64,000 bases of DNA from IMG/VR virus record IMGVR_UViG_3300046001_008198, positions 61,220-125,219 of that record; one strand, written 5' to 3'. Made by a program: the position numbers and the translations under genes. The stretch comes from a virus. A model generated the notes under the pieces. It had not been told where the DNA came from, did not search any database, and was given only the letters and a program-made list of their open reading frames with translations. Shown here piece after piece: positions 1 to 64,000 of the stretch (position 1 is its first letter; each line of letters starts with the position of its first letter).

Positions 1-83
1 GCTGTGTACAACCATCGGGCTTTATTCCAAGCATCGCTTAGCCAATCGGCATTAATGTAGACATGATCCCATTCCTGACCTTG
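1..83 (-). CDS. SF1 helicase, exon 2 (partial, runs off left edge)
   Basis: Read on the minus strand this stretch encodes QGQEWDHVYINADWLSDAWN and continues beyond position 1. Joined to the 3' end of the ORF at 1116-2297 it restores the conserved helicase motif (Y)ATSTHKA-QGQEW, the usual VHKSQGSEF-type motif of Dda/RecD-like SF1B helicases. The reading frame is open across the proposed splice junction. The remaining C-terminus lies outside the window. Confidence 0.85.
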
Positions 84-1115
84 CGGTTTATTTAATTGTT
101 ATTTTTTGAGTGTGTTTATCAAACACATAACAATTACCTTCTGTTTCCATGAAGGATTGGACTATATCTTTAACATTTGCATTACAATATGCTATGAATG
201 ATACACTGTAAGTTTTTGAGAATTTCCATTTCACATCATGCAAAGTATTATGTTTTGCTGTAGTTGTGAGCGTACTCCAAGTATGTCTATTATTAAAAAA
301 TAGATTTGCTTCAAGTGCATTTTTAAAAATTAGAATTTGATTTTCATTTTCTAAAATGATAGGTGGATGTTTTGTTTTACCTGCTTGTGGATTTCCATAA
401 CCTTTTCTTTGTTTAGATAAGTTTTCAGAGAAGCCTGTTGGTTTAGCAACACCTTTAATTTTTTTAGATATCAAATGAGAAGTAATCTTTTTAGATTCTT
501 CTGTAAGCATTGAATATGTATCACCTCCTTTACCACCAATAGTTTGATTAGTTAAAGAGTGTTTTTGTGAATATATTTTAATGTAATGCTTTTCTAATAG
601 ATTAGAGATAATTTCAGAACAACAATCTATTTCGGTAATTATTGCTTTTGTTGGCAATAAGTTATGTAAATAAGAAAGCCTTTTGTTCCAATTAACTGAT
701 CCTTTATTTGCAGCAGTTACTCTTCTGTAATGTGCAGATAATCTATCTTTTAATTCTAATTTAGTACAACCAATATAAAATATTTCATTGGTCAATGGAT
801 TACTTAATGTGTAAATCTTATGTGTGTTCATAGTTTTGATTATAAAGATAAGCTTTATGAATCGATGTTGCAAATATTACTTCCTGTTTCGGATAAAGTT
901 TGATAACTTTTCCTACTCTACTTCCTTCCATTCTAAAAGAATGTGGTTTCGATAGTCTCTGAACCTTACCCATTTTACAAGGTCTTGGCTGCTGATTGCC
1001 CATTCGACATCTCAGTAATTTTTAAGCATTCACACTTACTCTTTGGAGTTATGTTGTAGCTTACTGAGCTTTAGGGTATTCCAGCAATTAAAGAAGTTTT
1101 ATAAGACCCAAGTTA
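84..1115 (-). ncRNA. Group I self-splicing intron interrupting the helicase gene
   Basis: The helicase ORF stops at 1113-1115 straight after THKA and resumes at position 83. The intervening 1032 nt has group I hallmarks on the minus strand. Exon 1 ends in U (AAGGCU) and can pair with GGUCUU a few bases into the intron, giving P1 with the U.G splice-site wobble. The last intron base is G. Core strands are recognisable: a P-like strand AATTGCTGGAATACCC (1074-1089), an R-like strand AATCAGCAGCCAAG (984-997) and an S-like strand AAGGTTCAGAGACTATCG (950-967). A 61-aa ORF over 818-1003 lies in this core and is not a gene. The GIY-YIG gene fills the rest of the intron, downstream of the S strand. 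Confidence 0.9.
88..831 (-). CDS. GIY-YIG homing endonuclease inside the intron
   Basis: A 247-aa protein; the start MNTHKIY was chosen because the GIY-YIG domain begins right there (an upstream ATG at 873 falls in the intron core). Residues 6-21 carry KIYTL...FYIG, followed by an Arg-bearing helix (DRLSAHYRR), a likely catalytic Glu in SNLLEKHYIKIY and a GGKGG turn. The C-terminal half, with GFSENLSKQRKGYGNPQAGK, looks like NUMOD3-type DNA-binding motifs. Such enzymes cut intronless alleles and spread their intron. Its stop codon lies four bases from the 3' splice site, so the gene's 3' end is also intron 3' structure. Confidence 0.88.
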   Translation of the reverse strand: MNTHKIYTLSNPLTNEIFYIGCTKLELKDRLSAHYRRVTAANKGSVNWNKRLSYLHNLLPTKAIITEIDCCSEIISNLLEKHYIKIYSQKHSLTNQTIGGKGGDTYSMLTEESKKITSHLISKKIKGVAKPTGFSENLSKQRKGYGNPQAGKTKHPPIILENENQILIFKNALEANLFFNNRHTWSTLTTTAKHNTLHDVKWKFSKTYSVSFIAYCNANVKDIVQSFMETEGNCYVFDKHTQKITIK

Positions 1116-2297
1116 AGCCTTGTGTGTGCTTGTTGCATAGCCATAGGTACTAATGATAACCGAAGATTTCCATCCGAGTACTCGCTTGTTACCAAAATAT
1201 ACGGCTGTAGTAAATCTCTTATCAAATTTGAAAGAGTTTATCTTCATAAGCATTGATGGATGTAGACTTGGTTTATCAAGGTCTGTGACTAATAGAGTTT
1301 GAAACTTTCTATCGATGAATTTAGGATCGGTAGTTTCTATCTCATGTTCGATGAATACGAATGAGTAAATGCCATAGACAGGATTATTTTTAGTGCCTGT
1401 GTCAATTTCTCTTCGGAAGGTATCAAGCACAACTGGATTACGAATTACATATTGCTCACCATTGTTGTACAAGGTGTTTGCTACAGAGATAACTCTTTCA
1501 TAGTCATTGATAGGGTTTTTGATTTCATCCTTGTATCTCACACCTCTGATCAATCGATTGTATTCTAATCTTTTGTTATTAGTGGATGTAAGCAGGATGT
1601 AACTTTTATTTCCTGTGATGTCAGCTATTAGTTCTGGGCTGAACTTTTTAACTACACTGAAATCTTCTGAACCGTTATCAATTAGATGACATTCATTTGA
1701 TTGACGAAGATGTGTTGCTACTTTGAGGATTGCTCCATCGTTGCGCTTTACTTCATACAAAGTGAACATCCATTCTTCTTTGAATTCCATGTTAGAGTTA
1801 TTCCATGAGAATATTTGCGGGTCTTTGCCAACAGGTTCCAATTGGAATCCATCGCCCATAAATATAATCTTTGCACTTGCTTTCTTTGCTTCACTTAATA
1901 AATCAAGAAGAACTTGTTCATCAATCATAGAGCATTCGTCAACAATGTACACACGGCGAAGGTCAAGACCTTTACCTTTTTTGAACTCGCCTGTTTTTTC
2001 ATCAGGACCTCCGTATAATGCTGAATGTAATGTAGAGAAAGAGGTTGAATTGTTTATAATCTTTTCTCTTAATCTTTTTACTGCAGCATTGGTTGGAGCC
2101 ATAACATCGGCTTTAAAATATACAGCTATGTTTTCAGCAATGGTTGTTTTACCAGTACCTGCATAACCGCTTAGAAGAAAGTATCTTTCTCCGCTTTTTT
2201 CCCATTCCAGTATCTTTTCTAAAGCACCCCTCTGATCCGCTGTGTATTCAATTACATTGGATCGAGAGGTGAATATATCTTTTACAATTTGACTCAT
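1116..2297 (-). CDS. Dda/RecD-like SF1B helicase, exon 1
   Basis: Exon 1 encodes 394 aa of an ATP-dependent DNA helicase. Walker A is SGYAGTGKTT (about residues 43-52), followed by APTNAAV (motif Ia), Walker B VYIVDECSMID and GDGFQLEPVG (motif III). The exon ends inside the C-terminal motif ...YGYATSTHKA, where the group I intron enters, and the ORF then hits an in-frame TAA that belongs to the intron. The spliced protein continues in the exon at 1-83 and beyond the window. It is the only clear helicase here and probably acts in replication or recombination. The next gene upstream ends 2 nt before its start. Confidence 0.9.
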
Positions 2298-2298
2298 G

Positions 2299-2859
2299 TT
2301 ATTCGCGAGCCCATCCGTAAAACATATAGAGTCCTACACTTTCTTTACTGCTAGGTTTATAATTTACGGTTGCTGTAAGTGTGCTACCTTTTTCTAATTT
2401 TTTAGCTATGTTGATTGTACATTTACGCTTATTCTTTTCACTCCAAGTGCGAGCTTTTGTAAGAGCTTCGCCTTTTGTAGCACATGAGTCAAGTAAATCG
2501 TCACCGCTGGATGTAGAAATTTCAAAGACCTGGATCCATTTTTTAGTTCCTTTTTCTACATGGTGTTCAACTGTAGTTTTAATTTTAGATTTATTTTCTA
2601 CTGGTTTGACTAATTCCATGAAATAAATGGCTTCATCATTATTTGATGCATACTCTTCTGCAAAGTCGTAGAATCCTTTCTTTTTTGCTTTTGCGAAGTC
2701 GCAAGTTCTATCAATCAAGCGGTGTGATTTGCTTGAATTAATAGTTCCTGAATAACCTTCTTGATGGCCCATTTCATCATCTGCATCATCCATTGCTTTT
2801 CTATAAGCCTCTTGGACATTAAAGCCTCTGGCTTGTACTGTAAATACTACACTTCCCAT
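2299..2859 (-). CDS. Hypothetical protein, 186 aa
   Basis: Not recognised. A charged soluble protein starting MGSVVFTVQARG, with two halves of similar character (QEAYRKAMDDADDEMG near the N-terminus; GEALTKARTWSEKNKR near residue 135). The second half resembles small phage domains that couple an A-rich helix to a beta sheet. Its start codon overlaps the stop of the WGR-like gene at 2859, and it ends 2 nt before the helicase, so it is very likely cotranscribed with both. Confidence 0.75.
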   Translation of the reverse strand: MGSVVFTVQARGFNVQEAYRKAMDDADDEMGHQEGYSGTINSSKSHRLIDRTCDFAKAKKKGFYDFAEEYASNNDEAIYFMELVKPVENKSKIKTTVEHHVEKGTKKWIQVFEISTSSGDDLLDSCATKGEALTKARTWSEKNKRKCTINIAKKLEKGSTLTATVNYKPSSKESVGLYMFYGWARE

Positions 2860-3293
2860 TATGCTGCCGTGTTATTAGGTAAATTAATTAATTTTTCTAC
2901 CATGCTTTGTGTTTCAGGATCCTCTGAATTTAGAAACATGATTAGTCTGTCATATTCATTTTTGGATATTTCTTTGTTGAGACATCTGGTGTTAATGATT
3001 TCTTTGTACTGTCTTGCTTTTTCTTGCCACAATCCAATGTTTTTATTGATAATATTGTAGCCTTTTTTAAGCTTTGCGCTCATCATTTCATCAAAGCTAA
3101 TGTATGCTAATGCCTTACTGACATGACTACAAATAATAACTTCTCTGTTTGCCTTTCCTGTTTTACCATGTTTGGCAATTACACTGTATGAATTATTATT
3201 ATTGTGTTGGTGAAGGAAGATGTTATAATCTTTGTCAGAATTTTGACTACGATTCATGTAGTTCAGGAATACATTTTGAATAATAATACTCAT
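2859..3293 (-). CDS. WGR-domain-like protein, 144 aa
   Basis: Residues about 36-80 read YSVIAKHGKTGKANREVIIC and, further on, AKLKKGYNII. This matches the layout of a WGR domain (strand, a GR.G-like turn, then A...F...KKGY), a nucleic-acid-binding fold known from PARPs and from bacterial and phage proteins. The Trp of WGR is replaced by His, so the call rests on the overall pattern. The C-terminal half is helical and charged. It is tightly packed between two hypothetical genes near the helicase, which fits a DNA-metabolism role, but the function is inferred only. Confidence 0.6.
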   Translation of the reverse strand: MSIIIQNVFLNYMNRSQNSDKDYNIFLHQHNNNNSYSVIAKHGKTGKANREVIICSHVSKALAYISFDEMMSAKLKKGYNIINKNIGLWQEKARQYKEIINTRCLNKEISKNEYDRLIMFLNSEDPETQSMVEKLINLPNNTAA

Positions 3294-3294
3294 G

Positions 3295-3636
3295 TTATAG
3301 CAATTTAAGGATGGTTTCTAAAAAAGAAAGCTCTTTGGTGATACCAGAGTAAACTTGAGCTTCAGTGTTGACATCCGATGATACTGTACAAGAATTTAAT
3401 ATAACTGAATCAATAGATTCATGAAGTCGTGCATCCCACAAATCGGAAGAGGTATTTTTATCTATAGCTTGAATTAATTGAGTAGCTGCAGTTTTAAGAA
3501 CTTCCATATTGTTGAGTGCTTTGAGTACAATGTCTGCTTCTGCTTTTGTAGAACATAGGCAAATCCGTCCATAAGATTTCTCGAATACAACTACACTACC
3601 GTCTTTGTATGAGATTTTTCTATACTTGTTTGCCAT
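3295..3636 (-). CDS. Hypothetical protein, 113 aa
   Basis: Not recognised. It begins MANKYRKISYKDGSVVVFEKSYGRICLCSTKAEADIVLKAL, a small beta-strand region followed by a helix, and ends in a helical tail. Spacing of 1-2 nt to both neighbours shows it belongs to the 2.3-6.2 kb operon. No membrane segment or catalytic motif is visible. Confidence 0.72.
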   Translation of the reverse strand: MANKYRKISYKDGSVVVFEKSYGRICLCSTKAEADIVLKALNNMEVLKTAATQLIQAIDKNTSSDLWDARLHESIDSVILNSCTVSSDVNTEAQVYSGITKELSFLETILKLL

Positions 3637-3637
3637 A

Positions 3638-4624
3638 TTAATCTATCCAAAAGGTTCCACAATCTTGACATCTGTTACCACAAGGGTAGTTGTTGATGTA
3701 AGTAGTATTTCTATGACGAGTGATATCCATATCTCCCGCACTACATTTACCTGCTTTATAAATAATATCGAATCGCTTGTCACGGTTTGTGATTTCGCTA
3801 AGACTGGATTCAGGTAAGATTCTTTTGCATTTAGTACGACTGAATTCAACTTTGGTATTTTCACACCAGTTGCTAGACATTTGACATACTGAATGAGTGT
3901 ATGAGTACTTAATGTTTTTGCAGATATGAATTCTTTCTTTTTCCAAAGGGAGAATAACAGTTCCTGTACAATAACAATGATCACCACTTCCATTTGAAGT
4001 ATTAATTATAGCTAATGCAAAGTTACTAAAGCGAAGTGAGTTAATCTTTTCATCAATGATGATGTACTTTTCTAAATCATCGTAGAAATAAATGACTAAA
4101 TTTCCTCCGTAAGAGGCTTGCATAATCATCATATCGATAGCAGCATCTGTTTCAGGTGAAGCTTTCTTTAAGCCTATGAAGTTTTTAATACATTTTCTTT
4201 CCTGAATTATTCGCTTTTTAGACCAATTCCATGACTCTGAGTCCATTTCATATCCAGTGTCGTAGAACATGGTTTGCTTACCCGTGTTGCGAAATAAATC
4301 TTTAATTGGAGTTGATGTATCATTGTCATAAATTTCATCAGTGATGCGATCGTTTAACTCATCCATGATTTCATCTATATCTTCTTCGGATAATTCTGGA
4401 AAGTCTCTTTCAATGGCTGATTTAACTTCTTCTTTTTCATCTAATATGTCTACATCCCAATCGAAAGTAATATCGTCAATATCTTCATAAGAAGATTTGT
4501 GTATTGCCGATTCTATTTCATCAAGTTTGTGACTTAAATCATCATTTTGGTCAACATAATAAATATGAGCCTTAGGAACAAGTGGTTTTACCTGCTCCCA
4601 AGACAATTTGATTTCTTTTTCCAT
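3638..4624 (-). CDS. Hypothetical acidic protein with Cys-rich C-terminus, 328 aa
   Basis: Not recognised. The first ~100 residues are strongly acidic and helical (IDDITFDWDVDILDEKEEVKS, EEDIDEIMDELNDR). The middle holds a mixed fold, and the C-terminus ends NNYPCGNRCQDCGTFWID, preceded by further Cys and His residues (KAGKCSAGDMDITRHR). This arrangement suggests a zinc-binding end. The acidic front could mimic DNA or bind a basic partner, which is speculation. Its start overlaps the stop of the gene upstream at 4624. Confidence 0.75.
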   Translation of the reverse strand: MEKEIKLSWEQVKPLVPKAHIYYVDQNDDLSHKLDEIESAIHKSSYEDIDDITFDWDVDILDEKEEVKSAIERDFPELSEEDIDEIMDELNDRITDEIYDNDTSTPIKDLFRNTGKQTMFYDTGYEMDSESWNWSKKRIIQERKCIKNFIGLKKASPETDAAIDMMIMQASYGGNLVIYFYDDLEKYIIIDEKINSLRFSNFALAIINTSNGSGDHCYCTGTVILPLEKERIHICKNIKYSYTHSVCQMSSNWCENTKVEFSRTKCKRILPESSLSEITNRDKRFDIIYKAGKCSAGDMDITRHRNTTYINNYPCGNRCQDCGTFWID

Positions 4625-5058
4625 TACTTAACAATTGTGCGATGGGCTCTTACTAAATAGACTTCACCATTAGGTCTGTCGATAATAGCTCTTCCTTCTT
4701 TTAGGCTACTAAGTGTTGCAGTAGGTTCTCCTAAGAATATTTGAATAGCTGATAAGATTTTATCTGTAGCAGATTTACCATTAGTTACTTGAATTGTGTC
4801 AATGTATGTATCTTCTGGAGAGAATAGAACATCAACTTCAATAACTTTGGATTCTTCTCTTACAGGCATATCTGAGGCAATTGAAAGTACCACAGCATCA
4901 GGAGCTGGAGTGTCGAGAATTTGAGTTGGTTGATCGTAAGATTTAACTGTGAGTGTTTTACCTTTGAGTTGCTTTAATGCTTCTCTGTCGATAAAGTTCT
5001 CTGGGTCCGGACATAATACAATTTTCAATGCTCCGTTGCTGATGATAGTAATTTTCAT
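4624..5058 (-). CDS. Hypothetical protein, 144 aa
   Basis: Not recognised; mostly beta, no membrane segment. The start MKITIISNGAL (5058) is preferred over an upstream ATG at 5091 because the latter would overlap the RadC gene. Codons 3-6 happen to contain ATTACTATCATC, nearly identical to the recurrent left-arm motif, but here it is downstream of the start codon and may be coincidental. Confidence 0.7.
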   Translation of the reverse strand: MKITIISNGALKIVLCPDPENFIDREALKQLKGKTLTVKSYDQPTQILDTPAPDAVVLSIASDMPVREESKVIEVDVLFSPEDTYIDTIQVTNGKSATDKILSAIQIFLGEPTATLSSLKEGRAIIDRPNGEVYLVRAHRTIVK

Positions 5059-5068
5059 TGTGTAAGAT

Positions 5069-5536
5069 TTAGAGTATACCGTTGTCGGCAAATGAATAAT
5101 AATTATGTTTTGTTATAATTAAGTGGTCAATAACTTGCATATCAATCATGCTACCAAAGTTTTTTAATTTTCTAGTAAGTGATATATCATTATCGCTTGG
5201 TTTATTTTGACCACTTGGGTGATTGTGAACTAAAATTATAGCGTGACAATTGCTGTTTTTTAATGCATTGCTGAATATAATTTTGCCATCAACTACAACT
5301 CCACTGTATCCACCTTCTCCAATTTTTGAGTAACCAATAATTTGATTAGCTTTGTTGAGATATAAAGTGTAGAAGTATTCGTTTAGATTAATTTCACATA
5401 GTTCTTTTTTGTAAATCTTTCTCATAAAAGCTGCAGTTGTTTCAGGACTTGTCAGGTTTTCTATAGGAAATGTAGTACTTTCTTTTGCTAATGTAAGTCT
5501 TTGTCGAATTACATATTTTACTGGAAGTTTCATCAC
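5069..5536 (-). CDS. radC: RadC-like JAB/MPN-domain protein
   Basis: A 155-aa protein with the RadC-type JAB1/MPN+ metal motif. VHNHPSGQNKPSDND (about residues 101-115) supplies the HxH...D metal ligands and the upstream SKIGEGGYSGVVVDG carries the conserved strand; MQVIDHLIITKHNYYSFADNGIL closes the family signature. RadC proteins of mobile elements usually lack the bacterial N-terminal helix-hairpin-helix, and it is absent here too. The molecular role is unproven; a nuclease or deubiquitinase-like metallohydrolase fold is known. The neighbours are DNA-metabolism genes. Confidence 0.88.
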   Translation of the reverse strand: MMKLPVKYVIRQRLTLAKESTTFPIENLTSPETTAAFMRKIYKKELCEINLNEYFYTLYLNKANQIIGYSKIGEGGYSGVVVDGKIIFSNALKNSNCHAIILVHNHPSGQNKPSDNDISLTRKLKNFGSMIDMQVIDHLIITKHNYYSFADNGIL

Positions 5537-5814
5537 ATTAAGAAATTAATAGCTATTTGCATATCGATGAAGATAAGGTAATTACCCATAGCTAATTCAT
5601 CTTTGTGTCCTACTATTTTAAATAATGGTTCAAGAAATCCTTGATTGTTTTTGAAACCTGTTATTCTTGCAGATCTGATAATACCATTTTGTTTTTTAGG
5701 AAGCATGTAGTCTCTGTGTAGAACAAGAACTTTACTCCCTATTGTCAGGTCTTTCATTGGGAAACTGTATCCTTTTGGAAGATCTGTTTGATTTATTTTT
5801 TGATGTTGTGGCAT
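5533..5814 (-). CDS. Hypothetical protein, 93 aa
   Basis: Not recognised. A small beta-rich domain (LTIGSKVLVLHRDYMLPKKQNGIIRSARITGFKN) resembling an SH3/KOW-like barrel, with the hydrophobic end MGNYLIFIDMQIAINFLM. Starting at 5814 it overlaps the DnaA-like gene by 83 nt. The internal Met at MKDLTIGSKV (5757) would cut the overlap to 26 nt and is an alternative start. It overlaps the radC start by 4 nt. Confidence 0.62.
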   Translation of the reverse strand: MPQHQKINQTDLPKGYSFPMKDLTIGSKVLVLHRDYMLPKKQNGIIRSARITGFKNNQGFLEPLFKIVGHKDELAMGNYLIFIDMQIAINFLM

Positions 5815-6229
5815 AGTTAATAAATTGTTTGAAAAAGATTCTCATAATTTCATCTTTGCTGTAATTGCTGTCAATGAATTGTTCAAATTCTTTTTGATTA
5901 ATATTAATTTCAATTGTATATGAAGTTTCAGTAGTTTCTCTAGGAGATTTTTCTAAATATTGTGGAAACTTCATTGGTATTTTTGAGCGTAATTCTTCTG
6001 TAAATTCTATAAATTCGGGATGATTCTGAATGAAAAAGACTTCAATGATATTATGGCGAATTGCATCATGGTTTCGATTTAATTCTTTACCAATAGCACT
6101 CAGAGACATTTTTAGTATCCAAAACATATATGCGGCTATATAATGTCGTTGTAATACAATGTCTCTGTTTCGTGCTCTTGTAATTAAACCTTTCTCTTTC
6201 ATGAATCCCCGTAAGTCATCAATTGTCAT
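5732..6229 (-). CDS. DnaA domain IV-like DNA-binding protein
   Basis: A 165-aa protein whose residues about 25-65 (IVLQRHYIAAYMFWILKMSLSAIGKELNRNHDAIRHNI) match the C-terminal DNA-binding helix-turn-helix of DnaA: R..A.Y......SL..IG...N.HD.I.H. The AAA+ ATPase domain of DnaA is absent. A free-standing domain IV could bind DnaA-box-like sites, either to direct replication or to interfere with the host initiator. The C-terminal 90 residues are unrelated and end in a basic Ser/Asn-rich tail. Confidence 0.65.
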   Translation of the reverse strand: MTIDDLRGFMKEKGLITRARNRDIVLQRHYIAAYMFWILKMSLSAIGKELNRNHDAIRHNIIEVFFIQNHPEFIEFTEELRSKIPMKFPQYLEKSPRETTETSYTIEININQKEFEQFIDSNYSKDEIMRIFFKQFINYATTSKNKSNRSSKRIQFPNERPDNRE

Positions 6230-6230
6230 C

Positions 6231-6929
6231 CTAATTACATTTTAAGGTTTTAGTTGTTTCAACTGTCCACGGAATATCTGAATGTTCAAAGCAATCTTTG
6301 AGATAGTCAAATTCTTTGAATTTGAATTTGGCATCCCACTCTTTAGCTCTTTCATAACTAGATGTAGCTAAGGCTTTGAATCCGTAGAAATCTCGCATCT
6401 TTTCTACATCTATAGGCTCAATATCAATTTTTGTATCATTGAACTGTAATTGATAAAAAGAATGCAATGGATCCGGTGCGAACAAAGTTTGCTTTGGATT
6501 ACCTAATTCCATAAAGAAAGTTGCAGTATTTAAATATCTACTTGGATTGAGTTGATTGAATGCGGCATATACAGCTAACTGTAACATTGAATTGTTAACA
6601 TACCAATCTGTTACAGGTTTATCCGATGTAATATTTTTATGTTCAATGAATAGAAAAGAACCTGTCATTACTAATCCTTTGTTGTCATCTTTGAAATCAG
6701 GAATAACTTCATCGAATGCGTAGTGAATAAGTACTTCTTGATTGTTGACCGGAAGTTTATATGTTCCTCGCATTTCTAAAAATTGTGATGTAGCTTTAGC
6801 TAAGGCAAGTTCATTTCCTGCAACTTGTGCTGGTGTTACTACTGCTTTATCAGGATTGTTTCTTAGATAGCAGATTTGCATTGCAGACTTTTTGATAAGG
6901 TCGGCAAGGCCAAAATGTTGTGTTTCCAT
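6231..6929 (-). CDS. PD-(D/E)XK-type nuclease-like protein, 232 aa
   Basis: The start METQHFGLADL (6929) is chosen because the recurrent TTTTACTATCATC motif and a terminator lie directly upstream; the longer ORF from 7013 would run through both. The middle reads FDEVIPDF...MTGSFLFIEHKN...NSMLQLAVYAAF, which fits the RecB-like nuclease core: Asp, ExK (EHK), then a helix with Q..VY. This is a family-level inference; Cas4/RecB-like nucleases in phages act in recombination. It begins a new transcription unit. Confidence 0.68.
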   Translation of the reverse strand: METQHFGLADLIKKSAMQICYLRNNPDKAVVTPAQVAGNELALAKATSQFLEMRGTYKLPVNNQEVLIHYAFDEVIPDFKDDNKGLVMTGSFLFIEHKNITSDKPVTDWYVNNSMLQLAVYAAFNQLNPSRYLNTATFFMELGNPKQTLFAPDPLHSFYQLQFNDTKIDIEPIDVEKMRDFYGFKALATSSYERAKEWDAKFKFKEFDYLKDCFEHSDIPWTVETTKTLKCN

Positions 6930-6931
6930 GT

Positions 6932-6944
6932 GATGATAGTAAAA
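6932..6944 (-). promoter_or_regulatory. Recurrent left-arm initiation motif, copy 1
   Basis: On the minus strand TTTTACTATCATC, two bases upstream of the ATG at 6929. It sits between an intrinsic terminator (6947-6973) and the next gene, where a new transcript must start, so a promoter role is likely. Confidence 0.65.
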
Positions 6945-6946
6945 TG

Positions 6947-6973
6947 AAAAAAGCCTACTGAGTTTCAGTAGGC
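6947..6973 (-). terminator. Intrinsic terminator
   Basis: On the minus strand GCCTACTG-AAACT-CAGTAGGC followed by TTTTTT: a perfect 8-bp stem with a U-run. It overlaps the last codons of the gene at 6955-7209 and ends that transcript just before the motif at 6932-6944. Confidence 0.88.
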
Positions 6974-7209
6974 CGAGGTAGTACCCAGTATACATCATTA
7001 GTTTGCTCGTCACGAACTAAAGGAATTTTGATTAATTCTATGTCTTTTGGGTTAATCTTAATGTTTTGATTGGTGCGGTAATAACCTTGTGCTTTATATC
7101 GAAGTGGGAAATCTTTTATGAATTGATCGGCTACTTCTGAGGAGAATTCTTGAGGTGATGCTGTAATATTATCAGTCTTATTGAAGACTATAAAGAGTTG
7201 TTGTTCCAT
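6955..7209 (-). CDS. Hypothetical protein, 84 aa
   Basis: Not recognised. The start MEQQLFIVFNKT is preferred over the ATG three codons upstream. A small alpha/beta protein with a Tyr-rich middle (FPLRYKAQGYYRTNQN) and the end YWVLPRPTETQ. Its 3' end forms the left arm of the terminator at 6947-6973, so it is the last gene of a unit that also contains the ClpS-like and HNH genes. Confidence 0.7.
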   Translation of the reverse strand: MEQQLFIVFNKTDNITASPQEFSSEVADQFIKDFPLRYKAQGYYRTNQNIKINPKDIELIKIPLVRDEQTNDVYWVLPRPTETQ

Positions 7210-7385
7210 ACAATACATCCTTCTTTTTTGTGCTTTTCATACATAAGCTCTGTTGTAGATCTTACAATGAATTTACGGTGAGGTTTCATTTTAAGTTTGT
7301 TGACATCAAAGCTTTCATAGCCTGGTAAACAACTAACTAAATGTTCAATATCGATTACTTGTTTGCGATTGGAATTTCTGATCAT
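7188..7385 (-). CDS. Hypothetical protein, 65 aa
   Basis: Not recognised. A short basic protein (MIRNSNRKQVIDIEHLV...). It overlaps the gene upstream by 4 nt (ATGA-type) and the one downstream by about 22 nt, as in the tightly packed genes around it. Confidence 0.62.
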   Translation of the reverse strand: MIRNSNRKQVIDIEHLVSCLPGYESFDVNKLKMKPHRKFIVRSTTELMYEKHKKEGCIVWNNNSL

Positions 7386-7675
7386 ACTTCTTCTAAAATT
7401 TCAGCTTCTAAATAAGCAATTATTTCTTCTTCATTGTTAGGATCTATGATTGCAAATCTATGACATGAGTAAAAACTATATGGAAAATGTGCATCGGTTA
7501 ATGTGAGTTCAGCAAGTGTGAAACCCCATGTATTTTTTCCATACTGAGTTCTATGCAACTTAGTTGCTGTATAAACTCTTTTATCTTTAACCCATAGGTA
7601 GTCAGGAATTTCAACAGGTTTTTTTGCATCATCAATACATACGACCTTGCATGGTAATTTGATTTCTTTAGCCAT
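7382..7675 (-). CDS. Hypothetical protein, 97 aa
   Basis: Not recognised. Begins MAKEIKLPCKVVCIDDAKKPVEIPDYLWVKDKRVYTATKLHR, a small beta domain typical of Bacteroidota phage proteins that seem to bind nucleic acid (W-V-K..Y.V). The end is acidic (NNEEEIIAYLEAEILEEV). It overlaps the 3' end of the ClpS-like gene by 8 nt, which suggests coupled translation. Confidence 0.7.
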   Translation of the reverse strand: MAKEIKLPCKVVCIDDAKKPVEIPDYLWVKDKRVYTATKLHRTQYGKNTWGFTLAELTLTDAHFPYSFYSCHRFAIIDPNNEEEIIAYLEAEILEEV

Positions 7676-7952
7676 TGAATTCTTTTTTTATTTCAGCAAT
7701 AAGTCCGCGTCTTTCAAGGACTGCATGCATTGGATGTATTTGTTCCCAAGATCCCATTTTAACATGGGCTTTTCCTGAATTGTGTGCAATTAGTACTATT
7801 TGTTCAACTTGCAATGGTTGGAATTGGGTTGCTTCGGTTACAGCACCGGCTACATATTCGAATGAATGTACATCGTCATTATGTAGAAATAAATGACATT
7901 CTGCAAGATGAGGATCGATCTCGGTGAGTTCTTTATAAGAGGTCTTGTTCAT
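7668..7952 (-). CDS. clpS: ClpS-like N-degron adaptor of the Clp protease
   Basis: A 94-aa protein that reads as a whole ClpS core: ECHLFLHNDDVHSFEYVAGAV, then VEQIVLIAHNSGKAHV, then HAVLERRGLIAEI. The NDD triad and the His of AHNSGKA match residues that grip N-terminal degrons in bacterial ClpS. ClpS hands N-end-rule substrates to ClpA/ClpC, so a phage copy could redirect host proteolysis. The start MNKTSYKELTEID (7952) is preferred; the longer ORF from 7988 would overlap the HNH gene more deeply. No protease gene accompanies it, so it must rely on the host's. Confidence 0.85.
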   Translation of the reverse strand: MNKTSYKELTEIDPHLAECHLFLHNDDVHSFEYVAGAVTEATQFQPLQVEQIVLIAHNSGKAHVKMGSWEQIHPMHAVLERRGLIAEIKKEFNG

Positions 7953-8358
7953 GAGCGAGTTTTGGGTTTTCAAAATGAATTTTATCATGGCAGTTACGAC
8001 ACGAGGCTTTAAAGAATTTTACCTCAGTTGTATTAATACCACGACCTTTCGAGTGATGCAAATCAGTTGCGGATCCAGTGCAACCTACCCAATTAATTTC
8101 ACAGTAAGGATGTTTATTGAGATATTCTAATCTAACTTTTAGATACTCAGCTTTAATCTTTGCTTGTTTTGGTGAAAGTTTTTTAATTGGGGTTGGTGGT
8201 TTTACTGTAGGCTTTTTTACATTTGATGCTTTGTCACTCATTTGAAGCGAGCAACTATAACTGCAGCAAGGCAACCTGTCTCCATCTATTGTTACATATT
8301 TGAAGACAGGTCTATTGTTACCACAACAAATGCACTGTTTATGTTTTCTAGCAATCAC
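7933..8358 (-). CDS. HNH endonuclease-like protein with N-terminal zinc finger
   Basis: A 141-aa protein. Residues 9-35 (CICCG...CCSYSC) form a probable zinc knuckle, followed by a basic linker. The C-terminus carries an HNH core: CEINWVGCTGSATDLHHSKGRG, FFKASCRNCHDKIHFEN. The layout resembles lambda NinG/Rap-type recombination nucleases, though free-standing HNH homing enzymes are an alternative. It overlaps its neighbours on both sides by a few bases. Confidence 0.8.
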   Translation of the reverse strand: MIARKHKQCICCGNNRPVFKYVTIDGDRLPCCSYSCSLQMSDKASNVKKPTVKPPTPIKKLSPKQAKIKAEYLKVRLEYLNKHPYCEINWVGCTGSATDLHHSKGRGINTTEVKFFKASCRNCHDKIHFENPKLAHEQDLL

Positions 8359-8924
8359 ATTGCAGCAAAGTTAGAAGGTAATAGTTTACTTTCCAAAAGT
8401 TTTTCGATAATCATACCTCTGGATATTCCTAATTCCTTGAATGAAAGTGTGCATTTAAAATTTGAATCTGTTGTAATGTCTGAGCTTAATAACTGCTTGA
8501 ATAATACAGCAGGTAAGATTTCAGGAGTTTGCTTTTTAATTTGCACAGAAACTTTAGAAGTGTTTTCGTATGAGCGCACGATTTTGAGGTCATTACTTCT
8601 TTGACTTGAAGCTGATGATAGTAAATCATTCGCCACATTACTGAAAGCTTTCAATCGGAGATTCATTATCTCTTGCTTGAAGATGTTAATTACATCTTGA
8701 GCTTTTCTGTGAGTTTTTGCTATACGAGATTTCTTTGCAGAATTCATGGTATATAATTCTTCTGGTGTGTAAACAGAGAGTCCGAACAATAAGCGATCGT
8801 AAAGATGCTGCTGTCCGTTTGATAGAGATACTGGTCCATAAGACTGTGCTAGTTTTTGGTACTCAGTTCTGATAATACGAGTTTTAGTCAGTGACGCTAA
8901 GTCCTGAAGAGAATTTGTTTTCAT
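8355..8924 (-). CDS. Hypothetical helical protein, 189 aa
   Basis: Not recognised. Largely helical, with a basic centre (MNSAKKSRIAKTHRKAQDVINIFKQEIMNLRLKAF) and a C-terminal LGISRGMIIEKLLESKLLP that may be a small helix-turn-helix. A copy of the left-arm motif sequence lies inside the coding region at 8614-8626, encoding DLLSSA. Its 3' end overlaps the HNH start by 4 nt. Confidence 0.75.
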   Translation of the reverse strand: MKTNSLQDLASLTKTRIIRTEYQKLAQSYGPVSLSNGQQHLYDRLLFGLSVYTPEELYTMNSAKKSRIAKTHRKAQDVINIFKQEIMNLRLKAFSNVANDLLSSASSQRSNDLKIVRSYENTSKVSVQIKKQTPEILPAVLFKQLLSSDITTDSNFKCTLSFKELGISRGMIIEKLLESKLLPSNFAAM

Positions 8925-8945
8925 ATAAATTTGGATTAAAGAATT

Positions 8946-9200
8946 TTATTCATCATTGAATAGAGCATCGAGATTAATCTCTACTGTTGGCTCGTCTTCA
9001 TCTGTGAGAAATTCAAGGGTTTGGTGTTGTGATGGATCTTCGATGTCTTCTTCGATGTGTTCATCAAGACTTTCGAAAGGGTTGGATGAGGCTCCTCCGA
9101 TGTTCATGCCATTTAGGACTTTCAAATCATCATCGTCCATAGCTAAAAAAGCCTCTAAGGACATGTTGATTGATTTACCATTTGGACATTGATACCTCAT
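8946..9200 (-). CDS. Small acidic protein, 84 aa
   Basis: Not recognised. The start MRYQCPNGKSINMSLEAF (9200) is chosen over an ATG nine codons upstream in AT-rich sequence. The protein is very acidic, ending in EDEPTVEINLDALFNDE. The N-terminal pattern YxCPNG...M(S)xEEFL recurs, from memory, in small proteins of Bacteroidota phages. It may mimic DNA or bind a basic partner. Confidence 0.72.
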   Translation of the reverse strand: MRYQCPNGKSINMSLEAFLAMDDDDLKVLNGMNIGGASSNPFESLDEHIEEDIEDPSQHQTLEFLTDEDEPTVEINLDALFNDE

Positions 9201-9237
9201 TGTTGCAATAATTATATATAATAACAAAAATAAGTTA

Positions 9238-9681
9238 TTAAAGTAGTTCTATAGGCTTACAGTAGTATTGTTGAATCTTTATAATTGAAGATATTACTAA
9301 ACCATCTACTATTTTAGTTGGAATTTTAACAAAAACATCCTGATTTAGAACTGAGATTTCATGTATTTCCACTACAACATAACCATTGATATCAATCAAC
9401 TTGTTGTTTTTGTGGTAGTTCATTATTTCTGTATTCCAAAGTGATTTAATTTTAATCCTAACATTTACTCCAGGAGCAAAGATGCATGGATTACCATTAA
9501 CTTTGATTGGTTTTTCAGGATTGTTTAGAAAGTTCATGAACATATCTCTCTGATCACTTCCCATTTCTGAAAGATTGAGTGCTAATTGTTTAATAATTAG
9601 TTCTTTTTTTTCTGGAAAGTTCATGAACATTTTGATAATATCAATATCTCTTTGTAAAGAGTCTTCGTTGATTCTGCTCAT
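9238..9681 (-). CDS. Hypothetical protein, 147 aa
   Basis: Not recognised. The N-terminal 60 residues are helical with a paired motif (IIKMFMNFPEKKELI / RDMFMNFLNNPEKPI); the rest looks like a beta barrel (VNVRIKIKSLWNTEIMNYHKNNKLIDINGYVVVEIHEI) with isoleucine-rich strands. No membrane segment. It starts just 2 nt after the 45-aa gene at 9684-9821. Confidence 0.75.
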   Translation of the reverse strand: MSRINEDSLQRDIDIIKMFMNFPEKKELIIKQLALNLSEMGSDQRDMFMNFLNNPEKPIKVNGNPCIFAPGVNVRIKIKSLWNTEIMNYHKNNKLIDINGYVVVEIHEISVLNQDVFVKIPTKIVDGLVISSIIKIQQYYCKPIELL

Positions 9682-9683
9682 AA

Positions 9684-9821
9684 TTAATTGATGTAACCGT
9701 ATTGAGCCATTAGTGTTGGATCAACCCCTGTGAGTTGGCAATCTAAGATGAATTCTTCATGCATTTGTGCCAATACATCATCTTGGGTCATTGGCTTTTG
9801 TTCTGTTGTTGGCTTTTCCAT
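9684..9821 (-). CDS. Short hypothetical protein, 45 aa
   Basis: The minus-strand frame reads MEKPTTEQKPMTQDDVLAQM..., ending LMAQYGYIN. It fills the gap between the terminator at 9843-9871 and the next gene, from which it is separated by 2 nt. The length is too short for automatic callers but the composition is protein-like. Confidence 0.65.
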   Translation of the reverse strand: MEKPTTEQKPMTQDDVLAQMHEEFILDCQLTGVDPTLMAQYGYIN

Positions 9822-9842
9822 TTGTGTAAATTAAGAGAATAA

Positions 9843-9871
9843 AAAAGGGAATACACGATGCATTCCCTTTT
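9843..9871 (-). terminator. Intrinsic terminator
   Basis: AAAAGGGAAT...ATTCCCTTTT forms a 10-bp stem with A and T flanks on both sides, so it could act in either direction. It separates the two signal-peptide genes (9924-10726) from the 9821-8355 genes. Confidence 0.8.
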
Positions 9872-9923
9872 GTCAATAAATTAAACTTCGTCAAGTCTAA
9901 GTTCTCCCTCCATGCAGGGGGTG

Positions 9924-10157
9924 TCACCTAGTTGGATGTCTCTCCTTTCTGCTGTAGTTAATCAATCCTTCTGTTAAGATTGTTATCAAGTTCCCTTCAT
10001 AAATATCTAGAGTATAGATTCGGGGTGTTTTAACAACAATTTCAAAGAATGGTATTGAGTTACAGAAAGCTATATTAATCGTGTTGTTGTTTTCCGATTG
10101 ATAACTTGCTGAATAAACTACAACAAGAAGGAGCAACATAGTTAGTGATGCTCTCAT
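9924..10157 (-). CDS. Small exported protein, 77 aa
   Basis: The N-terminus MRASLTMLLLLVVVYSASYQSENN is a good signal peptide (Arg, then a 12-residue hydrophobic core, then A-S/A-X sites), predicting export to the periplasm or membrane. The rest is not recognised. It follows another exported protein in the same unit. Exported early phage proteins often alter the envelope or block superinfection, which is only a suggestion here. Confidence 0.7.
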   Translation of the reverse strand: MRASLTMLLLLVVVYSASYQSENNNTINIAFCNSIPFFEIVVKTPRIYTLDIYEGNLITILTEGLINYSRKERHPTR

Positions 10158-10186
10158 CTTATATTTTTTAGATTGGTGTAAATATA

Positions 10187-10726
10187 TTAATTATTTGCAA
10201 TAAATTTATAATAGGTTCGATTTTCACTTTTGGTGTAGACAGCGTAGTCTTCTCCAACAATGATATATTCATTCTGATTATAATAAATTGTACCGTTATT
10301 TCCTAAATCAGGAATAATGTCAATGTAAGGCATGGTATAGGATCCATTTCCATCTATTCTTTCTATAATGAGGTATTTAGTTCCATCAGTTTCTTGGTAA
10401 AAGCTGACATGGCTGTATTCTCGAAGGATATTATAGAGTGGTAGATTAGGTTTGCTGATAATTAACCATCCTGAATTGCTTTTGCTGTAAATGTGTGTTA
10501 AAACTTCATTGTTTACAACATAGACTGTTGTTTTGTATTCAATCACAAGTGTTGTTAATGATGTTTTAGTAATTTCTACGGGTACTTCTGCAGTACTGGA
10601 ATTGAAATACTTGACAACATACAGGTCTTGAATTGTAACTTGTTCGGTTGGACAAGCATCTATCGGAGTTGCTTGAACTGTTGTTGCGAATAATAGAATC
10701 GCACAAATTGCAAAAAATCTTTTCAT
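10187..10726 (-). CDS. Exported beta-rich protein, 179 aa
   Basis: The N-terminus MKRFFAICAILLFATTVQATPIDACP is a clear Sec signal peptide with a VQA-TP cleavage site. The mature part is beta-rich, with Tyr/Ile strands (KTTVYVVNNEVLTHIYSKSNSGW; GTIYYNQNEYIIVGEDYAVY), and is not recognised. The motif copy at 10819-10831 lies about 95 nt upstream and probably drives this gene and the 77-aa one. Confidence 0.78.
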   Translation of the reverse strand: MKRFFAICAILLFATTVQATPIDACPTEQVTIQDLYVVKYFNSSTAEVPVEITKTSLTTLVIEYKTTVYVVNNEVLTHIYSKSNSGWLIISKPNLPLYNILREYSHVSFYQETDGTKYLIIERIDGNGSYTMPYIDIIPDLGNNGTIYYNQNEYIIVGEDYAVYTKSENRTYYKFIANN

Positions 10727-10818
10727 GGGTTTGAAGATTTAAAGATTAATACTAAATAAATAATTGTGATATATATAGGCTTTGAGGCCAAGCTGATTGA
10801 ACAGCGTGTCTTGGGTTT

Positions 10819-10831
10819 GATGATAGTAAAA
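10819..10831 (-). promoter_or_regulatory. Recurrent left-arm initiation motif, copy 2
   Basis: TTTTACTATCATC on the minus strand, beginning 4 nt after the stop of the 46-aa gene and followed by CAAACCCAAG, much as at copy 3 (CACTAAACCCAAG). It lies upstream of the exported-protein pair. Confidence 0.6.
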
Positions 10832-10835
10832 GTTT

Positions 10836-10976
10836 TTAATGTGGTACTTTACCGCCTTTTAAGGTAAACCAAATGGTGAACATTGGAATGAGGTTGATAC
10901 AAAATCTTTTATGGTATTGAGAATAATGTACACCTATCCAGAAAGCTCGCCAATTGAATAACATTCCTAATTTCAT
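10836..10976 (-). CDS. Short conserved-looking protein, 46 aa
   Basis: MKLGMLFNWRAFWIGVHYSQYHKRFCINLIPMFTIWFTLKGGKVPH, given here in two parts for length: it opens MKLGMLFNWRAFWIGVHYS and ends FTLKGGKVPH. From memory, short phage proteins with a WIG.HYS...R.CINLIP..T.W pattern are widespread in tailed phages, with no known function. Its ATG overlaps the stop of the SSB-like gene (ATGA), indicating coupled translation. Confidence 0.75.
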   Translation of the reverse strand: MKLGMLFNWRAFWIGVHYSQYHKRFCINLIPMFTIWFTLKGGKVPH

Positions 10977-11293
10977 TTGCTTTTCTTTTTAGATTTTAGG
11001 ATGAGAAATTCTGTACACTGAATGACTGTCATAGATGGATCTGAATAATCTAATCTACCTTCAATGATTACTTCCATTTGAGGAACTAGCGTATCATTCA
11101 TTATTTTAGCCATTTTTAATTTGGCGCATACATTGTGTGTTTGGATATTAGTAATGGTTGAAATCTTATTTTTAGTTTTGAATGTTTCAACTGTTTCTAA
11201 TTCCATAGATAATAAAGGACCTTTTTTAAGGTCTGTGTACATCATGGATTTTACTGTACCTATCAGAGATACTTTGTTTCTTAATGGCTGCAT
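10973..11293 (-). CDS. SSB-like OB-fold protein A, 106 aa
   Basis: Begins MQPLRNKVSLIGTVKSMMY and continues with strand-rich sequence to MEVIIEGRLDYSDP, which is the N..xLIGxV...VEGRL layout of single-stranded-DNA-binding OB folds. It lacks the acidic C-terminal tip that recruits partners in bacterial SSB and ends instead in KSKKKSK. It is one of two such genes in the arm (the other is at 12929). Confidence 0.72.
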   Translation of the reverse strand: MQPLRNKVSLIGTVKSMMYTDLKKGPLLSMELETVETFKTKNKISTITNIQTHNVCAKLKMAKIMNDTLVPQMEVIIEGRLDYSDPSMTVIQCTEFLILKSKKKSK

Positions 11294-11294
11294 A

Positions 11295-11798
11295 TCAAAT
11301 TTTTTTAAGTAAGTATTCTCCTTGTTCTGTTAATCTTGGTTCAGGAACGGCATAAACTTTATCTCCACAAATATCCATCACAAATTCAACTTCAATTTCT
11401 GTTGGTTGCATAACATGTCTTTCCAAGTAACCTTTATAAGATTTTTGAGCTTCAGGATAAGTTTTATCTTTTGAAATCCATCCAGCATAAAAAGCATTTA
11501 ATACTTGTTCCAAAGTAAACACCTTGTCTTTATTCAACTCCATTGCTTTGTTGAAGCCTATCTTAAAGCCAATTTTTTCACGAGTTTTAAAATCATGAAC
11601 ACGAGTTTTTTCATCAAGTGTTTCAAGTTCTCTAGCCAACTTCTCAACATCAACTACTCCCATTGCTTTAGCAAACTCTTCTTCACAATTTTGTTTGGAT
11701 AGTTTTTTATCTCTATTATCTCTTGAATCAGTAGATGCTATTGCCCAACTTTTATCAACATATAAGTAGAAAATATCATCTTTCTTAATTAGTTTCAT
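11295..11798 (-). CDS. Hypothetical protein, 167 aa
   Basis: Opens MKLIKKDDIFYLYVDKSWAIASTDS, a small beta hairpin, then helices with FTLEQVLNAFYAGWISKD and a C-terminal PRLTEQGEYLLKKI. From memory this layout is common in phages of Bacteroidota, without a known function. It lies 1 nt from the SSB-like gene and is cotranscribed with it. Confidence 0.78.
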   Translation of the reverse strand: MKLIKKDDIFYLYVDKSWAIASTDSRDNRDKKLSKQNCEEEFAKAMGVVDVEKLARELETLDEKTRVHDFKTREKIGFKIGFNKAMELNKDKVFTLEQVLNAFYAGWISKDKTYPEAQKSYKGYLERHVMQPTEIEVEFVMDICGDKVYAVPEPRLTEQGEYLLKKI

Positions 11799-11818
11799 AT
11801 GATTGTGTATTAGTTGTT

Positions 11819-12028
11819 TTATTTTTTTAGTGCATCATATAGTGCTGCTGTGAACAAACACGATAATAAAAATGCTAATGCAAAGAATCCTATGCATGCT
11901 CCTCGACCTTCTGGACTCCATTGTGAAATGTTGAAAGTTACAAAGTAAAAACTTACACATAAATAGATCATAGCTATTAGGATTACAAATATTGCAATAT
12001 TTGTTTTAATTAGTTGGTGTATACTCAT
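11819..12028 (-). CDS. Small membrane protein, 69 aa
   Basis: Two hydrophobic segments (about residues 11-32, NIAIFVILIAMIYLCVSFYF, and 44-65, CIGFFALAFLLSCLFTAALY) separated by a short polar loop. It starts 18 nt downstream of the motif at 12046-12058 and is the first gene of its unit. Function unknown. Confidence 0.75.
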   Translation of the reverse strand: MSIHQLIKTNIAIFVILIAMIYLCVSFYFVTFNISQWSPEGRGACIGFFALAFLLSCLFTAALYDALKK

Positions 12029-12045
12029 TTTGCTTGGGTTTAGTG

Positions 12046-12058
12046 GATGATAGTAAAT
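12046..12058 (-). promoter_or_regulatory. Recurrent left-arm initiation motif, copy 3
   Basis: ATTTACTATCATC on the minus strand, directly after the terminator at 12059-12087 and 18 nt before the ATG at 12028. This is a clear terminator-motif-gene arrangement. Confidence 0.65.
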
Positions 12059-12087
12059 AATAAACCCGGACCTGTATGAGATCCGGG
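12059..12087 (-). terminator. Intrinsic terminator
   Basis: CCCGGA...TCCGGG stem followed on the minus strand by TTTATTATTT, which runs into motif copy 3. It would end the transcript that contains the tRNA-like gene. Confidence 0.8.
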
Positions 12088-12156
12088 AATTTTCTAGTGT
12101 GCTAGAGCAGTACCTACGAAATTAAATATTTATGCTAGATATTTGGAAAAATATCG

Positions 12157-12230
12157 TGATTATGATGGGAGTCGAACCCACACCCCTGATCCGTGTACCC
12201 AGACCCGCACTACCCCAGTGCTACACAATC
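12157..12230 (-). tRNA. tRNA-like gene with an 8-nt anticodon loop
   Basis: The minus strand folds as a cloverleaf of 74 nt. The acceptor GATTGTG/CATAATC pairs over 7 bp with one G.U. Bases 8-9 are TA, the D-arm is GCAC-TGGGGTA-GTGC, and the T-arm GTGGG-TTCGACT-CCCAT has a canonical T-loop. The discriminator is A and CCA is not encoded. The anticodon arm is odd: the only good stem, GGTCT/GGATC, leaves the 8-nt loop GGGTACAC, with no U33 in the normal place, so no anticodon can be called with confidence. It could be a degenerate tRNA, an expanded-loop tRNA or a tRNA mimic. Confidence 0.6.
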
Positions 12231-12307
12231 GCCATATCAGGAATAGGTAAACCTGATAATGTAATACCAATGAAGCAGGGGGTTGCCTGACTTACACACT
12301 GGTGATA

Positions 12308-12565
12308 TTATAATGGAAATTCATCTTTGTCTTTCCACAGCTGAACGATATCTGTTGGTGATTTGGTAATCACTGTGTCAAATAATAGTTTAGCTAATGA
12401 TTCGTTGTTACCTGACAAAGTAAGGAAATCTTTTTTGGTGTGAGACTTTCCTGATTTATCAATATAACATACTAAAGTTTCGCAACTGTTGTAAGCATCT
12501 ACTGATTTGAAAATAGATTTAGCTTTAACAGTGCAGTGTTGTGGTGTTTGTGTAAGAGTATTCAT
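12308..12565 (-). CDS. Hypothetical protein, 85 aa
   Basis: Not recognised. A small soluble protein (MNTLTQTPQHCTVKAKSIFK...), with SGKSHTKKDFLTLSGNNESLAKLLFD in the middle. The 78 nt between its stop and the tRNA-like gene hold nothing I can name. It is the last protein gene before the tRNA-like gene in its unit. Confidence 0.68.
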   Translation of the reverse strand: MNTLTQTPQHCTVKAKSIFKSVDAYNSCETLVCYIDKSGKSHTKKDFLTLSGNNESLAKLLFDTVITKSPTDIVQLWKDKDEFPL

Positions 12566-12583
12566 TGTTGGTTGGTTTTGTGA

Positions 12584-12901
12584 CTATTTGAATCTACCGC
12601 CGTGATCTCGCTTTGCTAACTTTTTGAGAGCATTGTCTTTGTTCAAGGCTGATATATACACACAGTCTGGTTTCATTACTACTTTTTTGTTTGTAGATCC
12701 AGAAGAATCTTTGTTAACTACATAATCGGTTTTGGTAAACTCCGCTGGTTCAATTGTACCTGTTTCTAAATTTATTTCAAATAAAGAATGACCTCGGTGT
12801 GGATGAATACTACCAATATGTTTTTCCTGAAACTTCTGTTCTGTTTCTTTGGAGATATGAATCTCTTCACGGACTCCTAACTCTATTTCTTTACTGTTCA
12901 T
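12584..12901 (-). CDS. Hypothetical protein, 105 aa
   Basis: Not recognised. It contains IGSIHPHRGHSLFEINLETGTIEPAEFTK, a beta motif, and ends in a basic KKLAKRDHGGRFK. From memory this type of IHPHRGH...E....G small protein is seen in several Bacteroidota phages. It lies 27 nt downstream of the SSB-like gene. Confidence 0.75.
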   Translation of the reverse strand: MNSKEIELGVREEIHISKETEQKFQEKHIGSIHPHRGHSLFEINLETGTIEPAEFTKTDYVVNKDSSGSTNKKVVMKPDCVYISALNKDNALKKLAKRDHGGRFK

Positions 12902-12928
12902 GATACAAAGGTAAATAAAAATTAGTTA

Positions 12929-13213
12929 TTACAAAATTATGATGTCAGTGGCAATGACTTTACCTTTAGCAAGATAACCTTCTACAGCTAAATCAGATCC
13001 GATTCGTAGGCGATTAATAAATTTTAGGTATATGTCTCCTTTGAGTACAACTCTGTGTTGATACTTTTTTGTGATAGGTTTACCATTTCCATCCAACTGT
13101 AGAGATTTAGTTTCCAGGATAAAGCAAGTGCCTACTTTTTTAATACCTTCTTCGGTGGTTTGTTTAGGCTCAAGCGTTTTGAGAAGCTTGCCTATTAAGT
13201 TTACATGATTCAT
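12929..13213 (-). CDS. SSB-like OB-fold protein B, 94 aa
   Basis: MNHVNLIGKLLKTLEPKQ opens in the SSB manner (N.V.LIG.L), then HRVVLKGDIYLKFINRLRIGSDLAVEGYLAKGKVIATDIIIL reproduces the VEG.L strand. It has no acidic tail. It is too diverged from the 10973 gene for a recent duplication. One of the two may bind single-stranded DNA and the other serve as an accessory protein, but this cannot be decided from sequence alone. Confidence 0.72.
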   Translation of the reverse strand: MNHVNLIGKLLKTLEPKQTTEEGIKKVGTCFILETKSLQLDGNGKPITKKYQHRVVLKGDIYLKFINRLRIGSDLAVEGYLAKGKVIATDIIIL

Positions 13214-13223
13214 GTGAAATGTT

Positions 13224-13427
13224 TTACTTGGTTGTGGTTAACTCTTGTGGTTGAACTTGGGTTCTTTTAACACCATGTTCTTGTTCTATTGCAAAAAGAA
13301 TCTTGTTGGCTTCATTCATTCTGTCAACGGCTTTCATTCCGATTGCCATGTGATGATTGAATGTGTTGGCTGCATCAACCCATCTTTCATTTGCAAGTTC
13401 AAATTTTAATCTGGTTGTGTCGTCCAT
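13224..13427 (-). CDS. Hypothetical helical protein, 67 aa
   Basis: Not recognised. Helical (LKFELANERWVDAANTFNHHMAIGMKAVDRMNEANKILF), possibly a coiled-coil dimer. Its ATG is part of the motif copy 4 itself (TTTTACTATCATG), so if the motif is a promoter the mRNA would be essentially leaderless. Confidence 0.7.
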   Translation of the reverse strand: MDDTTRLKFELANERWVDAANTFNHHMAIGMKAVDRMNEANKILFAIEQEHGVKRTQVQPQELTTTK

Positions 13428-13438
13428 GATAGTAAAAG
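13426..13438 (-). promoter_or_regulatory. Recurrent left-arm initiation motif, copy 4
   Basis: CTTTTACTATCAT, fused to the start codon at 13427. Together with copy 9 this puts the start codon at the very 3' edge of the motif, a constraint for any model of its function. Confidence 0.6.
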
Positions 13439-13506
13439 TTAAAGGTTAATAAATTACCCCTCTGCATCTCAGTTGTAGGCTGTTATACCCTAAGTTAGCA
13501 CCAATA

Positions 13507-13782
13507 CTATTGAACCAACCTATAAACAAGACGTTCAGCTTCTTTGCCTTTAACGTGCTTATAAATAGTTAATTCAGTTGGTGTTCCATTGTTATCAGCC
13601 ATTCCGCTAATTGAAACAATTTCACTAACTTCAATCACATTATTAGGGTCTGTACCTTCATAAACTATAAATGGGAAAGGCAAAGAACCTGCCTTAAATT
13701 CCTTAATTTCATCATCAGTAAAATAAGTACTGGTGCTAACATCGGTTTGGCAAAATTGCCGTTTTGTTTCTTCGTTTGACAT
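13507..13782 (-). CDS. Hypothetical protein, 91 aa
   Basis: Not recognised. An acidic N-terminus (MSNEETKRQFCQTDVSTSTYFTDDEIKEFKAG) and a beta-rich remainder (LPFPFIVYEGTDPNNVIEVSEIVSISG). It lies alone between two gene-poor stretches; its own promoter would be in the structured region upstream (13783-14157). Confidence 0.7.
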   Translation of the reverse strand: MSNEETKRQFCQTDVSTSTYFTDDEIKEFKAGSLPFPFIVYEGTDPNNVIEVSEIVSISGMADNNGTPTELTIYKHVKGKEAERLVYRLVQ

Positions 13783-14157
13783 TTTATCTAAATTTTAAAG
13801 TTTGTACTACTAATGAAGTTTTGTGTTCGGCAACTTCGCCAAGCCGAGAAACGTTATCATTAACTATTTAACATAGTTCACTTACAACTGCTCACCCTTG
13901 GGAGCTGATTAACTCATCTAGCTATATGCTACATTAGTTTCGGTTAATCAGGTGGTTTCACATCTTATGTGGCTGGTTTCCACTACATCCCGTGCACTAG
14001 GAATAAGAAGTCTTTATATCCACGTGAGAATGGTGCATTAATAATTTGACGGCTCCCGTATTTCAGAGAGCCGTTCAATAATTGGGTTTGTAGTACTTGC
14101 TACAAATATGTCCATCAACGCTAGGTTGGATAAAGCCGAAGCTATTTCATGATTTTT
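13783..14157 (-). other. 375-nt gene-poor, hairpin-rich region
   Basis: No ORF over about 25 codons. At least six hairpins are visible: TCGGC/GCCGA (13827-13847), AACTAT/ATAGTT (13862-13878), TGATTAAC/GTTAATCA (13906-13950), CACAT/ATGTG (13959-13971), ACGGCTC/GAGCCGT (14049-14074) and TTTGTAG/CTACAAA (14087-14106). None carries a convincing U-run on the minus strand and no group I core or T-loop is visible. It may encode a structured RNA or act as a long 5' leader of the 91-aa gene. Confidence 0.55.
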
Positions 14158-14361
14158 TCATAGATTTGTTCTAGTAATAATTTTTTCTGTTTGTCCCCAT
14201 GAAAATTCAGAGGGATTGAGATAATCTAATTTGAATGCTTTTTTGAATACATCTGCAATCATTACTTCATCGAATTCGTCTTCGAATGTTACTTCAGATT
14301 TATTAACATCAAGGATGAATGTTATCAATGATGCTAAATCAATTAATACAAGTGTTATCAT
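14158..14361 (-). CDS. Hypothetical protein, 67 aa
   Basis: Not recognised. A hydrophobic N-terminus (MITLVLIDLASLITFILDV) that could be a membrane or core helix, then an acidic helix. It is preceded by motif copy 5 with a 10-nt leader. Confidence 0.65.
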   Translation of the reverse strand: MITLVLIDLASLITFILDVNKSEVTFEDEFDEVMIADVFKKAFKLDYLNPSEFSWGQTEKIITRTNL

Positions 14362-14371
14362 AATTGGGGTG

Positions 14372-14384
14372 GATGATAGTAAAT
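14372..14384 (-). promoter_or_regulatory. Recurrent left-arm initiation motif, copy 5
   Basis: ATTTACTATCATC on the minus strand, 10 nt before the ATG at 14361, in the short gap after the 98-aa gene. No terminator hairpin is obvious here. Confidence 0.6.
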
Positions 14385-14400
14385 ACTATTAAATATATAA

Positions 14401-14697
14401 CTATAGTACTTGATAAATGAATAATGGATATCTCATTTCACCGTGTACTGAATCTATTTGAAAGAATATAGCCATTCCTAAGAAATTACATTCTGTAGAA
14501 TCAAATGCTTGACCGTCTGGAACTATCTTAAATTTGAATATTCTATGGTAGATCATATCAGGATTGTGAGAGAAATAGATTCGGAGGTCAAGGTTAACAC
14601 GTTCTATACTTAGAATTTTGGCATCCGATGGTAAGTTCACTTCATGAGTTTTTTCACATGGAAACTTAATTGTGATATATGTTATGATCGTATTCAT
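14401..14697 (-). CDS. Hypothetical protein, 98 aa
   Basis: Not recognised. Beta-rich (TIKFPCEKTHEVNLPSDAKILSIERVNLDLRIYFSHNPDMIYHRIFKFKIV), with an aromatic end. It lies 11 nt downstream of the 119-aa gene and is cotranscribed with it. Confidence 0.7.
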   Translation of the reverse strand: MNTIITYITIKFPCEKTHEVNLPSDAKILSIERVNLDLRIYFSHNPDMIYHRIFKFKIVPDGQAFDSTECNFLGMAIFFQIDSVHGEMRYPLFIYQVL

Positions 14698-14708
14698 ACA
14701 GTTACGTT

Positions 14709-15068
14709 TTATAAGAGTCCTATCTTTTCAAGGAAATCTTTGTTAGTAAATCGATGTTCAAAGAATTCAATTACATAGACATCTTCATCAGTAATAAGAT
14801 GGTCAATGGCTGTGATATGGTCGCCGTCATTGTATTGGCGAAGAAGATTAAGCATTGCATCAACAAGGTAATCGATGTGTTCATACGTAATGAATTGTCG
14901 AGCACTCTCGATAGCTACTGCCTGAGCAAAATACTTGTTAATATCCATTCTGTGGTAGTCAAAGTCTTTCTCAGAATTATCAGCGTCAAGGATTATTAGT
15001 CGTTTGATAATGTTTGGAAGCTCTGTAGCACTGAGGATGTGTGTGAGGTAGAGATTATTTGGTGTCAT
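14709..15068 (-). CDS. Hypothetical helical protein, 119 aa
   Basis: Not recognised. The start MTPNNLYLTHILSATEL (15068) is preferred because motif copy 6 lies 14 nt upstream; the longer ORF from 15125 would read through the motif and the neighbouring gene. Helical, with acidic stretches (YNDGDHITAIDHLITDEDVYVIEFFEHRF). It slightly overlaps the last codons of the upstream paralogue gene. Confidence 0.7.
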   Translation of the reverse strand: MTPNNLYLTHILSATELPNIIKRLIILDADNSEKDFDYHRMDINKYFAQAVAIESARQFITYEHIDYLVDAMLNLLRQYNDGDHITAIDHLITDEDVYVIEFFEHRFTNKDFLEKIGLL

Positions 15069-15408
15069 TATTTGGTGGATTAAATGATAGTAAATACCAG
15101 TATATTTTTTCATCATGCATTCCATGTAAGTCGAGAATGCTGAATGCTGTTTGGTGGTAATTGATTATTGGTTCAGATGATATTCCGAATGGAAATCTTT
15201 CATTTTTGTAATCGTAATAAGTTCCAACCCAATTTTCATATTTGAAAATATCATGAGTGCCCTGACTATAATCAGGACCTTGAGTGATAACAAATACATT
15301 TAGATCCGGACGATATGTTGATACCCAGATATGTTTTAATGTTTCTGATTTATCTGTAGTAATCAATAACTTCACACCAGGTTTTGTTTCAAAAAGGATA
15401 TGTGCCAT
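15055..15408 (-). CDS. Paralogue-family protein 1, 117 aa
   Basis: The first of three tandem small genes sharing an N-terminal signature, here MAHILFETKPGVKLLITTDKS, and a C-terminal YWYLLS. Unlike the other two it reads past that point for eight more residues (FNPPNNDTK) because the stop is lost. The family is not recognised. The DNA encoding LLS is itself motif copy 6, which stands before the next gene. Confidence 0.75.
   Translation of the reverse strand: MAHILFETKPGVKLLITTDKSETLKHIWVSTYRPDLNVFVITQGPDYSQGTHDIFKYENWVGTYYDYKNERFPFGISSEPIINYHQTAFSILDLHGMHDEKIYWYLLSFNPPNNDTK
15083..15095 (-). promoter_or_regulatory. Recurrent left-arm initiation motif, copy 6 (inside a 3' coding end)
   Basis: ATTTACTATCATT on the minus strand, also read as Leu-Leu-Ser near the C-terminus of the gene at 15055-15408, and 14 nt upstream of the ATG at 15068. 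Confidence 0.6.
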
Positions 15409-15411
15409 AAT

Positions 15412-15747
15412 TTATGAGATTAAGTACCAATAGAATATATCTGGATGTACAAAATCATATCCTTTGAGAATTGATTCTAACGATTCATGTTTATAATATG
15501 TTGATCCTGCTACAGAATTGTAAATAATAAACTGAGTATTGATTCTGTTTGGTGTACCTGTTGTACTAAGAAATGCATCAATAACATTAGGTTTTGTTAT
15601 AGTCCACAGTGTTTCTTCATTTGTATACAACACAGTTAATTTGTCATAATAGAAGAAAGTTGAGAATGCAAGCACTAGATTAGGACATTTTTCTTGAACA
15701 ACAAGCAAGCGTACTCCGGATTTAGGTTCTACGATAATTCGTTTCAT
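15412..15747 (-). CDS. Paralogue-family protein 2, 111 aa
   Basis: The middle copy of the tandem family: MKRIIVEPKSGVRLLVVQEK at the start and FYWYLIS at the end. The codons for YLIS (TACTTAATCTCA) are a decayed version of the motif seen at the equivalent site of the other two copies, and this one stands before the gene at 15055-15408. The middle of the protein has diverged, so the duplication is old. Confidence 0.75.
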   Translation of the reverse strand: MKRIIVEPKSGVRLLVVQEKCPNLVLAFSTFFYYDKLTVLYTNEETLWTITKPNVIDAFLSTTGTPNRINTQFIIYNSVAGSTYYKHESLESILKGYDFVHPDIFYWYLIS

Positions 15748-15759
15748 AGGCGCTGGGTG

Positions 15760-16074
15760 TTATGATAGTAAATGCCAATAGGTCTCACCTTTGGATGTGA
15801 ACATATAATGATTTAGCATTTCAAGTAGGCATTCACTTACAGTTGCACAATAATCTGATGGTTCACGGATGTTTATGAAGTTACTGTCCCACGGCAATAA
15901 GTTAACACCTTTTACGGTAATGAGGTAATGGAATTCTGGTGGTGCAAAGTAGAGTGTGAAATCTTCAGGGCCTGTAAACATTTCAGTAGTGAATACATGA
16001 GGGAGCATTTTTGATTTAGTCTTTGTTAGCAACAATCGCACTCCTGGTTGTGGTTCAATTATGAGGTGGTTCAT
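15760..16074 (-). CDS. Paralogue-family protein 3, 104 aa
   Basis: The third family member: MNHLIIEPQPGVRLLLTKTKS and a terminal TYWHLLS followed by TAA. The protein's last codons form motif copy 7. It lies 9 nt after the gene at 16084-16440, in the same unit. Function unknown; the conserved ends with variable centre suggest a shared scaffold with a changing binding face. Confidence 0.75.
   Translation of the reverse strand: MNHLIIEPQPGVRLLLTKTKSKMLPHVFTTEMFTGPEDFTLYFAPPEFHYLITVKGVNLLPWDSNFINIREPSDYCATVSECLLEMLNHYMFTSKGETYWHLLS
15761..15773 (-). promoter_or_regulatory. Recurrent left-arm initiation motif, copy 7 (inside a 3' coding end)
   Basis: ATTTACTATCATA on the minus strand, encoding the terminal Leu-Leu-Ser of protein 3 and its stop, and 13 nt upstream of the ATG at 15747. 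Confidence 0.6.
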
Positions 16075-16083
16075 AAGGCTTGG

Positions 16084-16440
16084 TTATTTATCTTCTTTCA
16101 TTATATGAATTTCATCGATGGCGAATGTAATGGATGGATCCATCTTACTTTTGATTGTTAATTCAGCCATTTGTTGAGCATCGAAAGCATCAGTAGCTTT
16201 GACAAAGAAGTCTGCCGTGTATGTAACTTTGAATGATTTAAGTTGACGTAGTTCTTTGATGTATGCATAAACTGTTTTGAATTTTTGCTTACGCTCAATA
16301 GGGTCTAGTATTTTGTCAACTGTTGTAGTGATTGATGCGTCACCATTTGTATATAATATAATACAGGCTCTTTGTAAAAAGGGAAATTTCTTTTTTATCT
16401 TGGTGACTAAGTTCTTGTGTTCAATTGGTGAGAGTTCCAT
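16084..16440 (-). CDS. Hypothetical protein, 118 aa
   Basis: Not recognised. An alpha/beta protein (LVTKIKKKFPFLQRACIILYTNGDASITTTVDKI) whose C-terminal half, FFVKATDAFDAQQMAELTIKSKMDPSITFAIDEIHI, recalls the DUF4494-type repeat 'sA.sftDAE.r...' of the protein at 24435. Its ATG immediately follows motif copy 8. Confidence 0.72.
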   Translation of the reverse strand: MELSPIEHKNLVTKIKKKFPFLQRACIILYTNGDASITTTVDKILDPIERKQKFKTVYAYIKELRQLKSFKVTYTADFFVKATDAFDAQQMAELTIKSKMDPSITFAIDEIHIMKEDK

Positions 16441-16453
16441 GATGATAGTATTA
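16441..16453 (-). promoter_or_regulatory. Recurrent left-arm initiation motif, copy 8
   Basis: TAATACTATCATC on the minus strand, abutting the ATG at 16440. Any transcript beginning at the motif would be leaderless or nearly so. Confidence 0.6.
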
Positions 16454-16501
16454 ATAGGTGAAAATTCAAAAGCGGCAGGTACTAATCTTTCTGAATTACT
16501 T

Positions 16502-16636
16502 CTATACTATAAGAGATAAAAGAAAAGATCTGTCATGCATGTAGTCTTCAAAGATAGAGTCTTGAGGTATGAGGTCATGTTCTATGCAATGTTCGAATAG
16601 CTCTGTAGTGGTCCAATCGTAGTAGGGAGTGTCCAT
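16502..16636 (-). CDS. Short hypothetical protein, 44 aa
   Basis: MDTPYYDWTTTELFEHCIEH... ending RSFLLSLIV. The start at 16636 is preferred to the ORF's first ATG (16738), because a motif-like TTACTAT runs directly into this ATG. Composition is protein-like; function unknown. Confidence 0.6.
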   Translation of the reverse strand: MDTPYYDWTTTELFEHCIEHDLIPQDSIFEDYMHDRSFLLSLIV

Positions 16637-16646
16637 ATAGTAATAT

Positions 16647-16748
16647 TTAAATTGAATAAATGGTCGGTTTGAGTAGGTATGAAGAGGTGAGGAATATAGG
16701 GATAGGTTGTCCCTCAGTATCACACAAAGAGAAGCCAAAACCTCGCAT
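16647..16748 (-). CDS. Possible short protein, 33 aa
   Basis: The minus strand reads MRGFGFSLCDTEGQPIPIFL... ending KPTIYSI, 10 nt before the next ATG. Plausible but supported only by position and composition. Confidence 0.35.
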   Translation of the reverse strand: MRGFGFSLCDTEGQPIPIFLTSSYLLKPTIYSI

Positions 16749-16934
16749 TATTGTAATGCTATGCTTAATAAAGAGGATTAAAGTATCAAATATCCCCGGG
16801 TGGAGACTAACTTTGAAAAGATTAATCCCTTATAAACATTGAGAAGTATGTAAAAGTATACTATTGGATTCCTAAAACAGTACAAAAGGAGATATTGCTA
16901 CCTCCTAATGCATTGTTCCTCTCTTTACACAAGG
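16749..16934 (-). other. Gene-poor stretch with one terminator
   Basis: No ORF is supported. AGGAG...CTCCT (16887-16906) followed on the minus strand by TTTT is a likely terminator for the gene at 16935-17123. A second weak hairpin AGTAT/ATACT lies near 16845-16865. A motif-like start site for the 33-aa ORF is not evident. Confidence 0.5.
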
Positions 16935-17123
16935 TTATTGTTCATCTAATTCGATATAACCTAGTATGAATAGGTCATTTGTATTAGCTGAAATACTGAT
17001 TGATTCTGTTTCTACTTCTTCAATCATAAACTTAATAGCGAATTTCTTTGCTATTGCTTTGAATTGGTAGTACTCCTTTAAACTAAGGTGTATGATTGTG
17101 GTAATGATTTCTGCAGTTTTCAT
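16935..17123 (-). CDS. Hypothetical protein, 62 aa
   Basis: Not recognised. MKTAEIITTIIHLSLKEYYQFKAIAKKFAIKFMIEEVETES: two helices then an acidic beta end. It is the only convincing gene between 16.75 and 17.68 kb and lies about 235 nt downstream of motif copy 9. Confidence 0.65.
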   Translation of the reverse strand: MKTAEIITTIIHLSLKEYYQFKAIAKKFAIKFMIEEVETESISISANTNDLFILGYIELDEQ

Positions 17124-17357
17124 AAGCTTATTTATTGTGGTTTATAGCCTTATTTAATTAATTATGAGATAGTTACGCATTGTAACTTAAAGTAATAGTT
17201 AAACCCTTTCACGGTACAGGCATGGTCTTGCTGGATGAGTGATGTATTAGTAGTTGGGCTTGTAATACGTAAGGGTTGCTTGTAATAGGATAGTAGCTTG
17301 GGTCCTGGAGTATGAGATCATCTCTGTTGTTTCGGCTTTCCTGATTACAGGCGGGGT

Positions 17358-17370
17358 GATGATAGTAAGG
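17358..17370 (-). promoter_or_regulatory. Recurrent left-arm initiation motif, copy 9
   Basis: CCTTACTATCATC on the minus strand, in the gene-poor region upstream of the 62-aa gene. Confidence 0.55.
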
Positions 17371-17618
17371 TAGCACATTCTTGATTGGGCCTTCTTCGAA
17401 GAAGCTAGTAGCTAGGGTCCCGAAGGATGTGAAGGTCAGGAAGTGCATACCATGGGACTGTAATTACTACGAGTGCTGTTCCGTGTTAGCACGGGTGAGC
17501 ATTGGGTGTAGAGACTGTTGCCAAGATCGCATGTATGTCAACCCTCGGAGAGCATAGGTTGCCTAGGCGGCAGGACGAAGTCCTTCTAAGAGCCGACACC
17601 AAGTTGGGAGTGAGTAGC

Positions 17619-17631
17619 GATGATAGTAAAA
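17619..17631 (-). promoter_or_regulatory. Recurrent left-arm initiation motif, copy 10
   Basis: TTTTACTATCATC on the minus strand, starting right after the terminator at 17632-17651. No protein gene follows for 250 nt. Confidence 0.65.
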
Positions 17632-17651
17632 CAAAGCCCCCGTTAAGGGGC
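17632..17651 (-). terminator. Intrinsic terminator
   Basis: GCCCC-TTAACG-GGGGC followed on the minus strand by TTTGTTTT, which merges with motif copy 10. It ends the transcript of the 255-aa gene. Confidence 0.85.
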
Positions 17652-17677
17652 GATGTTCAGTACCAAGGATATCTGTG

Positions 17678-18445
17678 TTACTCAATAACCAAACCTCCGA
17701 AGGCTTTAGTCTTTGTAGTAGCATGTACTTCCATTTTTGCAATAGCCTCTGATTCTCGTTGTTTAATCTGCTCTTCAGGAGAAAGTTGAGCAAATGATTC
17801 ACGAATTTCTTGGTTTGCAAGAGTCAATGATAGTAAAGAAGGCGAAGCCGAAGTCAAGATGCTCGGATTACCTTTCAATAGATTATCATCGTATTTGATT
17901 GGAACAGTACTTCCGACAAAGGATTTACCCTTAGCCTCAAACGCTTTGATTAATTCATCAAGGTTTGTGAACACCTGTTCAACACGAAACACTTTATCTC
18001 CAAAGCGAATTGCGATTCTACGGCGACCGTAGTTCCAATTCTCAAGATGTCCTTTCGGATTCTCAGGAGTAATGTGTTTATCAAATGTGTAAGATTTCTT
18101 TTTCTCAGGATTTTGTCTGTGATAAAGTAATCTTTCAGTATCAACCTTCGCACTAGCAACAACACAATGCACCATAGGTACAGAGATATTTGATTCAGTA
18201 ATGAAGTGTTGAATATCCACACCTTCAACAGTAATATCGTCACGGACAATATCAGAAGTGTTAGGTGTTTCAACATCAGCGCCCCAACCTAAAGAAGTAG
18301 CCAAAGCATTAAGCTTTGCTTGAACTAAAGGGTTGTTAGATGCTGACGCACAAAGAGTTGTCAATGCAGTTTTAGATTTAACACCTAAAGCTAATTTAAT
18401 GTCCGATGACAACGGACAAGCCTGTAAAAATTCTGAAGCATTCAT
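17678..18445 (-). CDS. Hypothetical protein, 255 aa
   Basis: Not recognised. The start MNASEFLQACPLSSDIKLALG (18445) is preferred; the 26 codons before it are poor protein sequence. The N-terminal half is helical (ALTTLCASASNNPLVQAKLNALATSLGW), the middle is beta-rich (NYGRRRIAIRFGDKVFRVEQVFTNLDELIKAFEAKGKSF), and the end helical and charged (LSPEEQIKQRESEAIAKME). A motif-like copy with a small GGC/GCC hairpin lies inside it at 17826-17838 (SLLSL). It may be a DNA- or RNA-binding protein, which is a guess. Confidence 0.75.
   Translation of the reverse strand: MNASEFLQACPLSSDIKLALGVKSKTALTTLCASASNNPLVQAKLNALATSLGWGADVETPNTSDIVRDDITVEGVDIQHFITESNISVPMVHCVVASAKVDTERLLYHRQNPEKKKSYTFDKHITPENPKGHLENWNYGRRRIAIRFGDKVFRVEQVFTNLDELIKAFEAKGKSFVGSTVPIKYDDNLLKGNPSILTSASPSLLSLTLANQEIRESFAQLSPEEQIKQRESEAIAKMEVHATTKTKAFGGLVIE
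17826..17838 (-). promoter_or_regulatory. Motif copy inside a coding region
   Basis: CTTTACTATCATT on the minus strand within the 255-aa gene, preceded by the mini-hairpin GGC-TTC-GCC. It has the same hairpin-motif order as the intergenic copies, so it could be functional, or the peptide SLLSL could have produced it by chance. Confidence 0.35.
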
Positions 18446-18569
18446 ATGAATGAGTATTTGGTAAAAAGAAGATGTCTTTAAGTAGGCACATCGATTCCTT
18501 GATACAATTCGTGTATGTATCAAACAGAGATATATAAATTAGCGAGCGAAGCCAAAATATCTCGAAGAG

Positions 18570-18590
18570 ATTCAATCTAAGTCAAAGGTT
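18570..18590 (-). repeat. 22-nt dispersed repeat, copy 1
   Basis: AACCTTTGACTTAGATTGAAT on the minus strand, with one mismatch to copies 3 and 4. It lies upstream of the 255-aa gene. Confidence 0.75.
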
Positions 18591-18600
18591 GAGAGTAGTG

Positions 18601-18650
18601 AAAAACACTTGATTACCGAGCACCAATTAAGGGACAAGACAATCAAGTGT
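18601..18650 (-). terminator. Intrinsic terminator with 10-bp stem
   Basis: ACACTTGATT...AATCAAGTGT followed on the minus strand by TTTTTC. Downstream comes a decayed motif (CACTACTCTC) and a copy of the 22-nt repeat, then the 255-aa gene. Confidence 0.85.
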
Positions 18651-18682
18651 AAACCTAAGCTGAAACTATGAAAACTGAATAC

Positions 18683-18703
18683 AATCCAATCTATGTCAGA
18701 GGT
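18683..18703 (-). repeat. 22-nt dispersed repeat, copy 2
   Basis: ACCTCTGACATAGATTGGATT on the minus strand, with two or three mismatches, 13 nt downstream of motif copy 11. Confidence 0.75.
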
Positions 18704-18716
18704 GAGGATGAGGGTT

Positions 18717-18729
18717 GATGATAGTAAAC
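18717..18729 (-). promoter_or_regulatory. Recurrent left-arm initiation motif, copy 11
   Basis: GTTTACTATCATC on the minus strand, directly after the terminator at 18728-18749 and upstream of repeat copy 2. Confidence 0.65.
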
Positions 18730-18749
18730 AAAACTCCCCGTAGGGAGTT
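18728..18749 (-). terminator. Intrinsic terminator
   Basis: AACTCCC-TACG-GGGAGTT followed on the minus strand by TTGTTT, merging with motif copy 11. It ends the ORF-less unit that starts at motif copy 12. Confidence 0.85.
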
Positions 18750-19041
18750 GTTGGGTTTCTGCCGTGGCCCACACGCCTATCGAGGTTTGTTTCTTGGGAG
18801 CTGACTTGACCTCGTAGGTACAGTAACATTCAGCTCTTGCATTCCGACAACATTGTCAGAGAAGATTTGGTTGGAGTTCCCCTCTCAACCATGTAGTCGC
18901 AGTGTTCTCAGTGGTTATGATAGATGAGCTCTGCGCGCACCCTCTATCCTGTCCTCGTTGTGCACCATACCATATCGGTCCATCGAGTCAAGGATACTCA
19001 ATCGGTGGTGAATATGTCGAACCAACAACAACTCACAATAT

Positions 19042-19063
19042 AATCCAATCTAAGTCAAAGGTT
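19042..19063 (-). repeat. 22-nt dispersed repeat, copy 3
   Basis: AACCTTTGACTTAGATTGGATT on the minus strand, about 28 nt downstream of motif copy 12. Identical to copy 4. Confidence 0.8.
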
Positions 19064-19091
19064 GAGCGAAGCGAGAGTGGGTGTGATGAGC

Positions 19092-19104
19092 GATGATAGT
19101 AAAA
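19092..19104 (-). promoter_or_regulatory. Recurrent left-arm initiation motif, copy 12
   Basis: TTTTACTATCATC on the minus strand, immediately after the UUCG-loop terminator at 19104-19122. The unit it would start runs about 360 nt to the terminator at 18728-18749 with no convincing ORF. Confidence 0.65.
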
Positions 19105-19122
19105 GAAAAGTCCCGAAGGACT
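19104..19122 (-). terminator. Intrinsic terminator with UUCG tetraloop
   Basis: AGTCC-TTCG-GGACT followed on the minus strand by TTTCTTTT, which overlaps motif copy 12. It ends the transcript of the 19186-19326 gene. Confidence 0.85.
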
Positions 19123-19185
19123 ATATCTTTTCGACTCCCTTGCTTTCTTGTGGTATGAGAACATCCACTCATCAGATTCATCAAT

Positions 19186-19326
19186 TCAATTCCAATAGAG
19201 GACTCTCACCTCGAGCACATTATCAGGTTCATCATCCAATTCCTTACGGATGAATGCAATCTTCTCCTCCTCTGTAAGGTCAACGGCATCTCGCCACTTC
19301 CTTACAATTTCTAGGAACTTATTCAT
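19186..19326 (-). CDS. Short acidic helical protein, 46 aa
   Basis: MNKFLEIVRKWRDAVDLTEEEKIAFIRKEL and so on, given only in part. The start at 19326 overlaps the stop of the membrane-protein gene (ATGA), which is why it is preferred over upstream ATGs. Function unknown. Confidence 0.7.
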   Translation of the reverse strand: MNKFLEIVRKWRDAVDLTEEEKIAFIRKELDDEPDNVLEVRVLYWN

Positions 19327-19499
19327 CTCTTCTTTGTTGCCCATCGGATTAATAAGAAGAGTCCTCCCCACATACACATACTAAGCAGGCATATTTTATA
19401 ACCCGTCATATTATGTGTTGTGAATACTCCTAAGCAGGAAATAAGTACCATTAGTAACATGAATCCTAGTACTCCATTATTAAGTGTTATTCTTTTCAT
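19323..19499 (-). CDS. Small membrane protein, 58 aa
   Basis: The minus strand reads MKRITLNNGVLGFMLLMVLISC... with two hydrophobic helices (about residues 9-24 and 36-50: CLLSMCMWGGLFLLIRW) and a basic end ATKKR. It is translationally coupled to the 46-aa gene through ATGA. Function unknown. Confidence 0.68.
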   Translation of the reverse strand: MKRITLNNGVLGFMLLMVLISCLGVFTTHNMTGYKICLLSMCMWGGLFLLIRWATKKR

Positions 19500-19544
19500 A
19501 GTTAAAGTATTGTGGGAGAGTATCTCATCTCCCTTGTTAGTTTA

Positions 19545-19754
19545 TTAAAGTTCTTCAAGGCCTTTAAGCGCCTCCTCTGTATCAGTTATACACTCCTCAC
19601 GGATAATGTAGTGACCCATTCTTTCTGCCATGTATTCCCCTTCAGATTGGAAGTCTTCAGGTCCCATCTCTTGACGAGCCTGTGCATAATCATTGGCTAT
19701 GTCGCAAGCCATAGAGTTGAACTCTTCAGCGCTTACTATTTCAAAATCTTTCAT
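19545..19754 (-). CDS. Small acidic protein, 69 aa
   Basis: Not recognised. MKDFEIVSAEEFNSMACDIANDYAQARQEMG, then MAERMGHYIIREECITDTEEALKGLEEL. It is the first gene of the left arm at the divergence point and lies about 30 nt downstream of repeat copy 4, which itself follows a motif-like TACTACTGT. Confidence 0.7.
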   Translation of the reverse strand: MKDFEIVSAEEFNSMACDIANDYAQARQEMGPEDFQSEGEYMAERMGHYIIREECITDTEEALKGLEEL

Positions 19755-19784
19755 ATCAGTTCAGTTTAAGTTTATAATCATGGT

Positions 19785-19806
19785 AATCCAATCTAAGTCA
19801 AAGGTT
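19785..19806 (-). repeat. 22-nt dispersed repeat, copy 4
   Basis: AACCTTTGACTTAGATTGGATT on the minus strand, between the divergence region and the first left-arm gene. Its core TTTGAC...TAGATTGG partly resembles Bacteroidota promoter elements, so it may belong to a promoter. Confidence 0.75.
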
Positions 19807-20158
19807 TAATACAGTAGTATATAATAAGACCATTATACACAGTGAGTGAGCAGTGAGAGTCTGACGAGCGAAGCGAGTCCAAGTGTTGAGTGTGAGTGAG
19901 TGAGAGGTGAGACATTCATTCTCAGGAGAGATCATCAACAACCCCTCCCCCCTCTGGTTTTTTTTCTTGAATAATTAGCTGAATATTTCCAAGCTCCTGT
20001 GGTCAATGGGGGGTGGACCCCTCTTGCTTCAATGGGTGGGGTGGTTTATGTAAGGACCATCATCACATCATTATACATTATTTTTATCAATTCCGCATGA
20101 CCCTCAACACACCCTTACATAATATTTCACCCAATTCCGCGAGAATTAAATTTTTATG
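19807..20158. other. Divergence region between the two gene arms
   Basis: All genes to the left run leftward and all to the right run rightward from here. The stretch has no gene on either strand worth keeping. It contains a GTGAG-repeat low-complexity tract (about 19840-19912), a hairpin GACTCGCTTCGCTC type element near 19870, a pyrimidine run (CCCCTCCCCCCTC then T8, about 19939-19968) and a G-rich tract with GGGG/CCCC (about 20007-20040). It must hold promoters for both arms and is a candidate replication origin. Confidence 0.6.
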
Positions 20159-20180
20159 TATCTTTGGTGGACCAACCAAT
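20159..20180 (+). promoter_or_regulatory. Bacteroidota-type promoter for the right arm
   Basis: TATCTTTG matches the TAnnTTTG -7 element of Bacteroidota sigma factors; it is followed 4 nt later by ACCAACCAAT, and the ATG of the first right-arm gene comes 11 nt after that. The same composite recurs at 21930-21951. A clean -33 TTTG is not seen. Confidence 0.65.
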
Positions 20181-20191
20181 AAATTTGAATT

Positions 20192-20410
20192 ATGGCTTTG
20201 ACCACACTTACAAAGAAAGTTCTCAATTTCTCAGAGATTCCCAATTCAGTTAAAAAAGATCACTGGTTAACGCTCATTGATAATATTGAATTGAAGGAAG
20301 TTCATATCGAAAACGATCCGCAGGATAAAGACCCCGTTGTTAATTGGATCAATACGATTTATCCTGAGTTACAAGATGAAGACTCGTTCTATATTAATTT
20401 GAAAGCCTAA
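20192..20410 (+). CDS. Hypothetical protein, 72 aa
   Basis: Not recognised. A small acidic protein (MALTTLTKKVLNFSEIPNSVKKDHWLTLIDNIELKEV). It is the first gene of the right arm, starting the 20.2-21.8 kb operon. Confidence 0.75.
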   Translation: MALTTLTKKVLNFSEIPNSVKKDHWLTLIDNIELKEVHIENDPQDKDPVVNWINTIYPELQDEDSFYINLKA

Positions 20411-20414
20411 AGTT

Positions 20415-20645
20415 ATGAGCAAGAAAAAGGATGATAAAGAGGAAACTCGACCTTTGTTTATTATTGAAGCTGCAGATGACTTGAATGATAAGGATTATAA
20501 TGCAGTTAAAGTTTATGTGTCAGATGATATTCCGAAAGCTGTATTGGCTGGAATTCTAAATAGTATTTCACAGATGTTACTTCAGGAAAGTGAAGCTGAA
20601 AAGAAACCAGGAATGAAAATGATTAAACCACAAGGAGATGCCTGA
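20415..20645 (+). CDS. Hypothetical protein, 76 aa
   Basis: Not recognised. Highly charged N-terminus (MSKKKDDKEETRPLF), then an alpha/beta segment (AVKVYVSDDIPKAVLAGILNSISQMLL). It overlaps the next gene by 8 nt. Confidence 0.72.
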   Translation: MSKKKDDKEETRPLFIIEAADDLNDKDYNAVKVYVSDDIPKAVLAGILNSISQMLLQESEAEKKPGMKMIKPQGDA

Positions 20646-20859
20646 TAAACATTGTTTTACTTCGCGGAGATTAAACGCGATTAGCAAGGTTAGACATAAA
20701 CTGAACGTCTCTCTTCCTGGATCTGGATCCTATAATCATTCCGATATTAAAGTTATGTTAGAATATATTGAGGAATTGGAGGCCAAGAATATAGATCATG
20801 TGAATGTTCGCAAGGACTTGAGTAAACGTATTGATAATCTTATTAAAAAATATAGCTGA
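20638..20859 (+). CDS. Hypothetical basic helical protein, 73 aa
   Basis: Not recognised. Basic start (MPDKHCFTSRRLNAISKVRHKLN), then a coiled-coil-like helix (VMLEYIEELEAKNIDHVNVRKDLSKRIDNLIKKYS). Its stop overlaps the next start. Confidence 0.7.
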   Translation: MPDKHCFTSRRLNAISKVRHKLNVSLPGSGSYNHSDIKVMLEYIEELEAKNIDHVNVRKDLSKRIDNLIKKYS

Positions 20860-21311
20860 TGGTAACTGTTGGTGGTACTGCTGCAGAGGTGAAGATTTCT
20901 TTTGATGGAAATCAGGCATACGAATATCTCTATAAATATGTTGAGGATAATTTATTTCAATTGTTTGATGATCACAAAGGAATAATAAATGATGTTGCAT
21001 GGATGAGAGGAAAGGATCCTAATTTGTGTCTGGCATTATTTGATTGGAAGTACTTGGATCACTTACGAATGAATATTTATGATCGTGGTCTTGGTGAGTT
21101 TATCCAGAATATGTCATTCTTTGGTGAATCACTTGTCTGGTGTAGATTGGATAAATCGTATAGACTTGGAACGCAAGTTGGTGAAATCAAAGATAAAGGA
21201 ACGCTGCGGTTTATCATTGGTGTTCGTATGTACCCTGATTCACTTCCTAAGATATTCTTTGATGTCATGTCTATGTCACACCTATCCACCGGATACACAG
21301 AAAAAGTCTAA
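20859..21311 (+). CDS. Hypothetical protein, 150 aa
   Basis: Not recognised. The N-terminal part has the layout VKISFDGNQAYEYLYKYVEDNLFQLFDDHKGIINDVAWMRG, possibly a helical bundle; the C-terminus is beta-rich (GTLRFIIGVRMYPDSLPKIFFDV). It lies in the operon upstream of the HExxH protein, with 2 nt between the genes. Confidence 0.72.
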   Translation: MVTVGGTAAEVKISFDGNQAYEYLYKYVEDNLFQLFDDHKGIINDVAWMRGKDPNLCLALFDWKYLDHLRMNIYDRGLGEFIQNMSFFGESLVWCRLDKSYRLGTQVGEIKDKGTLRFIIGVRMYPDSLPKIFFDVMSMSHLSTGYTEKV

Positions 21312-21313
21312 GT

Positions 21314-21793
21314 ATGCCATACGGAGTTTTAAGTAGTATTTCATTGGAGCCGTATTCACCAAACGATATGATTGTTTGTTCTGGATATTCGGCGCAGGAA
21401 TTACATGATTGGCTACAGGATGTTTATGTAGGCGATTGGTATGGATCCGATATTATTCCAACTCTGGGCGCTATCAAAAAACACGCTATAGCCAAACAAA
21501 ATATTCTCACTATGATTCGTGAGCAAGAATCAAGCATCGATGCTTTGAATAATGAAGCTGCTGCAGTAGGTGGATGTTTGTTCTACGATAAAGAAAAAAA
21601 CATTTACTTAATGGTCCTACGTGCAGGATTCAATCCATACTCACCGGAAGATATGATCAATACAGCCCATGAAGTTCTACACATGTGTCAGGTGTTCCTA
21701 CCCACATATTTTGACCGAACCTTGGAAATGGAAAACGAAGCTTACTTCCACAGTAATATGATGCGCCAGATCTATAAAAAATTTATCTCTTAA
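21314..21793 (+). CDS. HExxH-motif protein (zincin-like), 159 aa
   Basis: Residues about 120-131 read NTAHEVLHMCQV, a HExxH zinc-protease motif, with a downstream acidic run (LEMENEAYF) whose Glu could be the third metal ligand. The protein is otherwise a small phage protein without a signal peptide. Phage HExxH proteins of this size are often uncharacterised; proteolytic activity is inferred from the motif only. Last gene of its operon. Confidence 0.6.
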   Translation: MPYGVLSSISLEPYSPNDMIVCSGYSAQELHDWLQDVYVGDWYGSDIIPTLGAIKKHAIAKQNILTMIREQESSIDALNNEAAAVGGCLFYDKEKNIYLMVLRAGFNPYSPEDMINTAHEVLHMCQVFLPTYFDRTLEMENEAYFHSNMMRQIYKKFIS

Positions 21794-21990
21794 TATGTAA
21801 TATAGAGAAAAAGATTTAAGTATTTAATTCTCAATAAGTTACACGATTTCTCTGCACCCCTTTCGGTGCAAAAAAGCACCTTTTATGGAATAATTGCACC
21901 TTTTATGGTGTAGATATGAAATTAATTTATATCTTTGTTTTACCAACCAATGATTAGAACCTGCGGGTTCCGAGTCAGTAAAATAAAAAT
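21794..21990 (+). promoter_or_regulatory. Operator-like repeats and promoter before the RepL-like operon
   Basis: A palindrome TGCACC/GGTGCA (21853-21870) is followed by two direct repeats GCACCTTTTATGG (21876-21888 and 21896-21908), spaced 20 bp, i.e. two helical turns. The second also forms CACC/GGTG. Then TATCTTTG (21930-21937), a Bacteroidota -7 element, and ACCAACCAAT 4 nt later. It looks like a regulated promoter. Confidence 0.6.
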
Positions 21991-22176
21991 ATGAAAAGAA
22001 TTTTTAATCTTGAGGAAGCCGAAGCCTGGTTTCTTACAAACTCCACAGGATCTGTAATCTGTGTAAATGAGAAAGGTAGTGAGCTACCATGTTCGTCATA
22101 CATCGATGCAAAGGTGTTCTTCACGCAACCGGAAGATATGCCAAGTCACCAAATTCTTAAAGAAGGGCTTAATTAA
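21991..22176 (+). CDS. Hypothetical protein, 61 aa
   Basis: Not recognised. MKRIFNLEEAEAWFLTNSTGSVICVNEKGSE: a helix then a beta hairpin. From memory, short proteins with 'EEAE.WF....G.V.CV...G.E.....y.eA..FF' occur in several Bacteroidota phages. It overlaps the next gene by 1 nt. Confidence 0.72.
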   Translation: MKRIFNLEEAEAWFLTNSTGSVICVNEKGSELPCSSYIDAKVFFTQPEDMPSHQILKEGLN

Positions 22177-22694
22177 TGACTTCTATCGCAAGGAAAATTC
22201 CAGTCGTTACTAAAGTGGATGTGGAAAAGTATGTCAATAAAGAAACGGGCGAAGTAATGCAATCGGAAATGGGAATGGGAATGGGAAAAGTTCATGTTGT
22301 TGGACAGAGTGAAAGTGTACTTATCAGCAGTGATGAATACATTATCATCGATAGTCAAGCAATTGAATATGTCGGAAAGGAGTTTGCTCCAATGGATGTA
22401 GGTCGAATTATGAAGATGGCTAATATGACTTATGGGCCATACAACATAATCCACAAAAATGGAGCTCCTTGTACGGATGATCAATTGATGCAGGAATTGA
22501 ATTACAGCCGAAATAAATATGCAGACTTCATGAAACGCTTGTATCGCAAGTCTGTTATCTATTACATGTCTGGAGTATTCGAAGGAAAAGAGGCAAAGTA
22601 CATTCTCCTGAATCCTCACTTAGCACGCAAAAGAAAAACAGTTCATGTGGATGTATTGAGTGTATTTGATAATATCAGCAAAAGAGGATTATGA
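22176..22694 (+). CDS. RepL-like winged-helix protein, 172 aa
   Basis: The C-terminal two-thirds read like a plasmid-replication RepL/winged-helix domain: FAPMDVGRIMKMANMTYGPYNII, then ELNYSRNKYADFMKRLYRKSVIYYMSGVF, then KYILLNPHLARK, the typical wing with 'LNP.iar' end. It may bind DNA as a replication or transcription factor, and the operator-like repeats upstream are candidate targets. The N-terminus is a short GMGMGMGK-rich linker segment. Confidence 0.68.
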   Translation: MTSIARKIPVVTKVDVEKYVNKETGEVMQSEMGMGMGKVHVVGQSESVLISSDEYIIIDSQAIEYVGKEFAPMDVGRIMKMANMTYGPYNIIHKNGAPCTDDQLMQELNYSRNKYADFMKRLYRKSVIYYMSGVFEGKEAKYILLNPHLARKRKTVHVDVLSVFDNISKRGL

Positions 22695-22810
22695 AGTTAT
22701 TTGTAAAAATTTGGGCTTGGGTATCATTTATTATTTCGGTAATCATACTCTTGTACATTACGCAGATGTGCGGATCTGGTGAATCATTAATACACAACTA
22801 TGCCCCGTAA
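22691..22810 (+). CDS. Short membrane protein, 39 aa
   Basis: MKLFVKIWAWVSFIISVIIL then LYITQMCGSGES...: one transmembrane helix. It overlaps the RepL-like gene's end by 4 nt (ATGA) and the next gene's start by 11 nt. Too short for automatic callers. Confidence 0.62.
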   Translation: MKLFVKIWAWVSFIISVIILLYITQMCGSGESLIHNYAP

Positions 22811-23177
22811 GAAGAAAAAAGCATCAGAGGGTTTGTTCGCACAACTTGGTGGAGTGAATACAGCAATCTATAAACCATTAACTACGGATAAGTTGGTTAA
22901 TTCTTTAGAAGGTTTTTTTGGAAAAGTACCCGAATCACGTTCTAATAGACAGCTTGTTCTTCAAACTGGTTCTGCGGGAATGGAAATGTTTAATGAGATA
23001 ATGAAAAAAGATGCTGAAAGAAAAGCGCTTTTATCTAAACTGGATGAACTTCATTACTCAGATCAGATTACAAGAAAAGAGTATTCTACAGTGAGAACCC
23101 ATTTAGAACAAGATGATGAAAATTATGAATTTGGTAAAAAATTATTAGATGCAGTGGTACAGAAACTTAGTTGTTAA
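22800..23177 (+). CDS. Hypothetical protein, 125 aa
   Basis: Not recognised. A basic N-terminus (MPRKKKKASEGLF), then a part reading SNRQLVLQTGSAGMEMFNEIMKK. That phrase recalls the 'R.lvl.TG..G...f' signature found in phage capsid-associated and major capsid proteins (compare the MCP at 44878: KRELIIQTGMAGMQMI), so it may be a mimic or a capsid-interacting protein. The C-terminal half is a charged helix. Confidence 0.65.
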   Translation: MPRKKKKASEGLFAQLGGVNTAIYKPLTTDKLVNSLEGFFGKVPESRSNRQLVLQTGSAGMEMFNEIMKKDAERKALLSKLDELHYSDQITRKEYSTVRTHLEQDDENYEFGKKLLDAVVQKLSC

Positions 23178-23814
23178 AAGGCAACACATATATGAATTTC
23201 AGCATGGAGATCTAATTAGTGCTGATTTCACACATAATAATTTTATGGTAGGGAGTAGAGTTGGTCCTAACCATTTAATACAAATGGTTACAACCAATCC
23301 AGCCGAAGATTCAAAACACGGAGGTGATTGGTTTGAAGATTTATTAGGAATGGGGCCAGTGTTTACAAGACATGCAAGTGTTTATATTCCGGCGCATGCA
23401 GACAATGTTAATCATCTTTTAAAAATAAAAGAGAAAGGAAAGTTTGATTTTATTAGTGATTCTGTAATTGAAGGCCTACAGCGATTATGTACATCTCATG
23501 AAGATAGCGAGAATATTAAAATGCTTGTTAAAATGATTCGTGTGGAAATGAGAAAACTTCCTATAGTAAAAGGGTGTATATACCGATATGATCCTAATAT
23601 CAAAGAGCCTACATCAGATTCTTATTATCGAGTAATAGCTGTAGATGTAGTTAAAGGAAATATATTTGGAGGGGTTGTTACAACTAAAGGAGTCGAATGT
23701 AAAGCAGATTTAGTTTTAGGAGATTATCGAAGTTTTACTGCTAAGGATTTTCTTCCAAATTCACTATCCGAATATTATAATTTGATGAAAGATGAGAGCG
23801 GAAAAAATATTTAA
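23149..23814 (+). CDS. Hypothetical protein, 221 aa
   Basis: Not recognised. Begins MQWYRNLVVKRQHIYEFQHGDLIS; beta-rich C-terminus (GCIYRYDPNIKEPTSDSYYRVIAVDVVKGNIFGGVVTTKGVECKADLVLG) like a small SH3-type barrel. The start overlaps the previous gene by 29 nt, which is somewhat long, so a later start is possible. Confidence 0.66.
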   Translation: MQWYRNLVVKRQHIYEFQHGDLISADFTHNNFMVGSRVGPNHLIQMVTTNPAEDSKHGGDWFEDLLGMGPVFTRHASVYIPAHADNVNHLLKIKEKGKFDFISDSVIEGLQRLCTSHEDSENIKMLVKMIRVEMRKLPIVKGCIYRYDPNIKEPTSDSYYRVIAVDVVKGNIFGGVVTTKGVECKADLVLGDYRSFTAKDFLPNSLSEYYNLMKDESGKNI

Positions 23815-23938
23815 CGGGGTAATGGTGGTAGTATATGGAGTACTGATACTATTATTAATAATGAAAAGTTTGGGTTGTGAAAAAGAATCACAGTCAAAAT
23901 CTAATCTAAAAAACACATATGGAGAAAGAAGTAGGTAA
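23792..23938 (+). CDS. Short membrane protein, 48 aa
   Basis: MRAEKIFNGVMVVVYGVLIL then LLIMKSLGCEKESQ...: one transmembrane helix followed by a Cys and a polar tail. It overlaps both neighbours by about 20 nt. Not clearly a lipoprotein, since the lipobox is poor. Confidence 0.6.
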   Translation: MRAEKIFNGVMVVVYGVLILLLIMKSLGCEKESQSKSNLKNTYGERSR

Positions 23939-24167
23939 ATTGTATGTAAGTGGAAAAACTGTAATCCTTTGTACAGGATCCGGAACATCTGAAAGAACTT
24001 TTTCAGGAGTAGTCGTAAAGCAAAAAGATCCAACAAGCTACCATCAGGTTGGTGATCATAGCAACAGTTGGACCACGAGTGTATTCGATAGAGAATACGA
24101 AGATCATGTTGTACTTGATAACACACGTTGGAAAGAAAGAGTAGAAATGGGGCATAGTCCTGGTTAA
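23919..24167 (+). CDS. Hypothetical protein, 82 aa
   Basis: Not recognised. A small beta barrel (MEKEVGKLYVSGKTVILCTGSGTSERTFSGVVVKQKD) of the kind seen in many phages of Bacteroidota, ending in an acidic/polar stretch. Part of the 22-25 kb operon. Confidence 0.72.
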   Translation: MEKEVGKLYVSGKTVILCTGSGTSERTFSGVVVKQKDPTSYHQVGDHSNSWTTSVFDREYEDHVVLDNTRWKERVEMGHSPG

Positions 24168-24178
24168 TTTAAATTATA

Positions 24179-24430
24179 ATGAAAGAAGAAAATCAGCCAC
24201 CGTTACCAGAACCAACTCTGGGTGAAATATTAGCAGATGTTATGATTGGTCCTCTACAGGAAGGTCATAATCCAAAAGTTGCAGAAGCTCGATTGTTAGC
24301 GGCTCGCTTGATCGATATGATGGCTGCCGACAATATGAGTATAGCAAAAGAAAAAATATCAGATGCCGCTGTCATAAGCATATTAGCATCACTTAGTTTA
24401 GTTGAGAAATCTTTAACCTTTAAATTTTAA
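24179..24430 (+). CDS. Hypothetical helical protein, 83 aa
   Basis: Not recognised. Proline-rich start (MKEENQPPLPEPTLGEILADVM), then two helices (PKVAEARLLAARLIDMMAADNM and ISILASLSLVEKSL). From memory, a protein of this type often precedes the DUF4494-like gene in Bacteroidota phages. Confidence 0.7.
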   Translation: MKEENQPPLPEPTLGEILADVMIGPLQEGHNPKVAEARLLAARLIDMMAADNMSIAKEKISDAAVISILASLSLVEKSLTFKF

Positions 24431-24434
24431 TTTT

Positions 24435-24908
24435 ATGAACAACTGGTTTACAGTAAAAGTCCGATACACGAAGCAATTGGACAACGGGCAATTTAAAAGA
24501 GTAAGTGAGCCTTATCTTATTGCAGCAATGAGTTTTACGGATGCAGAAGCTAGAGCTTTTGAAGAAGTAGGTGAATTAGTACGTGGAGAATTCAACGTGG
24601 TGTCAATCACCAGAACTGAAATACATGACATCTTTTCACATGGAGATTCGGATGTTTGGTACAAAGCAAAAGTTACTTACGATTCAGTTACGGATGATGA
24701 GAAATCTAAAAAGGTGGTTCAACACATGTTGGTATCGGCTCATTCTGTAACAGATGCTGAGTCTCGTATCAAGGAAAGTTTAAGCACAATGCTTGTAGAC
24801 TTTGAAGTTCCTTCGGTAAGTATTTCGGCAATCGTAGAAATCTTCCCATACAAAGAAGATTTAGATCGCGAAATAAGTCGAACAGCACCTACAGCTGCAG
24901 CAGAATAA
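24435..24908 (+). CDS. DUF4494-like protein, 157 aa
   Basis: MNNWFTVKVRYTKQLDNGQFKRVSEPYLIAAMSFTDAEARAFEEVG at the N-terminus, repeated in the second half (WYKAKVTYDSVTDDEKSKKVVQHMLVSAHSVTDAESRIKES). This 'W...KV.Y.....G..k.v.e.yLv.A.sftdAEaR..eE' layout is, as I recall, the DUF4494 family found in Bacteroides phages and elements. Two tandem copies of one fold make the molecule. The function is unknown. Followed by a terminator. Confidence 0.78.
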   Translation: MNNWFTVKVRYTKQLDNGQFKRVSEPYLIAAMSFTDAEARAFEEVGELVRGEFNVVSITRTEIHDIFSHGDSDVWYKAKVTYDSVTDDEKSKKVVQHMLVSAHSVTDAESRIKESLSTMLVDFEVPSVSISAIVEIFPYKEDLDREISRTAPTAAAE

Positions 24909-24921
24909 TTTGTATTTTTAT

Positions 24922-24952
24922 AGGGTGGTTTTCGGATCACCCTTTTAATTTT
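24922..24952 (+). terminator. Intrinsic terminator
   Basis: AGGGTG-gttttcggat-CACCCT followed by TTTTAATTTT, just after the DUF4494-like gene. Confidence 0.82.
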
Positions 24953-24957
24953 AAATT

Positions 24958-25410
24958 ATGTGGATCTACCAGAATAAAGAATTTACTCAGGATGATATTC
25001 CTGATACCGCTTACGGATTTGTTTACTTGATGACAGCCACAATTGATGGAAAGCATGTAGGGTATATTGGAAAGAAATCTTTCTATTTAAATACAAAGCA
25101 GAATATTGGAATCAAGGAAAAGGCCGCACTGAAAGCTGCAAATCCACACAGTAAGAAAACAAAAAAGATTGTAACAAAGCTTGCATACCAAAATTACTTT
25201 TCGAGTAATAAGACTTTACTTGATGCACAGAAAGCAGGAATCCCAATTAAGAGAATGATTCTGGAAATCTGTAATAGCAACAGAGAGTTGAGTTACAAAG
25301 AAGTAAAGTACCAATTCAAATGTGATGTATTGGAAAGCGATGTTTATTTAAATGATAATATTTTAGGAAAATTTTATAAGTATGGGATTAATAGTATCAG
25401 TAGAAAGTGA
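24958..25410 (+). CDS. SegE-like GIY-YIG protein, 150 aa
   Basis: AYGFVYLMTATIDGKHVGYIGKKSF (about residues 18-43) carries the GIY (FVYL) and YIG motifs with the K-K-x-F that marks the SegE-like branch (as in phage T4 SegE), and the C-terminal half contains the expected helices (ILEICNSNRELSYKEVKYQ, with a Glu at the catalytic position). Free-standing enzymes of this branch act as homing endonucleases, or may have other roles. It overlaps the Nmad1-like gene by 29 nt. Confidence 0.72.
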   Translation: MWIYQNKEFTQDDIPDTAYGFVYLMTATIDGKHVGYIGKKSFYLNTKQNIGIKEKAALKAANPHSKKTKKIVTKLAYQNYFSSNKTLLDAQKAGIPIKRMILEICNSNRELSYKEVKYQFKCDVLESDVYLNDNILGKFYKYGINSISRK

Positions 25411-26170
25411 TAATCAGAGAACCAAGAGTGTTATAAATGGGAAAAAAGCTGTTATCATAGAATCACAAAGAGATATACCTGAATGGTATGATTTTAGAGG
25501 AATGACTTGTTTTATATGGGAACCAAATTCAATAAAGGATCAAATAAATACAGCCTCGTCAACTGCTGTTTGCACAATAATTCAAAATAATGAACATATC
25601 TGGACAGGTCTTGTTCCACATAATCATTTAAAGTGCTCTCGCTGGTCAAGTTTAGAAATATGGACAGATGAGTTAGTATCAAATTCAAATAGTGATATTG
25701 TAAAATGGTTACTTGAAAACAATAAACCTTTTTCAGAAGGAATACAAACCAAGTATGGTATGATGTTCATGAGTACGGCAGATAGTAAAAAGTTTCAAAA
25801 AGAATGGGCTAGTGGCACATGGGCTAAATTAGATAAAGGTTCAGATTTTGATATTGAAAAAGCATCTGAAAATGTATTACTTTTGGACATGGAGGCTACT
25901 TTTGAGAAATGTCTACATATTGCCATTGCCAAGAATAGTGATTATGGTGGTAGCAAACAGAGCCCTTACAATAATTTCCTGAATGCTAAAGCTGTAGGAG
26001 TTACTGTAGAAAGAGGAATCTTAGTTCGAATGATGGATAAGATGTCAAGAATATCAACATTGCTTGACAAGGATCCAAAAGTAGTTGGTGAAGGAATAGA
26101 AGATACACTGGATGATTTAATAAATTATACAGCTATTTTAAAATCATATATTAACCAAAACAAAAAATAG
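25382..26170 (+). CDS. Nmad1/DUF1599-like protein, 262 aa
   Basis: The C-terminal ~90 residues (EATFEKCLHIAIAKNSDYGGSKQSPYNNFLNAKAVGVTVERGILVRMMDKMSRIS, then EDTLDDLINYTAIL) follow the pattern KN.DYG...NF......VE.GI..RM.DK..RI.....V..E...DTL.DL..Y of the phage 'nucleotide modification associated' domain 1 / DUF1599, a MazG-like all-alpha fold. The first 170 residues are not recognised. It probably acts on nucleotides or DNA modification, inferred from the family name only. Confidence 0.65.
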   Translation: MGLIVSVESDNQRTKSVINGKKAVIIESQRDIPEWYDFRGMTCFIWEPNSIKDQINTASSTAVCTIIQNNEHIWTGLVPHNHLKCSRWSSLEIWTDELVSNSNSDIVKWLLENNKPFSEGIQTKYGMMFMSTADSKKFQKEWASGTWAKLDKGSDFDIEKASENVLLLDMEATFEKCLHIAIAKNSDYGGSKQSPYNNFLNAKAVGVTVERGILVRMMDKMSRISTLLDKDPKVVGEGIEDTLDDLINYTAILKSYINQNKK

Positions 26171-26175
26171 TTAAG

Positions 26176-26580
26176 ATGTTTACATGGTCTGATAGACATA
26201 TAGGTATTGAGGAATCTGTTGGAATATGGATAACCGACCATGAACGAAGTATGTGGAAAACACTGGCGAGTGATTTTGAACATAATTTGGTATTTGGTGT
26301 AGATCCGGCAATCGGAAAGAGTAATGGATTGTGGGAACAAATACATGTTGGTGTGAAACATCCTTATATAAAAAGTCCACTTGAGTCCTTTAGAATGGAT
26401 GTAATGGATTTCGGAGATCCACTTGAAGCTGTGTATAAACAAAAAAAAGTATTACTTTTGGAAATCACAATTAATAATTATAATCAATATGAGCAAAACC
26501 AACCAACAATCCCAGTTAGCTTCATCAGACAAGCTCTTTCCAAAGTTTCAGGAAATTACTGGAAGAAAGCTTTTAATTAA
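26176..26580 (+). CDS. Hypothetical protein, 134 aa
   Basis: Not recognised. MFTWSDRHIGIEESVGIWITDHERSMWKTLASDFEHNLVFGVDPAIGKSN at the start; the last ~30 residues run over the next gene in another frame, and an A-run (AAACAAAAAAAAG, about 26436-26448) lies just before. The final part could be an artefact, if the real product ends or slips there. Confidence 0.55.
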   Translation: MFTWSDRHIGIEESVGIWITDHERSMWKTLASDFEHNLVFGVDPAIGKSNGLWEQIHVGVKHPYIKSPLESFRMDVMDFGDPLEAVYKQKKVLLLEITINNYNQYEQNQPTIPVSFIRQALSKVSGNYWKKAFN

Positions 26581-26845
26581 AAAACCTGTTCTCGAAAGTA
26601 AATCAGGATTGATACTGAAGAATAAGGAAGAAAGTATGACTTCCACAGATCTTAACAAATTATACCTTAGGGTAAAAGTATTAGCCGTTGGAGCAGCTGT
26701 GGAAAATCCACTCCTAATTCCAGGTGCTGAAATATTCGTTGACACTACCGGTTTACGCATGGCAGAGCTTATTATGATAACTGAAGGTAAAGAAGATGTA
26801 ATTTATATGCTCATTCATGAGAATAATGCCGCAATTATTTGGTAA
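26489..26845 (+). CDS. Hypothetical protein, 118 aa
   Basis: Not recognised. The start MSKTNQQSQLASSDKLFPKFQEI (26489) gives 118 aa and still overlaps the previous ORF by 92 nt; an ATG at 26423 would make the overlap larger. The C-terminal half is a beta-rich segment (LYLRVKVLAVGAAVENPLLIPGAEIFVDTTGLRMAELIM) resembling a small barrel. Two terminators follow. Confidence 0.65.
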   Translation: MSKTNQQSQLASSDKLFPKFQEITGRKLLIKKPVLESKSGLILKNKEESMTSTDLNKLYLRVKVLAVGAAVENPLLIPGAEIFVDTTGLRMAELIMITEGKEDVIYMLIHENNAAIIW

Positions 26846-26896
26846 CTTTGTATGGGTTTGTAATACATGAGTTTTAATACTCTTAAATAATTAGGA

Positions 26897-26930
26897 AAGT
26901 CCTTGGAATTGTTCAAGGGCTTTTTTATTT
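26897..26930 (+). terminator. Intrinsic terminator 1 before the fibre cluster
   Basis: AAGTCCTTG-gaattgtt-CAAGGGCTT followed by TTTTTATTTT. Confidence 0.85.
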
Positions 26931-26973
26931 TAGCATATTCTTTTTCAGTGAACAGTGGTTAGGTTAGGTAAAG

Positions 26974-27008
26974 ACCTCTGAGAATAATTCTTAGAGGTTT
27001 TGTTTTTA
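26974..27008 (+). terminator. Intrinsic terminator 2 before the fibre cluster
   Basis: ACCTCTgAGAA...TTCTtAGAGGT followed by TTTGTTTTT. Two terminators in a row imply tight separation of the early genes from the fibre cluster, whose own promoter should lie at about 27010-27064 (TTATATTATTAAG, AT-rich). Confidence 0.85.
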
Positions 27009-27064
27009 ATAAAAAAATGCTTATATTATTAAGTATACATAAATTACAATTAATAATATAAGCC

Positions 27065-27601
27065 ATGTTGAACAATCTTACAAACTTTGCCAGTATCATA
27101 AAAGATAGAATGGTAAAAAAAGAAACAGTACCTACAGACTTAATTGCGTTAGGTAGAGCTGATAAAAAGTATGATGGTGGATACCGACCAATTGCCATTA
27201 GTGCAGAAGATTTAATTCAACAAGTTGTTGATACAGTAAATAACACTGACTACTACACTGTAGATCTAGCTGTAACAAGTGTAGTAAATGTTACTACCCC
27301 TAAAGGAGTAATTGAAATTACTATGGATGAAACACTAGTAGCTCCAAAACCAGCATTTGGTACATCAGTAGTATTAACTATTGCAAATGCAGATATGGAT
27401 TTTACTGATCTAGATAAAGTTTATATGCAGTTTTCAACATACTATAGTCAAACTATAGATGATACTTTTATACCATATGTATTATCTACAGGAGCTACAG
27501 TTGGTTCTACTTTTACTATTTATAATGCAAATCCATCACCAGCAGGACTTAGTCAATTTAAAGGAAAATTCTATTTATACTATGAGCTTTATAATTTTTA
27601 A
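27065..27601 (+). CDS. Fibre/adhesin-like protein with shared N-terminal module A, 178 aa
   Basis: The first ~55 residues (MLNNLTNFASIIKDRMVKK, then PTDLIALGRADKKYDGGYRPIAISAEDLIQQ) recur in the genes at 27605 and 29359. The rest is beta-rich (VNVTTPKGVIEITMDETLVAP; VYMQFSTYYSQ) and variable. A constant front with a variable distal part is typical of phage fibre proteins, with the front attaching to the tail or to a base protein. It lies in the 27-33.7 kb cluster and probably binds host surface. Confidence 0.7.
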   Translation: MLNNLTNFASIIKDRMVKKETVPTDLIALGRADKKYDGGYRPIAISAEDLIQQVVDTVNNTDYYTVDLAVTSVVNVTTPKGVIEITMDETLVAPKPAFGTSVVLTIANADMDFTDLDKVYMQFSTYYSQTIDDTFIPYVLSTGATVGSTFTIYNANPSPAGLSQFKGKFYLYYELYNF

Positions 27602-27604
27602 ATT

Positions 27605-29032
27605 ATGTTACAAAATTTAACTAATTTTTCTAATCTTATTAAGTTAAGAAGAGTTAAAACAACACTTGAACCTACAGATTTAATTGCTGTAGGTACAAAA
27701 GATCGTAGATTCAACGGTGAGTATAAACCAACAGTAATTACAGCAGAAGATTTTGCTGCACAATTTGGTGGATTACAAACAGTTAAATATTCTAATGTAT
27801 TTTTTGTAGATCCTATACAAGGTATTGATGCTACAGCAATGTCTGGAGATTTCACAAAGCCTTATCTAACAATAGAATCAGCTTTAAATGCAGCTAATGC
27901 TACTGCTCCAACATTAACAAATCGAGCATTGGTATATGTTCGTAAAGGTGAGATTGCTAATTTTTCAGGCAACGCATATAATAATGTAGATGTTTATTGC
28001 GATGCCGGGGTTGTATTCAAGGGATATTTCTTTTTAACAGATATGAATATTGGCAGTGGTGTAAATTTCAATTGGTATGGTTTTGCTAAATGGAATTTAA
28101 CAATGAGTTCTGTAGCTTTTAGATGGCAATATGCAAGTACTGTTTTAGTTGAAGGAGACTCTTTTGTTAATACAGGTGCAATATCTTTATGTTACAATGT
28201 AACAATTGGGACAATTGATATTACTTACAATTTTAATTCAATGGAATCATCTCAAACCATAGGTAATGGTTATGCTTTTAGTTGGAGAAATAATTGTAAC
28301 GGAACTGTTAATGTAAAAAATTACATTAAATCTCCACACTCTCAACAAGAAATGAGAGCAAGTCATTCAGGAAATATTGAAATAAATTGTCCTAGAAATA
28401 TATTGACAGCTGCTAATGTTTATGGAGGAAATTTTAAACAAATTGCGTATGTCTCTTCATCATCTTTAACAAGCACACTTACTTTTAATGGATTGCTAAT
28501 TAATGAAACACCAACATACTTAGGTGGAACTTCAACAATGATTTTATACCAAGGTTTAGGAACGGTTATAGTTAATGGTAAAATATACGCTATTCAAGGA
28601 ATGGGTGTTTGGAATACAGGAGCAGGAACAATTATTGCTGAAGGAGGTATTGAATCAAATATCCAGTGTTTTGTCAGTAATGGTGTTGGAAATATTTATA
28701 TAAAAAGAGGTCTTTTAGCATTAAAAAGTTTAGGAGGGAGTGTTCAGCGTTTAGGTTATGTAGGTTCAACAGGAAATGTATGGTTAACAGATTGTGAATT
28801 AAATTCTGATTTAGTTGGAGAATGTATATTACAAGGAACAGCTACTTCAAAAGTATTCATGAAAAATATAACTTGTGAAACTGCAGGAGTAGATTTTATA
28901 AATGCTTCCGTTGCAGGAACAATTAATCAATTTACAAACTGTGTGTCAAATAAACCTTTATCTGCAAATGTAGTAAACGAACTTGCTCAAGGATTAATAG
29001 TTGATGCTTTATTAAAAACTCCTAAATTCTAA
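27605..29032 (+). CDS. Fibre/tailspike-like protein with module A, 475 aa
   Basis: Opens MLQNLTNFSNLIKLRRVKT...PTDLIAVGTKDRRFNGEYKP, the shared module. The remainder has the tone of a parallel beta-helix: repeated Asn/Gly-rich strands (VDVYCDAGVVFKGYFFLTDMNIGSGVNF; INCPRNILTAANVYGGNF; VYGGN). The 'DPIQGIDATAMSGDFTKPYLTIESALNAANA' segment is a common entry to beta-helix phage tailspikes. Likely a receptor-binding or depolymerase fibre; no catalytic residues identified. Confidence 0.7.
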   Translation: MLQNLTNFSNLIKLRRVKTTLEPTDLIAVGTKDRRFNGEYKPTVITAEDFAAQFGGLQTVKYSNVFFVDPIQGIDATAMSGDFTKPYLTIESALNAANATAPTLTNRALVYVRKGEIANFSGNAYNNVDVYCDAGVVFKGYFFLTDMNIGSGVNFNWYGFAKWNLTMSSVAFRWQYASTVLVEGDSFVNTGAISLCYNVTIGTIDITYNFNSMESSQTIGNGYAFSWRNNCNGTVNVKNYIKSPHSQQEMRASHSGNIEINCPRNILTAANVYGGNFKQIAYVSSSSLTSTLTFNGLLINETPTYLGGTSTMILYQGLGTVIVNGKIYAIQGMGVWNTGAGTIIAEGGIESNIQCFVSNGVGNIYIKRGLLALKSLGGSVQRLGYVGSTGNVWLTDCELNSDLVGECILQGTATSKVFMKNITCETAGVDFINASVAGTINQFTNCVSNKPLSANVVNELAQGLIVDALLKTPKF

Positions 29033-29035
29033 ATC

Positions 29036-29350
29036 ATGGAAATCAATATACTAAGTGGCTCAAATGCTCCTGAAACAACAAATGTACTAATGGGTATGTA
29101 TAATGGTACAGATCAAAATGTTGATGTAACAGCATTGAGTAATGCTTTAAAAACAAAGTATGATGCTTTCTTTAATTTCACAGGAAATTATTCAAACCTA
29201 ATCATCCTAAATGCTCCTTATGAGTTAAGTGCGAATAGAGTTATTCCTGATTCAGTAGAGCTGGATACAGTCACAATAGATTATAATACTTTATCTGCTG
29301 CTGATAAAAAGAAAATAGATAATTTAGCAGCAATAATAATAATTAAATAA
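29036..29350 (+). CDS. Small fibre-associated protein, 104 aa
   Basis: Not recognised. Asn/Thr-rich (MEINILSGSNAPETTNVLMGMYNGTDQNVDVTALSNALKTK), ending DYNTLSAADKKKIDNLAAIIIIK, which resembles the 'y..LS.adK.kid' ends of tail fibre domains. It sits between two module-A genes in the fibre cluster. Confidence 0.65.
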   Translation: MEINILSGSNAPETTNVLMGMYNGTDQNVDVTALSNALKTKYDAFFNFTGNYSNLIILNAPYELSANRVIPDSVELDTVTIDYNTLSAADKKKIDNLAAIIIIK

Positions 29351-29358
29351 AAACAACC

Positions 29359-29994
29359 ATGTTAAATAACCTCACAAACTTTGCCAATATCATAAGAGAG
29401 AGAATGGTAAAAAAGGTATTAGTGCCTACAGATCTAATTGCAGTAGGTAGAGCTGATGCTGGTTATAATGGCGGATATAGACCAATTGCTATTAGTGCAA
29501 GTGATTTAATTAACCAAATAGCAGAACCTTCTGTAACTTTTGTACAAGGTTCTTTTGATCCTCAAGTACAAGCAACAATGACTCCTATATTAGGAACAAT
29601 TACTTATGCAAACAGTACTGTAGTATTTGATAGATATAGAGTTCAAGGAACAGCTACCTTATCAGGAGCTGGAACTTATGCATATCTTATTGGTGTAGTA
29701 GTTGGTTCAACTCCTCTATTAAGAGTAAGAGAAGATAGTACTATACTAGCAACAGATACTAATGTTTATGACACAGTAGCTTCAGCTATGAACTTTAATG
29801 TTCTTGTAAAAGATGGAACAGGTGCTTTAATTTCAACTATTTCAGCATTTATTGCGGATGACAATACAATATCATCTCCTGATGAACATTGGTTTACATT
29901 AGTAATGACAGCAGGAGTACCTTTTAGTGCAGATGTCAGTATTGATTTTACAATTGCAGTACCACAAGGACCAGTAATAGAATTTTTTAATTAA
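29359..29994 (+). CDS. Fibre/adhesin-like protein with module A, 211 aa
   Basis: MLNNLTNFANIIRERMVKK, then PTDLIAVGRADAGYNGGYRPIAISASDLINQ is nearly the same front as in 27065. After it comes an unrelated beta-rich part (GSFDPQVQATMTPILGTITYANSTVVFDRYRVQGTATLSGAGTYAY). The three genes thus share a module followed by different distal domains, which suggests alternative or combined receptor-binding proteins. Confidence 0.7.
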   Translation: MLNNLTNFANIIRERMVKKVLVPTDLIAVGRADAGYNGGYRPIAISASDLINQIAEPSVTFVQGSFDPQVQATMTPILGTITYANSTVVFDRYRVQGTATLSGAGTYAYLIGVVVGSTPLLRVREDSTILATDTNVYDTVASAMNFNVLVKDGTGALISTISAFIADDNTISSPDEHWFTLVMTAGVPFSADVSIDFTIAVPQGPVIEFFN

Positions 29995-30003
29995 TTAACG
30001 GCT

Positions 30004-30120
30004 ATGAAAAAGACTAATTTACGCCAATATTTACTTGCTAAGTATGGTAAAAGAGAACTTGAGATTCTTGCAAAACTTTCTTCTCAAAAAATGAAATATA
30101 TTACACAAGGTAAAAAATAA
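30004..30120 (+). CDS. Short basic protein, 38 aa
   Basis: MKKTNLRQYLLAKYGKREL..., ending YITQGKK; helical and basic. It fits exactly between two fibre genes with 9 and 5 nt gaps. Function unknown. Confidence 0.62.
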   Translation: MKKTNLRQYLLAKYGKRELEILAKLSSQKMKYITQGKK

Positions 30121-30125
30121 AAGTC

Positions 30126-30776
30126 ATGTCAATAGGAAATTTAAAATCAGAAGGTAATAAAGGAAATAATTTTCCTTGGCAATTAAAAATGCTAACGGGT
30201 CAACAGTGTGCCTGTGACTATCTTAAAGAAATTGATCTTAATACTGATAATATTGAACCCTTGTTATTACAAATATTAACAGCAATTCAATCAGGATACG
30301 ATTATGAAGCAATGTTAGTTGTAGATGCTAATGACATTACTTGGTTAGAAATAAGAATTTATAATCCTGATACAGGAACTTTTGATCCACCCGTATATTA
30401 TCCAGCAGGATCAAATACACCCGGTATCCCTTTAGCACCAATTACTTATATTAATCCTAATACTTATTTAGCTCAAATTGTAAGTAATACTTCAGCAATA
30501 GCAATAAGTACTGCAGCAATTGATACTAAACTTACATCAGTAGCAAGAACTCCTAATTTTCTAAGACCTTCAGGTTCTTTAGGTACAGTTACAGCAGGTG
30601 TATTTTCTATGTCATTTGCCAGTGTAGGAACTGGTAATGCTACAGTAGGAGGAATGACTCTTAAACCTGGAGAAACAATAAATTTTGATGCAGGAGCATT
30701 AAACAATACTTTAGGAGCAGTAGCTTATGATACTACTACTACAGGTTCAGAGTTAATTATTATTACACTTACATAA
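30126..30776 (+). CDS. Fibre-associated protein, 216 aa
   Basis: The N-terminus MSIGNLKSEGNKGNNFPWQLKML belongs, as I recall, to a front (GNKGNNFPWQ) shared by many fibre-like proteins of Bacteroidota phages. A beta-rich middle (WLEIRIYNPDTGTFDPPVYYPAG) follows. The tail (ASVGTGNATVGGMTLKPGETINFDAGALNNTLGAVAYDTTTTGSELIIITLT) is a small beta sandwich. Likely a virion surface or fibre protein. Confidence 0.65.
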   Translation: MSIGNLKSEGNKGNNFPWQLKMLTGQQCACDYLKEIDLNTDNIEPLLLQILTAIQSGYDYEAMLVVDANDITWLEIRIYNPDTGTFDPPVYYPAGSNTPGIPLAPITYINPNTYLAQIVSNTSAIAISTAAIDTKLTSVARTPNFLRPSGSLGTVTAGVFSMSFASVGTGNATVGGMTLKPGETINFDAGALNNTLGAVAYDTTTTGSELIIITLT

Positions 30777-30778
30777 TA

Positions 30779-31330
30779 ATGTCTACACATATAGACATAT
30801 CTCCTAACCTAAGTGGTTACGGCAGAGGACTATTTGCACAAACAGCATTAGGAACTCCTATAGCTAATACTATAGTAGAAAATTCTTTAGTAGGTGCTGG
30901 TGTTGGTACATTGTCAGTTCCTGCAAATGGTTTTAAAGTAGGAGATTCTTTTACTGTTAAAATGTGTGGTAATTTATCTTGTGCTAATAATGAAACAATA
31001 CGTATTAGAATTAAATCTAATGGTGTTGTAATTGCAGATGCAGGAGTTTTTCAAATGAAGATTGCTACTAATAAATTCTTTGAATTAGTTATTGACTTTA
31101 CAATTGCTCAACTTGGTGGGCCAGGTGTAGGAAAATTACACGTTAATGGTCAATACGCATATAATCAAAATGCTAATACTCAACTTGACGGAGTTAACTT
31201 TGCCTTGGTGTCTAATACTACATTTGATACTACAGTAGCAAATACACTTACAATTACGGCACAATGGGGATTAGCAAATGCTGCTAATTCAATTCAATCA
31301 CAGAACTTTGTTCTACAAAAAATATATTAA
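30779..31330 (+). CDS. Fibre-tip-like beta-sandwich protein, 183 aa
   Basis: GFKVGDSFTVKMCGNLSCANNETIRIRIKSNGVVIADAGVFQM, and ANTLTITAQWGLANAANSIQSQNFVLQKIY at the end, is a jelly-roll-like layout seen in phage fibre tips (ends '.a.ntltit.qw..a...nsi.s..f.l.kiy'). Sec signal absent. It probably trimerises at the distal end of a fibre; that is inferred from the pattern only. It overlaps the next gene by 1 nt. Confidence 0.6.
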   Translation: MSTHIDISPNLSGYGRGLFAQTALGTPIANTIVENSLVGAGVGTLSVPANGFKVGDSFTVKMCGNLSCANNETIRIRIKSNGVVIADAGVFQMKIATNKFFELVIDFTIAQLGGPGVGKLHVNGQYAYNQNANTQLDGVNFALVSNTTFDTTVANTLTITAQWGLANAANSIQSQNFVLQKIY

Positions 31331-31728
31331 TGGGTACATTTATTCAAATAGCAGGTTCAGGTGGTGGAACAGCAGGTTCAGATAAAGGTTCTTTTGGAGC
31401 TGTAGCTGATGCATCTACAACAGGATTAATAGGTTATATCACCATTCCTTACAACGGAACTATCACAGGATGGGAAGTAGTTGGTGATATAGTAGGAAAT
31501 TGTGTATTTGATGTATGGAAAACTGCATCAGGTATTATACCTACTGTAGCAGATACTATTGCAGGAACAGAAAAACCCAAACTTGTTGCACAACAGATAA
31601 ATTCAGATTTAGCTTTGACTACTTGGACAACAGCAGTTACAGCAGGAGATATTGTAGCAATAAACCTAGAGTCAGCATCCGTACTTTCTAGAGCTTGGTT
31701 AACAGTATTCATAACTAAACTACCTTAA
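31330..31728 (+). CDS. Fibre-tip-like protein, 132 aa
   Basis: IPYNGTITGWEVVGDIVGNCVFDVWKTASGIIPTVADTIAGTEKP, then TTWTTAVTAGDIVAINLESASVLSRAWLTVFITKLP, is a fold seen at the end of many tail fibres, with a central '.W.v.aD..G..v.DvWk....iPtvadtI.gt.kP' core. It is the kind of domain that binds glycans on the host. Small for a free protein, so it may complete the fibre made by the neighbours. Confidence 0.62.
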   Translation: MGTFIQIAGSGGGTAGSDKGSFGAVADASTTGLIGYITIPYNGTITGWEVVGDIVGNCVFDVWKTASGIIPTVADTIAGTEKPKLVAQQINSDLALTTWTTAVTAGDIVAINLESASVLSRAWLTVFITKLP

Positions 31729-31729
31729 A

Positions 31730-32005
31730 ATGGATTTTACTTGGATAGTATTAGAAAGAACAGAATTACCTCAACAACAAGTTTATTGGGAGTATGATGA
31801 AGAGGGTAATCCAATACCTGGAACAGAAACATTTTTTGATTATGTAATGGTATATACTTTAGTAGAGTATGACTTTCCTACTTATCAAACAAAGGTTACT
31901 GTAAAAATTAACCATTTCAATCCTCAATCAGAAGAAGAAATTGATTTAGGTATTTATAACATGGGAATTACAGAAGAAAAAAAATTAGCTAATACACAGG
32001 AATAA
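31730..32005 (+). CDS. Hypothetical protein, 91 aa
   Basis: Not recognised. Beta-rich and acidic (FTWIVLERTELPQQQVYWEYDEEGNPIPGTETFFDYVMVYTLVEYDFPTYQ), ending in EEKKLANTQE. Its stop overlaps the next start by 1 nt. Located in the fibre cluster; likely an accessory or chaperone. Confidence 0.62.
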   Translation: MDFTWIVLERTELPQQQVYWEYDEEGNPIPGTETFFDYVMVYTLVEYDFPTYQTKVTVKINHFNPQSEEEIDLGIYNMGITEEKKLANTQE

Positions 32006-33678
32006 TGGCAGATAGATATTGGGTAGTAGGTGGTACAGGAAATTATAACTCTACAACAAATTGGTCAGCAACATCAGGGGGAGCATCAGGAGCATCTTTT
32101 CCAAGTGTATCAGATAATGTATTTTTTAATGCTTTAAGTGGAGCTGGAATTGCAATAATAAATGTTGCGTCAAATTGTTTAAACTTAAATCTTACAGGGT
32201 TTTTAGGAACTTTAGATTTTACGTTTAACCTTAGTACGTCAGGAACAGCAATAAATTTAGGATTAGGAACTTATACCGTAACAGGTGTTTCTGCATTAAG
32301 ATTTCAAACAGCAACAGCTATAACATCAAATGGTAGCTCTTGGACTGGAAATATTATGTTTGCTACAAACGGTGTGTTTACATTAGTTGACAATTTAACT
32401 GTTTTAGGAACGACAAGTTTTCAAGGTACAATTTCTCCTGTTATAAATGGAAACACCCTGAATATTAAAGGTAATTTAACAATATCAACTTCGGGTACAA
32501 TTTCAGGCACAACTATATTTTCTTTTACAGGAACAGGCACTTGGACGCACACGGTAGCAGGATTAATAAGTAATGCTTTAACAATTAACACAGCTGGAAC
32601 TCTTACTATTTCAGGTACAGTTTATAAACAAACAGGACTTTTTACTTATACAGCAGGAACAATTATTGACACAACAGGAACTGTTGTTGTGCAATCATTA
32701 ACATTAAACCTATCAGGGTTTACATTTAGGAAGTTACTTGTAAATAACACTATAACATTAACTAGCAATATAAATGCTGTAACCTTTGGGACAACAGGAG
32801 CAAATGCAACATCATTTGTTCTTGGAGGAAATACTCTTAACTTTACTCATCTTGAATTAGGTAACACAGGTACAACAACTTTACCTACTGCTTGGGTATG
32901 CCAAAATATAGAATTTTTAAATGCTTCAGCTGGTGTATTAAATACTAATTCAATTACAATAAATGGCAATATTGTTCAATCAGGGGCAGGTGTTTACAGT
33001 GGAACTACAACTTTTACATACGCTGGGACAGGCACATGGACTGCACCATCAATAAATAGTTATTTTTCAAATAGTTTTACTATTAACACAGCAGGAGTAT
33101 TACTTTTTATAAGTGCTAATCTTGGAGGAGGAATATTTACTTATACAGCAGGAACGGTAGCAACTGCAGGTTCAACTTTAAATATTGTTGGAAATGGAAC
33201 AACATTAAATGATGGTATTATTGTTTGGTGGGATGTGTTTACTGTGATAAACGTATCAAATCTTGTGTTAAATAATCAACTTGTTTGTCTTAATGCTTTA
33301 ACAATTGATAATTCACAGGTTGCTTTTAGTGGAGCTGATGGAACATTTGATGTGTACAACCTTTATTTAAATTCATCAGGCACTATTGCAAGAAATCCAA
33401 AATTAGTTGCTCTAAAAACTTACAGGGTGAGAGCTGTGTTTAAATCTCAAGGAACACTTGCTTTTCCAATAACTTTGTCTTCTAGTGTTGGAGCATCTCA
33501 GGCTATTTTTACAGTTGACCAAGGAGCAATAATTGATGTTGGATTTTGTAATACTAAAGATATAAACTCCTCACTAGGTAGAAGAATTTACAGTTATAAA
33601 GGTTCTTTTGTAAATACATTAAATTGGGACTTATTACCAATAGATGTTACACCATCATCAGGAGTGTTTGTAAATTAA
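32005..33678 (+). CDS. Large beta-helix/adhesin-like protein, 557 aa
   Basis: MADRYWVVGGTGNYNSTTNWSATSGG, then repeated Thr/Asn/Gly-rich strands. Two long internal repeats are visible: a FSFTGTGTWT...NALTINTAGTLTISG...FTYTAGTI block around residues 172-217 and FTYAGTGTWT...NSFTINTAGVLLFIS...FTYTAGTV around 333-380. The layout recalls 'NWS...gG...P...d.v.f' adhesin/pectate-lyase-like beta-helix proteins of Bacteroidota and their phages. Most likely a surface-exposed receptor-binding fibre or spike. Confidence 0.68.
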   Translation: MADRYWVVGGTGNYNSTTNWSATSGGASGASFPSVSDNVFFNALSGAGIAIINVASNCLNLNLTGFLGTLDFTFNLSTSGTAINLGLGTYTVTGVSALRFQTATAITSNGSSWTGNIMFATNGVFTLVDNLTVLGTTSFQGTISPVINGNTLNIKGNLTISTSGTISGTTIFSFTGTGTWTHTVAGLISNALTINTAGTLTISGTVYKQTGLFTYTAGTIIDTTGTVVVQSLTLNLSGFTFRKLLVNNTITLTSNINAVTFGTTGANATSFVLGGNTLNFTHLELGNTGTTTLPTAWVCQNIEFLNASAGVLNTNSITINGNIVQSGAGVYSGTTTFTYAGTGTWTAPSINSYFSNSFTINTAGVLLFISANLGGGIFTYTAGTVATAGSTLNIVGNGTTLNDGIIVWWDVFTVINVSNLVLNNQLVCLNALTIDNSQVAFSGADGTFDVYNLYLNSSGTIARNPKLVALKTYRVRAVFKSQGTLAFPITLSSSVGASQAIFTVDQGAIIDVGFCNTKDINSSLGRRIYSYKGSFVNTLNWDLLPIDVTPSSGVFVN

Positions 33679-33716
33679 TAAATAAAAAATAATAAAAACT
33701 ATTATCGTATAAAATC

Positions 33717-34154
33717 ATGAGCTTCCAAGACCAATTAAATAGCGTTAAAGACCAAATGTATAATGCTTCTATTTACATGATGCCTATTATAGGAGCGTTC
33801 TTTGCGCCTGCAACTTATGTGATACTTTTAGTCGTGTTGTTTACGTTGGTAGACACTAAGCTTGGAAGACAAAGAGCAAAATTTGAGAATGTTCCATTAA
33901 CCTCAAATAGATTCTCGGATTTGTTTGCCAAATTAATAGGTTATGGTGTGTTCATTTGCATTGGATTACTTATTAATCTAATTACAGAATGGAAACATGG
34001 AGTATGGTTATCAGCTATAGTTCCTATCTATACAGAGGTTATATCTATTGATGAGAATCAAAAAGCACTAGGAAAGAAGGGTATAATCAAACAGATAGAA
34101 GATGTTTATAAATTTGCATTGACAATTAAACAGAAGAAAGATAAATTAAGATAA
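33717..34154 (+). CDS. Holin-like membrane protein, 145 aa
   Basis: Residues about 19-44 (YMMPIIGAFFAPATYVILLVVLFTLVDTKLG) and 71-88 (LIGYGVFICIGLLINLI) form two membrane segments, with further amphipathic stretches and a basic tail KQKKDKLR. This fits phage holins of the family that contains 'vD...G.' after the first helix. It lies directly before the spanin-like and GH19 genes, so the lysis role is well supported by context. Confidence 0.75.
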   Translation: MSFQDQLNSVKDQMYNASIYMMPIIGAFFAPATYVILLVVLFTLVDTKLGRQRAKFENVPLTSNRFSDLFAKLIGYGVFICIGLLINLITEWKHGVWLSAIVPIYTEVISIDENQKALGKKGIIKQIEDVYKFALTIKQKKDKLR

Positions 34155-34669
34155 TGGCAAGACTCACACCAAAAATGCAGACTAAACAAAACATTACACT
34201 AATTGCTCAAGTAGTATTAGGTGTAATGTGCTTATTTCTTCTTTTAAGAAGTCCTAAACAGGTTTATCCTGTAACGACAAAGAAGACTATTGAAAGAAGA
34301 ATTGAAGGCAAGGAGACTCAAATTCAAACTTGGACAAAAGTAATTGGAAATGAAAAGAATATTATTAATAGAATTGCTTTACTTCAAAAAGACTTTGAGG
34401 CAAAACTATTAGAAGTAAAAAATGCTAGAGACACTTTCAAGATTGTACAATATCAGGATACTTTAATCCATGTGTTGTACAAAAAGGTAGACCATTTAAC
34501 AAATACAGTTACCTTTCAGGATAGCATAATCATAGCACAGCGTTATATCATCAACTCTAAGGACACTATTATCACGGTTCAGGAATTTGATATAAAGAAG
34601 ATTAAAAGACAGCGTAATTGGTCTTTATTAGCAAATGGAGTATTAACCGGATTATTAATTATTAAGTAA
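34154..34669 (+). CDS. Spanin-like membrane/coiled-coil protein, 171 aa
   Basis: N-terminal helix at about 14-32 (LIAQVVLGVMCLFLLL), then a long coiled coil (RIEGKETQIQTWTKVIGNEKNIINRIALLQKDFEAKLLEVKNA), and a second hydrophobic end (LLANGVLTGLLIIK). Position between holin and endolysin points to an inner-membrane spanin or to a lysis-linked membrane protein. No outer-membrane spanin gene was identified. Confidence 0.6.
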   Translation: MARLTPKMQTKQNITLIAQVVLGVMCLFLLLRSPKQVYPVTTKKTIERRIEGKETQIQTWTKVIGNEKNIINRIALLQKDFEAKLLEVKNARDTFKIVQYQDTLIHVLYKKVDHLTNTVTFQDSIIIAQRYIINSKDTIITVQEFDIKKIKRQRNWSLLANGVLTGLLIIK

Positions 34670-34670
34670 G

Positions 34671-35285
34671 ATGAGTTTAGTAAAATTTCAGGAAAGAATC
34701 GGAGCTAATCCAGATGGTGACTTTGGTAAGCAAACCCTAACTAAGGGTATGGAATATTTGAGAATAAGCAAAGAGCAAGCTGCTCATTTTTTTGCACAAC
34801 TTTCTCATGAGACGGGAGGGTTTAGTTTATTTATAGAAAATCTAAACTATTCAGCAGATCGGCTCCAACAAGTCTTTCCTAAATACTTTCCTACTAAGAT
34901 CTTGGCAATGTCTTATCAAAGACAGCCTGAGAAGATTGCCAATAGAGTTTATGGTAATAGAATGGGTAATGGTCCTGAAGCATCAGGAGACGGTTACAAA
35001 TTTCGTGGAAGAGGTGCTTTGCAATTGACAGGTAAATCCAATTATGTAGCTTTTGCAACATCTATGAGTCTTCCTCAGGTAATTGAGAATCCAAATTTAG
35101 TTGCAACAGATTACGCTTTCGATTCAGCTTTATTCTTTTTTAAGAATAACAATCTATGGAGTATGTGTACAGAAGTATCAGATGCTGCAGTATTGAAAGT
35201 CACCAAAAGAATCAATGGTGGCACTAACGGATTAGCACATCGATTGGAATTGACAAATAAGTATTATGCACTTTTAAATTCTTAG
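34671..35285 (+). CDS. GH19 family endolysin (chitinase-like muramidase), 204 aa
   Basis: Peptidoglycan-cleaving endolysin. HETGGFSLFIENLNYSADRLQQVFPKYF carries the first conserved block with the catalytic Glu (residue about 46), followed by ANRVYGNRMGNGPEASGDGYKFRGRGALQLTGKSNY and KRINGGTNGLAHRLELTNKYYALL. These are the family's signature blocks. No signal peptide, so it needs the holin for export. Complete and of usual length. Confidence 0.92.
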   Translation: MSLVKFQERIGANPDGDFGKQTLTKGMEYLRISKEQAAHFFAQLSHETGGFSLFIENLNYSADRLQQVFPKYFPTKILAMSYQRQPEKIANRVYGNRMGNGPEASGDGYKFRGRGALQLTGKSNYVAFATSMSLPQVIENPNLVATDYAFDSALFFFKNNNLWSMCTEVSDAAVLKVTKRINGGTNGLAHRLELTNKYYALLNS

Positions 35286-35287
35286 TC

Positions 35288-35401
35288 ATGGCAAAGAAAA
35301 AAGTAAAGTCGGATTGTGCCGAGAAGCAGAAAAAATCTTTTCAGGCAGGAATGAATATAGGCCGTAATATGAAAAACACTACTCCTAAAAAAACAAAGTA
35401 A
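35288..35401 (+). CDS. Short basic protein, 37 aa
   Basis: MAKKKVKSDCAEKQKKSFQA... ending TTPKKTK, about 40% Lys/Arg. It starts 2 nt after the endolysin and its stop overlaps the next start (TAATG). Possibly DNA-binding or packaged with the genome, but not known. Confidence 0.65.
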   Translation: MAKKKVKSDCAEKQKKSFQAGMNIGRNMKNTTPKKTK

Positions 35402-35709
35402 TGTCTGCAAAAAAATCAACTCGTAATTCTCTTGCTGGAAAATCTACAGGTAAGTCAGATTCAGCAAAGTATTTTGCCTCTCATCCTGCAGCTAAGGCTA
35501 AGAAGGATGCATACAATAAAGAGTATCACGCCACTTCTGAGAGAAAAGCTTATCGCGCGGAACTGAATAAGGAAAATCGTAAGGATGGAACATACGGCAA
35601 TAAAGATGGGAAGGATCAATCTCATACTAAATCTGGAAAGTTGGTATCCGAAAAAGCATCAAGTAATCGTGCCAGAAATGGTAAAGGAAATAATGCAAAG
35701 AGAAAGTAA
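35401..35709 (+). CDS. Basic conserved phage protein, 102 aa
   Basis: AKYFASHPAAKAKKDAYNKEYHATSERKAYRAELNKENRKDGTYGNKDGKDQSHTKSG is a pattern I know from numerous Bacteroidota and other phages (SAKYY...P..R.kK..YdteYh.t..r..YR.eLn..nR..gtyGn.DgkD.sH). It is almost all polar and basic, so perhaps virion- or DNA-associated. Followed by an AT-rich gap with a promoter-like TTTTAGCCGTAAATAAATAAA before 35762. Confidence 0.75.
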   Translation: MSAKKSTRNSLAGKSTGKSDSAKYFASHPAAKAKKDAYNKEYHATSERKAYRAELNKENRKDGTYGNKDGKDQSHTKSGKLVSEKASSNRARNGKGNNAKRK

Positions 35710-35761
35710 ATATTAATTATTTAATAAATAATTCTTATTTTAGCCGTAAATAAATAAAATT

Positions 35762-36022
35762 ATGGCTGAAGACTTAACCAACCAAGCAGAAGCTCTTACC
35801 GATGAAGAATTACAAGCAAGACTCGATAAGCTAGAAAAGTTTTATGATGATCAAATACCTCGTCTTACAAAGAGGCATGAGTATGAAAAACTTATGTGTG
35901 AACTGGATGAATTTAGATTAAGAGGTTTAATGGCTAAACTTCGATATGCTGATTTAACAAAACCCGCTTCGGAAGTAACTCCGGACCAAATACCTAAAGA
36001 GGATGGAAGCGGAAGCAATTAA
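35762..36022 (+). CDS. Hypothetical coiled-coil protein, 86 aa
   Basis: Not recognised. Helical, with heptad-like repeats (TDEELQARLDKLEKFYDDQIPRLTKRHEYEKLMCELDEFRLRGLMAKLRYADL). It starts the packaging block. Its 3' end precedes the next gene by 13 nt, or overlaps it if that gene starts at 36003. Confidence 0.72.
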   Translation: MAEDLTNQAEALTDEELQARLDKLEKFYDDQIPRLTKRHEYEKLMCELDEFRLRGLMAKLRYADLTKPASEVTPDQIPKEDGSGSN

Positions 36023-36035
36023 GCATAAAGCGCGA

Positions 36036-36389
36036 ATGAATCAGTTCGATACTGTTCGCTTTCAAATTAATTATCATTGTTTTGTAAACAGACTCAGAAT
36101 GAGTCCTGCACAAATGGATGCTTTAGCCTATCTTGCTTTATGGGGAGATATGAATATATCCGATTACTGTAATGAGATTGTAGCCCATGAATTATTTGGT
36201 AATGCTCAAACAGTTCGAAACTTTATTACGAAACAGGTTCGTGAAACTAAAATGATTGTCAGAAAAGGTGTAGGTAATAAATTAATTTCTATACCTGATA
36301 ACATTGAGATTCTTTCTGAAGGAAATGTATTAATCGATATTAAAATACTGTATGTCGAAGGCTACACGGGCGAAATCGTTAATTCCTAA
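36036..36389 (+). CDS. Winged-helix-like protein, candidate small terminase, 117 aa
   Basis: The start MNQFDTVRFQINYHCFVNRLRMS (36036) leaves no overlap; 36003 is an alternative. The middle has helices and a wing (SDYCNEIVAHELFGNAQTVRNFITKQVRETKMIVRKGVGNKLISI). A DNA-binding protein upstream of the terminase large subunit could be TerS. This is inference from position and fold only. Confidence 0.55.
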   Translation: MNQFDTVRFQINYHCFVNRLRMSPAQMDALAYLALWGDMNISDYCNEIVAHELFGNAQTVRNFITKQVRETKMIVRKGVGNKLISIPDNIEILSEGNVLIDIKILYVEGYTGEIVNS

Positions 36390-36762
36390 AACTGCTGAAG
36401 AGTTAGGGAAAGATCCAATCCTTGTACAGGATGTGGTTGATTTTTACTATACTAATCTTAGAAAGATGATGCATAGTTTTGATTATCATCGGATAAATGT
36501 TCCTTTTCTTGGAACTTTTGAAATCAGGAAAAGTAGATTGGAAAAGCTGATTAGAATTTCAGATTGGGTTATCAAGAATGAACCTGCTGATAATTTTCAG
36601 AAAATTAAAAAGCATAAGCAGTTCGAAGAGCGAATTGAATTAGGTGAAAAACTTCTTATAAAAATTAATGAGGATGAGCAAAAAAGAGCGGAGCGTTATA
36701 TGGATCTGGGAAAACAGGAAAAAAATTATAGAAGGGTTAAAAAACAGTTTGATAAGAAATGA
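36352..36762 (+). CDS. HU/IHF-like protein, 136 aa
   Basis: LVQDVVDFYYTNLRKMMHSFDYHRINVPFLGTFEIRKSRLEKLI reproduces the HU/IHF helix and the 'v...g.F..' strand; crAss-like phages typically carry an IHF-like gene in their structural block. The C-terminal half is a charged coiled coil rather than a beta arm, so DNA bending is not assured. It overlaps genes on both sides. Confidence 0.62.
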   Translation: MSKATRAKSLIPKTAEELGKDPILVQDVVDFYYTNLRKMMHSFDYHRINVPFLGTFEIRKSRLEKLIRISDWVIKNEPADNFQKIKKHKQFEERIELGEKLLIKINEDEQKRAERYMDLGKQEKNYRRVKKQFDKK

Positions 36763-36982
36763 AACTGTTGAGAAGATTGCAGAAGAAAGAGGTAGTATTT
36801 GTAATAAATGCGAGTTTATCGATCGTAAAGGAAGCGATTGTGCTGTTCCTGGTACAGCACCGTGCTGTTCTCAATGTGGTTGTTGTTTACATTTGAAGAC
36901 TCGTAGTTTAAGTTCAGAATGCCCTGAAGGATTTTGGCCTATAGTATTAACCAGTGATGAAGAATCAGAATTAGGATTATAA
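36674..36982 (+). CDS. Zinc-knuckle protein, 102 aa
   Basis: Residues about 43-80 carry CNKCEFID, CAVPGTAPCCSQCGCCLHLKTRSLSSECPEGFW: several CxxC pairs and the CPEG-W end that, from memory, characterise a small protein family seen across crAss-like phages in this location. Probably zinc-binding. The start MSKKERSVIWIW (36674) is chosen over an ATG two codons earlier. Overlaps the HU/IHF gene by 89 nt. Confidence 0.7.
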   Translation: MSKKERSVIWIWENRKKIIEGLKNSLIRNETVEKIAEERGSICNKCEFIDRKGSDCAVPGTAPCCSQCGCCLHLKTRSLSSECPEGFWPIVLTSDEESELGL

Positions 36983-36983
36983 A

Positions 36984-37853
36984 ATGAGTGGTGTATTATT
37001 TTTCGAAAAAGATCATAAGTATGTTAGTGAGGATCCAGAAGAAGATATCTTTTGGATTAGTGTCACTACTTTGATTGATCATTTTAAACAACCTTTTGAT
37101 GCACTTAAAGAATCTGAAAAACAATCTAAGAAAAAAGATGGTAAATATTACGGTCTAACTCCTTCAGAAATTAGAATACTTTGGCAGGGTGAAAACACTC
37201 GTTCTACAACTGCAGGATCTTGGTATCATGATTTCAAAGAAAAGCAGAATTTACGATCACGAACTATTACCAGAGATGGATTGGAATTACCCATTCTTGA
37301 AAATACATTTAAAGGCGAAGCCAAAGTAGCGCCTAGTCAAAAATTAGTACCCGGTATTTATCCTGAGTTCTTTTGTTATTTAAAGAGTGCTGGAGTATGT
37401 GGACAAAGTGATCGTGCTGAAGTTTATAATAATTATTTATATATTCGGGATTATAAAACAAATAAGAAAATTGAGCGGGAAGGTTATACCTATGCTGATG
37501 GAAGTAGAAAGAAAATGTTAGGTCCGGTGCGTCACTTAGATGATTGTGAATTTTTCCATTATGCTTTACAGATGAGTATTTACATGTACATTATGTTGCG
37601 ACACAACTACCATTTACTTCCAGGAAATATTATAATCGATCATATCAAATTTAAAATTGCAAGTAAAGACAAATATGGTTTTCCTATTTATGAGTTGGAT
37701 GCTGCAGGAGATCCAATTATAGAAGAAATTGAAAAAATAGAACTACCTTACATGGAAATGGAAGTATCTGCTATTTTTAAATGGCTTCGAGAAAACAGAT
37801 ATGATATTGAAATGAAAAAAAGAAAAACTTCAAAGGATGATAAAGCTATTTAA
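36984..37853 (+). CDS. PD-(D/E)XK nuclease, 289 aa
   Basis: GQSDRAEVYNNYLYIRDYKTNKKIE supplies the Asp and the D-x-K (RDYKT) of a RecB/Cas4-like nuclease, and FFHYALQMSIYMYIM gives the QxxxY helix. crAss-like phages typically carry such a nuclease near their terminase. It probably processes DNA during packaging or recombination. It overlaps the next gene by 17 nt. Confidence 0.78.
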   Translation: MSGVLFFEKDHKYVSEDPEEDIFWISVTTLIDHFKQPFDALKESEKQSKKKDGKYYGLTPSEIRILWQGENTRSTTAGSWYHDFKEKQNLRSRTITRDGLELPILENTFKGEAKVAPSQKLVPGIYPEFFCYLKSAGVCGQSDRAEVYNNYLYIRDYKTNKKIEREGYTYADGSRKKMLGPVRHLDDCEFFHYALQMSIYMYIMLRHNYHLLPGNIIIDHIKFKIASKDKYGFPIYELDAAGDPIIEEIEKIELPYMEMEVSAIFKWLRENRYDIEMKKRKTSKDDKAI

Positions 37854-38397
37854 TATTGAGGGTAAAACTATAAAACCCACAGAGCATTGTTACATGATTC
37901 CTTTTTTGAAAGCTATCATGGATAAGTTTCCAGATGATTACATTCAGATATATGGATACTTATTTTATATGTGTGCTCCTTCTTCAGAAAATCCATACCG
38001 CGGTCTTCCTGAGTATAGTAAAGAAAGAGTTATACTAAATCATTTAAAGAGTGAGTTCGACCCTGAAAATCCAATTATAAGGGAAGCTCTTAGGAAAACT
38101 GAACTTCTTTATGATACACCGTCAAGGCGCGCGCACAGAGGGGTTAAAACTATGATTGATAAGTTAGCTTTATTTTTTGAGAATGAGCAGCTTACAGCAG
38201 GTGGAAGAGATGGTAATTTAGCGAGTATTGTAAATTCAGTAAAACAGTTTGATCAGATTCGAAAATCCTTCAAAGGTATTGAAGAAGATCTCGAGGAAGA
38301 ACAAAAAAGTTTAGATAAAGTTCGCGGTGGTTCAACTATTGCTTTTGACTTAACTGATGACGATGCCGATGAACCAACTTTTGAAGATGAAGATTGA
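37837..38397 (+). CDS. Conserved-position protein upstream of TerL, 186 aa
   Basis: Not recognised by motif. Helical, with an acidic C-terminus (DLTDDDADEPTFEDED). The position between the nuclease and TerL matches a gene found there in crAss-like phages. It is the second candidate for the small terminase subunit. Its stop TGA lies just before the TerL start. Confidence 0.62.
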   Translation: MIKLFNIEGKTIKPTEHCYMIPFLKAIMDKFPDDYIQIYGYLFYMCAPSSENPYRGLPEYSKERVILNHLKSEFDPENPIIREALRKTELLYDTPSRRAHRGVKTMIDKLALFFENEQLTAGGRDGNLASIVNSVKQFDQIRKSFKGIEEDLEEEQKSLDKVRGGSTIAFDLTDDDADEPTFEDED

Positions 38398-38399
38398 TT

Positions 38400-40634
38400 A
38401 TGAGCATCTATCCATTATATAGCAACAAACAACTTGGTAAACTTCACCAAAGAATTCCTGTTTGGGAAAATGGGGATTGGTCAACAATTAGTTTTACATC
38501 CCGTGAGGAATTTGCAGTTTATTTAGAAGAAAACTGTTTAAGGGAACCCGGACAGTATGAATTGGACGATACATCTTTTGAGTTTAATAAAAATGCCATA
38601 AAGTTTGACAAGAAGGGATATTTCTGCGATGAAGTTAAAGATAGTGCTGAATGGAAAAACTGGTGGAATTGGGAAAGATATAAAAATAGAAAAGGTGCAT
38701 TTTTTAAAGCTAATGGTAAAGTATGGTATTTACCTAGAGGTTATTATTTTTGGATAAATTTCTTAAAAATTATAGACAAGGTTAAAAGAAAAGAAGCTTT
38801 TCCTGAAGTACATGATGCTCAGTTACACATGTCTTTATATGAATTTATAGCAGAAGTTCGCTATAAACACGGATCGACATTAAAGAAAAGACAGTTCGGT
38901 TCTTCTTTATATCACATAGGAGATCTTATAAATTTATTATGGTTTGAAGAAAGTGTTGTATTAAAAATTGGAGCTTCTTTATCTGCATACATTACAGGTA
39001 TTAATGGTAACTGGAAGTTTGCTGAATCATATAAAGATTTTCTAAATACTCATACTCCTTGGATCCGACAAATGAGTCCAGATGGAGTTGGTAGTTGGCA
39101 ACAACAAGTTGAGGTTGTAAAGAATGGAATTGGAGTAAACATTGGACTCAAAGGAACTTTGGAAGCTAGATCTTTTGAACAGAGTCCAACAGCCGGTGTA
39201 GGGGGATTACTTACAAAGATGTTTTACGAAGAAGCTGGTATTGCTCCAACCATGGACCAAACATTATTGTATATGATTCCTGCCATGGAAGCCGGTGATT
39301 TAACAACCGGTATATTTTTGAGTGCTGGTACAGTAGGAGATTTAAAGCAGTGTGGTGCGCTTAAAAAGTTTATGTATTCTCCGGAAGGTTATGACATGTA
39401 CACCATTCCAAACATCAATGTGAATACAAAAGGAGTTATATTAACAACACCTTTGTTCATTCCTGAGCAATATGCTATGAAGCCGTATATTGATGTTTAC
39501 GGAAACAGCATGGTTAAGGAATCTCTAATTGCAATTGAAAAGAAAAGAAAGCGCTGGAGAGAAACTTTAGATGAAGCGGCCTACCAATTAAAAATATCTC
39601 AGCATCCAATTAATATGGAAGAAGCTTTTGCTCATAGAGAGGAAAGTATTTTTCCACAAGCGTTGATTAAAAGCATGCAGGTTAAGATTGATCGCAAAGA
39701 ATTTCCTTATGAATTGGTTGAGCTGGAACCATCTGAAACAGGAGTTATTGCAAAAAATACTAAAAAGCCTCCTATTACTCAATTTCCTGTTGATAAAAAA
39801 ATGGTTGATAAAAGCGGATCCATTGTTGTTTGGGAAAGACCTATTAAAAATGCACCATGGGAAACTTACTATGGAACTGTCGATCCTGTAGCACAAGGTA
39901 AAACAACTACATCTGTATCTCTTTGTTCAATTCAAATATATAAAGCACCATTAGAAGTAACCAGAATTGTAAATGGTGAAATGAAAACTTACATAGAAGG
40001 GGATAAACTTGTTGCGGCTTGGTGTGGAAGGTTTGATGATATCAATAAAACCCATGAGCGGTTGGAATTACTAATTGAGTGGTATAATGCTTGGACACTT
40101 GTTGAGAATAATGTCAGTCAGTTTATAACACATATGATTAATAAGCGAAAACAGAAGTACCTTATTCCTAAAGATATGATGTTATTCCTTAAAGAACAAA
40201 AATTAAATACTACAGTTAATGCTGAATTTGGATGGAGAAATATTGGTAGAATTTTTTATGATAATATTTTACCTTACTTTATTGACTCATTAAAAGAAGT
40301 AATTGACCAAGAAACTAAAGAAGATGGTACTGTTGTAAAAACTACATACGGTATTGAAAGATACCCTGATCCAATGCTTATGCTTGAGATGGAACAGTAC
40401 ATCGAAGGATTGAATGTCGATAGACTTGTTTCGCAAGCAGCCTTGACTGCATTCATAAAAATTCAAATAGCAAACCGTGGATGTCGTAAGATGACAATCA
40501 ATGAAGATGACAGCGATTTGCATAAGTCTGATAAAATCACTACATTAAATAGGAGTCCTTTCCGAAATATAGGCCAATCTACAAAAGTTGGATCTATGAA
40601 AGTAAAAGGAAGTCCGTTCAGAAGAATAAAATAG
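38400..40634 (+). CDS. terL: Terminase large subunit (TerL)
   Basis: The 744-aa genome-packaging motor. The N-terminal ATPase has a variant Walker A (LKKRQFGSSLYHIGDLINLLW) and the C-terminal RNase H-like nuclease starts at YYGTVDPVAQGKTTTSVSL, with its Asp. MSIYPLYSNKQLGKL (ATG at 38400) is used; a TTG two codons before is an alternative. The size and position before the portal match crAss-like TerL. Ends 4 nt before the portal gene, so they are cotranscribed. Confidence 0.87.
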   Translation: MSIYPLYSNKQLGKLHQRIPVWENGDWSTISFTSREEFAVYLEENCLREPGQYELDDTSFEFNKNAIKFDKKGYFCDEVKDSAEWKNWWNWERYKNRKGAFFKANGKVWYLPRGYYFWINFLKIIDKVKRKEAFPEVHDAQLHMSLYEFIAEVRYKHGSTLKKRQFGSSLYHIGDLINLLWFEESVVLKIGASLSAYITGINGNWKFAESYKDFLNTHTPWIRQMSPDGVGSWQQQVEVVKNGIGVNIGLKGTLEARSFEQSPTAGVGGLLTKMFYEEAGIAPTMDQTLLYMIPAMEAGDLTTGIFLSAGTVGDLKQCGALKKFMYSPEGYDMYTIPNINVNTKGVILTTPLFIPEQYAMKPYIDVYGNSMVKESLIAIEKKRKRWRETLDEAAYQLKISQHPINMEEAFAHREESIFPQALIKSMQVKIDRKEFPYELVELEPSETGVIAKNTKKPPITQFPVDKKMVDKSGSIVVWERPIKNAPWETYYGTVDPVAQGKTTTSVSLCSIQIYKAPLEVTRIVNGEMKTYIEGDKLVAAWCGRFDDINKTHERLELLIEWYNAWTLVENNVSQFITHMINKRKQKYLIPKDMMLFLKEQKLNTTVNAEFGWRNIGRIFYDNILPYFIDSLKEVIDQETKEDGTVVKTTYGIERYPDPMLMLEMEQYIEGLNVDRLVSQAALTAFIKIQIANRGCRKMTINEDDSDLHKSDKITTLNRSPFRNIGQSTKVGSMKVKGSPFRRIK

Positions 40635-40638
40635 AACT

Positions 40639-43386
40639 ATGGAAGTTAAAAATGCTTTGGAAATAAAAAATGGTGCAAAGGTTGAACCTTGGATTGCCAA
40701 TTCCTTCACTCAACCAATTCAATTCCTTCCTGAGTCCGCAAAGGATGAGGAATGGTTTATCCATAATGCCGATTGGTTAGAATGGCAAGGTATCAAACAA
40801 ATTCGCGAAACTGGTCGTAGATTATTGAAAAATTATAATCTTGCCCGAGGTATTATTGATCGTGCTGATTACATTCCAGAGGACAATCCTGAGAATGCTG
40901 ATATACTAGATGCAATGATCACAGAAGGAGAAGAATTTGATAATGCTTATGAATTAAAGTTTTATCCAATTATTCCAACAGTAATGAATGTACTTACTGC
41001 TGAATTTGCCAAGCGTAATACTCAAGTAAGTTATTCAGCGGTTGATGATTATTCTTACAATGAATTGATTAGTGCAAAAACTGCAGAAATTGAAAGCGCT
41101 TTATTAGAGGATGCTCAAAATAAACTGCTGCAGGAAATGTTAGCTACAGGTTTAGATCCTAATACTCCAGAGGCGCAACAGCAATTTGATCCAGAGGCTT
41201 TAAAAAAATTACCAGAAATTGATCGGTTCTATAAGAAGGATTTTAGGACAGTCGGAGAGATATGGGCAAGTCGTCAACATGATATTGATGTTGAAAGATT
41301 TAAAATGGATGAATTAGAAGAAATAGGATTCTATGATTCTCTTGTTGCTGACCGTGAGTTTTGGCATTTTAAAATGTATGAAGATGATTACGATGTTGAA
41401 TTATGGAATACAGTTACAACATTTTATCATAAATCCCCATTCAAAAAGTATATATCTCAAGGTAGTTATGTAGGTAATATTGAAATGTTAACTATTGCGG
41501 ATGTTATTGATTCAGAAGGTTGGAAGATGACAGGTGAGCAATTAGAACAGTTAGAAAAATTATATCCTACCACTAATTCTAAAATGTTATTAGACGGTGT
41601 TCAGAATGAGGTTCATTATGATGCTAGTATTAGTCACAAAGATAATCTAAAAGATAGTCTTGCTATGAAGCAGTATCTTGCTAGAACGGAGGCTGAATAC
41701 AATAAAGAAGATATAATATCTTGGATTATCGGCGAAACTGCTGAAGGAACCCCTTTACATAATAGCCAAATGATTCGCCGAACAACAATGTATTGGAAAG
41801 GACAAAGGTTATTATATCACTTAACAAGTGTTAATGAAGGCGGTGAAGTAGTAACAGCCATTGTTGATGAAAGTTATGTCAAAACAAATAATCCTATTTA
41901 CAATAACAAATTTGATTCTCGAAAAAATGCTGAGACTTTGGTATATGGAGATCATATGGAACCGCTTTGGCAAAATATTGTTTATGGTACAATAAAGTTA
42001 GGTTCTACAGGAATGCCTTATCATAATAGAGAAAGTTCTGATTTTACTCCAATATATCTAGGTCCAAATGGGCCTAAGCCAGGACCACTATTATTTCAAT
42101 TTAAAGGAGATAAAAGTATTTATGGTGCAAAACTTCCTGTAGAAGGAACTGTGTTTAGTGAACACAACACTCGCTCTCACGGGATGATTGAACTTATGAA
42201 GCCTGGACAAATAGGTTTTAATATGTGTAACAATCAAATGGCTGATATCATGATTGATGAAATTGGTACTGTTGTGGCATTGGATCAGAATGCATTACCT
42301 CAGCATAGTTTTGATGGTAGTTGGGGTAAAAATAATTTAGCAAAGGCTTATGTAACAATGAGGGATTTATCAATCCTTCCTTTGGATACTACGTTAGCCA
42401 ATACTGAATCAGCAATGAATTTTGCCCATTTCCAGACATTAAATCTTGAGCAATCAAATAGATTGATTACTAGAATGCAACTTGCTAATTATTTTAAACA
42501 ACAAGCTTTAGAAGTAATTGGATTTACACCGCAACGATTAGGTCAGCAAATGGGACAAATTGAATCAGCTAAAGGAGTTGAACATGCTGTTACAGGATCT
42601 TACACGCAAACAGAAGTGTATTTCATAAATCATAGTGATAAATTAATGCCTCGTGTCCATTCAATGCGAACTGACTTAGCTCAACATTATCATTCGAAAA
42701 AATCATCACTTCGCTTGAGATCTGCTTTAGGTGCTGATGAAAAAACATTCTTTGAGTTGAATGGAACTGATATCTTACTGATTGACATTAATGTATTCTG
42801 TACAACAAATGCAAACATGAGAGCTATCTTGGAAGAAATGAAGATGTTTGCTAAGAGTAATAATACAACCGGTGCAGGTATACGGGACATTGGTAAAATC
42901 CTTCAAAGTAAAACTGTATCTGCAATGAATGTAATACTTGAGGGGCTTGAACAAAAACAAGCTGAACAAGGACAGGCTCAGGCTGATGCAGAAAAAGAAA
43001 AATGGCAGGCAGAAATTCAGGCTAAGAAAGAAGAGGAGCAAAACGCTCTTAATTTCGAAGCAAGTGAAAATGAGAAGAAAAGAAGAAATGATCTTCTTAT
43101 GACTCAGATTAAAGCTGCAGGTTATGGTGCAATGCAGGATATGAATGAAAACAAACAATCTGATTTTGCTGACCAGATGGATGTACTTCGTGAAACAGAA
43201 GCTTATCAAGAGACAATGAGTTTCAATCGTCAAAAGCATTCAGATCAAATGGGTGTAGGACAGCAAAAGCTTGATCTTGAACAACAAAGGATTGATCTTG
43301 CTAGGGAAACATCAAAGATTCCTCTACAAATTGCAAGAGAGAATCGAAGTAAAGCTGAAATTGATTCAGCAAAAAAGCCTAAATAA
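40639..43386 (+). CDS. Portal protein, 915 aa
   Basis: The dodecameric portal at the capsid vertex. YNLARGIIDRADYIP, and FYPIIPTVMNVLTAEFAKRNTQVSYSAVDDYSYNELISAKTAEIE are in the crAss-like portal style (a helical wing that includes a long acidic segment). The C-terminal 150 residues form a long Gln/Glu-rich coiled coil (EQKQAEQGQAQADAEKEKWQAEIQAKKEEEQN), likely the barrel or an internal extension. Follows TerL directly and is followed by a terminator. Confidence 0.86.
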   Translation: MEVKNALEIKNGAKVEPWIANSFTQPIQFLPESAKDEEWFIHNADWLEWQGIKQIRETGRRLLKNYNLARGIIDRADYIPEDNPENADILDAMITEGEEFDNAYELKFYPIIPTVMNVLTAEFAKRNTQVSYSAVDDYSYNELISAKTAEIESALLEDAQNKLLQEMLATGLDPNTPEAQQQFDPEALKKLPEIDRFYKKDFRTVGEIWASRQHDIDVERFKMDELEEIGFYDSLVADREFWHFKMYEDDYDVELWNTVTTFYHKSPFKKYISQGSYVGNIEMLTIADVIDSEGWKMTGEQLEQLEKLYPTTNSKMLLDGVQNEVHYDASISHKDNLKDSLAMKQYLARTEAEYNKEDIISWIIGETAEGTPLHNSQMIRRTTMYWKGQRLLYHLTSVNEGGEVVTAIVDESYVKTNNPIYNNKFDSRKNAETLVYGDHMEPLWQNIVYGTIKLGSTGMPYHNRESSDFTPIYLGPNGPKPGPLLFQFKGDKSIYGAKLPVEGTVFSEHNTRSHGMIELMKPGQIGFNMCNNQMADIMIDEIGTVVALDQNALPQHSFDGSWGKNNLAKAYVTMRDLSILPLDTTLANTESAMNFAHFQTLNLEQSNRLITRMQLANYFKQQALEVIGFTPQRLGQQMGQIESAKGVEHAVTGSYTQTEVYFINHSDKLMPRVHSMRTDLAQHYHSKKSSLRLRSALGADEKTFFELNGTDILLIDINVFCTTNANMRAILEEMKMFAKSNNTTGAGIRDIGKILQSKTVSAMNVILEGLEQKQAEQGQAQADAEKEKWQAEIQAKKEEEQNALNFEASENEKKRRNDLLMTQIKAAGYGAMQDMNENKQSDFADQMDVLRETEAYQETMSFNRQKHSDQMGVGQQKLDLEQQRIDLARETSKIPLQIARENRSKAEIDSAKKPK

Positions 43387-43407
43387 TTCCAATTATTATT
43401 ACAAAGA

Positions 43408-43440
43408 AAACCCCCTTTCTATTTTTTAGTCTGGGGGTTT
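43408..43440 (+). terminator. Intrinsic terminator after the portal gene
   Basis: AAACCCCC...GGGGGTTT stem (8 bp) at the end of the packaging operon. The remaining gap to 43555 is AT-rich (TTAAATTATTATTAAG) and must hold the promoter of the capsid operon. Confidence 0.8.
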
Positions 43441-43555
43441 AGTAATATCCTACCAAAAATCTACTTTCCGGAAAAACATTTCTTAACTATAAATTATTTA
43501 ATGCCATTAATTTTGCTTAAATTATTATTAAGTCAGTACAAATAAAAACCAAAGT

Positions 43556-44851
43556 ATGAGTAAGCCAACAAGTAAAAGAGAAACAGTAAATATTCTCGAT
43601 GATTTTGGTTCAGATGCGACCATAATAGCATCAACGAGCACCCCTCCAAAAGGAATGTTTTCTAAGGAGGATAACAATGCGGTCTTTGACAATGATGATT
43701 TAGAGGATGAGGAGGAAGATAAAGATCCACCTGCTGGAGCTTCTACTTTAGATAATGAAGAGGAAGAAGAGGAGGAAGATAAAGATCCACCTGCTGGTTC
43801 CGGAACTTCTGCTTTAGATGAAGACTTTGAGGATGATGATGATACTCAAGGTGGAGAAGGTAAGAAAAAAGGTGGTCGTCCAACAGCAATTGCGACAGCT
43901 CTTCAAAAACTCATCGATAGAAAAATTATTCAACCTTTCACTGATGATCAGAAACCACTTTCTGAATATACAGCTGAAGATTTGGAAGAATTGATTGAGG
44001 TTAATATTGAAAGCGCTATTGCTCAAACATCGCAAGAAGCACCTCTTCAAGTATTTAACGCTCTATCTCCTGAGGTAAAACAAGTAGTTGCCTACTCTTT
44101 ACAGGGAGGTCAGGATTGGAAATCTGTAATGAAAGCTGCAATTGATGCAAAGGAAACTTTGGATTTGGATGTAGAAAAAGAACAGGATCAGGAAAAGATT
44201 TGTAGAGAATGGTTGACTGTGAGTGGTGTAATGACACCAGATGAAGTTGAAGATGAAATTGCAACGCTGAAAGATGCAGGGCAAATGAAAAAGAAAGCTG
44301 AAATCTTTAAACCAAAATTAGATCAGAAGCAAGCCTCAGTAATGGAGCAAAAGCTGAAAGATCAAGAAGCGGCAGTAAAGAGAGAGGAAGAAGCATCGAA
44401 ACAGTATCAGGCATCTATTTATGGCATATTGAATAATACTGCTTTAAATGGAATACCTCTGGATCAAAAGAATCAAAATGCTTTGTTCTATGGTTTAACA
44501 GATCGTAGATATACAAACAGTAAAGGTAAACCTGTAAATGAGTTGAGCTACTTGTTAGAACAATATCAGTTTGGGGAAAAACCGAATCATATAATGATGG
44601 CAGAATTATTATGGCTTGCCAGAGATCCTCAGGGATACAAACAAGAATTAATAAAAATGGGTGAAGCTCAATCTACTTTAAAAACAAGAAGAGATTTGAG
44701 AGGAGCCGCGGGAGACGGTGCTGGATCAACACCTGCTGGAACAGGAACACCTTCAGCAGCAGGAGTAAGTAGAAGGAGAACCCAACAGCAACCACCAGCT
44801 GCACCACAAGGAGGAAATGGACAAAAGAAGAGTTTCTTTGCCCGCGATTAA
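43556..44851 (+). CDS. Scaffold-like protein preceding the capsid gene, 431 aa
   Basis: A highly charged acidic N-terminal 100 residues, a Lys-Gly hinge (GEGKKKGGRPTA), a long helical middle with coiled coil (KPKLDQKQASVMEQKLKDQEAAVKREEEASKQYQ), and a Pro/Gly/Gln-rich tail ending in KKSFFARD. Location before the MCP and the helical, acidic make-up are those of a scaffolding or capsid assembly protein. The N-terminal EEDKDPPAG is repeated as an exact 28-nt direct repeat (43710-43737 and 43770-43797). Confidence 0.68.
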   Translation: MSKPTSKRETVNILDDFGSDATIIASTSTPPKGMFSKEDNNAVFDNDDLEDEEEDKDPPAGASTLDNEEEEEEEDKDPPAGSGTSALDEDFEDDDDTQGGEGKKKGGRPTAIATALQKLIDRKIIQPFTDDQKPLSEYTAEDLEELIEVNIESAIAQTSQEAPLQVFNALSPEVKQVVAYSLQGGQDWKSVMKAAIDAKETLDLDVEKEQDQEKICREWLTVSGVMTPDEVEDEIATLKDAGQMKKKAEIFKPKLDQKQASVMEQKLKDQEAAVKREEEASKQYQASIYGILNNTALNGIPLDQKNQNALFYGLTDRRYTNSKGKPVNELSYLLEQYQFGEKPNHIMMAELLWLARDPQGYKQELIKMGEAQSTLKTRRDLRGAAGDGAGSTPAGTGTPSAAGVSRRRTQQQPPAAPQGGNGQKKSFFARD

Positions 44852-44877
44852 ATAGTAAACAATTAATATAAATAGCA

Positions 44878-46494
44878 ATGAGCACACCAAGTTTAAATAA
44901 CGGGTTATTCTTGAGAGATAATGTCATCGAGGCAGGATCGCATCTTGACTCTTATCACTTGATGAACTTGCTACAACACGCAGAGCCAGATGATCTTGGT
45001 CCCATTGATATTTGGGCGCAATTTCAAAAAGTTGAAATGCCGTTGTATCAAATGTCATCATTTAGTGGTAACAATGTAATTGATGTAGAACATCCAAAAG
45101 GAGAGTGGAAATGGGAGACACCTATTTCAGAAGAACTTCCTTTTGCAATGGAAGACATCGAACCAGGAAATACTCAAAAGGGTATTGACGGTACTACGTT
45201 CAGAATTAAAATGAACAAGCGCCGTTTCGGTCATGGTGATCTTATCACTTATGATAAGTATAATGGAAAAGAACTTTTCATCACTGATGAAGATATTCTT
45301 GAGACAGGAGATGGTGTTATCTACACTGTTCGTTTGGTGAACAATGATACAAACACTCCTTTTGATTCTCAGTATTTAGGATGCAACACAGCATTTTTCC
45401 GCATCGCTTCGGCTCGTGGTGAATATGGCGAGAAGTTCTCTGACATGAAAGAAGAAATGAGAAGTCGTGAATTCTACAATTTCGTAGGAAATGCTTCTGC
45501 TCACGTACACTATTCAGTATCTACTCGCGCTCGTTTGATCGCTGACGGTGGTATAATGGCTGACGGTCGTATCCCAGTTACTGAAATCTGGAAATCTCAC
45601 GATAAGAATATGGATCCATCTATCAAGAGTCTTGATGATATGGTGAAAATCAAAGGAGATTCTTATATAAATAAGGCTCGTAAATCAGGTAACTTGGTTA
45701 AGACTTTCTTGACAAGACTTGAGGCAAAACACCTTTCAAAAGTTGCATCTGATATCGAGTCTTACTTGATGTGGGGTAAAGGAGGTAGAATTACTCAGGA
45801 TGGACCGGATGATCTTCGTTTGTCTGTCGGACTTTGGAAGCAATTGGACAACTCATTCAAACATGTATACAACAAAGCGGATTTCCGTCTTGACATGTTC
45901 CGTGCTGAGTTGATGAACTTCTTCCGTGGAAGAGTTGAGTTCCAAGGACCAGATTCTAAGCGTGAACTTATCATCCAAACAGGTATGGCTGGTATGCAAA
46001 TGATTTCTACTGCAGTTTTAGCAGAGGCTGTTGCATCAGGATTGGTAATTAATGCTACAGAAATTGGAGCAATTACTGAGACAGGAATGGATTTAGGATT
46101 TGGATTTGCTTTCACGCACTTCAAGATTCCTTATTTGGCAAATGTTAAATTTGTATTGAATCCTGCATTCGATAATGTTGAGAACAACACAATCGAAAAT
46201 CCTAACATTGATGGATATCCATTGTCTTCATATTCATTCATCATCTTTGATGTAACTGATACTGGTTCAGATAACATCAAGTTGCTTCGAAGAAAATATG
46301 AAAGTGATCTTCGTTGGTGGTATGAGAATGGTACTATGGATTACATGGGTAGAAACAAAGGCTTCCAGTCTTCTGGTAAGTTCAATGGATACCGTGTTTA
46401 CATGGAACAAGCTTATCCAGCAATTTGGGTAAAAGATCCAACTAAAGTCTTGAAAATCGTTATGCGTAACCCTAGAACAGGATTTAGTTTATAA
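44878..46494 (+). CDS. Major capsid protein, 538 aa
   Basis: The capsid shell protein, expected to have the HK97 fold. MSTPSLNNGLFLRDNVIEAGSHLDSYHLMNLLQHAEPDDLGPIDIWAQFQK opens an N-arm; KRELIIQTGMAGMQMISTAVL, and GYRVYMEQAYPAIWVKDPTKVL close the domain. It is the right length (about 500 aa) and place for crAss-like capsid proteins. The gene uses more C-ending codons (TTC, AAC, GAC, CGT) than its neighbours, as expected of a highly expressed protein. Followed by a terminator. Confidence 0.82.
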   Translation: MSTPSLNNGLFLRDNVIEAGSHLDSYHLMNLLQHAEPDDLGPIDIWAQFQKVEMPLYQMSSFSGNNVIDVEHPKGEWKWETPISEELPFAMEDIEPGNTQKGIDGTTFRIKMNKRRFGHGDLITYDKYNGKELFITDEDILETGDGVIYTVRLVNNDTNTPFDSQYLGCNTAFFRIASARGEYGEKFSDMKEEMRSREFYNFVGNASAHVHYSVSTRARLIADGGIMADGRIPVTEIWKSHDKNMDPSIKSLDDMVKIKGDSYINKARKSGNLVKTFLTRLEAKHLSKVASDIESYLMWGKGGRITQDGPDDLRLSVGLWKQLDNSFKHVYNKADFRLDMFRAELMNFFRGRVEFQGPDSKRELIIQTGMAGMQMISTAVLAEAVASGLVINATEIGAITETGMDLGFGFAFTHFKIPYLANVKFVLNPAFDNVENNTIENPNIDGYPLSSYSFIIFDVTDTGSDNIKLLRRKYESDLRWWYENGTMDYMGRNKGFQSSGKFNGYRVYMEQAYPAIWVKDPTKVLKIVMRNPRTGFSL

Positions 46495-46509
46495 AATATC
46501 CTATTATAA

Positions 46510-46551
46510 AAAAAGCCTTTGGAGAAATCTGAAGGCTTTTTCTTATATTTG
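46510..46551 (+). terminator. Terminator overlapping a promoter after the MCP
   Basis: AAAGCCTT...AAGGCTTT followed by TTCTT, and at once TATATTTG (46544-46551), which matches the TAnnTTTG -7 element. A -33 TTTG lies inside the hairpin at about 46518. So the capsid transcript ends and the next operon starts at one site. Confidence 0.7.
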
Positions 46552-46579
46552 TCAGATCACACACATAAAAACCAACAAC

Positions 46580-47584
46580 ATGGAAGTTATTGAAAAATTA
46601 AAATCGGTCGGTAAAATTTACATCAGGCCCTTTGTTAATCAGAATGTTGATAACATGGGTATGCAGAAACATGGTTATGTAGTATTTCCTGGTACACACC
46701 ATAGACCAACGGTTGCCGCCGTTTCATTAAATGGTAAAACACATTACATCACAGGATTAAATGAATTTGCTCCAGATGTTAAAGCAATCGGAGATGCTAC
46801 AATGAAAGCAGCAAAGATTAAAGAGATTCGAGAAGTAGTAGCACTGCTTGAAAAGGAAAAGAATTTCAAAACTATTGATGTAGAAGATCCTAATTTTTGG
46901 GATAAAGTAGAAACATATCGTCCAGATAATGCTGCGATATGGGGAGACTCCTCTTTAACAAAGGAGTTGGCAAATGATGCAGTTGCTTTGGATCCTGTCA
47001 ATAACATGAATGATTTATTGTTTATGTATATCGTAGAAGCAGGTGGCATTCCTGAAATCGCAAAATCAATCGAAGATGCTAATGCCAGTCCTAGAGCTGT
47101 CAAATGGTATTTAGATAAACAAATCAATACTGCTGCAGTAAATACATCTGTAGGTAAAATTAAAAATAAGGCTTTGGCTAGGTTGCAAGAATTATCAGAA
47201 GATGATCCGAACAGACTTATGTACATTGCTAAGTTACTGGATCCACATAGTACACAGTATACATACAGAACTCTTCCAGATGTTATTTACGATACAGTCG
47301 ATAAATACATTAATGGTTTAAGTGTTCAGGAAAATATCAAGAAAGCTGCAACAGCATTCATTGATTATGCAGAAATGACACTGGAGGATCTTAAAATAAA
47401 AGCAATCATTAAAGATAGTTTCTTCTTTAAATTTATCATAATCAAAGCCGACCAAAACATTTACGCTACAGCTAGTGGTACATTGTTAGGTAAAAATCTG
47501 AATGATGTATTTGTTACATTAAAAAATCCATTACATCAAGATGAGTTGATTAGCTTGATGGATCAGGTTGAAGTACTTTGGTAA
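46580..47584 (+). CDS. Structural-block protein, 334 aa
   Basis: Not recognised. Begins MEVIEKLKSVGKIYIRPFVNQNVDNMGMQKHGYVVFPGTHHRPTVAAVS, likely a beta domain; the remainder is helical. Placed right after the MCP, so a virion protein or a head-completion factor is likely by context. It has its own promoter. Confidence 0.65.
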   Translation: MEVIEKLKSVGKIYIRPFVNQNVDNMGMQKHGYVVFPGTHHRPTVAAVSLNGKTHYITGLNEFAPDVKAIGDATMKAAKIKEIREVVALLEKEKNFKTIDVEDPNFWDKVETYRPDNAAIWGDSSLTKELANDAVALDPVNNMNDLLFMYIVEAGGIPEIAKSIEDANASPRAVKWYLDKQINTAAVNTSVGKIKNKALARLQELSEDDPNRLMYIAKLLDPHSTQYTYRTLPDVIYDTVDKYINGLSVQENIKKAATAFIDYAEMTLEDLKIKAIIKDSFFFKFIIIKADQNIYATASGTLLGKNLNDVFVTLKNPLHQDELISLMDQVEVLW

Positions 47585-47596
47585 AATAATTAAATC

Positions 47597-48298
47597 ATGG
47601 ATAATCTTACACTTCGTTTAAAAATCAAAGAGCGGTTGAATAAATTGGATAGCAATGACTATGACAATTTAAAACCTTTTCAGATATCTGAAGCATTCAA
47701 TAAAGGAATGGTTGTTTGGTGTCGCCGTCAACTTCATGGTACTAACTTGAAGAAACAAGGTGATGAACAAAGTAAGAGACGTATTGATGATTTACAAGTA
47801 CTATTGGTTACAGTCCCTCACGATGTTGTAAAGAAAGAAGGTTTTTATGAAAGCGCTACATGGCCAGAAGACTATTTTGCATTTAAGCGCGTGGGGGCAA
47901 AAGCCTGTAGTGAATGTTGCAAAGATCGAAAAATGATTATCTATTTATCTGAAGAGGAGAATGTGGATACCATTGGAAGAGATCACAATAAGAAACCAAG
48001 TTTTGCATGGGGTGAAACTTATGTAACACTACATGGTAATAAATTACACATTCATACAAATGATGAGTTTGAATTAGAAGATGTAAAATTTACTTATTAT
48101 ACTCAACCGATTCGTGTTGAATTTTTAGGATCTGTAAATCCTTACACTGGAAATGTTTCCACCACTGAAGTACCTTGTCAATTCAAAGATGATATTGTAG
48201 AAGTAATGATTGATGAGGCTGTAAAAATTCTAGCAGGAGATATTGAAAGTTCTGGCGCAGGACAAACAGCGGATAATGCAGTAGAAACAAACAACTAA
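47597..48298 (+). CDS. Head-tail connector-like protein, 233 aa
   Basis: MDNLTLRLKIKERLNKLDSNDYDNLKPFQISEAFNKGMVVWCRRQLHG follows the pattern of crAss-like neck proteins ('R.KI...LNKLdS.DYdN...w.i.eAfNk....w.rRQl.g'). The middle is a beta domain (KDRKMIIYLSEEENVD). It may form a ring between portal and tail, as proteins in this position do in crAss-like virions; that role is inferred. Confidence 0.6.
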   Translation: MDNLTLRLKIKERLNKLDSNDYDNLKPFQISEAFNKGMVVWCRRQLHGTNLKKQGDEQSKRRIDDLQVLLVTVPHDVVKKEGFYESATWPEDYFAFKRVGAKACSECCKDRKMIIYLSEEENVDTIGRDHNKKPSFAWGETYVTLHGNKLHIHTNDEFELEDVKFTYYTQPIRVEFLGSVNPYTGNVSTTEVPCQFKDDIVEVMIDEAVKILAGDIESSGAGQTADNAVETNN

Positions 48299-48309
48299 TA
48301 ATTTATACT

Positions 48310-48426
48310 ATGGCAACTAAAAGTCAAAAACCAAAATGGACTCCACCGTGGGTAAAAAAAGAAGGTGAATCAAAAGGTGCAGCTAAAACACCAGTAAAGA
48401 AAAAAGCTGCTAGTAAAAAAAAATAA
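48310..48426 (+). CDS. Short Lys-rich protein, 38 aa
   Basis: MATKSQKPKWTPPWVKKEG... ending KKKAASKKK. The KWTPPWVK element plus Lys-Ala tail recurs, from memory, in small phage proteins. It fills the gap between two structural genes. Confidence 0.68.
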   Translation: MATKSQKPKWTPPWVKKEGESKGAAKTPVKKKAASKKK

Positions 48427-48493
48427 TGAAATAGTTGATAATGTGAGAAGTTTTGCTTATATTATTATCTGTATTTATTTAAAATAAAAAATT

Positions 48494-49813
48494 ATGTCGT
48501 ATTTTAATCACTCATACCACAAAGCATTTGTTGGTACAAAAGCATCTCAAGGAGCAACTCCTGGTGTAGATGCTGGTGTTGCTGATGGATTTTTGATCAC
48601 TTCTGGGGTTCACTCAAATGATTTGAAAAACACAGCTGCTCCATTTGCATTAGGTGTTGGAACTTATGGTTTCTTTGACCCTACTACAAATTTATCTGTT
48701 ATTGCAGCTGACGCAGCTGTTACTGCAGGTAAACCATTAATCCTTGCTTGTGCATCTTTGATGACTCAAGACAAAATTGGTCAGTTCCACGGAGGATATA
48801 CTGAATCAAATAAGTCGAAGATGATCAATCCTCGATACATTAACAAGTTGTACAAAGTAGAAGCTGCTGCTCCTGAGAGTATGATTGTTCATGTTGGTAA
48901 TACAAATTTCCAAGACGATTGCACATTTGATTTCTTGTGTGGTGAAGACTATACTATAAACATTAAATTGTTTGGTGCTCCAGTATTGGCATATTTGAAT
49001 CGTGATTCATATCGTCATTTGGCTGCATACACTGGATGTTGCGCTGATGCTATTGCACCAGATGCTGTTAACTCAATGATTGTTTTCACTCAATGGGCTA
49101 ACGAAATCATGACAAGTCCTTACTTGAAGGATTTCGTAAGTGTTGTTTTATACGATGAGTTAGGAGCACCTTGGTTCTATGATGCTGCTGCTGCAGTTGC
49201 TGCTGGATGGCCTGCAACTCAAATTTGGTCTTTGTATGATTTAACAATCGCTCATATTCCAAATGCACTTGGAGGTATGGCTGTTACAGGAGCTTATGTA
49301 GGTACTACATTCTCTGATTGTACATTCCAAGTTATGGATCATGAAGAAAAAGATATCGTTCAGATTGAAATTCAAATGGTTGATCAAAATGGTGATCCTT
49401 GTGTATTTGAAGGATTATGTGTTGAAACTGAATGTTGTGGATACAAAGGTGAAGGATACCGTAATACGGTACTGAAAGAAGTAATTCTTCATGAGTCATA
49501 CTTACAAAATTATTTAAGTTGTGACCTTCGCATCCGTGAGGTAACTCTTGGAACACAGATTATTAATGCAGTTCCTGCTGGAAATTTATACACACGTTAC
49601 TGCATTCAACACGTAGTTCCTCGTATGAGTAACCCATCTGGAACATTTGATAATGATCAGTACACACTGACTATCTATATTCCTACAGCTTCGGCTCTAG
49701 CTTTTGAAGCTTTTATGGTTGCATGGTTAGCAGCAGCAAACAACCCTGTTGATTTACAAACATTTACACACGTTGCTTGTGTTCCTACAGCACTTCCTGT
49801 GTTTGCTCCTTAA
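48494..49813 (+). CDS. Abundant-looking virion protein, 439 aa
   Basis: MSYFNHSYHKAFVGTKASQGATPGVDAGVADGFLITSGVHS at the start, mixed alpha/beta with several Cys. Composition and C-ending codons resemble the MCP, and the gene has its own promoter region (AT-rich, 48427-48493) and terminator. These suggest a protein made in large amounts, such as an auxiliary capsid protein or a tail tube/sheath-like protein; the sequence does not decide which. Confidence 0.6.
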   Translation: MSYFNHSYHKAFVGTKASQGATPGVDAGVADGFLITSGVHSNDLKNTAAPFALGVGTYGFFDPTTNLSVIAADAAVTAGKPLILACASLMTQDKIGQFHGGYTESNKSKMINPRYINKLYKVEAAAPESMIVHVGNTNFQDDCTFDFLCGEDYTINIKLFGAPVLAYLNRDSYRHLAAYTGCCADAIAPDAVNSMIVFTQWANEIMTSPYLKDFVSVVLYDELGAPWFYDAAAAVAAGWPATQIWSLYDLTIAHIPNALGGMAVTGAYVGTTFSDCTFQVMDHEEKDIVQIEIQMVDQNGDPCVFEGLCVETECCGYKGEGYRNTVLKEVILHESYLQNYLSCDLRIREVTLGTQIINAVPAGNLYTRYCIQHVVPRMSNPSGTFDNDQYTLTIYIPTASALAFEAFMVAWLAAANNPVDLQTFTHVACVPTALPVFAP

Positions 49814-49837
49814 TCGGAATTAAAAATTAAATTCTTG

Positions 49838-49877
49838 AAAGAGAGGGTAGGGGATATTCTCTATTCTCTCTTTTTTT
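49838..49877 (+). terminator. Intrinsic terminator
   Basis: AGAGAG...CTCTCT stem followed by TTTTTTT after the 439-aa gene. Confidence 0.82.
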
Positions 49878-49892
49878 ATAAATACATTTTTT

Positions 49893-50450
49893 ATGAAACA
49901 TTCATTAAGTTTATTAATACCTACAACAATGGATGATTGGTCTTTATTAATTCAGGATACAAGTGTGTATACTGATTTAATTCCGATAAGTTGTCCTACA
50001 CTTCAGGTATTAATGCCCGGATTTATTACAGCTACTACAGTGAATGATAATTCTACTCCACCTTTAGCTCCAGGATTTAGCAGAATCTTTACAGCATGTT
50101 CTTTAGAAATTCAAACTTCTGGGTGCGGTATGGACTTTAATCCACTTCCTGATGGTATTTATGTAATAAAGTATAGTGTTTCTCCAAATGATATTGTGTA
50201 TGTTGAATACAATCATTTAAGAATCACAAAGGCTTTACAAAAATATGATGCCTTATTATGTGAATTAGAACTTCCTCCTTGTAGTCCAGCTCCAGATAAA
50301 AAATTACGTCTAGCTGAATTGATGGAAATAAAAGGATATTTGGAAGCAGCTAAGGCAACTGTAGAAGTATGCCATAATGCGGAAAAAGGAATGGCTTTAT
50401 ATAATTATGCACTCAAGCGATTAGATAAACTGAATTGTACAACTTGTTAA
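49893..50450 (+). CDS. Structural-block protein, 185 aa
   Basis: Not recognised. Begins MKHSLSLLIPTTMDDWSLLIQDTSVYTDLIPISCPTLQVLMPGF; contains several Cys (PCSPAPDKKLRLAELMEIKGYLEAAKATVEVCHN, ending LDKLNCTTC) and a helical C-terminus with a repeat-like feel. From memory, similar proteins follow capsid genes in Bacteroidota phages. A virion or chaperone role is inferred. Confidence 0.62.
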   Translation: MKHSLSLLIPTTMDDWSLLIQDTSVYTDLIPISCPTLQVLMPGFITATTVNDNSTPPLAPGFSRIFTACSLEIQTSGCGMDFNPLPDGIYVIKYSVSPNDIVYVEYNHLRITKALQKYDALLCELELPPCSPAPDKKLRLAELMEIKGYLEAAKATVEVCHNAEKGMALYNYALKRLDKLNCTTC

Positions 50451-50459
50451 AATTAATAT

Positions 50460-50627
50460 ATGACTTGTCCGAATTGTAAAAAAGTATTATCATGTGGTTG
50501 TCAAAAAAAAACTGCTTCTAATGGAAAAAATGTATGTGCTAGTTGTGCGGCATCTTATGAAGTTAGTCTAAAAGCTAGTCAAAAAAATAATACAGCTTCG
50601 AGTATTATGAAAACTGTAATAAAATAA
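50460..50627 (+). CDS. Short zinc-ribbon-like protein, 55 aa
   Basis: MTCPNCKKVLSCGCQKKTAS, then NGKNVCASCAASYE...: four CxxC pairs arranged as a zinc ribbon (CPNC/CGC/CASC). Start 9 nt after the gene before; too short for automatic callers. Role unknown. Confidence 0.7.
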   Translation: MTCPNCKKVLSCGCQKKTASNGKNVCASCAASYEVSLKASQKNNTASSIMKTVIK

Positions 50628-50636
50628 ATAAAACAC

Positions 50637-52463
50637 ATGGTAAGAACTTATGCCGTAGGTAGAGCAAATAGTGCTGTTCGTTTAGATGAACATACTGGAC
50701 CATGGGTGAATTTAGTTACTCAGGGAAGTGTTGATTCTATATGGAGAGACGTAATGTCTGATCCAAGTAATCCAGACAAAGTTGTTATTATTGGAACTGC
50801 CGAAGATACTTCTTTAGTGAATGTCAGCATTCAAGTTTCATTTGATGCAGGAGTAACGTGGACTATTCCTACAGGAACATGGGCTAATGATACATCTATT
50901 TTACATGAAGTATGGTATGTTGACACTAATATTATTTGGGCTGTAGGTGAAAATGGTGTTGTTGTAAAATCTATAGATGGAGGTCTTAGTTTTGATACTG
51001 TTCTTACAGCACCAGGATTAATTGTAGCAGGAGATATTCCTTATACTGCAGCAATTCATGCATTAGATAACCAAGTTGCTGTTGTATTAGGTTCTCCTAC
51101 ATCAGGACTTGGAGAATTTCTTTGTTATGTTTGGAAAACAATAGATGGTGGTAATACATGGACTCTTTTAAATGGTGGTAATACGTTGTTAAATATCATT
51201 GGAACTCTTTCTACTAATCCAGCAGGAAAAGCAAACGGTATATGGATATCAGAAGATGAACAGCGTATTATAGCGGCAACAGGATATACTCAACAATTAA
51301 GCATTGATGCAGGAATTACTTTTACACAGGTTGCACCTGAAATGACTCGGTCAGGAGTTCATTTAACATGGTTCCCTTCGTATGATCCAAACCCTCAATA
51401 TTTTAGACATGTAGGTGGTGCACCAATTGAAGTAAATGAATCAACTGATTCAGGAGTTACATATCAAACTACAAGAATGTATGTATTTCCTGTTGCAATA
51501 CCTCCAACAAATACAGCAGTTCAAATTACCGCAGCTCATTTTTATACAGCTTACGATGGTTACTATGCGTATCATTCAGCAGGAACAACTTACATTGAGT
51601 CAACTAACGATGGAGCAGCATCTGGTGTAGCATCTTATGCTAATCCTGATCCTTTTACTTCGTATGAAGCTATATGGACAAGCGGTGAAATACTTCCACC
51701 ACCTCCACCTCCACCATCAGGTTCATGTTTTGAATTACAAGATTGTTTAGGTATTACTCCTTCCATAATTACGTATATAGATTTATCAGCTTTAGTAGGA
51801 AATGTTGTTTCTTTAAAAGATGATTCAAATCACGAAGCTCCTGGTTGTTGGTTAGTTCTTGATTATGCAGGAGATTGTGATGGATCTGTTTTTGTTGATG
51901 TTTATAAATGCTATACTGATTGCGAAGATTGTTTACCAGTTCCAGAAGTTCCGTGTGATCCTAAACCAAGAGTTGTATATCCAAACTACATAACAGGTAT
52001 ATGCAATCCTGAAATCGTTGATAAAGCTTTTTGTGATTTTGCGGAAATGATGTATGATCGAATGATGGCTTTAAGATATAGAATTAAAACTTGTTGTCCA
52101 AAAGATGATGTGTTGGTTTATGTTCGAAAAGAAAAAGTCAATCTTAAATTAATTAGTACAGGAGCTCCTATTCCAATTCCTTATAATGAATATGTTTTTG
52201 CACAAACAGAATCTGAGGCAGAAACAATAATTCAATATTTAGATGATTCTGGAACACTAATCACAATAACTGTTCCTGCTTGCGATATCCGTATAGGATG
52301 TGAACCAATTACTTTCTGTGCTCAATACGGTTCTATAATTATTGGAACAACCTCCGTAATAGCTATTAATGAATTATGCGATGAGGGAAATACTTGTGCA
52401 ACAAATGTATATTTAACTTATGTTGGATTGTGTTCTATTTTAGTAGATCCTTGCACACCTTAA
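50637..52463 (+). CDS. Beta-propeller-like, Cys-rich virion protein, 608 aa
   Basis: The first ~350 residues repeat blocks of the type 'W....SSIDGG.TW...' (VVKSIDGGLSFDTV, WKTIDGGNTWTLL, SVDAGVTWTI: Asp-box/BNR-like repeats typical of propeller folds and of sialidase-like fibres). A Pro-rich linker (PPPPPPPSG) leads to a Cys-rich C-terminal region (ELQDCLG, YKCYTDCEDCLPVPEVPCDPKPRVVYPNYITGICNPEIVDKAFCDFAEMMYDR), whose Cys spacing suggests disulfide or metal stabilisation. Probably a tail or fibre protein. Confidence 0.68.
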   Translation: MVRTYAVGRANSAVRLDEHTGPWVNLVTQGSVDSIWRDVMSDPSNPDKVVIIGTAEDTSLVNVSIQVSFDAGVTWTIPTGTWANDTSILHEVWYVDTNIIWAVGENGVVVKSIDGGLSFDTVLTAPGLIVAGDIPYTAAIHALDNQVAVVLGSPTSGLGEFLCYVWKTIDGGNTWTLLNGGNTLLNIIGTLSTNPAGKANGIWISEDEQRIIAATGYTQQLSIDAGITFTQVAPEMTRSGVHLTWFPSYDPNPQYFRHVGGAPIEVNESTDSGVTYQTTRMYVFPVAIPPTNTAVQITAAHFYTAYDGYYAYHSAGTTYIESTNDGAASGVASYANPDPFTSYEAIWTSGEILPPPPPPPSGSCFELQDCLGITPSIITYIDLSALVGNVVSLKDDSNHEAPGCWLVLDYAGDCDGSVFVDVYKCYTDCEDCLPVPEVPCDPKPRVVYPNYITGICNPEIVDKAFCDFAEMMYDRMMALRYRIKTCCPKDDVLVYVRKEKVNLKLISTGAPIPIPYNEYVFAQTESEAETIIQYLDDSGTLITITVPACDIRIGCEPITFCAQYGSIIIGTTSVIAINELCDEGNTCATNVYLTYVGLCSILVDPCTP

Positions 52464-52498
52464 TAAAATTTACTATATTATACTAAAGTTTTTATATC

Positions 52499-52993
52499 AT
52501 GACATTAATTAAACCAACAAATTTAAAACAGAAAGGATGCTCACCGGTATCTTCAAACTGTGTAGTATGGCAAGGAGATGACATCCCTTGTTTGAAAATA
52601 TGTAAAGGCGATACTATTAGTGATGTTATGTTCAAACTAGCATGTTTGGTTTGTGCTATGAAGGATCAGCTTGATGTTGATAATTACGATCTTACTTGCT
52701 GGAATTTAGATAAATGTGATATTCCTCATACCTTCAAAGAATTTATGAATTTGGTTATCCAAAGGATATGTGACATAGAAGCTCTTATAGGAACACCACA
52801 AGGAGAAGTTGCAGGAGAAGCAATTATAATTACGGCAAGTTGTTTCCAAGCAGAACTTGGAATGACTGCAGGAATTAGTGCGTATGTTGCAGCCATTGGC
52901 CAAAAACTTTGTGAACAAGAATTATTAATTCAGAATCAGCAATTGGCTATACAGCAATTGTTAACTAGAGTTGAAATATTAGAAGGAGTTTAA
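52499..52993 (+). CDS. Cys-rich structural-block protein, 164 aa
   Basis: Not recognised. SPVSSNCVVWQGDDIPCLKICKGDTISDVMFKLACLVCAMKDQLDVDNYDLTCW: five to six Cys in the first 65 residues, then a helical C-terminus with a coiled coil (LLIQNQQLAIQQLLTRVEILEG). Looks like a fibre base or trimerisation protein. It has a short AT-rich gap (52464-52498) before it. Confidence 0.65.
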   Translation: MTLIKPTNLKQKGCSPVSSNCVVWQGDDIPCLKICKGDTISDVMFKLACLVCAMKDQLDVDNYDLTCWNLDKCDIPHTFKEFMNLVIQRICDIEALIGTPQGEVAGEAIIITASCFQAELGMTAGISAYVAAIGQKLCEQELLIQNQQLAIQQLLTRVEILEGV

Positions 52994-53014
52994 TTAATTA
53001 AAAAATAAGAAATA

Positions 53015-53578
53015 ATGGGATGTGCTAAATGTAATGAAAATGTAGGACCTACTGATTGCGGATGTGATCAGGAAGCATTGCATATAAGTCAGATCTGTAA
53101 TCCTATAGCATGCGAAGTTGAAGAATGTTCTGAATCATTTTCAGCTGCATGTTCTATTTATACAGGAGAGGACATTATATGTGAAAATGTTGTAGTGGTA
53201 GCTAGTGGCACAACTGTAGCTCAAGCTATAGCAAACATTACAGCTTATTTTTGCGCTACTGTAGCCGAAATTCCTGTTGCTAAAAAGTTTGTAAGAGAAA
53301 CTATTTTTCCTGATTTAGATACTTTGGATACTTTTATTTTAAGTACAGATTATCTTCCGTGTTTACTTGCTTCTGATTATTGTGGAAGTGCTACTCTATC
53401 TCTTGCTGATATAGTTGTTACCGGATACTGGTTTGATAGTGTTGCAGGATATTGGAAACTATTTACACACAAAGATAAATCAGAAGTATTTATTGATAAT
53501 GCAGGTAATATTATTGTTACTGCAGCAATAATAGGAGGAACTTTTCCTATGAATGCACGAATAATTATAACTAATTAA
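53015..53578 (+). CDS. Cys-rich structural-block protein, 187 aa
   Basis: Not recognised. MGCAKCNENVGPTDCGCDQEALHISQICNPIACEVEECSESFSAAC: nine Cys in the first 48 residues. The remainder is a beta domain. The start shares the Cys-tagged front seen in the two collagen-like genes. Function not known; probably a fibre or decoration protein by context. Confidence 0.65.
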   Translation: MGCAKCNENVGPTDCGCDQEALHISQICNPIACEVEECSESFSAACSIYTGEDIICENVVVVASGTTVAQAIANITAYFCATVAEIPVAKKFVRETIFPDLDTLDTFILSTDYLPCLLASDYCGSATLSLADIVVTGYWFDSVAGYWKLFTHKDKSEVFIDNAGNIIVTAAIIGGTFPMNARIIITN

Positions 53579-53580
53579 TT

Positions 53581-54006
53581 ATGGCTGGTTGTAAAGAATG
53601 TGGTTGTAAAGATGGTGATCGCGGAGCCCAAGGGATCCAAGGTGTAAAAGGTGATACTGGAGCACAAGGAATTCAAGGACCTCAAGGGTTTCCTGGATTA
53701 ACAGGACCGCAAGGGTTAACTGGATTACCAGGTGCTACAGGACCAATTGGTCCAAGTGGATCTGCTGGAATTCCTGGAATTCCTGGAGTTGGAGCACCGG
53801 GAGCTGCTGGAATAGATGGTGATGATGGTAATGATGGAGCTAATGGTAAATCAGGTAGGGGTGTTGCAGTTTTTGTTCAGGCTTTAGAACCAACACCTTT
53901 TGATTTTACAACCAACTACGGAACTATTGAAGGATTTGGAGTTAATTTTATCACAGGAAATGATCAAATTAAACCTGGTGATTTATGGATAGAACCTTGC
54001 GCATAA
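53581..54006 (+). CDS. Collagen-like protein 1, 141 aa
   Basis: MAGCKECGCKDGDRG begins with a Cys tag, then G-X-Y repeats run from about residue 13 to 90 (GIQGVKGDTGAQGIQGPQGF, GLTGPQGLTGLPGATGPIGP) and a short beta-like C-terminus. Collagen-like triple helices form rigid trimeric rods in phage fibres. The Cys tag could staple the trimer. It overlaps nothing and is followed after 1 nt by the 347-aa gene. Confidence 0.85.
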   Translation: MAGCKECGCKDGDRGAQGIQGVKGDTGAQGIQGPQGFPGLTGPQGLTGLPGATGPIGPSGSAGIPGIPGVGAPGAAGIDGDDGNDGANGKSGRGVAVFVQALEPTPFDFTTNYGTIEGFGVNFITGNDQIKPGDLWIEPCA

Positions 54007-54007
54007 G

Positions 54008-55051
54008 ATGGGAAAGTTTAAAATGTTTGATGGTACAAATTGGGTGGATCCTTGCGATTGCAACATTCATCTTTTAGATTCGGGTTCCGTATGGCAACTC
54101 TTGGATCCTAAAAACTGTATCACTAAGTATTGGAATGGTTGTGAATGGGTTCAAATTATTTGTCCTTGTGCTTGTATAGCAGGATATACCTTTAATTCAG
54201 AAACAGGTCTTTGTGAAAAAACAATATTATTTCCCGCAACTTTTACAGGAGCAACAACATTTATAGAAACAGGAAGTGACGATTCTGTTTATAGTGTTTC
54301 TGGAGCGTTTATGTATCCTAGTTTAGATTTATATGTTTGGCCTATAAGAGGGTTTCAACCGGCTTCCACTTATGAATTAAAAGATAATACAGGATTTGGA
54401 GCATTGCTTTCTTCAACAGCATCATCAATAAATAGTATTTTTAAATCAGTAAATACTGCTACAGGAAGATTAAATATTGCAGGTATTTGGGCTAATGTTT
54501 GGCCTGATTTGGAATGGCTTTCTTTTAGCTTTTGTATCACTATTACTGAAGCAAAACAATACGTTATTGGTATAGCTGGAGATAATCACACCAGGGTTGA
54601 AATAGATTCTCCATCCTTTGGAGGATTAATTGAAGTTATTACATTATATTCAACAACAGATGCAGCAGGAACCAATCATATACCTGCTATAACAACACCC
54701 TTTAATAAATGGTTTTTATTACCAATAACGCTACCAGTAGGATCACATACAATAATTTTATCAGGATTTAATGAATTTGGACCTAAGACTGTTGCGGCTG
54801 AAATTTATGATCAAACAGCAATTGAAATGTTAGCGTTGATGGCTCCAGGAATGACTGTTGTTGATTTAGAACCTCATATTTTATTTTCAACAAAAAATTT
54901 AGTAGTTCCTTTTCCAGATGGACCATTGGTAATTGCCGCAGCGGGAGCCGTAGGAACATGGAGTTGTCCTGATCCAGAAACAACTTTTTCGGAATGTCAT
55001 GGAGTTCCTGCTTGTATTATGGTAGAAAGTATTCCTTGTGAATTTGAATAA
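54008..55051 (+). CDS. Cys-rich beta protein, 347 aa
   Basis: MGKFKMFDGTNWVDPCDCNIHLLDSGSVWQLLDPKNCITKYWNGCEWVQIICPCACIAGYTFNSETGLCEKTI: a Cys-knot-like N-terminal domain of about 70 residues with nine Cys. The rest resembles a beta-sandwich/laminin-G-like or fibre-head domain (ATTFIETGSDDSVYSVSGAFMYPSL..., THIPAITTPFNKWFLLPITLPVGSHTIILSG). Located between the two collagen-like genes, so it may form the head on a collagen-like stalk. Confidence 0.68.
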   Translation: MGKFKMFDGTNWVDPCDCNIHLLDSGSVWQLLDPKNCITKYWNGCEWVQIICPCACIAGYTFNSETGLCEKTILFPATFTGATTFIETGSDDSVYSVSGAFMYPSLDLYVWPIRGFQPASTYELKDNTGFGALLSSTASSINSIFKSVNTATGRLNIAGIWANVWPDLEWLSFSFCITITEAKQYVIGIAGDNHTRVEIDSPSFGGLIEVITLYSTTDAAGTNHIPAITTPFNKWFLLPITLPVGSHTIILSGFNEFGPKTVAAEIYDQTAIEMLALMAPGMTVVDLEPHILFSTKNLVVPFPDGPLVIAAAGAVGTWSCPDPETTFSECHGVPACIMVESIPCEFE

Positions 55052-55068
55052 AAAATAAATTAGAAATT

Positions 55069-55836
55069 ATGTCAAAAGGTTGTAAAGATTGTGGATGTGC
55101 AGATTGCTTTCCAAATAAAGGAGACAAAGGAGCTATAGGAAATCCTGGACCTCAAGGTACTACTGGTGCTACTGGACCTCAAGGGCCTCAAGGTGGTGTA
55201 GGACCTCAAGGACCTGCTGGACCTCAAGGTTTTCCAAATCAAGTTATTGTTGAAGGAGTAGATGACATTGTAGTATCCGCAAATACTGTTGGACTTATTA
55301 CTACTTACACGGTAGGAAGACCTAAAGAATTTTTCTATGATGAAGTTGTATCTCCTGTAAATGTAGATGATGCTACATGGTTATATCATTTTCCAGTAGG
55401 TTATACAGGATTGGTTTATACAAATGGAACATTAGTTGCTAAAACATATTTAGTTCAAGCTTCTTATGATACGGCAGCTCCATTAAGTAACAATGTTGCT
55501 TCTCATAATAATTGGGTGGAAGGAGCTATCATTAAAACTGTTATTGGTGTGGATACTCCACAATGGGAATCGGATGGACATATGTTAATTTCAGTAAATT
55601 TATATAAAGGTCCTTTACCAGGCGATGTTGTTAATTCTATTAGTACAGCTTTTGTGGTAGATGATACAGGAAATCATGTAGAAGTAAGATTGACAACAGC
55701 ATTAATTCCAGCTAATACATCTTTCTTTAAATATTTAACATTAGCTCCAGGAGAAAGTGTTAGTCTTCAATTTAAAGCAAAATCTGGAAATAATGGATAT
55801 TTAACAAGAGCTCAGTTTGTTGTACAAGAAATGTAA
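55069..55836 (+). CDS. Collagen-like protein 2, 255 aa
   Basis: MSKGCKDCGCADCFPNKGDKG is again a Cys tag; G-X-Y repeats run from about residue 18 to 60 (GAIGNPGPQGTTGATGPQGP, QGGVGPQGPAGPQG), then a beta domain (VEGVDDIVVSANTVGLITTYTVGRPKEF...) of a kind seen at fibre tips, ending QMKSGNNGYLTRAQFVVQEM-like strands. Likely a fibre with a collagen stalk and a globular head. Followed by a strong terminator. Confidence 0.82.
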   Translation: MSKGCKDCGCADCFPNKGDKGAIGNPGPQGTTGATGPQGPQGGVGPQGPAGPQGFPNQVIVEGVDDIVVSANTVGLITTYTVGRPKEFFYDEVVSPVNVDDATWLYHFPVGYTGLVYTNGTLVAKTYLVQASYDTAAPLSNNVASHNNWVEGAIIKTVIGVDTPQWESDGHMLISVNLYKGPLPGDVVNSISTAFVVDDTGNHVEVRLTTALIPANTSFFKYLTLAPGESVSLQFKAKSGNNGYLTRAQFVVQEM

Positions 55837-55873
55837 GATGTCACAGTTGGTTGGTTTCTTTTGTGGCTGACTC

Positions 55874-55907
55874 GGACCCCGCGGTTTGCACCCGGGGTTC
55901 TTTTTTT
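55874..55907 (+). terminator. Intrinsic terminator
   Basis: GGACCCCG...CGGGGTTC followed by TTTTTTT, after the second collagen-like gene. A new operon starts after it, from an AT-rich promoter region at about 55908-55976 (TTATATTATAACTATG). Confidence 0.88.
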
Positions 55908-55976
55908 ATATATTTGTTTGATTTAAAGATTAACACATTAGTATAAAAAGTCCTTTATTTTTCTTATATTATAACT

Positions 55977-56483
55977 ATGAATTATATTCCAGCTGATCGC
56001 ACACAACCTAGAGTAAAGAAAAAATTTACTACAGTTCTTAATACAAAGAGTGTTAATGAATTCAAAAAGTTATTTCCTGAACACAAAGATGTTACTTACA
56101 AAGAGATGGTGGATATAATAAATAAGTTCAATCAAAACATTGTACAAACAGTTATAGATGAGCGTAATGGTGTTATTTTACCTGAGCGATTAGGTCACAT
56201 GATTATTGCTGGATTCAAAAGGCCTGTAGGTAGAAAAGCAATTGATTGGGGAGAAAGTAGAAAAGCTAGTCGTATTGTTTATCATATGAATTGGGAAACA
56301 GATAATCGTATTGGAAAAATAGTTTATCAACCTGCAGTAGGACATCATAATGCGCTAACAAAACTCTGGTGTTTTACAGCAACTAGAAGTTTTACAACAA
56401 CAATGTCCACAGCTTTTAAAAAGTTTTATAACCGGTATATTTTTGTTCGCAAGAGTATGCATATTGAATTAAAGGTATCATGA
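55977..56483 (+). CDS. Conserved crAss-like structural-block protein, 168 aa
   Basis: Not recognised by domain. Basic and aromatic; contains GVILPERLGHMIIAGFKRPVGRKAIDWGESRKASRIVYHMNWETDNRIGKIVYQP, which I recall as a pattern of a conserved protein in the crAss-like tail block. Its position before the two tail-tube-like genes supports a tail or head-tail role. It overlaps the next gene by 4 nt. Confidence 0.62.
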   Translation: MNYIPADRTQPRVKKKFTTVLNTKSVNEFKKLFPEHKDVTYKEMVDIINKFNQNIVQTVIDERNGVILPERLGHMIIAGFKRPVGRKAIDWGESRKASRIVYHMNWETDNRIGKIVYQPAVGHHNALTKLWCFTATRSFTTTMSTAFKKFYNRYIFVRKSMHIELKVS

Positions 56484-57154
56484 CTACAATAGGAGAAAGT
56501 ATATCGCGAATAAGAACTATTCTGAAGATTGTTACAGAAGATGCTTTTATTACAGATCGTGAAGTTTATAGCATTCTTTCCAAGTATGCCAAATTTGTTA
56601 TCCGAAGACAGGATAATGAAAAGAAATTGATGCAGTACGAAGGGTTGTTTGAATTCCTTCCTTTTGAAGAATTAGAAGAGGTTAGTAAAATAGAAGCTGG
56701 TTGTGGAGCAATCCAAACAAAGTGTACTATTATGCGAACAGAAAAGAAGCTTCCGAATTTAATGAGTGGGGCTTATGGTCCGCTAATCAGGAAAGTATTC
56801 TCTATTGATGCATCTGCTAGTTTCGAGAAAACCACATTAAACAATTTCATATCAATTGCTAATTCAACAAATTATAAATACAACACTACTAAGTATTTCT
56901 ATATTAGAAATGAGCATGTGTATTTTCCTAACTGGGATGGTGAAGGTGTAATGATTGAAGGATTATGGGATGATACTTTAGATGGGAGATGTATTGCCGA
57001 TAATGACGATTGTACATTGATGCAAGATCGTCCTTTTCCAATGCCTGATTATTTATTCAGTGAAATTGAACAATTGGTTGAACAAGAGTTTACCCTTCCT
57101 GCTAAATTACCAGCTAGTAATAATGGTGATGACAGCCAAAATATTTTTAGATAA
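56480..57154 (+). CDS. Tail-tube/ring-like protein 1, 224 aa
   Basis: Not recognised by a strict motif, but position and length match the P22 gp4-like tail tubular (ring) proteins of crAss-like phages. N-terminal helices (ISRIRTILKIVTEDAFITDREVYSILSKYAKFVIRR), then a beta domain. The C-terminal stretch SEIEQLVEQEFTLPAKLPASNNGDDSQNIFR resembles the 'L..E......LP.D...NNNDD' end seen in that family. Probably forms a ring of the short tail. Confidence 0.6.
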   Translation: MTTIGESISRIRTILKIVTEDAFITDREVYSILSKYAKFVIRRQDNEKKLMQYEGLFEFLPFEELEEVSKIEAGCGAIQTKCTIMRTEKKLPNLMSGAYGPLIRKVFSIDASASFEKTTLNNFISIANSTNYKYNTTKYFYIRNEHVYFPNWDGEGVMIEGLWDDTLDGRCIADNDDCTLMQDRPFPMPDYLFSEIEQLVEQEFTLPAKLPASNNGDDSQNIFR

Positions 57155-57159
57155 TTATT

Positions 57160-58101
57160 ATGAAGAATAAACTACTCCGTTATAGAACATTGGATCAGTT
57201 GATAACTGAGATCAAAAGTGATTTATATTCGTATGACATGAATGGTGAGATTCGTGCTGAGAATTTAATCAAGGTTGTTAAAACAATTAATGCGAAACTT
57301 GGGTTAAAGATTCATAAGACAAAGAATGCTGTTTTGGAAATTGAGAACGGGTGGGCTAAACTACCGGAAGACTTTCACATGATGAACTACATGTACCTAT
57401 TGGGTAACTTTGAAGTAATAGCTCCTGTAATACAAGGGACGCATGTAGAAGAAGTTCCTGTAGGTTTCCCCGTGTATCAACCAGGAGTAGATCATATTGA
57501 TATTTGCGCCGTTCCTCCTGTATGTCCACCACCTGTAGTACCTGAATGTAATGCATGTGAGAATCCACAACCGTGTAATTGTAATACTACATGCAACACT
57601 TGGATTAACTGTAAGGGAGAAGAGATGACTTTAATTCAAAAGCTTAAATTCTCATATAGGAAGTGGACAGAGTTTTACAGAATACGACTTGTTGGTGAAC
57701 CTAGCTTTATGGATCCGATGTGTCCGAATAAAACATGGCAGGCGAAGAACACCGCATATCTAACTGATGATAGTAACATCCGATGTGGTGTTAACTCGGG
57801 TCAACTTTATATCAACTACGAGGGGATGATGGAAGATGAAGCGGGAAATCTATTAGTCTTAGACCACGACCTTGTTAATGATTATTATGAGTACGCTTGT
57901 AAAGACCGTTTCTTTGAGAACAGAGTGCTTAACAATGAGCCTGTGAATCAAATGGCTATACAACTTGTGAAGACAAGTTTACGCGAAGCGAAGAATTTGG
58001 CGCAAGGTGTAGCACGAATGCCTGAATTTGATGAGATTCAAAACATTTGGAAGTTGAACAGAAAGGCTAGGTTTACAAAATATTATGCAATTTTTAGATA
58101 A
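57160..58101 (+). CDS. Tail-tube/ring-like protein 2, 313 aa
   Basis: Begins MKNKLLRYRTLDQLITEIKSDLYSYDMNGEIRAENLIKVVKTINAKLGLKIHKTKNAVLEIENGWAKLPEDF, a typical start of neck/tail proteins, followed by a Cys-rich Pro loop (CAVPPVCPPPVVPECNACENPQPCNCNTTCNTW) and a helical C-terminus. The place next to ring-like protein 1 and the 1624-aa protein supports a ring of the tail. Its stop overlaps the next start by 1 nt. Confidence 0.62.
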   Translation: MKNKLLRYRTLDQLITEIKSDLYSYDMNGEIRAENLIKVVKTINAKLGLKIHKTKNAVLEIENGWAKLPEDFHMMNYMYLLGNFEVIAPVIQGTHVEEVPVGFPVYQPGVDHIDICAVPPVCPPPVVPECNACENPQPCNCNTTCNTWINCKGEEMTLIQKLKFSYRKWTEFYRIRLVGEPSFMDPMCPNKTWQAKNTAYLTDDSNIRCGVNSGQLYINYEGMMEDEAGNLLVLDHDLVNDYYEYACKDRFFENRVLNNEPVNQMAIQLVKTSLREAKNLAQGVARMPEFDEIQNIWKLNRKARFTKYYAIFR

Positions 58102-61100
58102 TGGCAAAACAAAGACAGTCTGGTGCAGTACCGAGTAGTACAAATACTTTTGAGAAAGGTGTTATAAGTGATATCAAAGATAGACACTTACCAAGTCAGT
58201 ATATGACTTTTGCCCGTAATGCAATTAATAAATCTCATATTGGCGACCTTGGTAATAAGCAGAATGAACCGGGAAATAAATTTTGTACTGCTGCTCCTTA
58301 TACAATAATTGGAGCCTTACATCGGGTTGCAGGATTATGGACTATTTTTTCTACGAATGATGTTGATTCAGAAATTGGAATTTTTGATGAAGATACTTGT
58401 GAGTATACAACCAAAGTAAATGACAGATGTTTAAATTTTAAAACCATATATCTTATTAAAGGTGCAACTCGTCCTACATTCGATTGTGGGTTTAGAGATT
58501 ATTGGGCTGATGGATTTAATCCAGACCGTACAATAAACCTTGATACTATTCCATGGGTTCAGGATTGTACTGACAGTAATGGTGATGATCCGGGAGGGTG
58601 TATTACTTGTGTTGATACTGATGTGCTTGATTGCGATAAGATTCGATTGGAAACATATATTCAAACACCATGTCTTCACCTTAGTAAAAGTGGATCTGCA
58701 GGAAATATTCTTAATGGTTCATACATAGCTGTTATAGCCTATACTATTAATGGTCAGCGAATGACTGATTATTTTACTAGGTCTAATGTACTAAGTCTTT
58801 TTTCATTTGATGATGTGAATTCTAGCATTACTGTTGAATTATCAAACCTTGATACAAATTTTGATGAGTATGAACTGGTAATCATTTCAACAATTGCTGA
58901 AAAGACAACTGCTTACAAAGTAGGTCTGTATAGTACTAATCAAACTATTGTAAGTCTTGATGTATTATTTACAGAATTGGAAGCTGTTCCTTTGGTAAAT
59001 ATTCCTATAATGAATCCAATAGCTGATAAGTCAGATGCTATTTATAATGTAGGAAAGTATTTATTCAGAAGTAGTGTTACAACCAAATTTGATTTTAATT
59101 ACCAACCTTTAGCTAATCAGATTAGAGCTTTATGGCAGGTAATCGAATACCCAAAAGATTATTACAAAGAAGGTGGAACAAATGTAGGATACCCTCGTGA
59201 TGAAAACATGTCATTCTTCCTGAGATTCATTTATACCACAGGAGATAAAACAAAAATCTATCATATTCCTGGTCGTGGACCTAGAGCTTATTTGTTGCCA
59301 ACAGCGGTTTCTGTTCAAGAGGATGATGATTATCTTACAGTGGAAGTAAATAACTTAGAAGAGATTGCGGGTTTAACAGCAAAAGTTTTTGAGCGATTTA
59401 ATACAGCATCTTTAAATGCTACACCGGGAACTGTACTTGCTGATGGTGGTATAGTTACAGCCGAAGGCGATATGGGTTATCATCAATCGTCTGAATTTTA
59501 TGATGACAAACATCCAGAAATATGGAACTCCGATGTATTAGGAAGACCTGATTGGGATCTTTGTGGTAAACCAATTCGTCACCATAAATTTCCTGAAAAT
59601 ACTATTTATGCAAATGGTGGGGTAACAACATCTACCAATCATTTTGTTGACGGTGGTAATAAAATTCGGATTATGGGTGTTCGCTTTGAGAACATTCAAC
59701 CTCCTGTGGATAATAATGGTGTACCTATTCCTGGAATTGTTGGTTATGAAATCCTTCGTGGAAGTCGTGATGGAAACAAGACTGTGTTGTATAAAGGTAT
59801 TATTAATAATATGTTTGAGTATGATATACCTGACACCATTTCAAATAGAACAGGGTTGTATCAAAACTATCCATATAATGATCTTAATCCAGATCCATTT
59901 ATTTCTACAACAGAAGTGTCATTTGAAACCATTGGAGGATTAACCAACTATAACCCAAATGATCAGTATAGTAAAAAGCACTTTACATTCCATTCTCCTG
60001 ATACTATGTTCTACAAACCTTTTTTAGGACAAAGAGAATTTAAAATATCAGGGGCTGTTTACGGAAACACTGAAGGGTCATGGGTAGAGGTAGATAATCA
60101 TCCTAAACACAAATTTATAACAGATGTAACTTTTGCAGTCTCAGTTGTTATTGGTATAGGTTATGCTATTATGAAAACTATTGGTAAGAAAAGTATAACT
60201 CATCAACAATCTTCTCATTACAGTGAACCAATATTTGCAGGAGATAGCACTTCTATAGGTACTTCATTAGGAGCAGCAACTGCAGCTGGTATGACAGCAG
60301 CTTGGACTGCAGCTGAAGCATTTTCTATAGATAGTGGTCTTACACCAATTGTTGCAGTTGTAACTGGAGTAGATGGTGTTGAAACTACATATACAACCAT
60401 TGAATCAACTATAGCTGGACTGAATGCTACGCCTGGAAGTGGTGTTCGTGTTTATGCACCTATTACAACATACGAAGACAAATCGCCAATACCTACAATA
60501 TTAAGAATCGCACAAGCCTCTTATTTATTTGCTACTTATGTAGCTGAAGGTTCCGATTTGACAATGAAAATAATAAAAGCTGTTAGTAAGTGGAGACAGT
60601 TTGCTTTGCAGTATCAAAGTCATTGTGGTTATGAAAACTTCCGTTTTCCTGATATTACAAATCATCGTAGATTAATCAATGATATGAAGTATCTTGATAG
60701 CAAGATTCAAGATTATGGCACAGCTCACAAAGTAAATAATCTATTGCGAAATAGAACTGTAATGTTTGATACAGCAAGTGATGTGGATAATGTTCCCGCA
60801 GCAATTTCTGATAATTCGCGTGATATTTTACCATCTTCATTACCAGGAAGCAATGCTTTTCAAGATATTACACGAAGAGCTTCGAGTCATTATGGTGCAA
60901 TGAAAACCCGTATGCGTAATCAATACGGTCAGCTCAGAAGCATTAAAACACTTCCTGTTAGTGAATGTTATACACCTATAGCTGAAAGTGGTACAGGAAC
61001 TTTATTTGGCGGTGATACATACATTGGAAGATATCAGGAAAAGAATACACTATACTATTTTTATAAATGGTTATTAAATGAAGCTAACGGTACAGAGTTC

Positions 61101-62975
61101 AATTATCATATGTATGACATGATTCGTCATACTGCCTTTTGGATGGACACAGAAGAATTTGATACAATGGAGTTTGTTCAAAGTATTGGACCAGCAATTC
61201 AAAGTGCAATTACAGCAGGAGATGTTACAAACTTTTTCCAAAATCTTGTATCGCCTTCAGACAAGCATTGTTTTGATAGATTGAGTGGAGGAAATGGATT
61301 GTTTATGGTAAAGAATGCATTTATGTTTTTATTTAACTCAGGAGTTCGTGACTTCTTTGTTGAATCAGAATTGAATATTGATTACAGAGATCACGGTAAC
61401 ACTGATGCCACAAAGCATTGGAGTGTGATGGAAGATTTAAGATCGATGTTCCATTCTAGTATTATCGAGGCGGGAAATTATTATAAGTTAGATCGTAGTT
61501 TATCTGTAGGGTTTTTACCAGCTAATAAAATTTCATGGGCTACAATGCAAGATGCAAACTATGATCCTACAAAAGCTGAGACTTGTTATACTTATTTAGA
61601 CAAAAGAGTTATTTATTCTTTACCTCAGGATATACATGCAACAAAAGATAACTGGAGTGTGTTCCTTGCAAATAATTACCAAGATTTTTTAAGTAAGATA
61701 ACAGGTATCAAACAGATCAATCTTTCAGGCGCTATATTTTTATTTGAAAGACATGGCCCAGGATTATTTCCAGGAGTAGATGAACTACAACTGAAAAGTG
61801 GTACAAGTATTACTGTTGGAGATGGTGGTTTATTTATGAGAGAAATGCAGCAATTATCGAATGCTGATAAACCGTATGAGTATGGATCTTGTCAAAGTAG
61901 ATTATCTATAATCAATACACCATTCGGAACATTCTTTGCAAGTCTTGAGCAAGGTTGTATATTCCAAGTTGGTGAAGGATTAAATGAAATCAGTTTGAAT
62001 AATAATACATACTGGTTTGATCAATATTTACCATACAGGTTACTAGAGGATTTTCCAAACTTTGACGTTTTAGATAATCCTGTTGCCGGAATTGGAGTTC
62101 AGTTCACATATGATCCGCATTTCAAATTAATATACTTCTGTAAAAAAGATTATCGCATTAAACCTATCTGGAAAGATAAAGTTGTTTATGTAGGAAAAGG
62201 TGAATTTCTAGTTGATAATATCGCAAGAATTAAAACTGGAGATCCTAGATATTTTGATAATGCTTCGTGGACTATTAGTTGGGACCCTCAGGAAAAGGGT
62301 GAAGTTAGTTGGCATGATTGGCATCCTGATTTAATTCTACCAACAAAGAATGGTTTTGTTACTACGAAAGGAGCAGGTCTTTGGAAGCATAATGAAAGAT
62401 GTGATTTGTATTGTAATTACTACAATAAAGATTATCCTTTTGAGGTTGAGTTTCAGTTTGATAATATGCCTGCTGTAACAACTGTTCGTAATGTTGAGTA
62501 CTGGATGCAAGTATTTAAATTTATGGATAACTGTAGAGATAGGTTCCATGTTCTTGATTTCAATTTTGATGAAGCTGTTGTTTATAATTCAGAGCAGGTT
62601 TCAGGAGTATTGAAATTGAATCTACAACCACATAATGATATTCGTCTGGAGGATACATATCCTATTGTGCAACCAAATCAGATTCAGATTTTATATTCTA
62701 AAGAAGAACAGAAGTATCGATTTAATCAATTCTGGGATATAATTCGAGACAGAGGTGAATTTTCTCCACTGGCTCAAGATACTATTTGGATTACTGAAGA
62801 AAATGGTTACATAAAAAATATTAATCCTGCTGCAGTAAATTATGCAAAAGCGGAATTGCAAACAAAGAAGTTTAGGCATAACAATAATAGAATAATTCTT
62901 AGACGATTAGTTTGCGGGGACAAGAAAATGATCATTGCTATGGTTGAAACTAAATTACAAATCTCACCGAGATAA
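58101..62975 (+). CDS. Large tail 'stab/muzzle'-like protein, 1624 aa
   Basis: The largest protein in the window. MAKQRQSGAVPSSTNTFEKGVISDIKDRHLPSQYMTFARNAINKSHIGDLGNKQNEPGNKFC, followed by beta-rich domains throughout. It is in the place and size class of the 'tail stabilization'/muzzle protein of crAss-like phages (P22 gp10-like tail assembly). One hydrophobic stretch near residue 680 (FAVSVVIGIGYAIMKTIG) and Ala-rich helices (GAATAAGMTAAWTAAEAF) stand out. It likely closes the tail and contacts fibres. Confidence 0.72.
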   Translation: MAKQRQSGAVPSSTNTFEKGVISDIKDRHLPSQYMTFARNAINKSHIGDLGNKQNEPGNKFCTAAPYTIIGALHRVAGLWTIFSTNDVDSEIGIFDEDTCEYTTKVNDRCLNFKTIYLIKGATRPTFDCGFRDYWADGFNPDRTINLDTIPWVQDCTDSNGDDPGGCITCVDTDVLDCDKIRLETYIQTPCLHLSKSGSAGNILNGSYIAVIAYTINGQRMTDYFTRSNVLSLFSFDDVNSSITVELSNLDTNFDEYELVIISTIAEKTTAYKVGLYSTNQTIVSLDVLFTELEAVPLVNIPIMNPIADKSDAIYNVGKYLFRSSVTTKFDFNYQPLANQIRALWQVIEYPKDYYKEGGTNVGYPRDENMSFFLRFIYTTGDKTKIYHIPGRGPRAYLLPTAVSVQEDDDYLTVEVNNLEEIAGLTAKVFERFNTASLNATPGTVLADGGIVTAEGDMGYHQSSEFYDDKHPEIWNSDVLGRPDWDLCGKPIRHHKFPENTIYANGGVTTSTNHFVDGGNKIRIMGVRFENIQPPVDNNGVPIPGIVGYEILRGSRDGNKTVLYKGIINNMFEYDIPDTISNRTGLYQNYPYNDLNPDPFISTTEVSFETIGGLTNYNPNDQYSKKHFTFHSPDTMFYKPFLGQREFKISGAVYGNTEGSWVEVDNHPKHKFITDVTFAVSVVIGIGYAIMKTIGKKSITHQQSSHYSEPIFAGDSTSIGTSLGAATAAGMTAAWTAAEAFSIDSGLTPIVAVVTGVDGVETTYTTIESTIAGLNATPGSGVRVYAPITTYEDKSPIPTILRIAQASYLFATYVAEGSDLTMKIIKAVSKWRQFALQYQSHCGYENFRFPDITNHRRLINDMKYLDSKIQDYGTAHKVNNLLRNRTVMFDTASDVDNVPAAISDNSRDILPSSLPGSNAFQDITRRASSHYGAMKTRMRNQYGQLRSIKTLPVSECYTPIAESGTGTLFGGDTYIGRYQEKNTLYYFYKWLLNEANGTEFNYHMYDMIRHTAFWMDTEEFDTMEFVQSIGPAIQSAITAGDVTNFFQNLVSPSDKHCFDRLSGGNGLFMVKNAFMFLFNSGVRDFFVESELNIDYRDHGNTDATKHWSVMEDLRSMFHSSIIEAGNYYKLDRSLSVGFLPANKISWATMQDANYDPTKAETCYTYLDKRVIYSLPQDIHATKDNWSVFLANNYQDFLSKITGIKQINLSGAIFLFERHGPGLFPGVDELQLKSGTSITVGDGGLFMREMQQLSNADKPYEYGSCQSRLSIINTPFGTFFASLEQGCIFQVGEGLNEISLNNNTYWFDQYLPYRLLEDFPNFDVLDNPVAGIGVQFTYDPHFKLIYFCKKDYRIKPIWKDKVVYVGKGEFLVDNIARIKTGDPRYFDNASWTISWDPQEKGEVSWHDWHPDLILPTKNGFVTTKGAGLWKHNERCDLYCNYYNKDYPFEVEFQFDNMPAVTTVRNVEYWMQVFKFMDNCRDRFHVLDFNFDEAVVYNSEQVSGVLKLNLQPHNDIRLEDTYPIVQPNQIQILYSKEEQKYRFNQFWDIIRDRGEFSPLAQDTIWITEENGYIKNINPAAVNYAKAELQTKKFRHNNNRIILRRLVCGDKKMIIAMVETKLQISPR

Positions 62976-63037
62976 ACATTTAATAGTTACCCAATTGCAA
63001 AAATTATATGTATATTGATTATCATCTTTTGATATTA

Positions 63038-64000
63038 TGAAGAGAAAGTTAGAAAAGTGCGAAGAAGGACAAGAGGTTCAGCAAGGTGCTCCTCAAGGAG
63101 GAAATCCAGAACAAGTTGTTCAACAAGTTGCTCAAGCTTTACAGCAAGGTGCTCCTATTGATCAAGTGGTTATGCAGTTAATGCAACAGTTCCAAGATCC
63201 TCAAGCTGTTATGCAAATACTTGTTCAAGCGGGTATGCCTCAAGAACAGGCCATGCAGGTTATGCAACAAGTAATGCAAGGCGCTCAACAGCAACAACAA
63301 CAAGGTCCGGGTGAAGAAGTAGCAGAAGGTGCAGCAAGCAATCCTCAAGAAGAAATGCAAGAAGCTCCGATGATGGCTTTTGGTGGACCTACAGACCCGC
63401 CTGTAGAAGCAGTCTCTTCTAACAATGCTGTATCATCTTATAGAGGCAAAGCTTTATTTCCTGGACAGTACGGTGATGTAGATTGGGCTACTCGGAATAA
63501 TGGAAACCCTATTGCTCATACGCAAAACAGAGGATGGATGGATTCTATTAAAATGGCTATGCAAACTAATCAGCGTATTCGACAAGATTATGTTGATCCA
63601 AATGGTGTGCCTTATAATCAATATGCTAAAGTTAGTCCTCGTGCATTTCATGTAGATAATGCTCAGGAAAATTATACTTTTGCTTTTGGAGGTCCGACAA
63701 ACTTTGCTCAAATTCTTAAAGAAGGTGGTGAAGCGTTGAAGAAAGAATTCACTCCTAAGATCGAAGATTATTCAACCAAAGATACTGAGTCATACGTGAA
63801 GGATTGGCAAACAGCATTTGCCTCAATTGTTTCGCGTAATAACATTCATGCAAATCTCAACAGAGGAATGAATGACATGAAGGATCTATTTAATCCATTA
63901 CCTAAAGCTGCAAATGGATTAGAGGTTATGACCAGAGATGAATATACTCAAAGTAGAAATGCTGAAGGGTTTGATAAAACAACTGCAGGTGAGGAATGGG
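63038..64000 (+). CDS. Q-rich, FGGPT-motif protein, probable virion cargo (partial)
   Basis: Open to the right edge (321 codons visible). MKRKLEKCEEGQEVQQGAPQGGNPEQVVQQVAQALQQG, then further Gln-rich helices (VMQLMQQFQDPQAVMQILVQAG) to about residue 95. The motif FGGPT occurs twice: MMAFGGPTDPPVEA and TFAFGGPTNFAQIL. As I recall, crAss-like cargo proteins and the virion-packed RNA polymerase carry Phe/Gly-rich motifs of this type. Likely ejected into the host with the genome. Confidence 0.65.

Follow-up and report, generated by a model that had tools for sequence, protein, structure and literature searches.

What does a short sequence do that recurs, always in the same direction, along one arm of a phage genome? 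The window analyzed here is a stretch of 64,000 nucleotides that corresponds to bases 61220−125219 of a 125,219-base virus record. A first-pass annotation had listed twelve minus-strand copies of the sequence in this window and had proposed a phage-specific promoter, perhaps read by an RNA polymerase packed in the virion. We find that TTTACTATCAT(C) is a 12-letter signal of constant direction that heads short early units in a crAss-like phage and in its relatives. We assign a probability of roughly 0.6 to the reading that it is a directional single-element early promoter, most likely read by a virion-packaged two-barrel RNA polymerase.

A crAss-like Genome with Two Divergent Arms

PHROG matches in the record include a terminase, a portal, and a head protein, all of crAss type, and the portal matches crAss001 gp20 (E = 8.9e-11). 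Relatives of the portal are found in Cellulophaga phages phi17:2 and phi4:1, Leptolyngbya phage Lbo-JY46, and gut crAss-like phages. A giant polymerase protein with a DxDxD motif in the structural arm, described below, likewise places this genome among the crAss-like phages.

The genome has two divergent arms whose junction lies around window position 20,100. On the minus strand, the left arm carries small genes close to the junction and replication genes (DNA polymerase, helicase, RadC, and a DnaA-type domain) farther out. By the model of crAss001 and phi14:2 (PMC8375218), the small genes beside the junction are probably early genes, and the label "early" for the motif-bearing arm rests on this synteny. 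Shine−Dalgarno sequences, judged by eye, are mostly missing at gene starts in both arms.

The Motif Is Confined to One Strand of the Early Arm

Exact TTTACTATCAT occurs 12 times in the window, always on the minus strand and between 6.9 and 19.1 kb, and 13 times in the whole record (minus 13, forward 0). A dinucleotide model predicts 0.017 copies of this 11-mer on the minus strand of the early arm. Among 10-mers, none in the early arm comes near TTACTATCAT in over-representation (14 seen vs 0.08 expected), and no comparable word appears in any other arm. Motif copies, together with the terminator-like hairpins beside them, are as follows (window coordinates unless otherwise indicated).

6932−6943, minus strand: motif TTTACTATCATC, 2 nt before the ATG at 6929 and 8 nt past a terminator stem
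6952−6974, minus strand: intrinsic terminator-like hairpin immediately upstream of motif 6932
8614−8625, minus strand: exact motif, intragenic (within gene 8355−8924); function doubtful
10819−10830, minus strand: motif, 92 nt before the ATG at 10726
12046−12057, minus strand: motif, 17 nt before the ATG at 12028
12065−12087, minus strand: terminator hairpin upstream of motif 12046 and downstream of tRNA gene 12157−12230
13425−13436, minus strand: motif TTTACTATCATG, its final three letters being the ATG of gene 13224−13427
14372−14383, minus strand: motif, 10 nt before the ATG at 14361
15083−15094, minus strand: motif TTTACTATCATT, 14 nt before an ATG, overlapping the end of the upstream gene and possibly coding in part
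15761−15772, minus strand: motif TTTACTATCATA, overlapping the upstream paralogue's stop codon and 13 nt ahead of the ATG at 15747
16441−16452, minus strand: variant AATACTATCATC, abutting the ATG at 16440 (gene 16084−16440)
17358−17369, minus strand: variant CTTACTATCATC, with an orthologous copy in relative G001 (L071 869−880)
17619−17630, minus strand: motif heading a non-coding unit, 5 nt past a terminator stem
17636−17651, minus strand: terminator hairpin upstream of motif 17619
17826−17837, minus strand: motif, intragenic; function doubtful
18717−18728, minus strand: motif, 3 nt past a terminator stem
18732−18749, minus strand: terminator hairpin upstream of motif 18717
19092−19103, minus strand: motif, the first copy of the arm, 5 nt past a terminator stem
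19109−19122, minus strand: terminator hairpin upstream of motif 19092
Record 42249−42260, minus strand: motif outside the window at a gene head, 14 nt before an ATG

All twelve sites of the first-pass annotation are genuine, with positions correct to within 1 nt. Those at 16441 and 17358 are variants, and the terminal C is missing at 13425, 15083, and 15761. The list omits the two intragenic copies at 8614−8625 and 17826−17837, as well as a coding ATTACTATCATC at about 5042. The first-pass annotation had noted no matching intergenic copy on the right arm; the only near-copies there are two, both on the minus strand, at 57767 (GTTACTATCAT, antisense within a gene) and 40596 (TTTACTTTCAT).

Seven of the 15 near-exact early-arm copies are placed 0−17 nt ahead of a predicted gene's ATG or overlap it (P = 2.7e-6, an approximate value because the gene starts were hand-picked from the open reading frame list; 4.8% of positions would qualify by chance). 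The earlier claim that starts lie 0−18 nt downstream in most cases is thus borne out for these seven and fails at 10819, 17358, 17619, 18717, and 19092, which have long leaders or head non-coding units.

Sequence Context Points to a Probable Promoter, Possibly with an Internal Start

At copies 6932, 12046, 17619, 18717, and 19092, a terminator stem on the same strand ends 3−9 nt upstream. In the pooled early regions of the window and its relatives, the motif follows within 25 nt of 10 of the 29 strict terminators. A transcript that began upstream would hardly carry an element placed directly after a terminator; such an element most likely lies at the promoter of the following unit. The hairpin itself was considered as part of an N4-like promoter and rejected, as about half of the copies have none.

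No −35 box was detected upstream of the motif, with neither TTGACA nor TTTG matching above shuffles. The best hexamer match 15−19 nt upstream averages 2.76 of 6 positions, compared to 2.90 in shuffles, which is not the profile of a sigma-70 promoter. The near-invariant stretch spans all of TTTACTATCA and so exceeds a −10 element. Base composition shifts across the motif: the 20 nt downstream contain 41% C and 10% G, and the upstream sequence contains 17% C and 22% G.

The start codon lies inside the motif at 13425 and abuts it at 16441, in keeping with the first-pass observation that these copies join ATG and motif. If these copies are promoters and the starts of genes 13224−13427 and 16084−16440 are placed correctly, RNA synthesis would begin inside the motif.

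These features, namely complete strand bias, upstream terminators, positions at gene heads, no −35, a C-rich downstream side, and conservation where flanks have diverged, describe a conserved element of fixed direction that heads units and is restricted to the early arm. The reading as a phage-specific promoter is well supported by sequence comparison. In the mechanism we propose, each copy would start a short unit, which may hold a single gene, a few genes, or a non-coding RNA; several of these units would end at an intrinsic terminator directly before the next copy. The RNA would probably start inside the motif or at its 3′ edge, giving a C/A-rich, G-poor 5′ end that is often nearly leaderless and carries no Shine−Dalgarno site.

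A Virion RNA Polymerase Homologue Is the Candidate Reader

crAss-like phages carry an RNA polymerase into the cell. Outside the window, on the plus strand of the record (16434−27935), we found a 3,833-residue open frame containing DYDID, a match to DxDxD. Searched against the PDB, the phage-family profile retrieves 6VR4, the solved polymerase of phi14:2, and nothing else (E = 1.8e-31). The catalytic motif reads GADYDIDK in our phage vs GSDFDIDK in the phi14:2 protein, and the matching stretches of the two proteins are colinear. The suggestion of a virion polymerase thus gains a homologous gene, and we infer that its product, presumably packaged in the virion, is the most likely reader of the motif.

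In a small polymerase tree, rooted with a single very distant sequence, the two main branches both include motif carriers. The motif is present in most polymerase carriers whose early arm is covered and absent from near-complete G006 and G019; G020, of the same branch, has it. Judging from this distribution, the motif probably arose early in the group and was lost or changed in some lines. The two genomes that have the polymerase homologue without the motif count against the preferred promoter reading, as do the two intragenic exact copies in the window and phi14:2, the only phage with a studied enzyme, which shows no enrichment of the motif. The carriers' polymerases are only about 34−41% identical to that of our phage, so a shared recognition site is not guaranteed.

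The Motif Is Conserved in Relatives

In the close relative G001, three copies lie in the 2−3 kb of early arm that is covered, and the one orthologous to window 17358 has been kept while its flanks diverged. Exact intergenic copies number three in G020 and one in G005, and the motif heads the same small gene in both. An exact copy in G019 was dropped because it is intragenic.

A search that used a right-arm protein rather than the motif yielded thirteen further contigs, with portals 53−54% identical. All 43 occurrences of the core TACTATCA[T/C] in their loci lie on the early strand (0 on the other), although the independent number is roughly half because several contigs are near-duplicates. A prominent form is TTTACTATCACT, which follows TTCG-loop terminators and precedes a C/A-rich tract. 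Other copies (GTTACTATCATCA) are followed by G-rich sequence or are intragenic, so the copies may not all be of one kind. Whole-record scans of relatives gave a single motif orientation per record.

The motif stands at background counts in the distant phages phi14:2, Lbo-JY46, phi17:2, csAssE-Sib, and cr111. De novo word counts in the early regions of G006, G019, phi14:2, and Lbo-JY46 yielded no counterpart. A search of IMG/VR with the 14-mer TTTTACTATCATCC gave scattered single matches among those listed; exact copies occurred more than once at just two of the listed loci, both times antisense within genes. The route to relatives through the 102-aa gene at 35401 reached other lineages, which lacked the element and had coding look-alikes only.

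Alternative Explanations

The main rival to a virion polymerase promoter is an early promoter for host RNA polymerase, which would act alone or with a phage-encoded factor on the −10-like TACTAT, as at T4 late promoters. TACTAT does resemble a −10 box, single elements without a −35 are known for factor-directed host polymerase, and a host factor may take part. We nevertheless consider this reading unlikely, given the missing −35, near-invariance over the whole of TTTACTATCA, and a polymerase homologue of the phage's own; a search for sigma-70 region 4 (PF08281), in which controls worked, found no match in the phage. The first-pass annotation had offered an RNA-level role as its alternative, and such an element at transcript heads (for processing, antitermination or pausing, or translation enhancement in the 5′ leader) would suit both the frequent spacing of 0−17 nt to an ATG and the C-rich, G-poor tract, which is expected to be unstructured, like a rho-loading site or a ribosome-friendly leader. 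Transcripts from an upstream promoter would meet the terminator before reaching the copies 3−9 nt past a stem, and other copies lie at least 90 nt from any start or head non-coding units, which makes this alternative improbable.

Copies between genes and beside hairpins could instead mark transcription ends, where the phage polymerase would terminate or pause; in P23-45, a conserved motif of 26 nt marks the termination sites ascribed to the phage's virion polymerase (PMC10770324). We regard this explanation as very improbable: at 15083 and 15761, the motif precedes or overlaps the preceding gene's stop codon, hairpins are missing beside many copies, and base composition shifts on the downstream side. 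A chance or codon-driven word has in its favor that four coding copies encode L-L-S residues, and part of the conservation at 15083 and 15761 may be coding because the letters there encode an L-L-S shared by tandem paralogous genes. As an account of the whole set, this scarcely credible reading is refuted by the expectation of 0.017 copies, the restriction to one strand, the larger coding arms without enrichment, and conservation in relatives; single intragenic copies may be chance.

Comparison with Known Systems

The promoter reading can be set beside three systems. In phi14:2 (PDB 6VR4), as in our phage, a homologous polymerase gene ends the structural arm and the early arm lies on the opposite strand; the difference is that phi14:2 is not enriched in the motif. 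Early promoters of AR9 and other phiKZ-like phages (AAATATATATTAT-6N-G) are ascribed to a virion polymerase (PMC5312081) and likewise consist of a single AT-rich element that is strongly conserved at early genes. Their polymerase is multisubunit, their sequence is another one, and their start is fixed 6 nt downstream, whereas no conserved downstream base accompanies our motif. The AT-rich pre-early promoters of P23-45 are ascribed to the tape-measure-fused polymerase gp96 (PMC10770324); there too, a two-barrel virion polymerase goes with one conserved motif in relatives that have the enzyme (PMC10770324). P23-45 differs in polymerase lineage and host, and its transcription starts were mapped; the promoter here is predicted from sequence. 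In the literature searched, which did not include the main phi14:2 paper, we found no promoter sequence for crAss-like two-barrel virion polymerases. The natural variants TTTACTATCATC and TTTACTATCACT, paired with the corresponding polymerase sequences, allow a direct test of how this enzyme class recognizes promoters, and the motif could serve as a marker of early genes in uncultured relatives.

A Structured RNA-like Element between Motif Copies

One unit of the early arm contains a further conserved feature.

17485−17598, minus strand: conserved structured RNA-like element in the non-coding stretch between motifs 17619 and 17358

A more specific model, to which we would give somewhat less than even odds, is that the motif is a 12-bp crAss-like virion polymerase promoter with an internal start and leaderless or near-leaderless early RNAs, whose TACTATCA core is conserved across polymerases of about 34−41% identity, and that it also drives a new family of structured non-coding RNAs. 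Folded as whole pieces, the non-coding units 18732−19091 and 17370−17618 are no better than shuffles, and an Rfam scan of window positions 1−36000 placed no family at the element. It recurs in contigs of nine relatives, some of them near-duplicates, and the scores of its model on these sequences are not independent, as the model was built from most of them. In the relatives, the element invariably lies on the early strand and precedes a motif copy, tandem arrangements occur in some cases, and one of its stems shows compensatory changes at two pairs.

Conserved Non-coding Elements of the Early Region

The sequence at window 17485-17598 is a conserved non-coding RNA element, apparently structured, that recurs in relatives' contigs and occurs either alone or in tandem. 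The element contains TTCG hairpins, and one of its stems shows compensatory changes. A scan of window 1-36000 returned no Rfam match for it.

Conserved RNA-like element and its copies (all minus strand)
window 17485-17598, early region
L252 1755-1858
L254 5921-6030
L255 5768-5868 and 5637-5754, two copies
L258 6679-6783
L259 6423-6546

Another conserved non-coding block, with a fold z-score of -2.5, follows the gene at 14158-14361; distant relatives share short stretches of it that are 88-96% identical.

Second non-coding block
window 13790-14160, minus strand
L255 4606-4566 and 4436-4396, counterpart
L073 14398-14373, counterpart

The first early units of the window also harbor a repeated element, CCTTTGACTTAGATTGGATT (four listed copies), and the matching regions of the relative G001 and of L255 each have repeated sequences of their own.

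Copies of CCTTTGACTTAGATTGGATT (minus strand)
window 18570-18601
window 18684-18715
window 19043-19074
window 19786-19817

Other Genes and Domain Matches

One small gene lies in the right arm of this phage, whereas in the relatives G020 and G005 it lies in the early arm, directly preceded by the 12-nt motif.

Small gene
window 35401-35709, plus strand, right arm
L073 17671-17967, minus strand
L072 1733-2035, minus strand

A tRNA gene at window 12157-12230 (minus strand) was identified by Rfam (37.8 bits) and was not called by ARAGORN. Near the left end of the window, group I intron-like matches at 853-1125 and 137-256 (minus strand) scored below the gathering score. Outside the window, the giant polymerase protein (record 16434-27935) carries a YbiA/NADAR-like domain on its C-terminal side (E = 3.1e-6; residues about 2470-2604, counted within the searched fragment).
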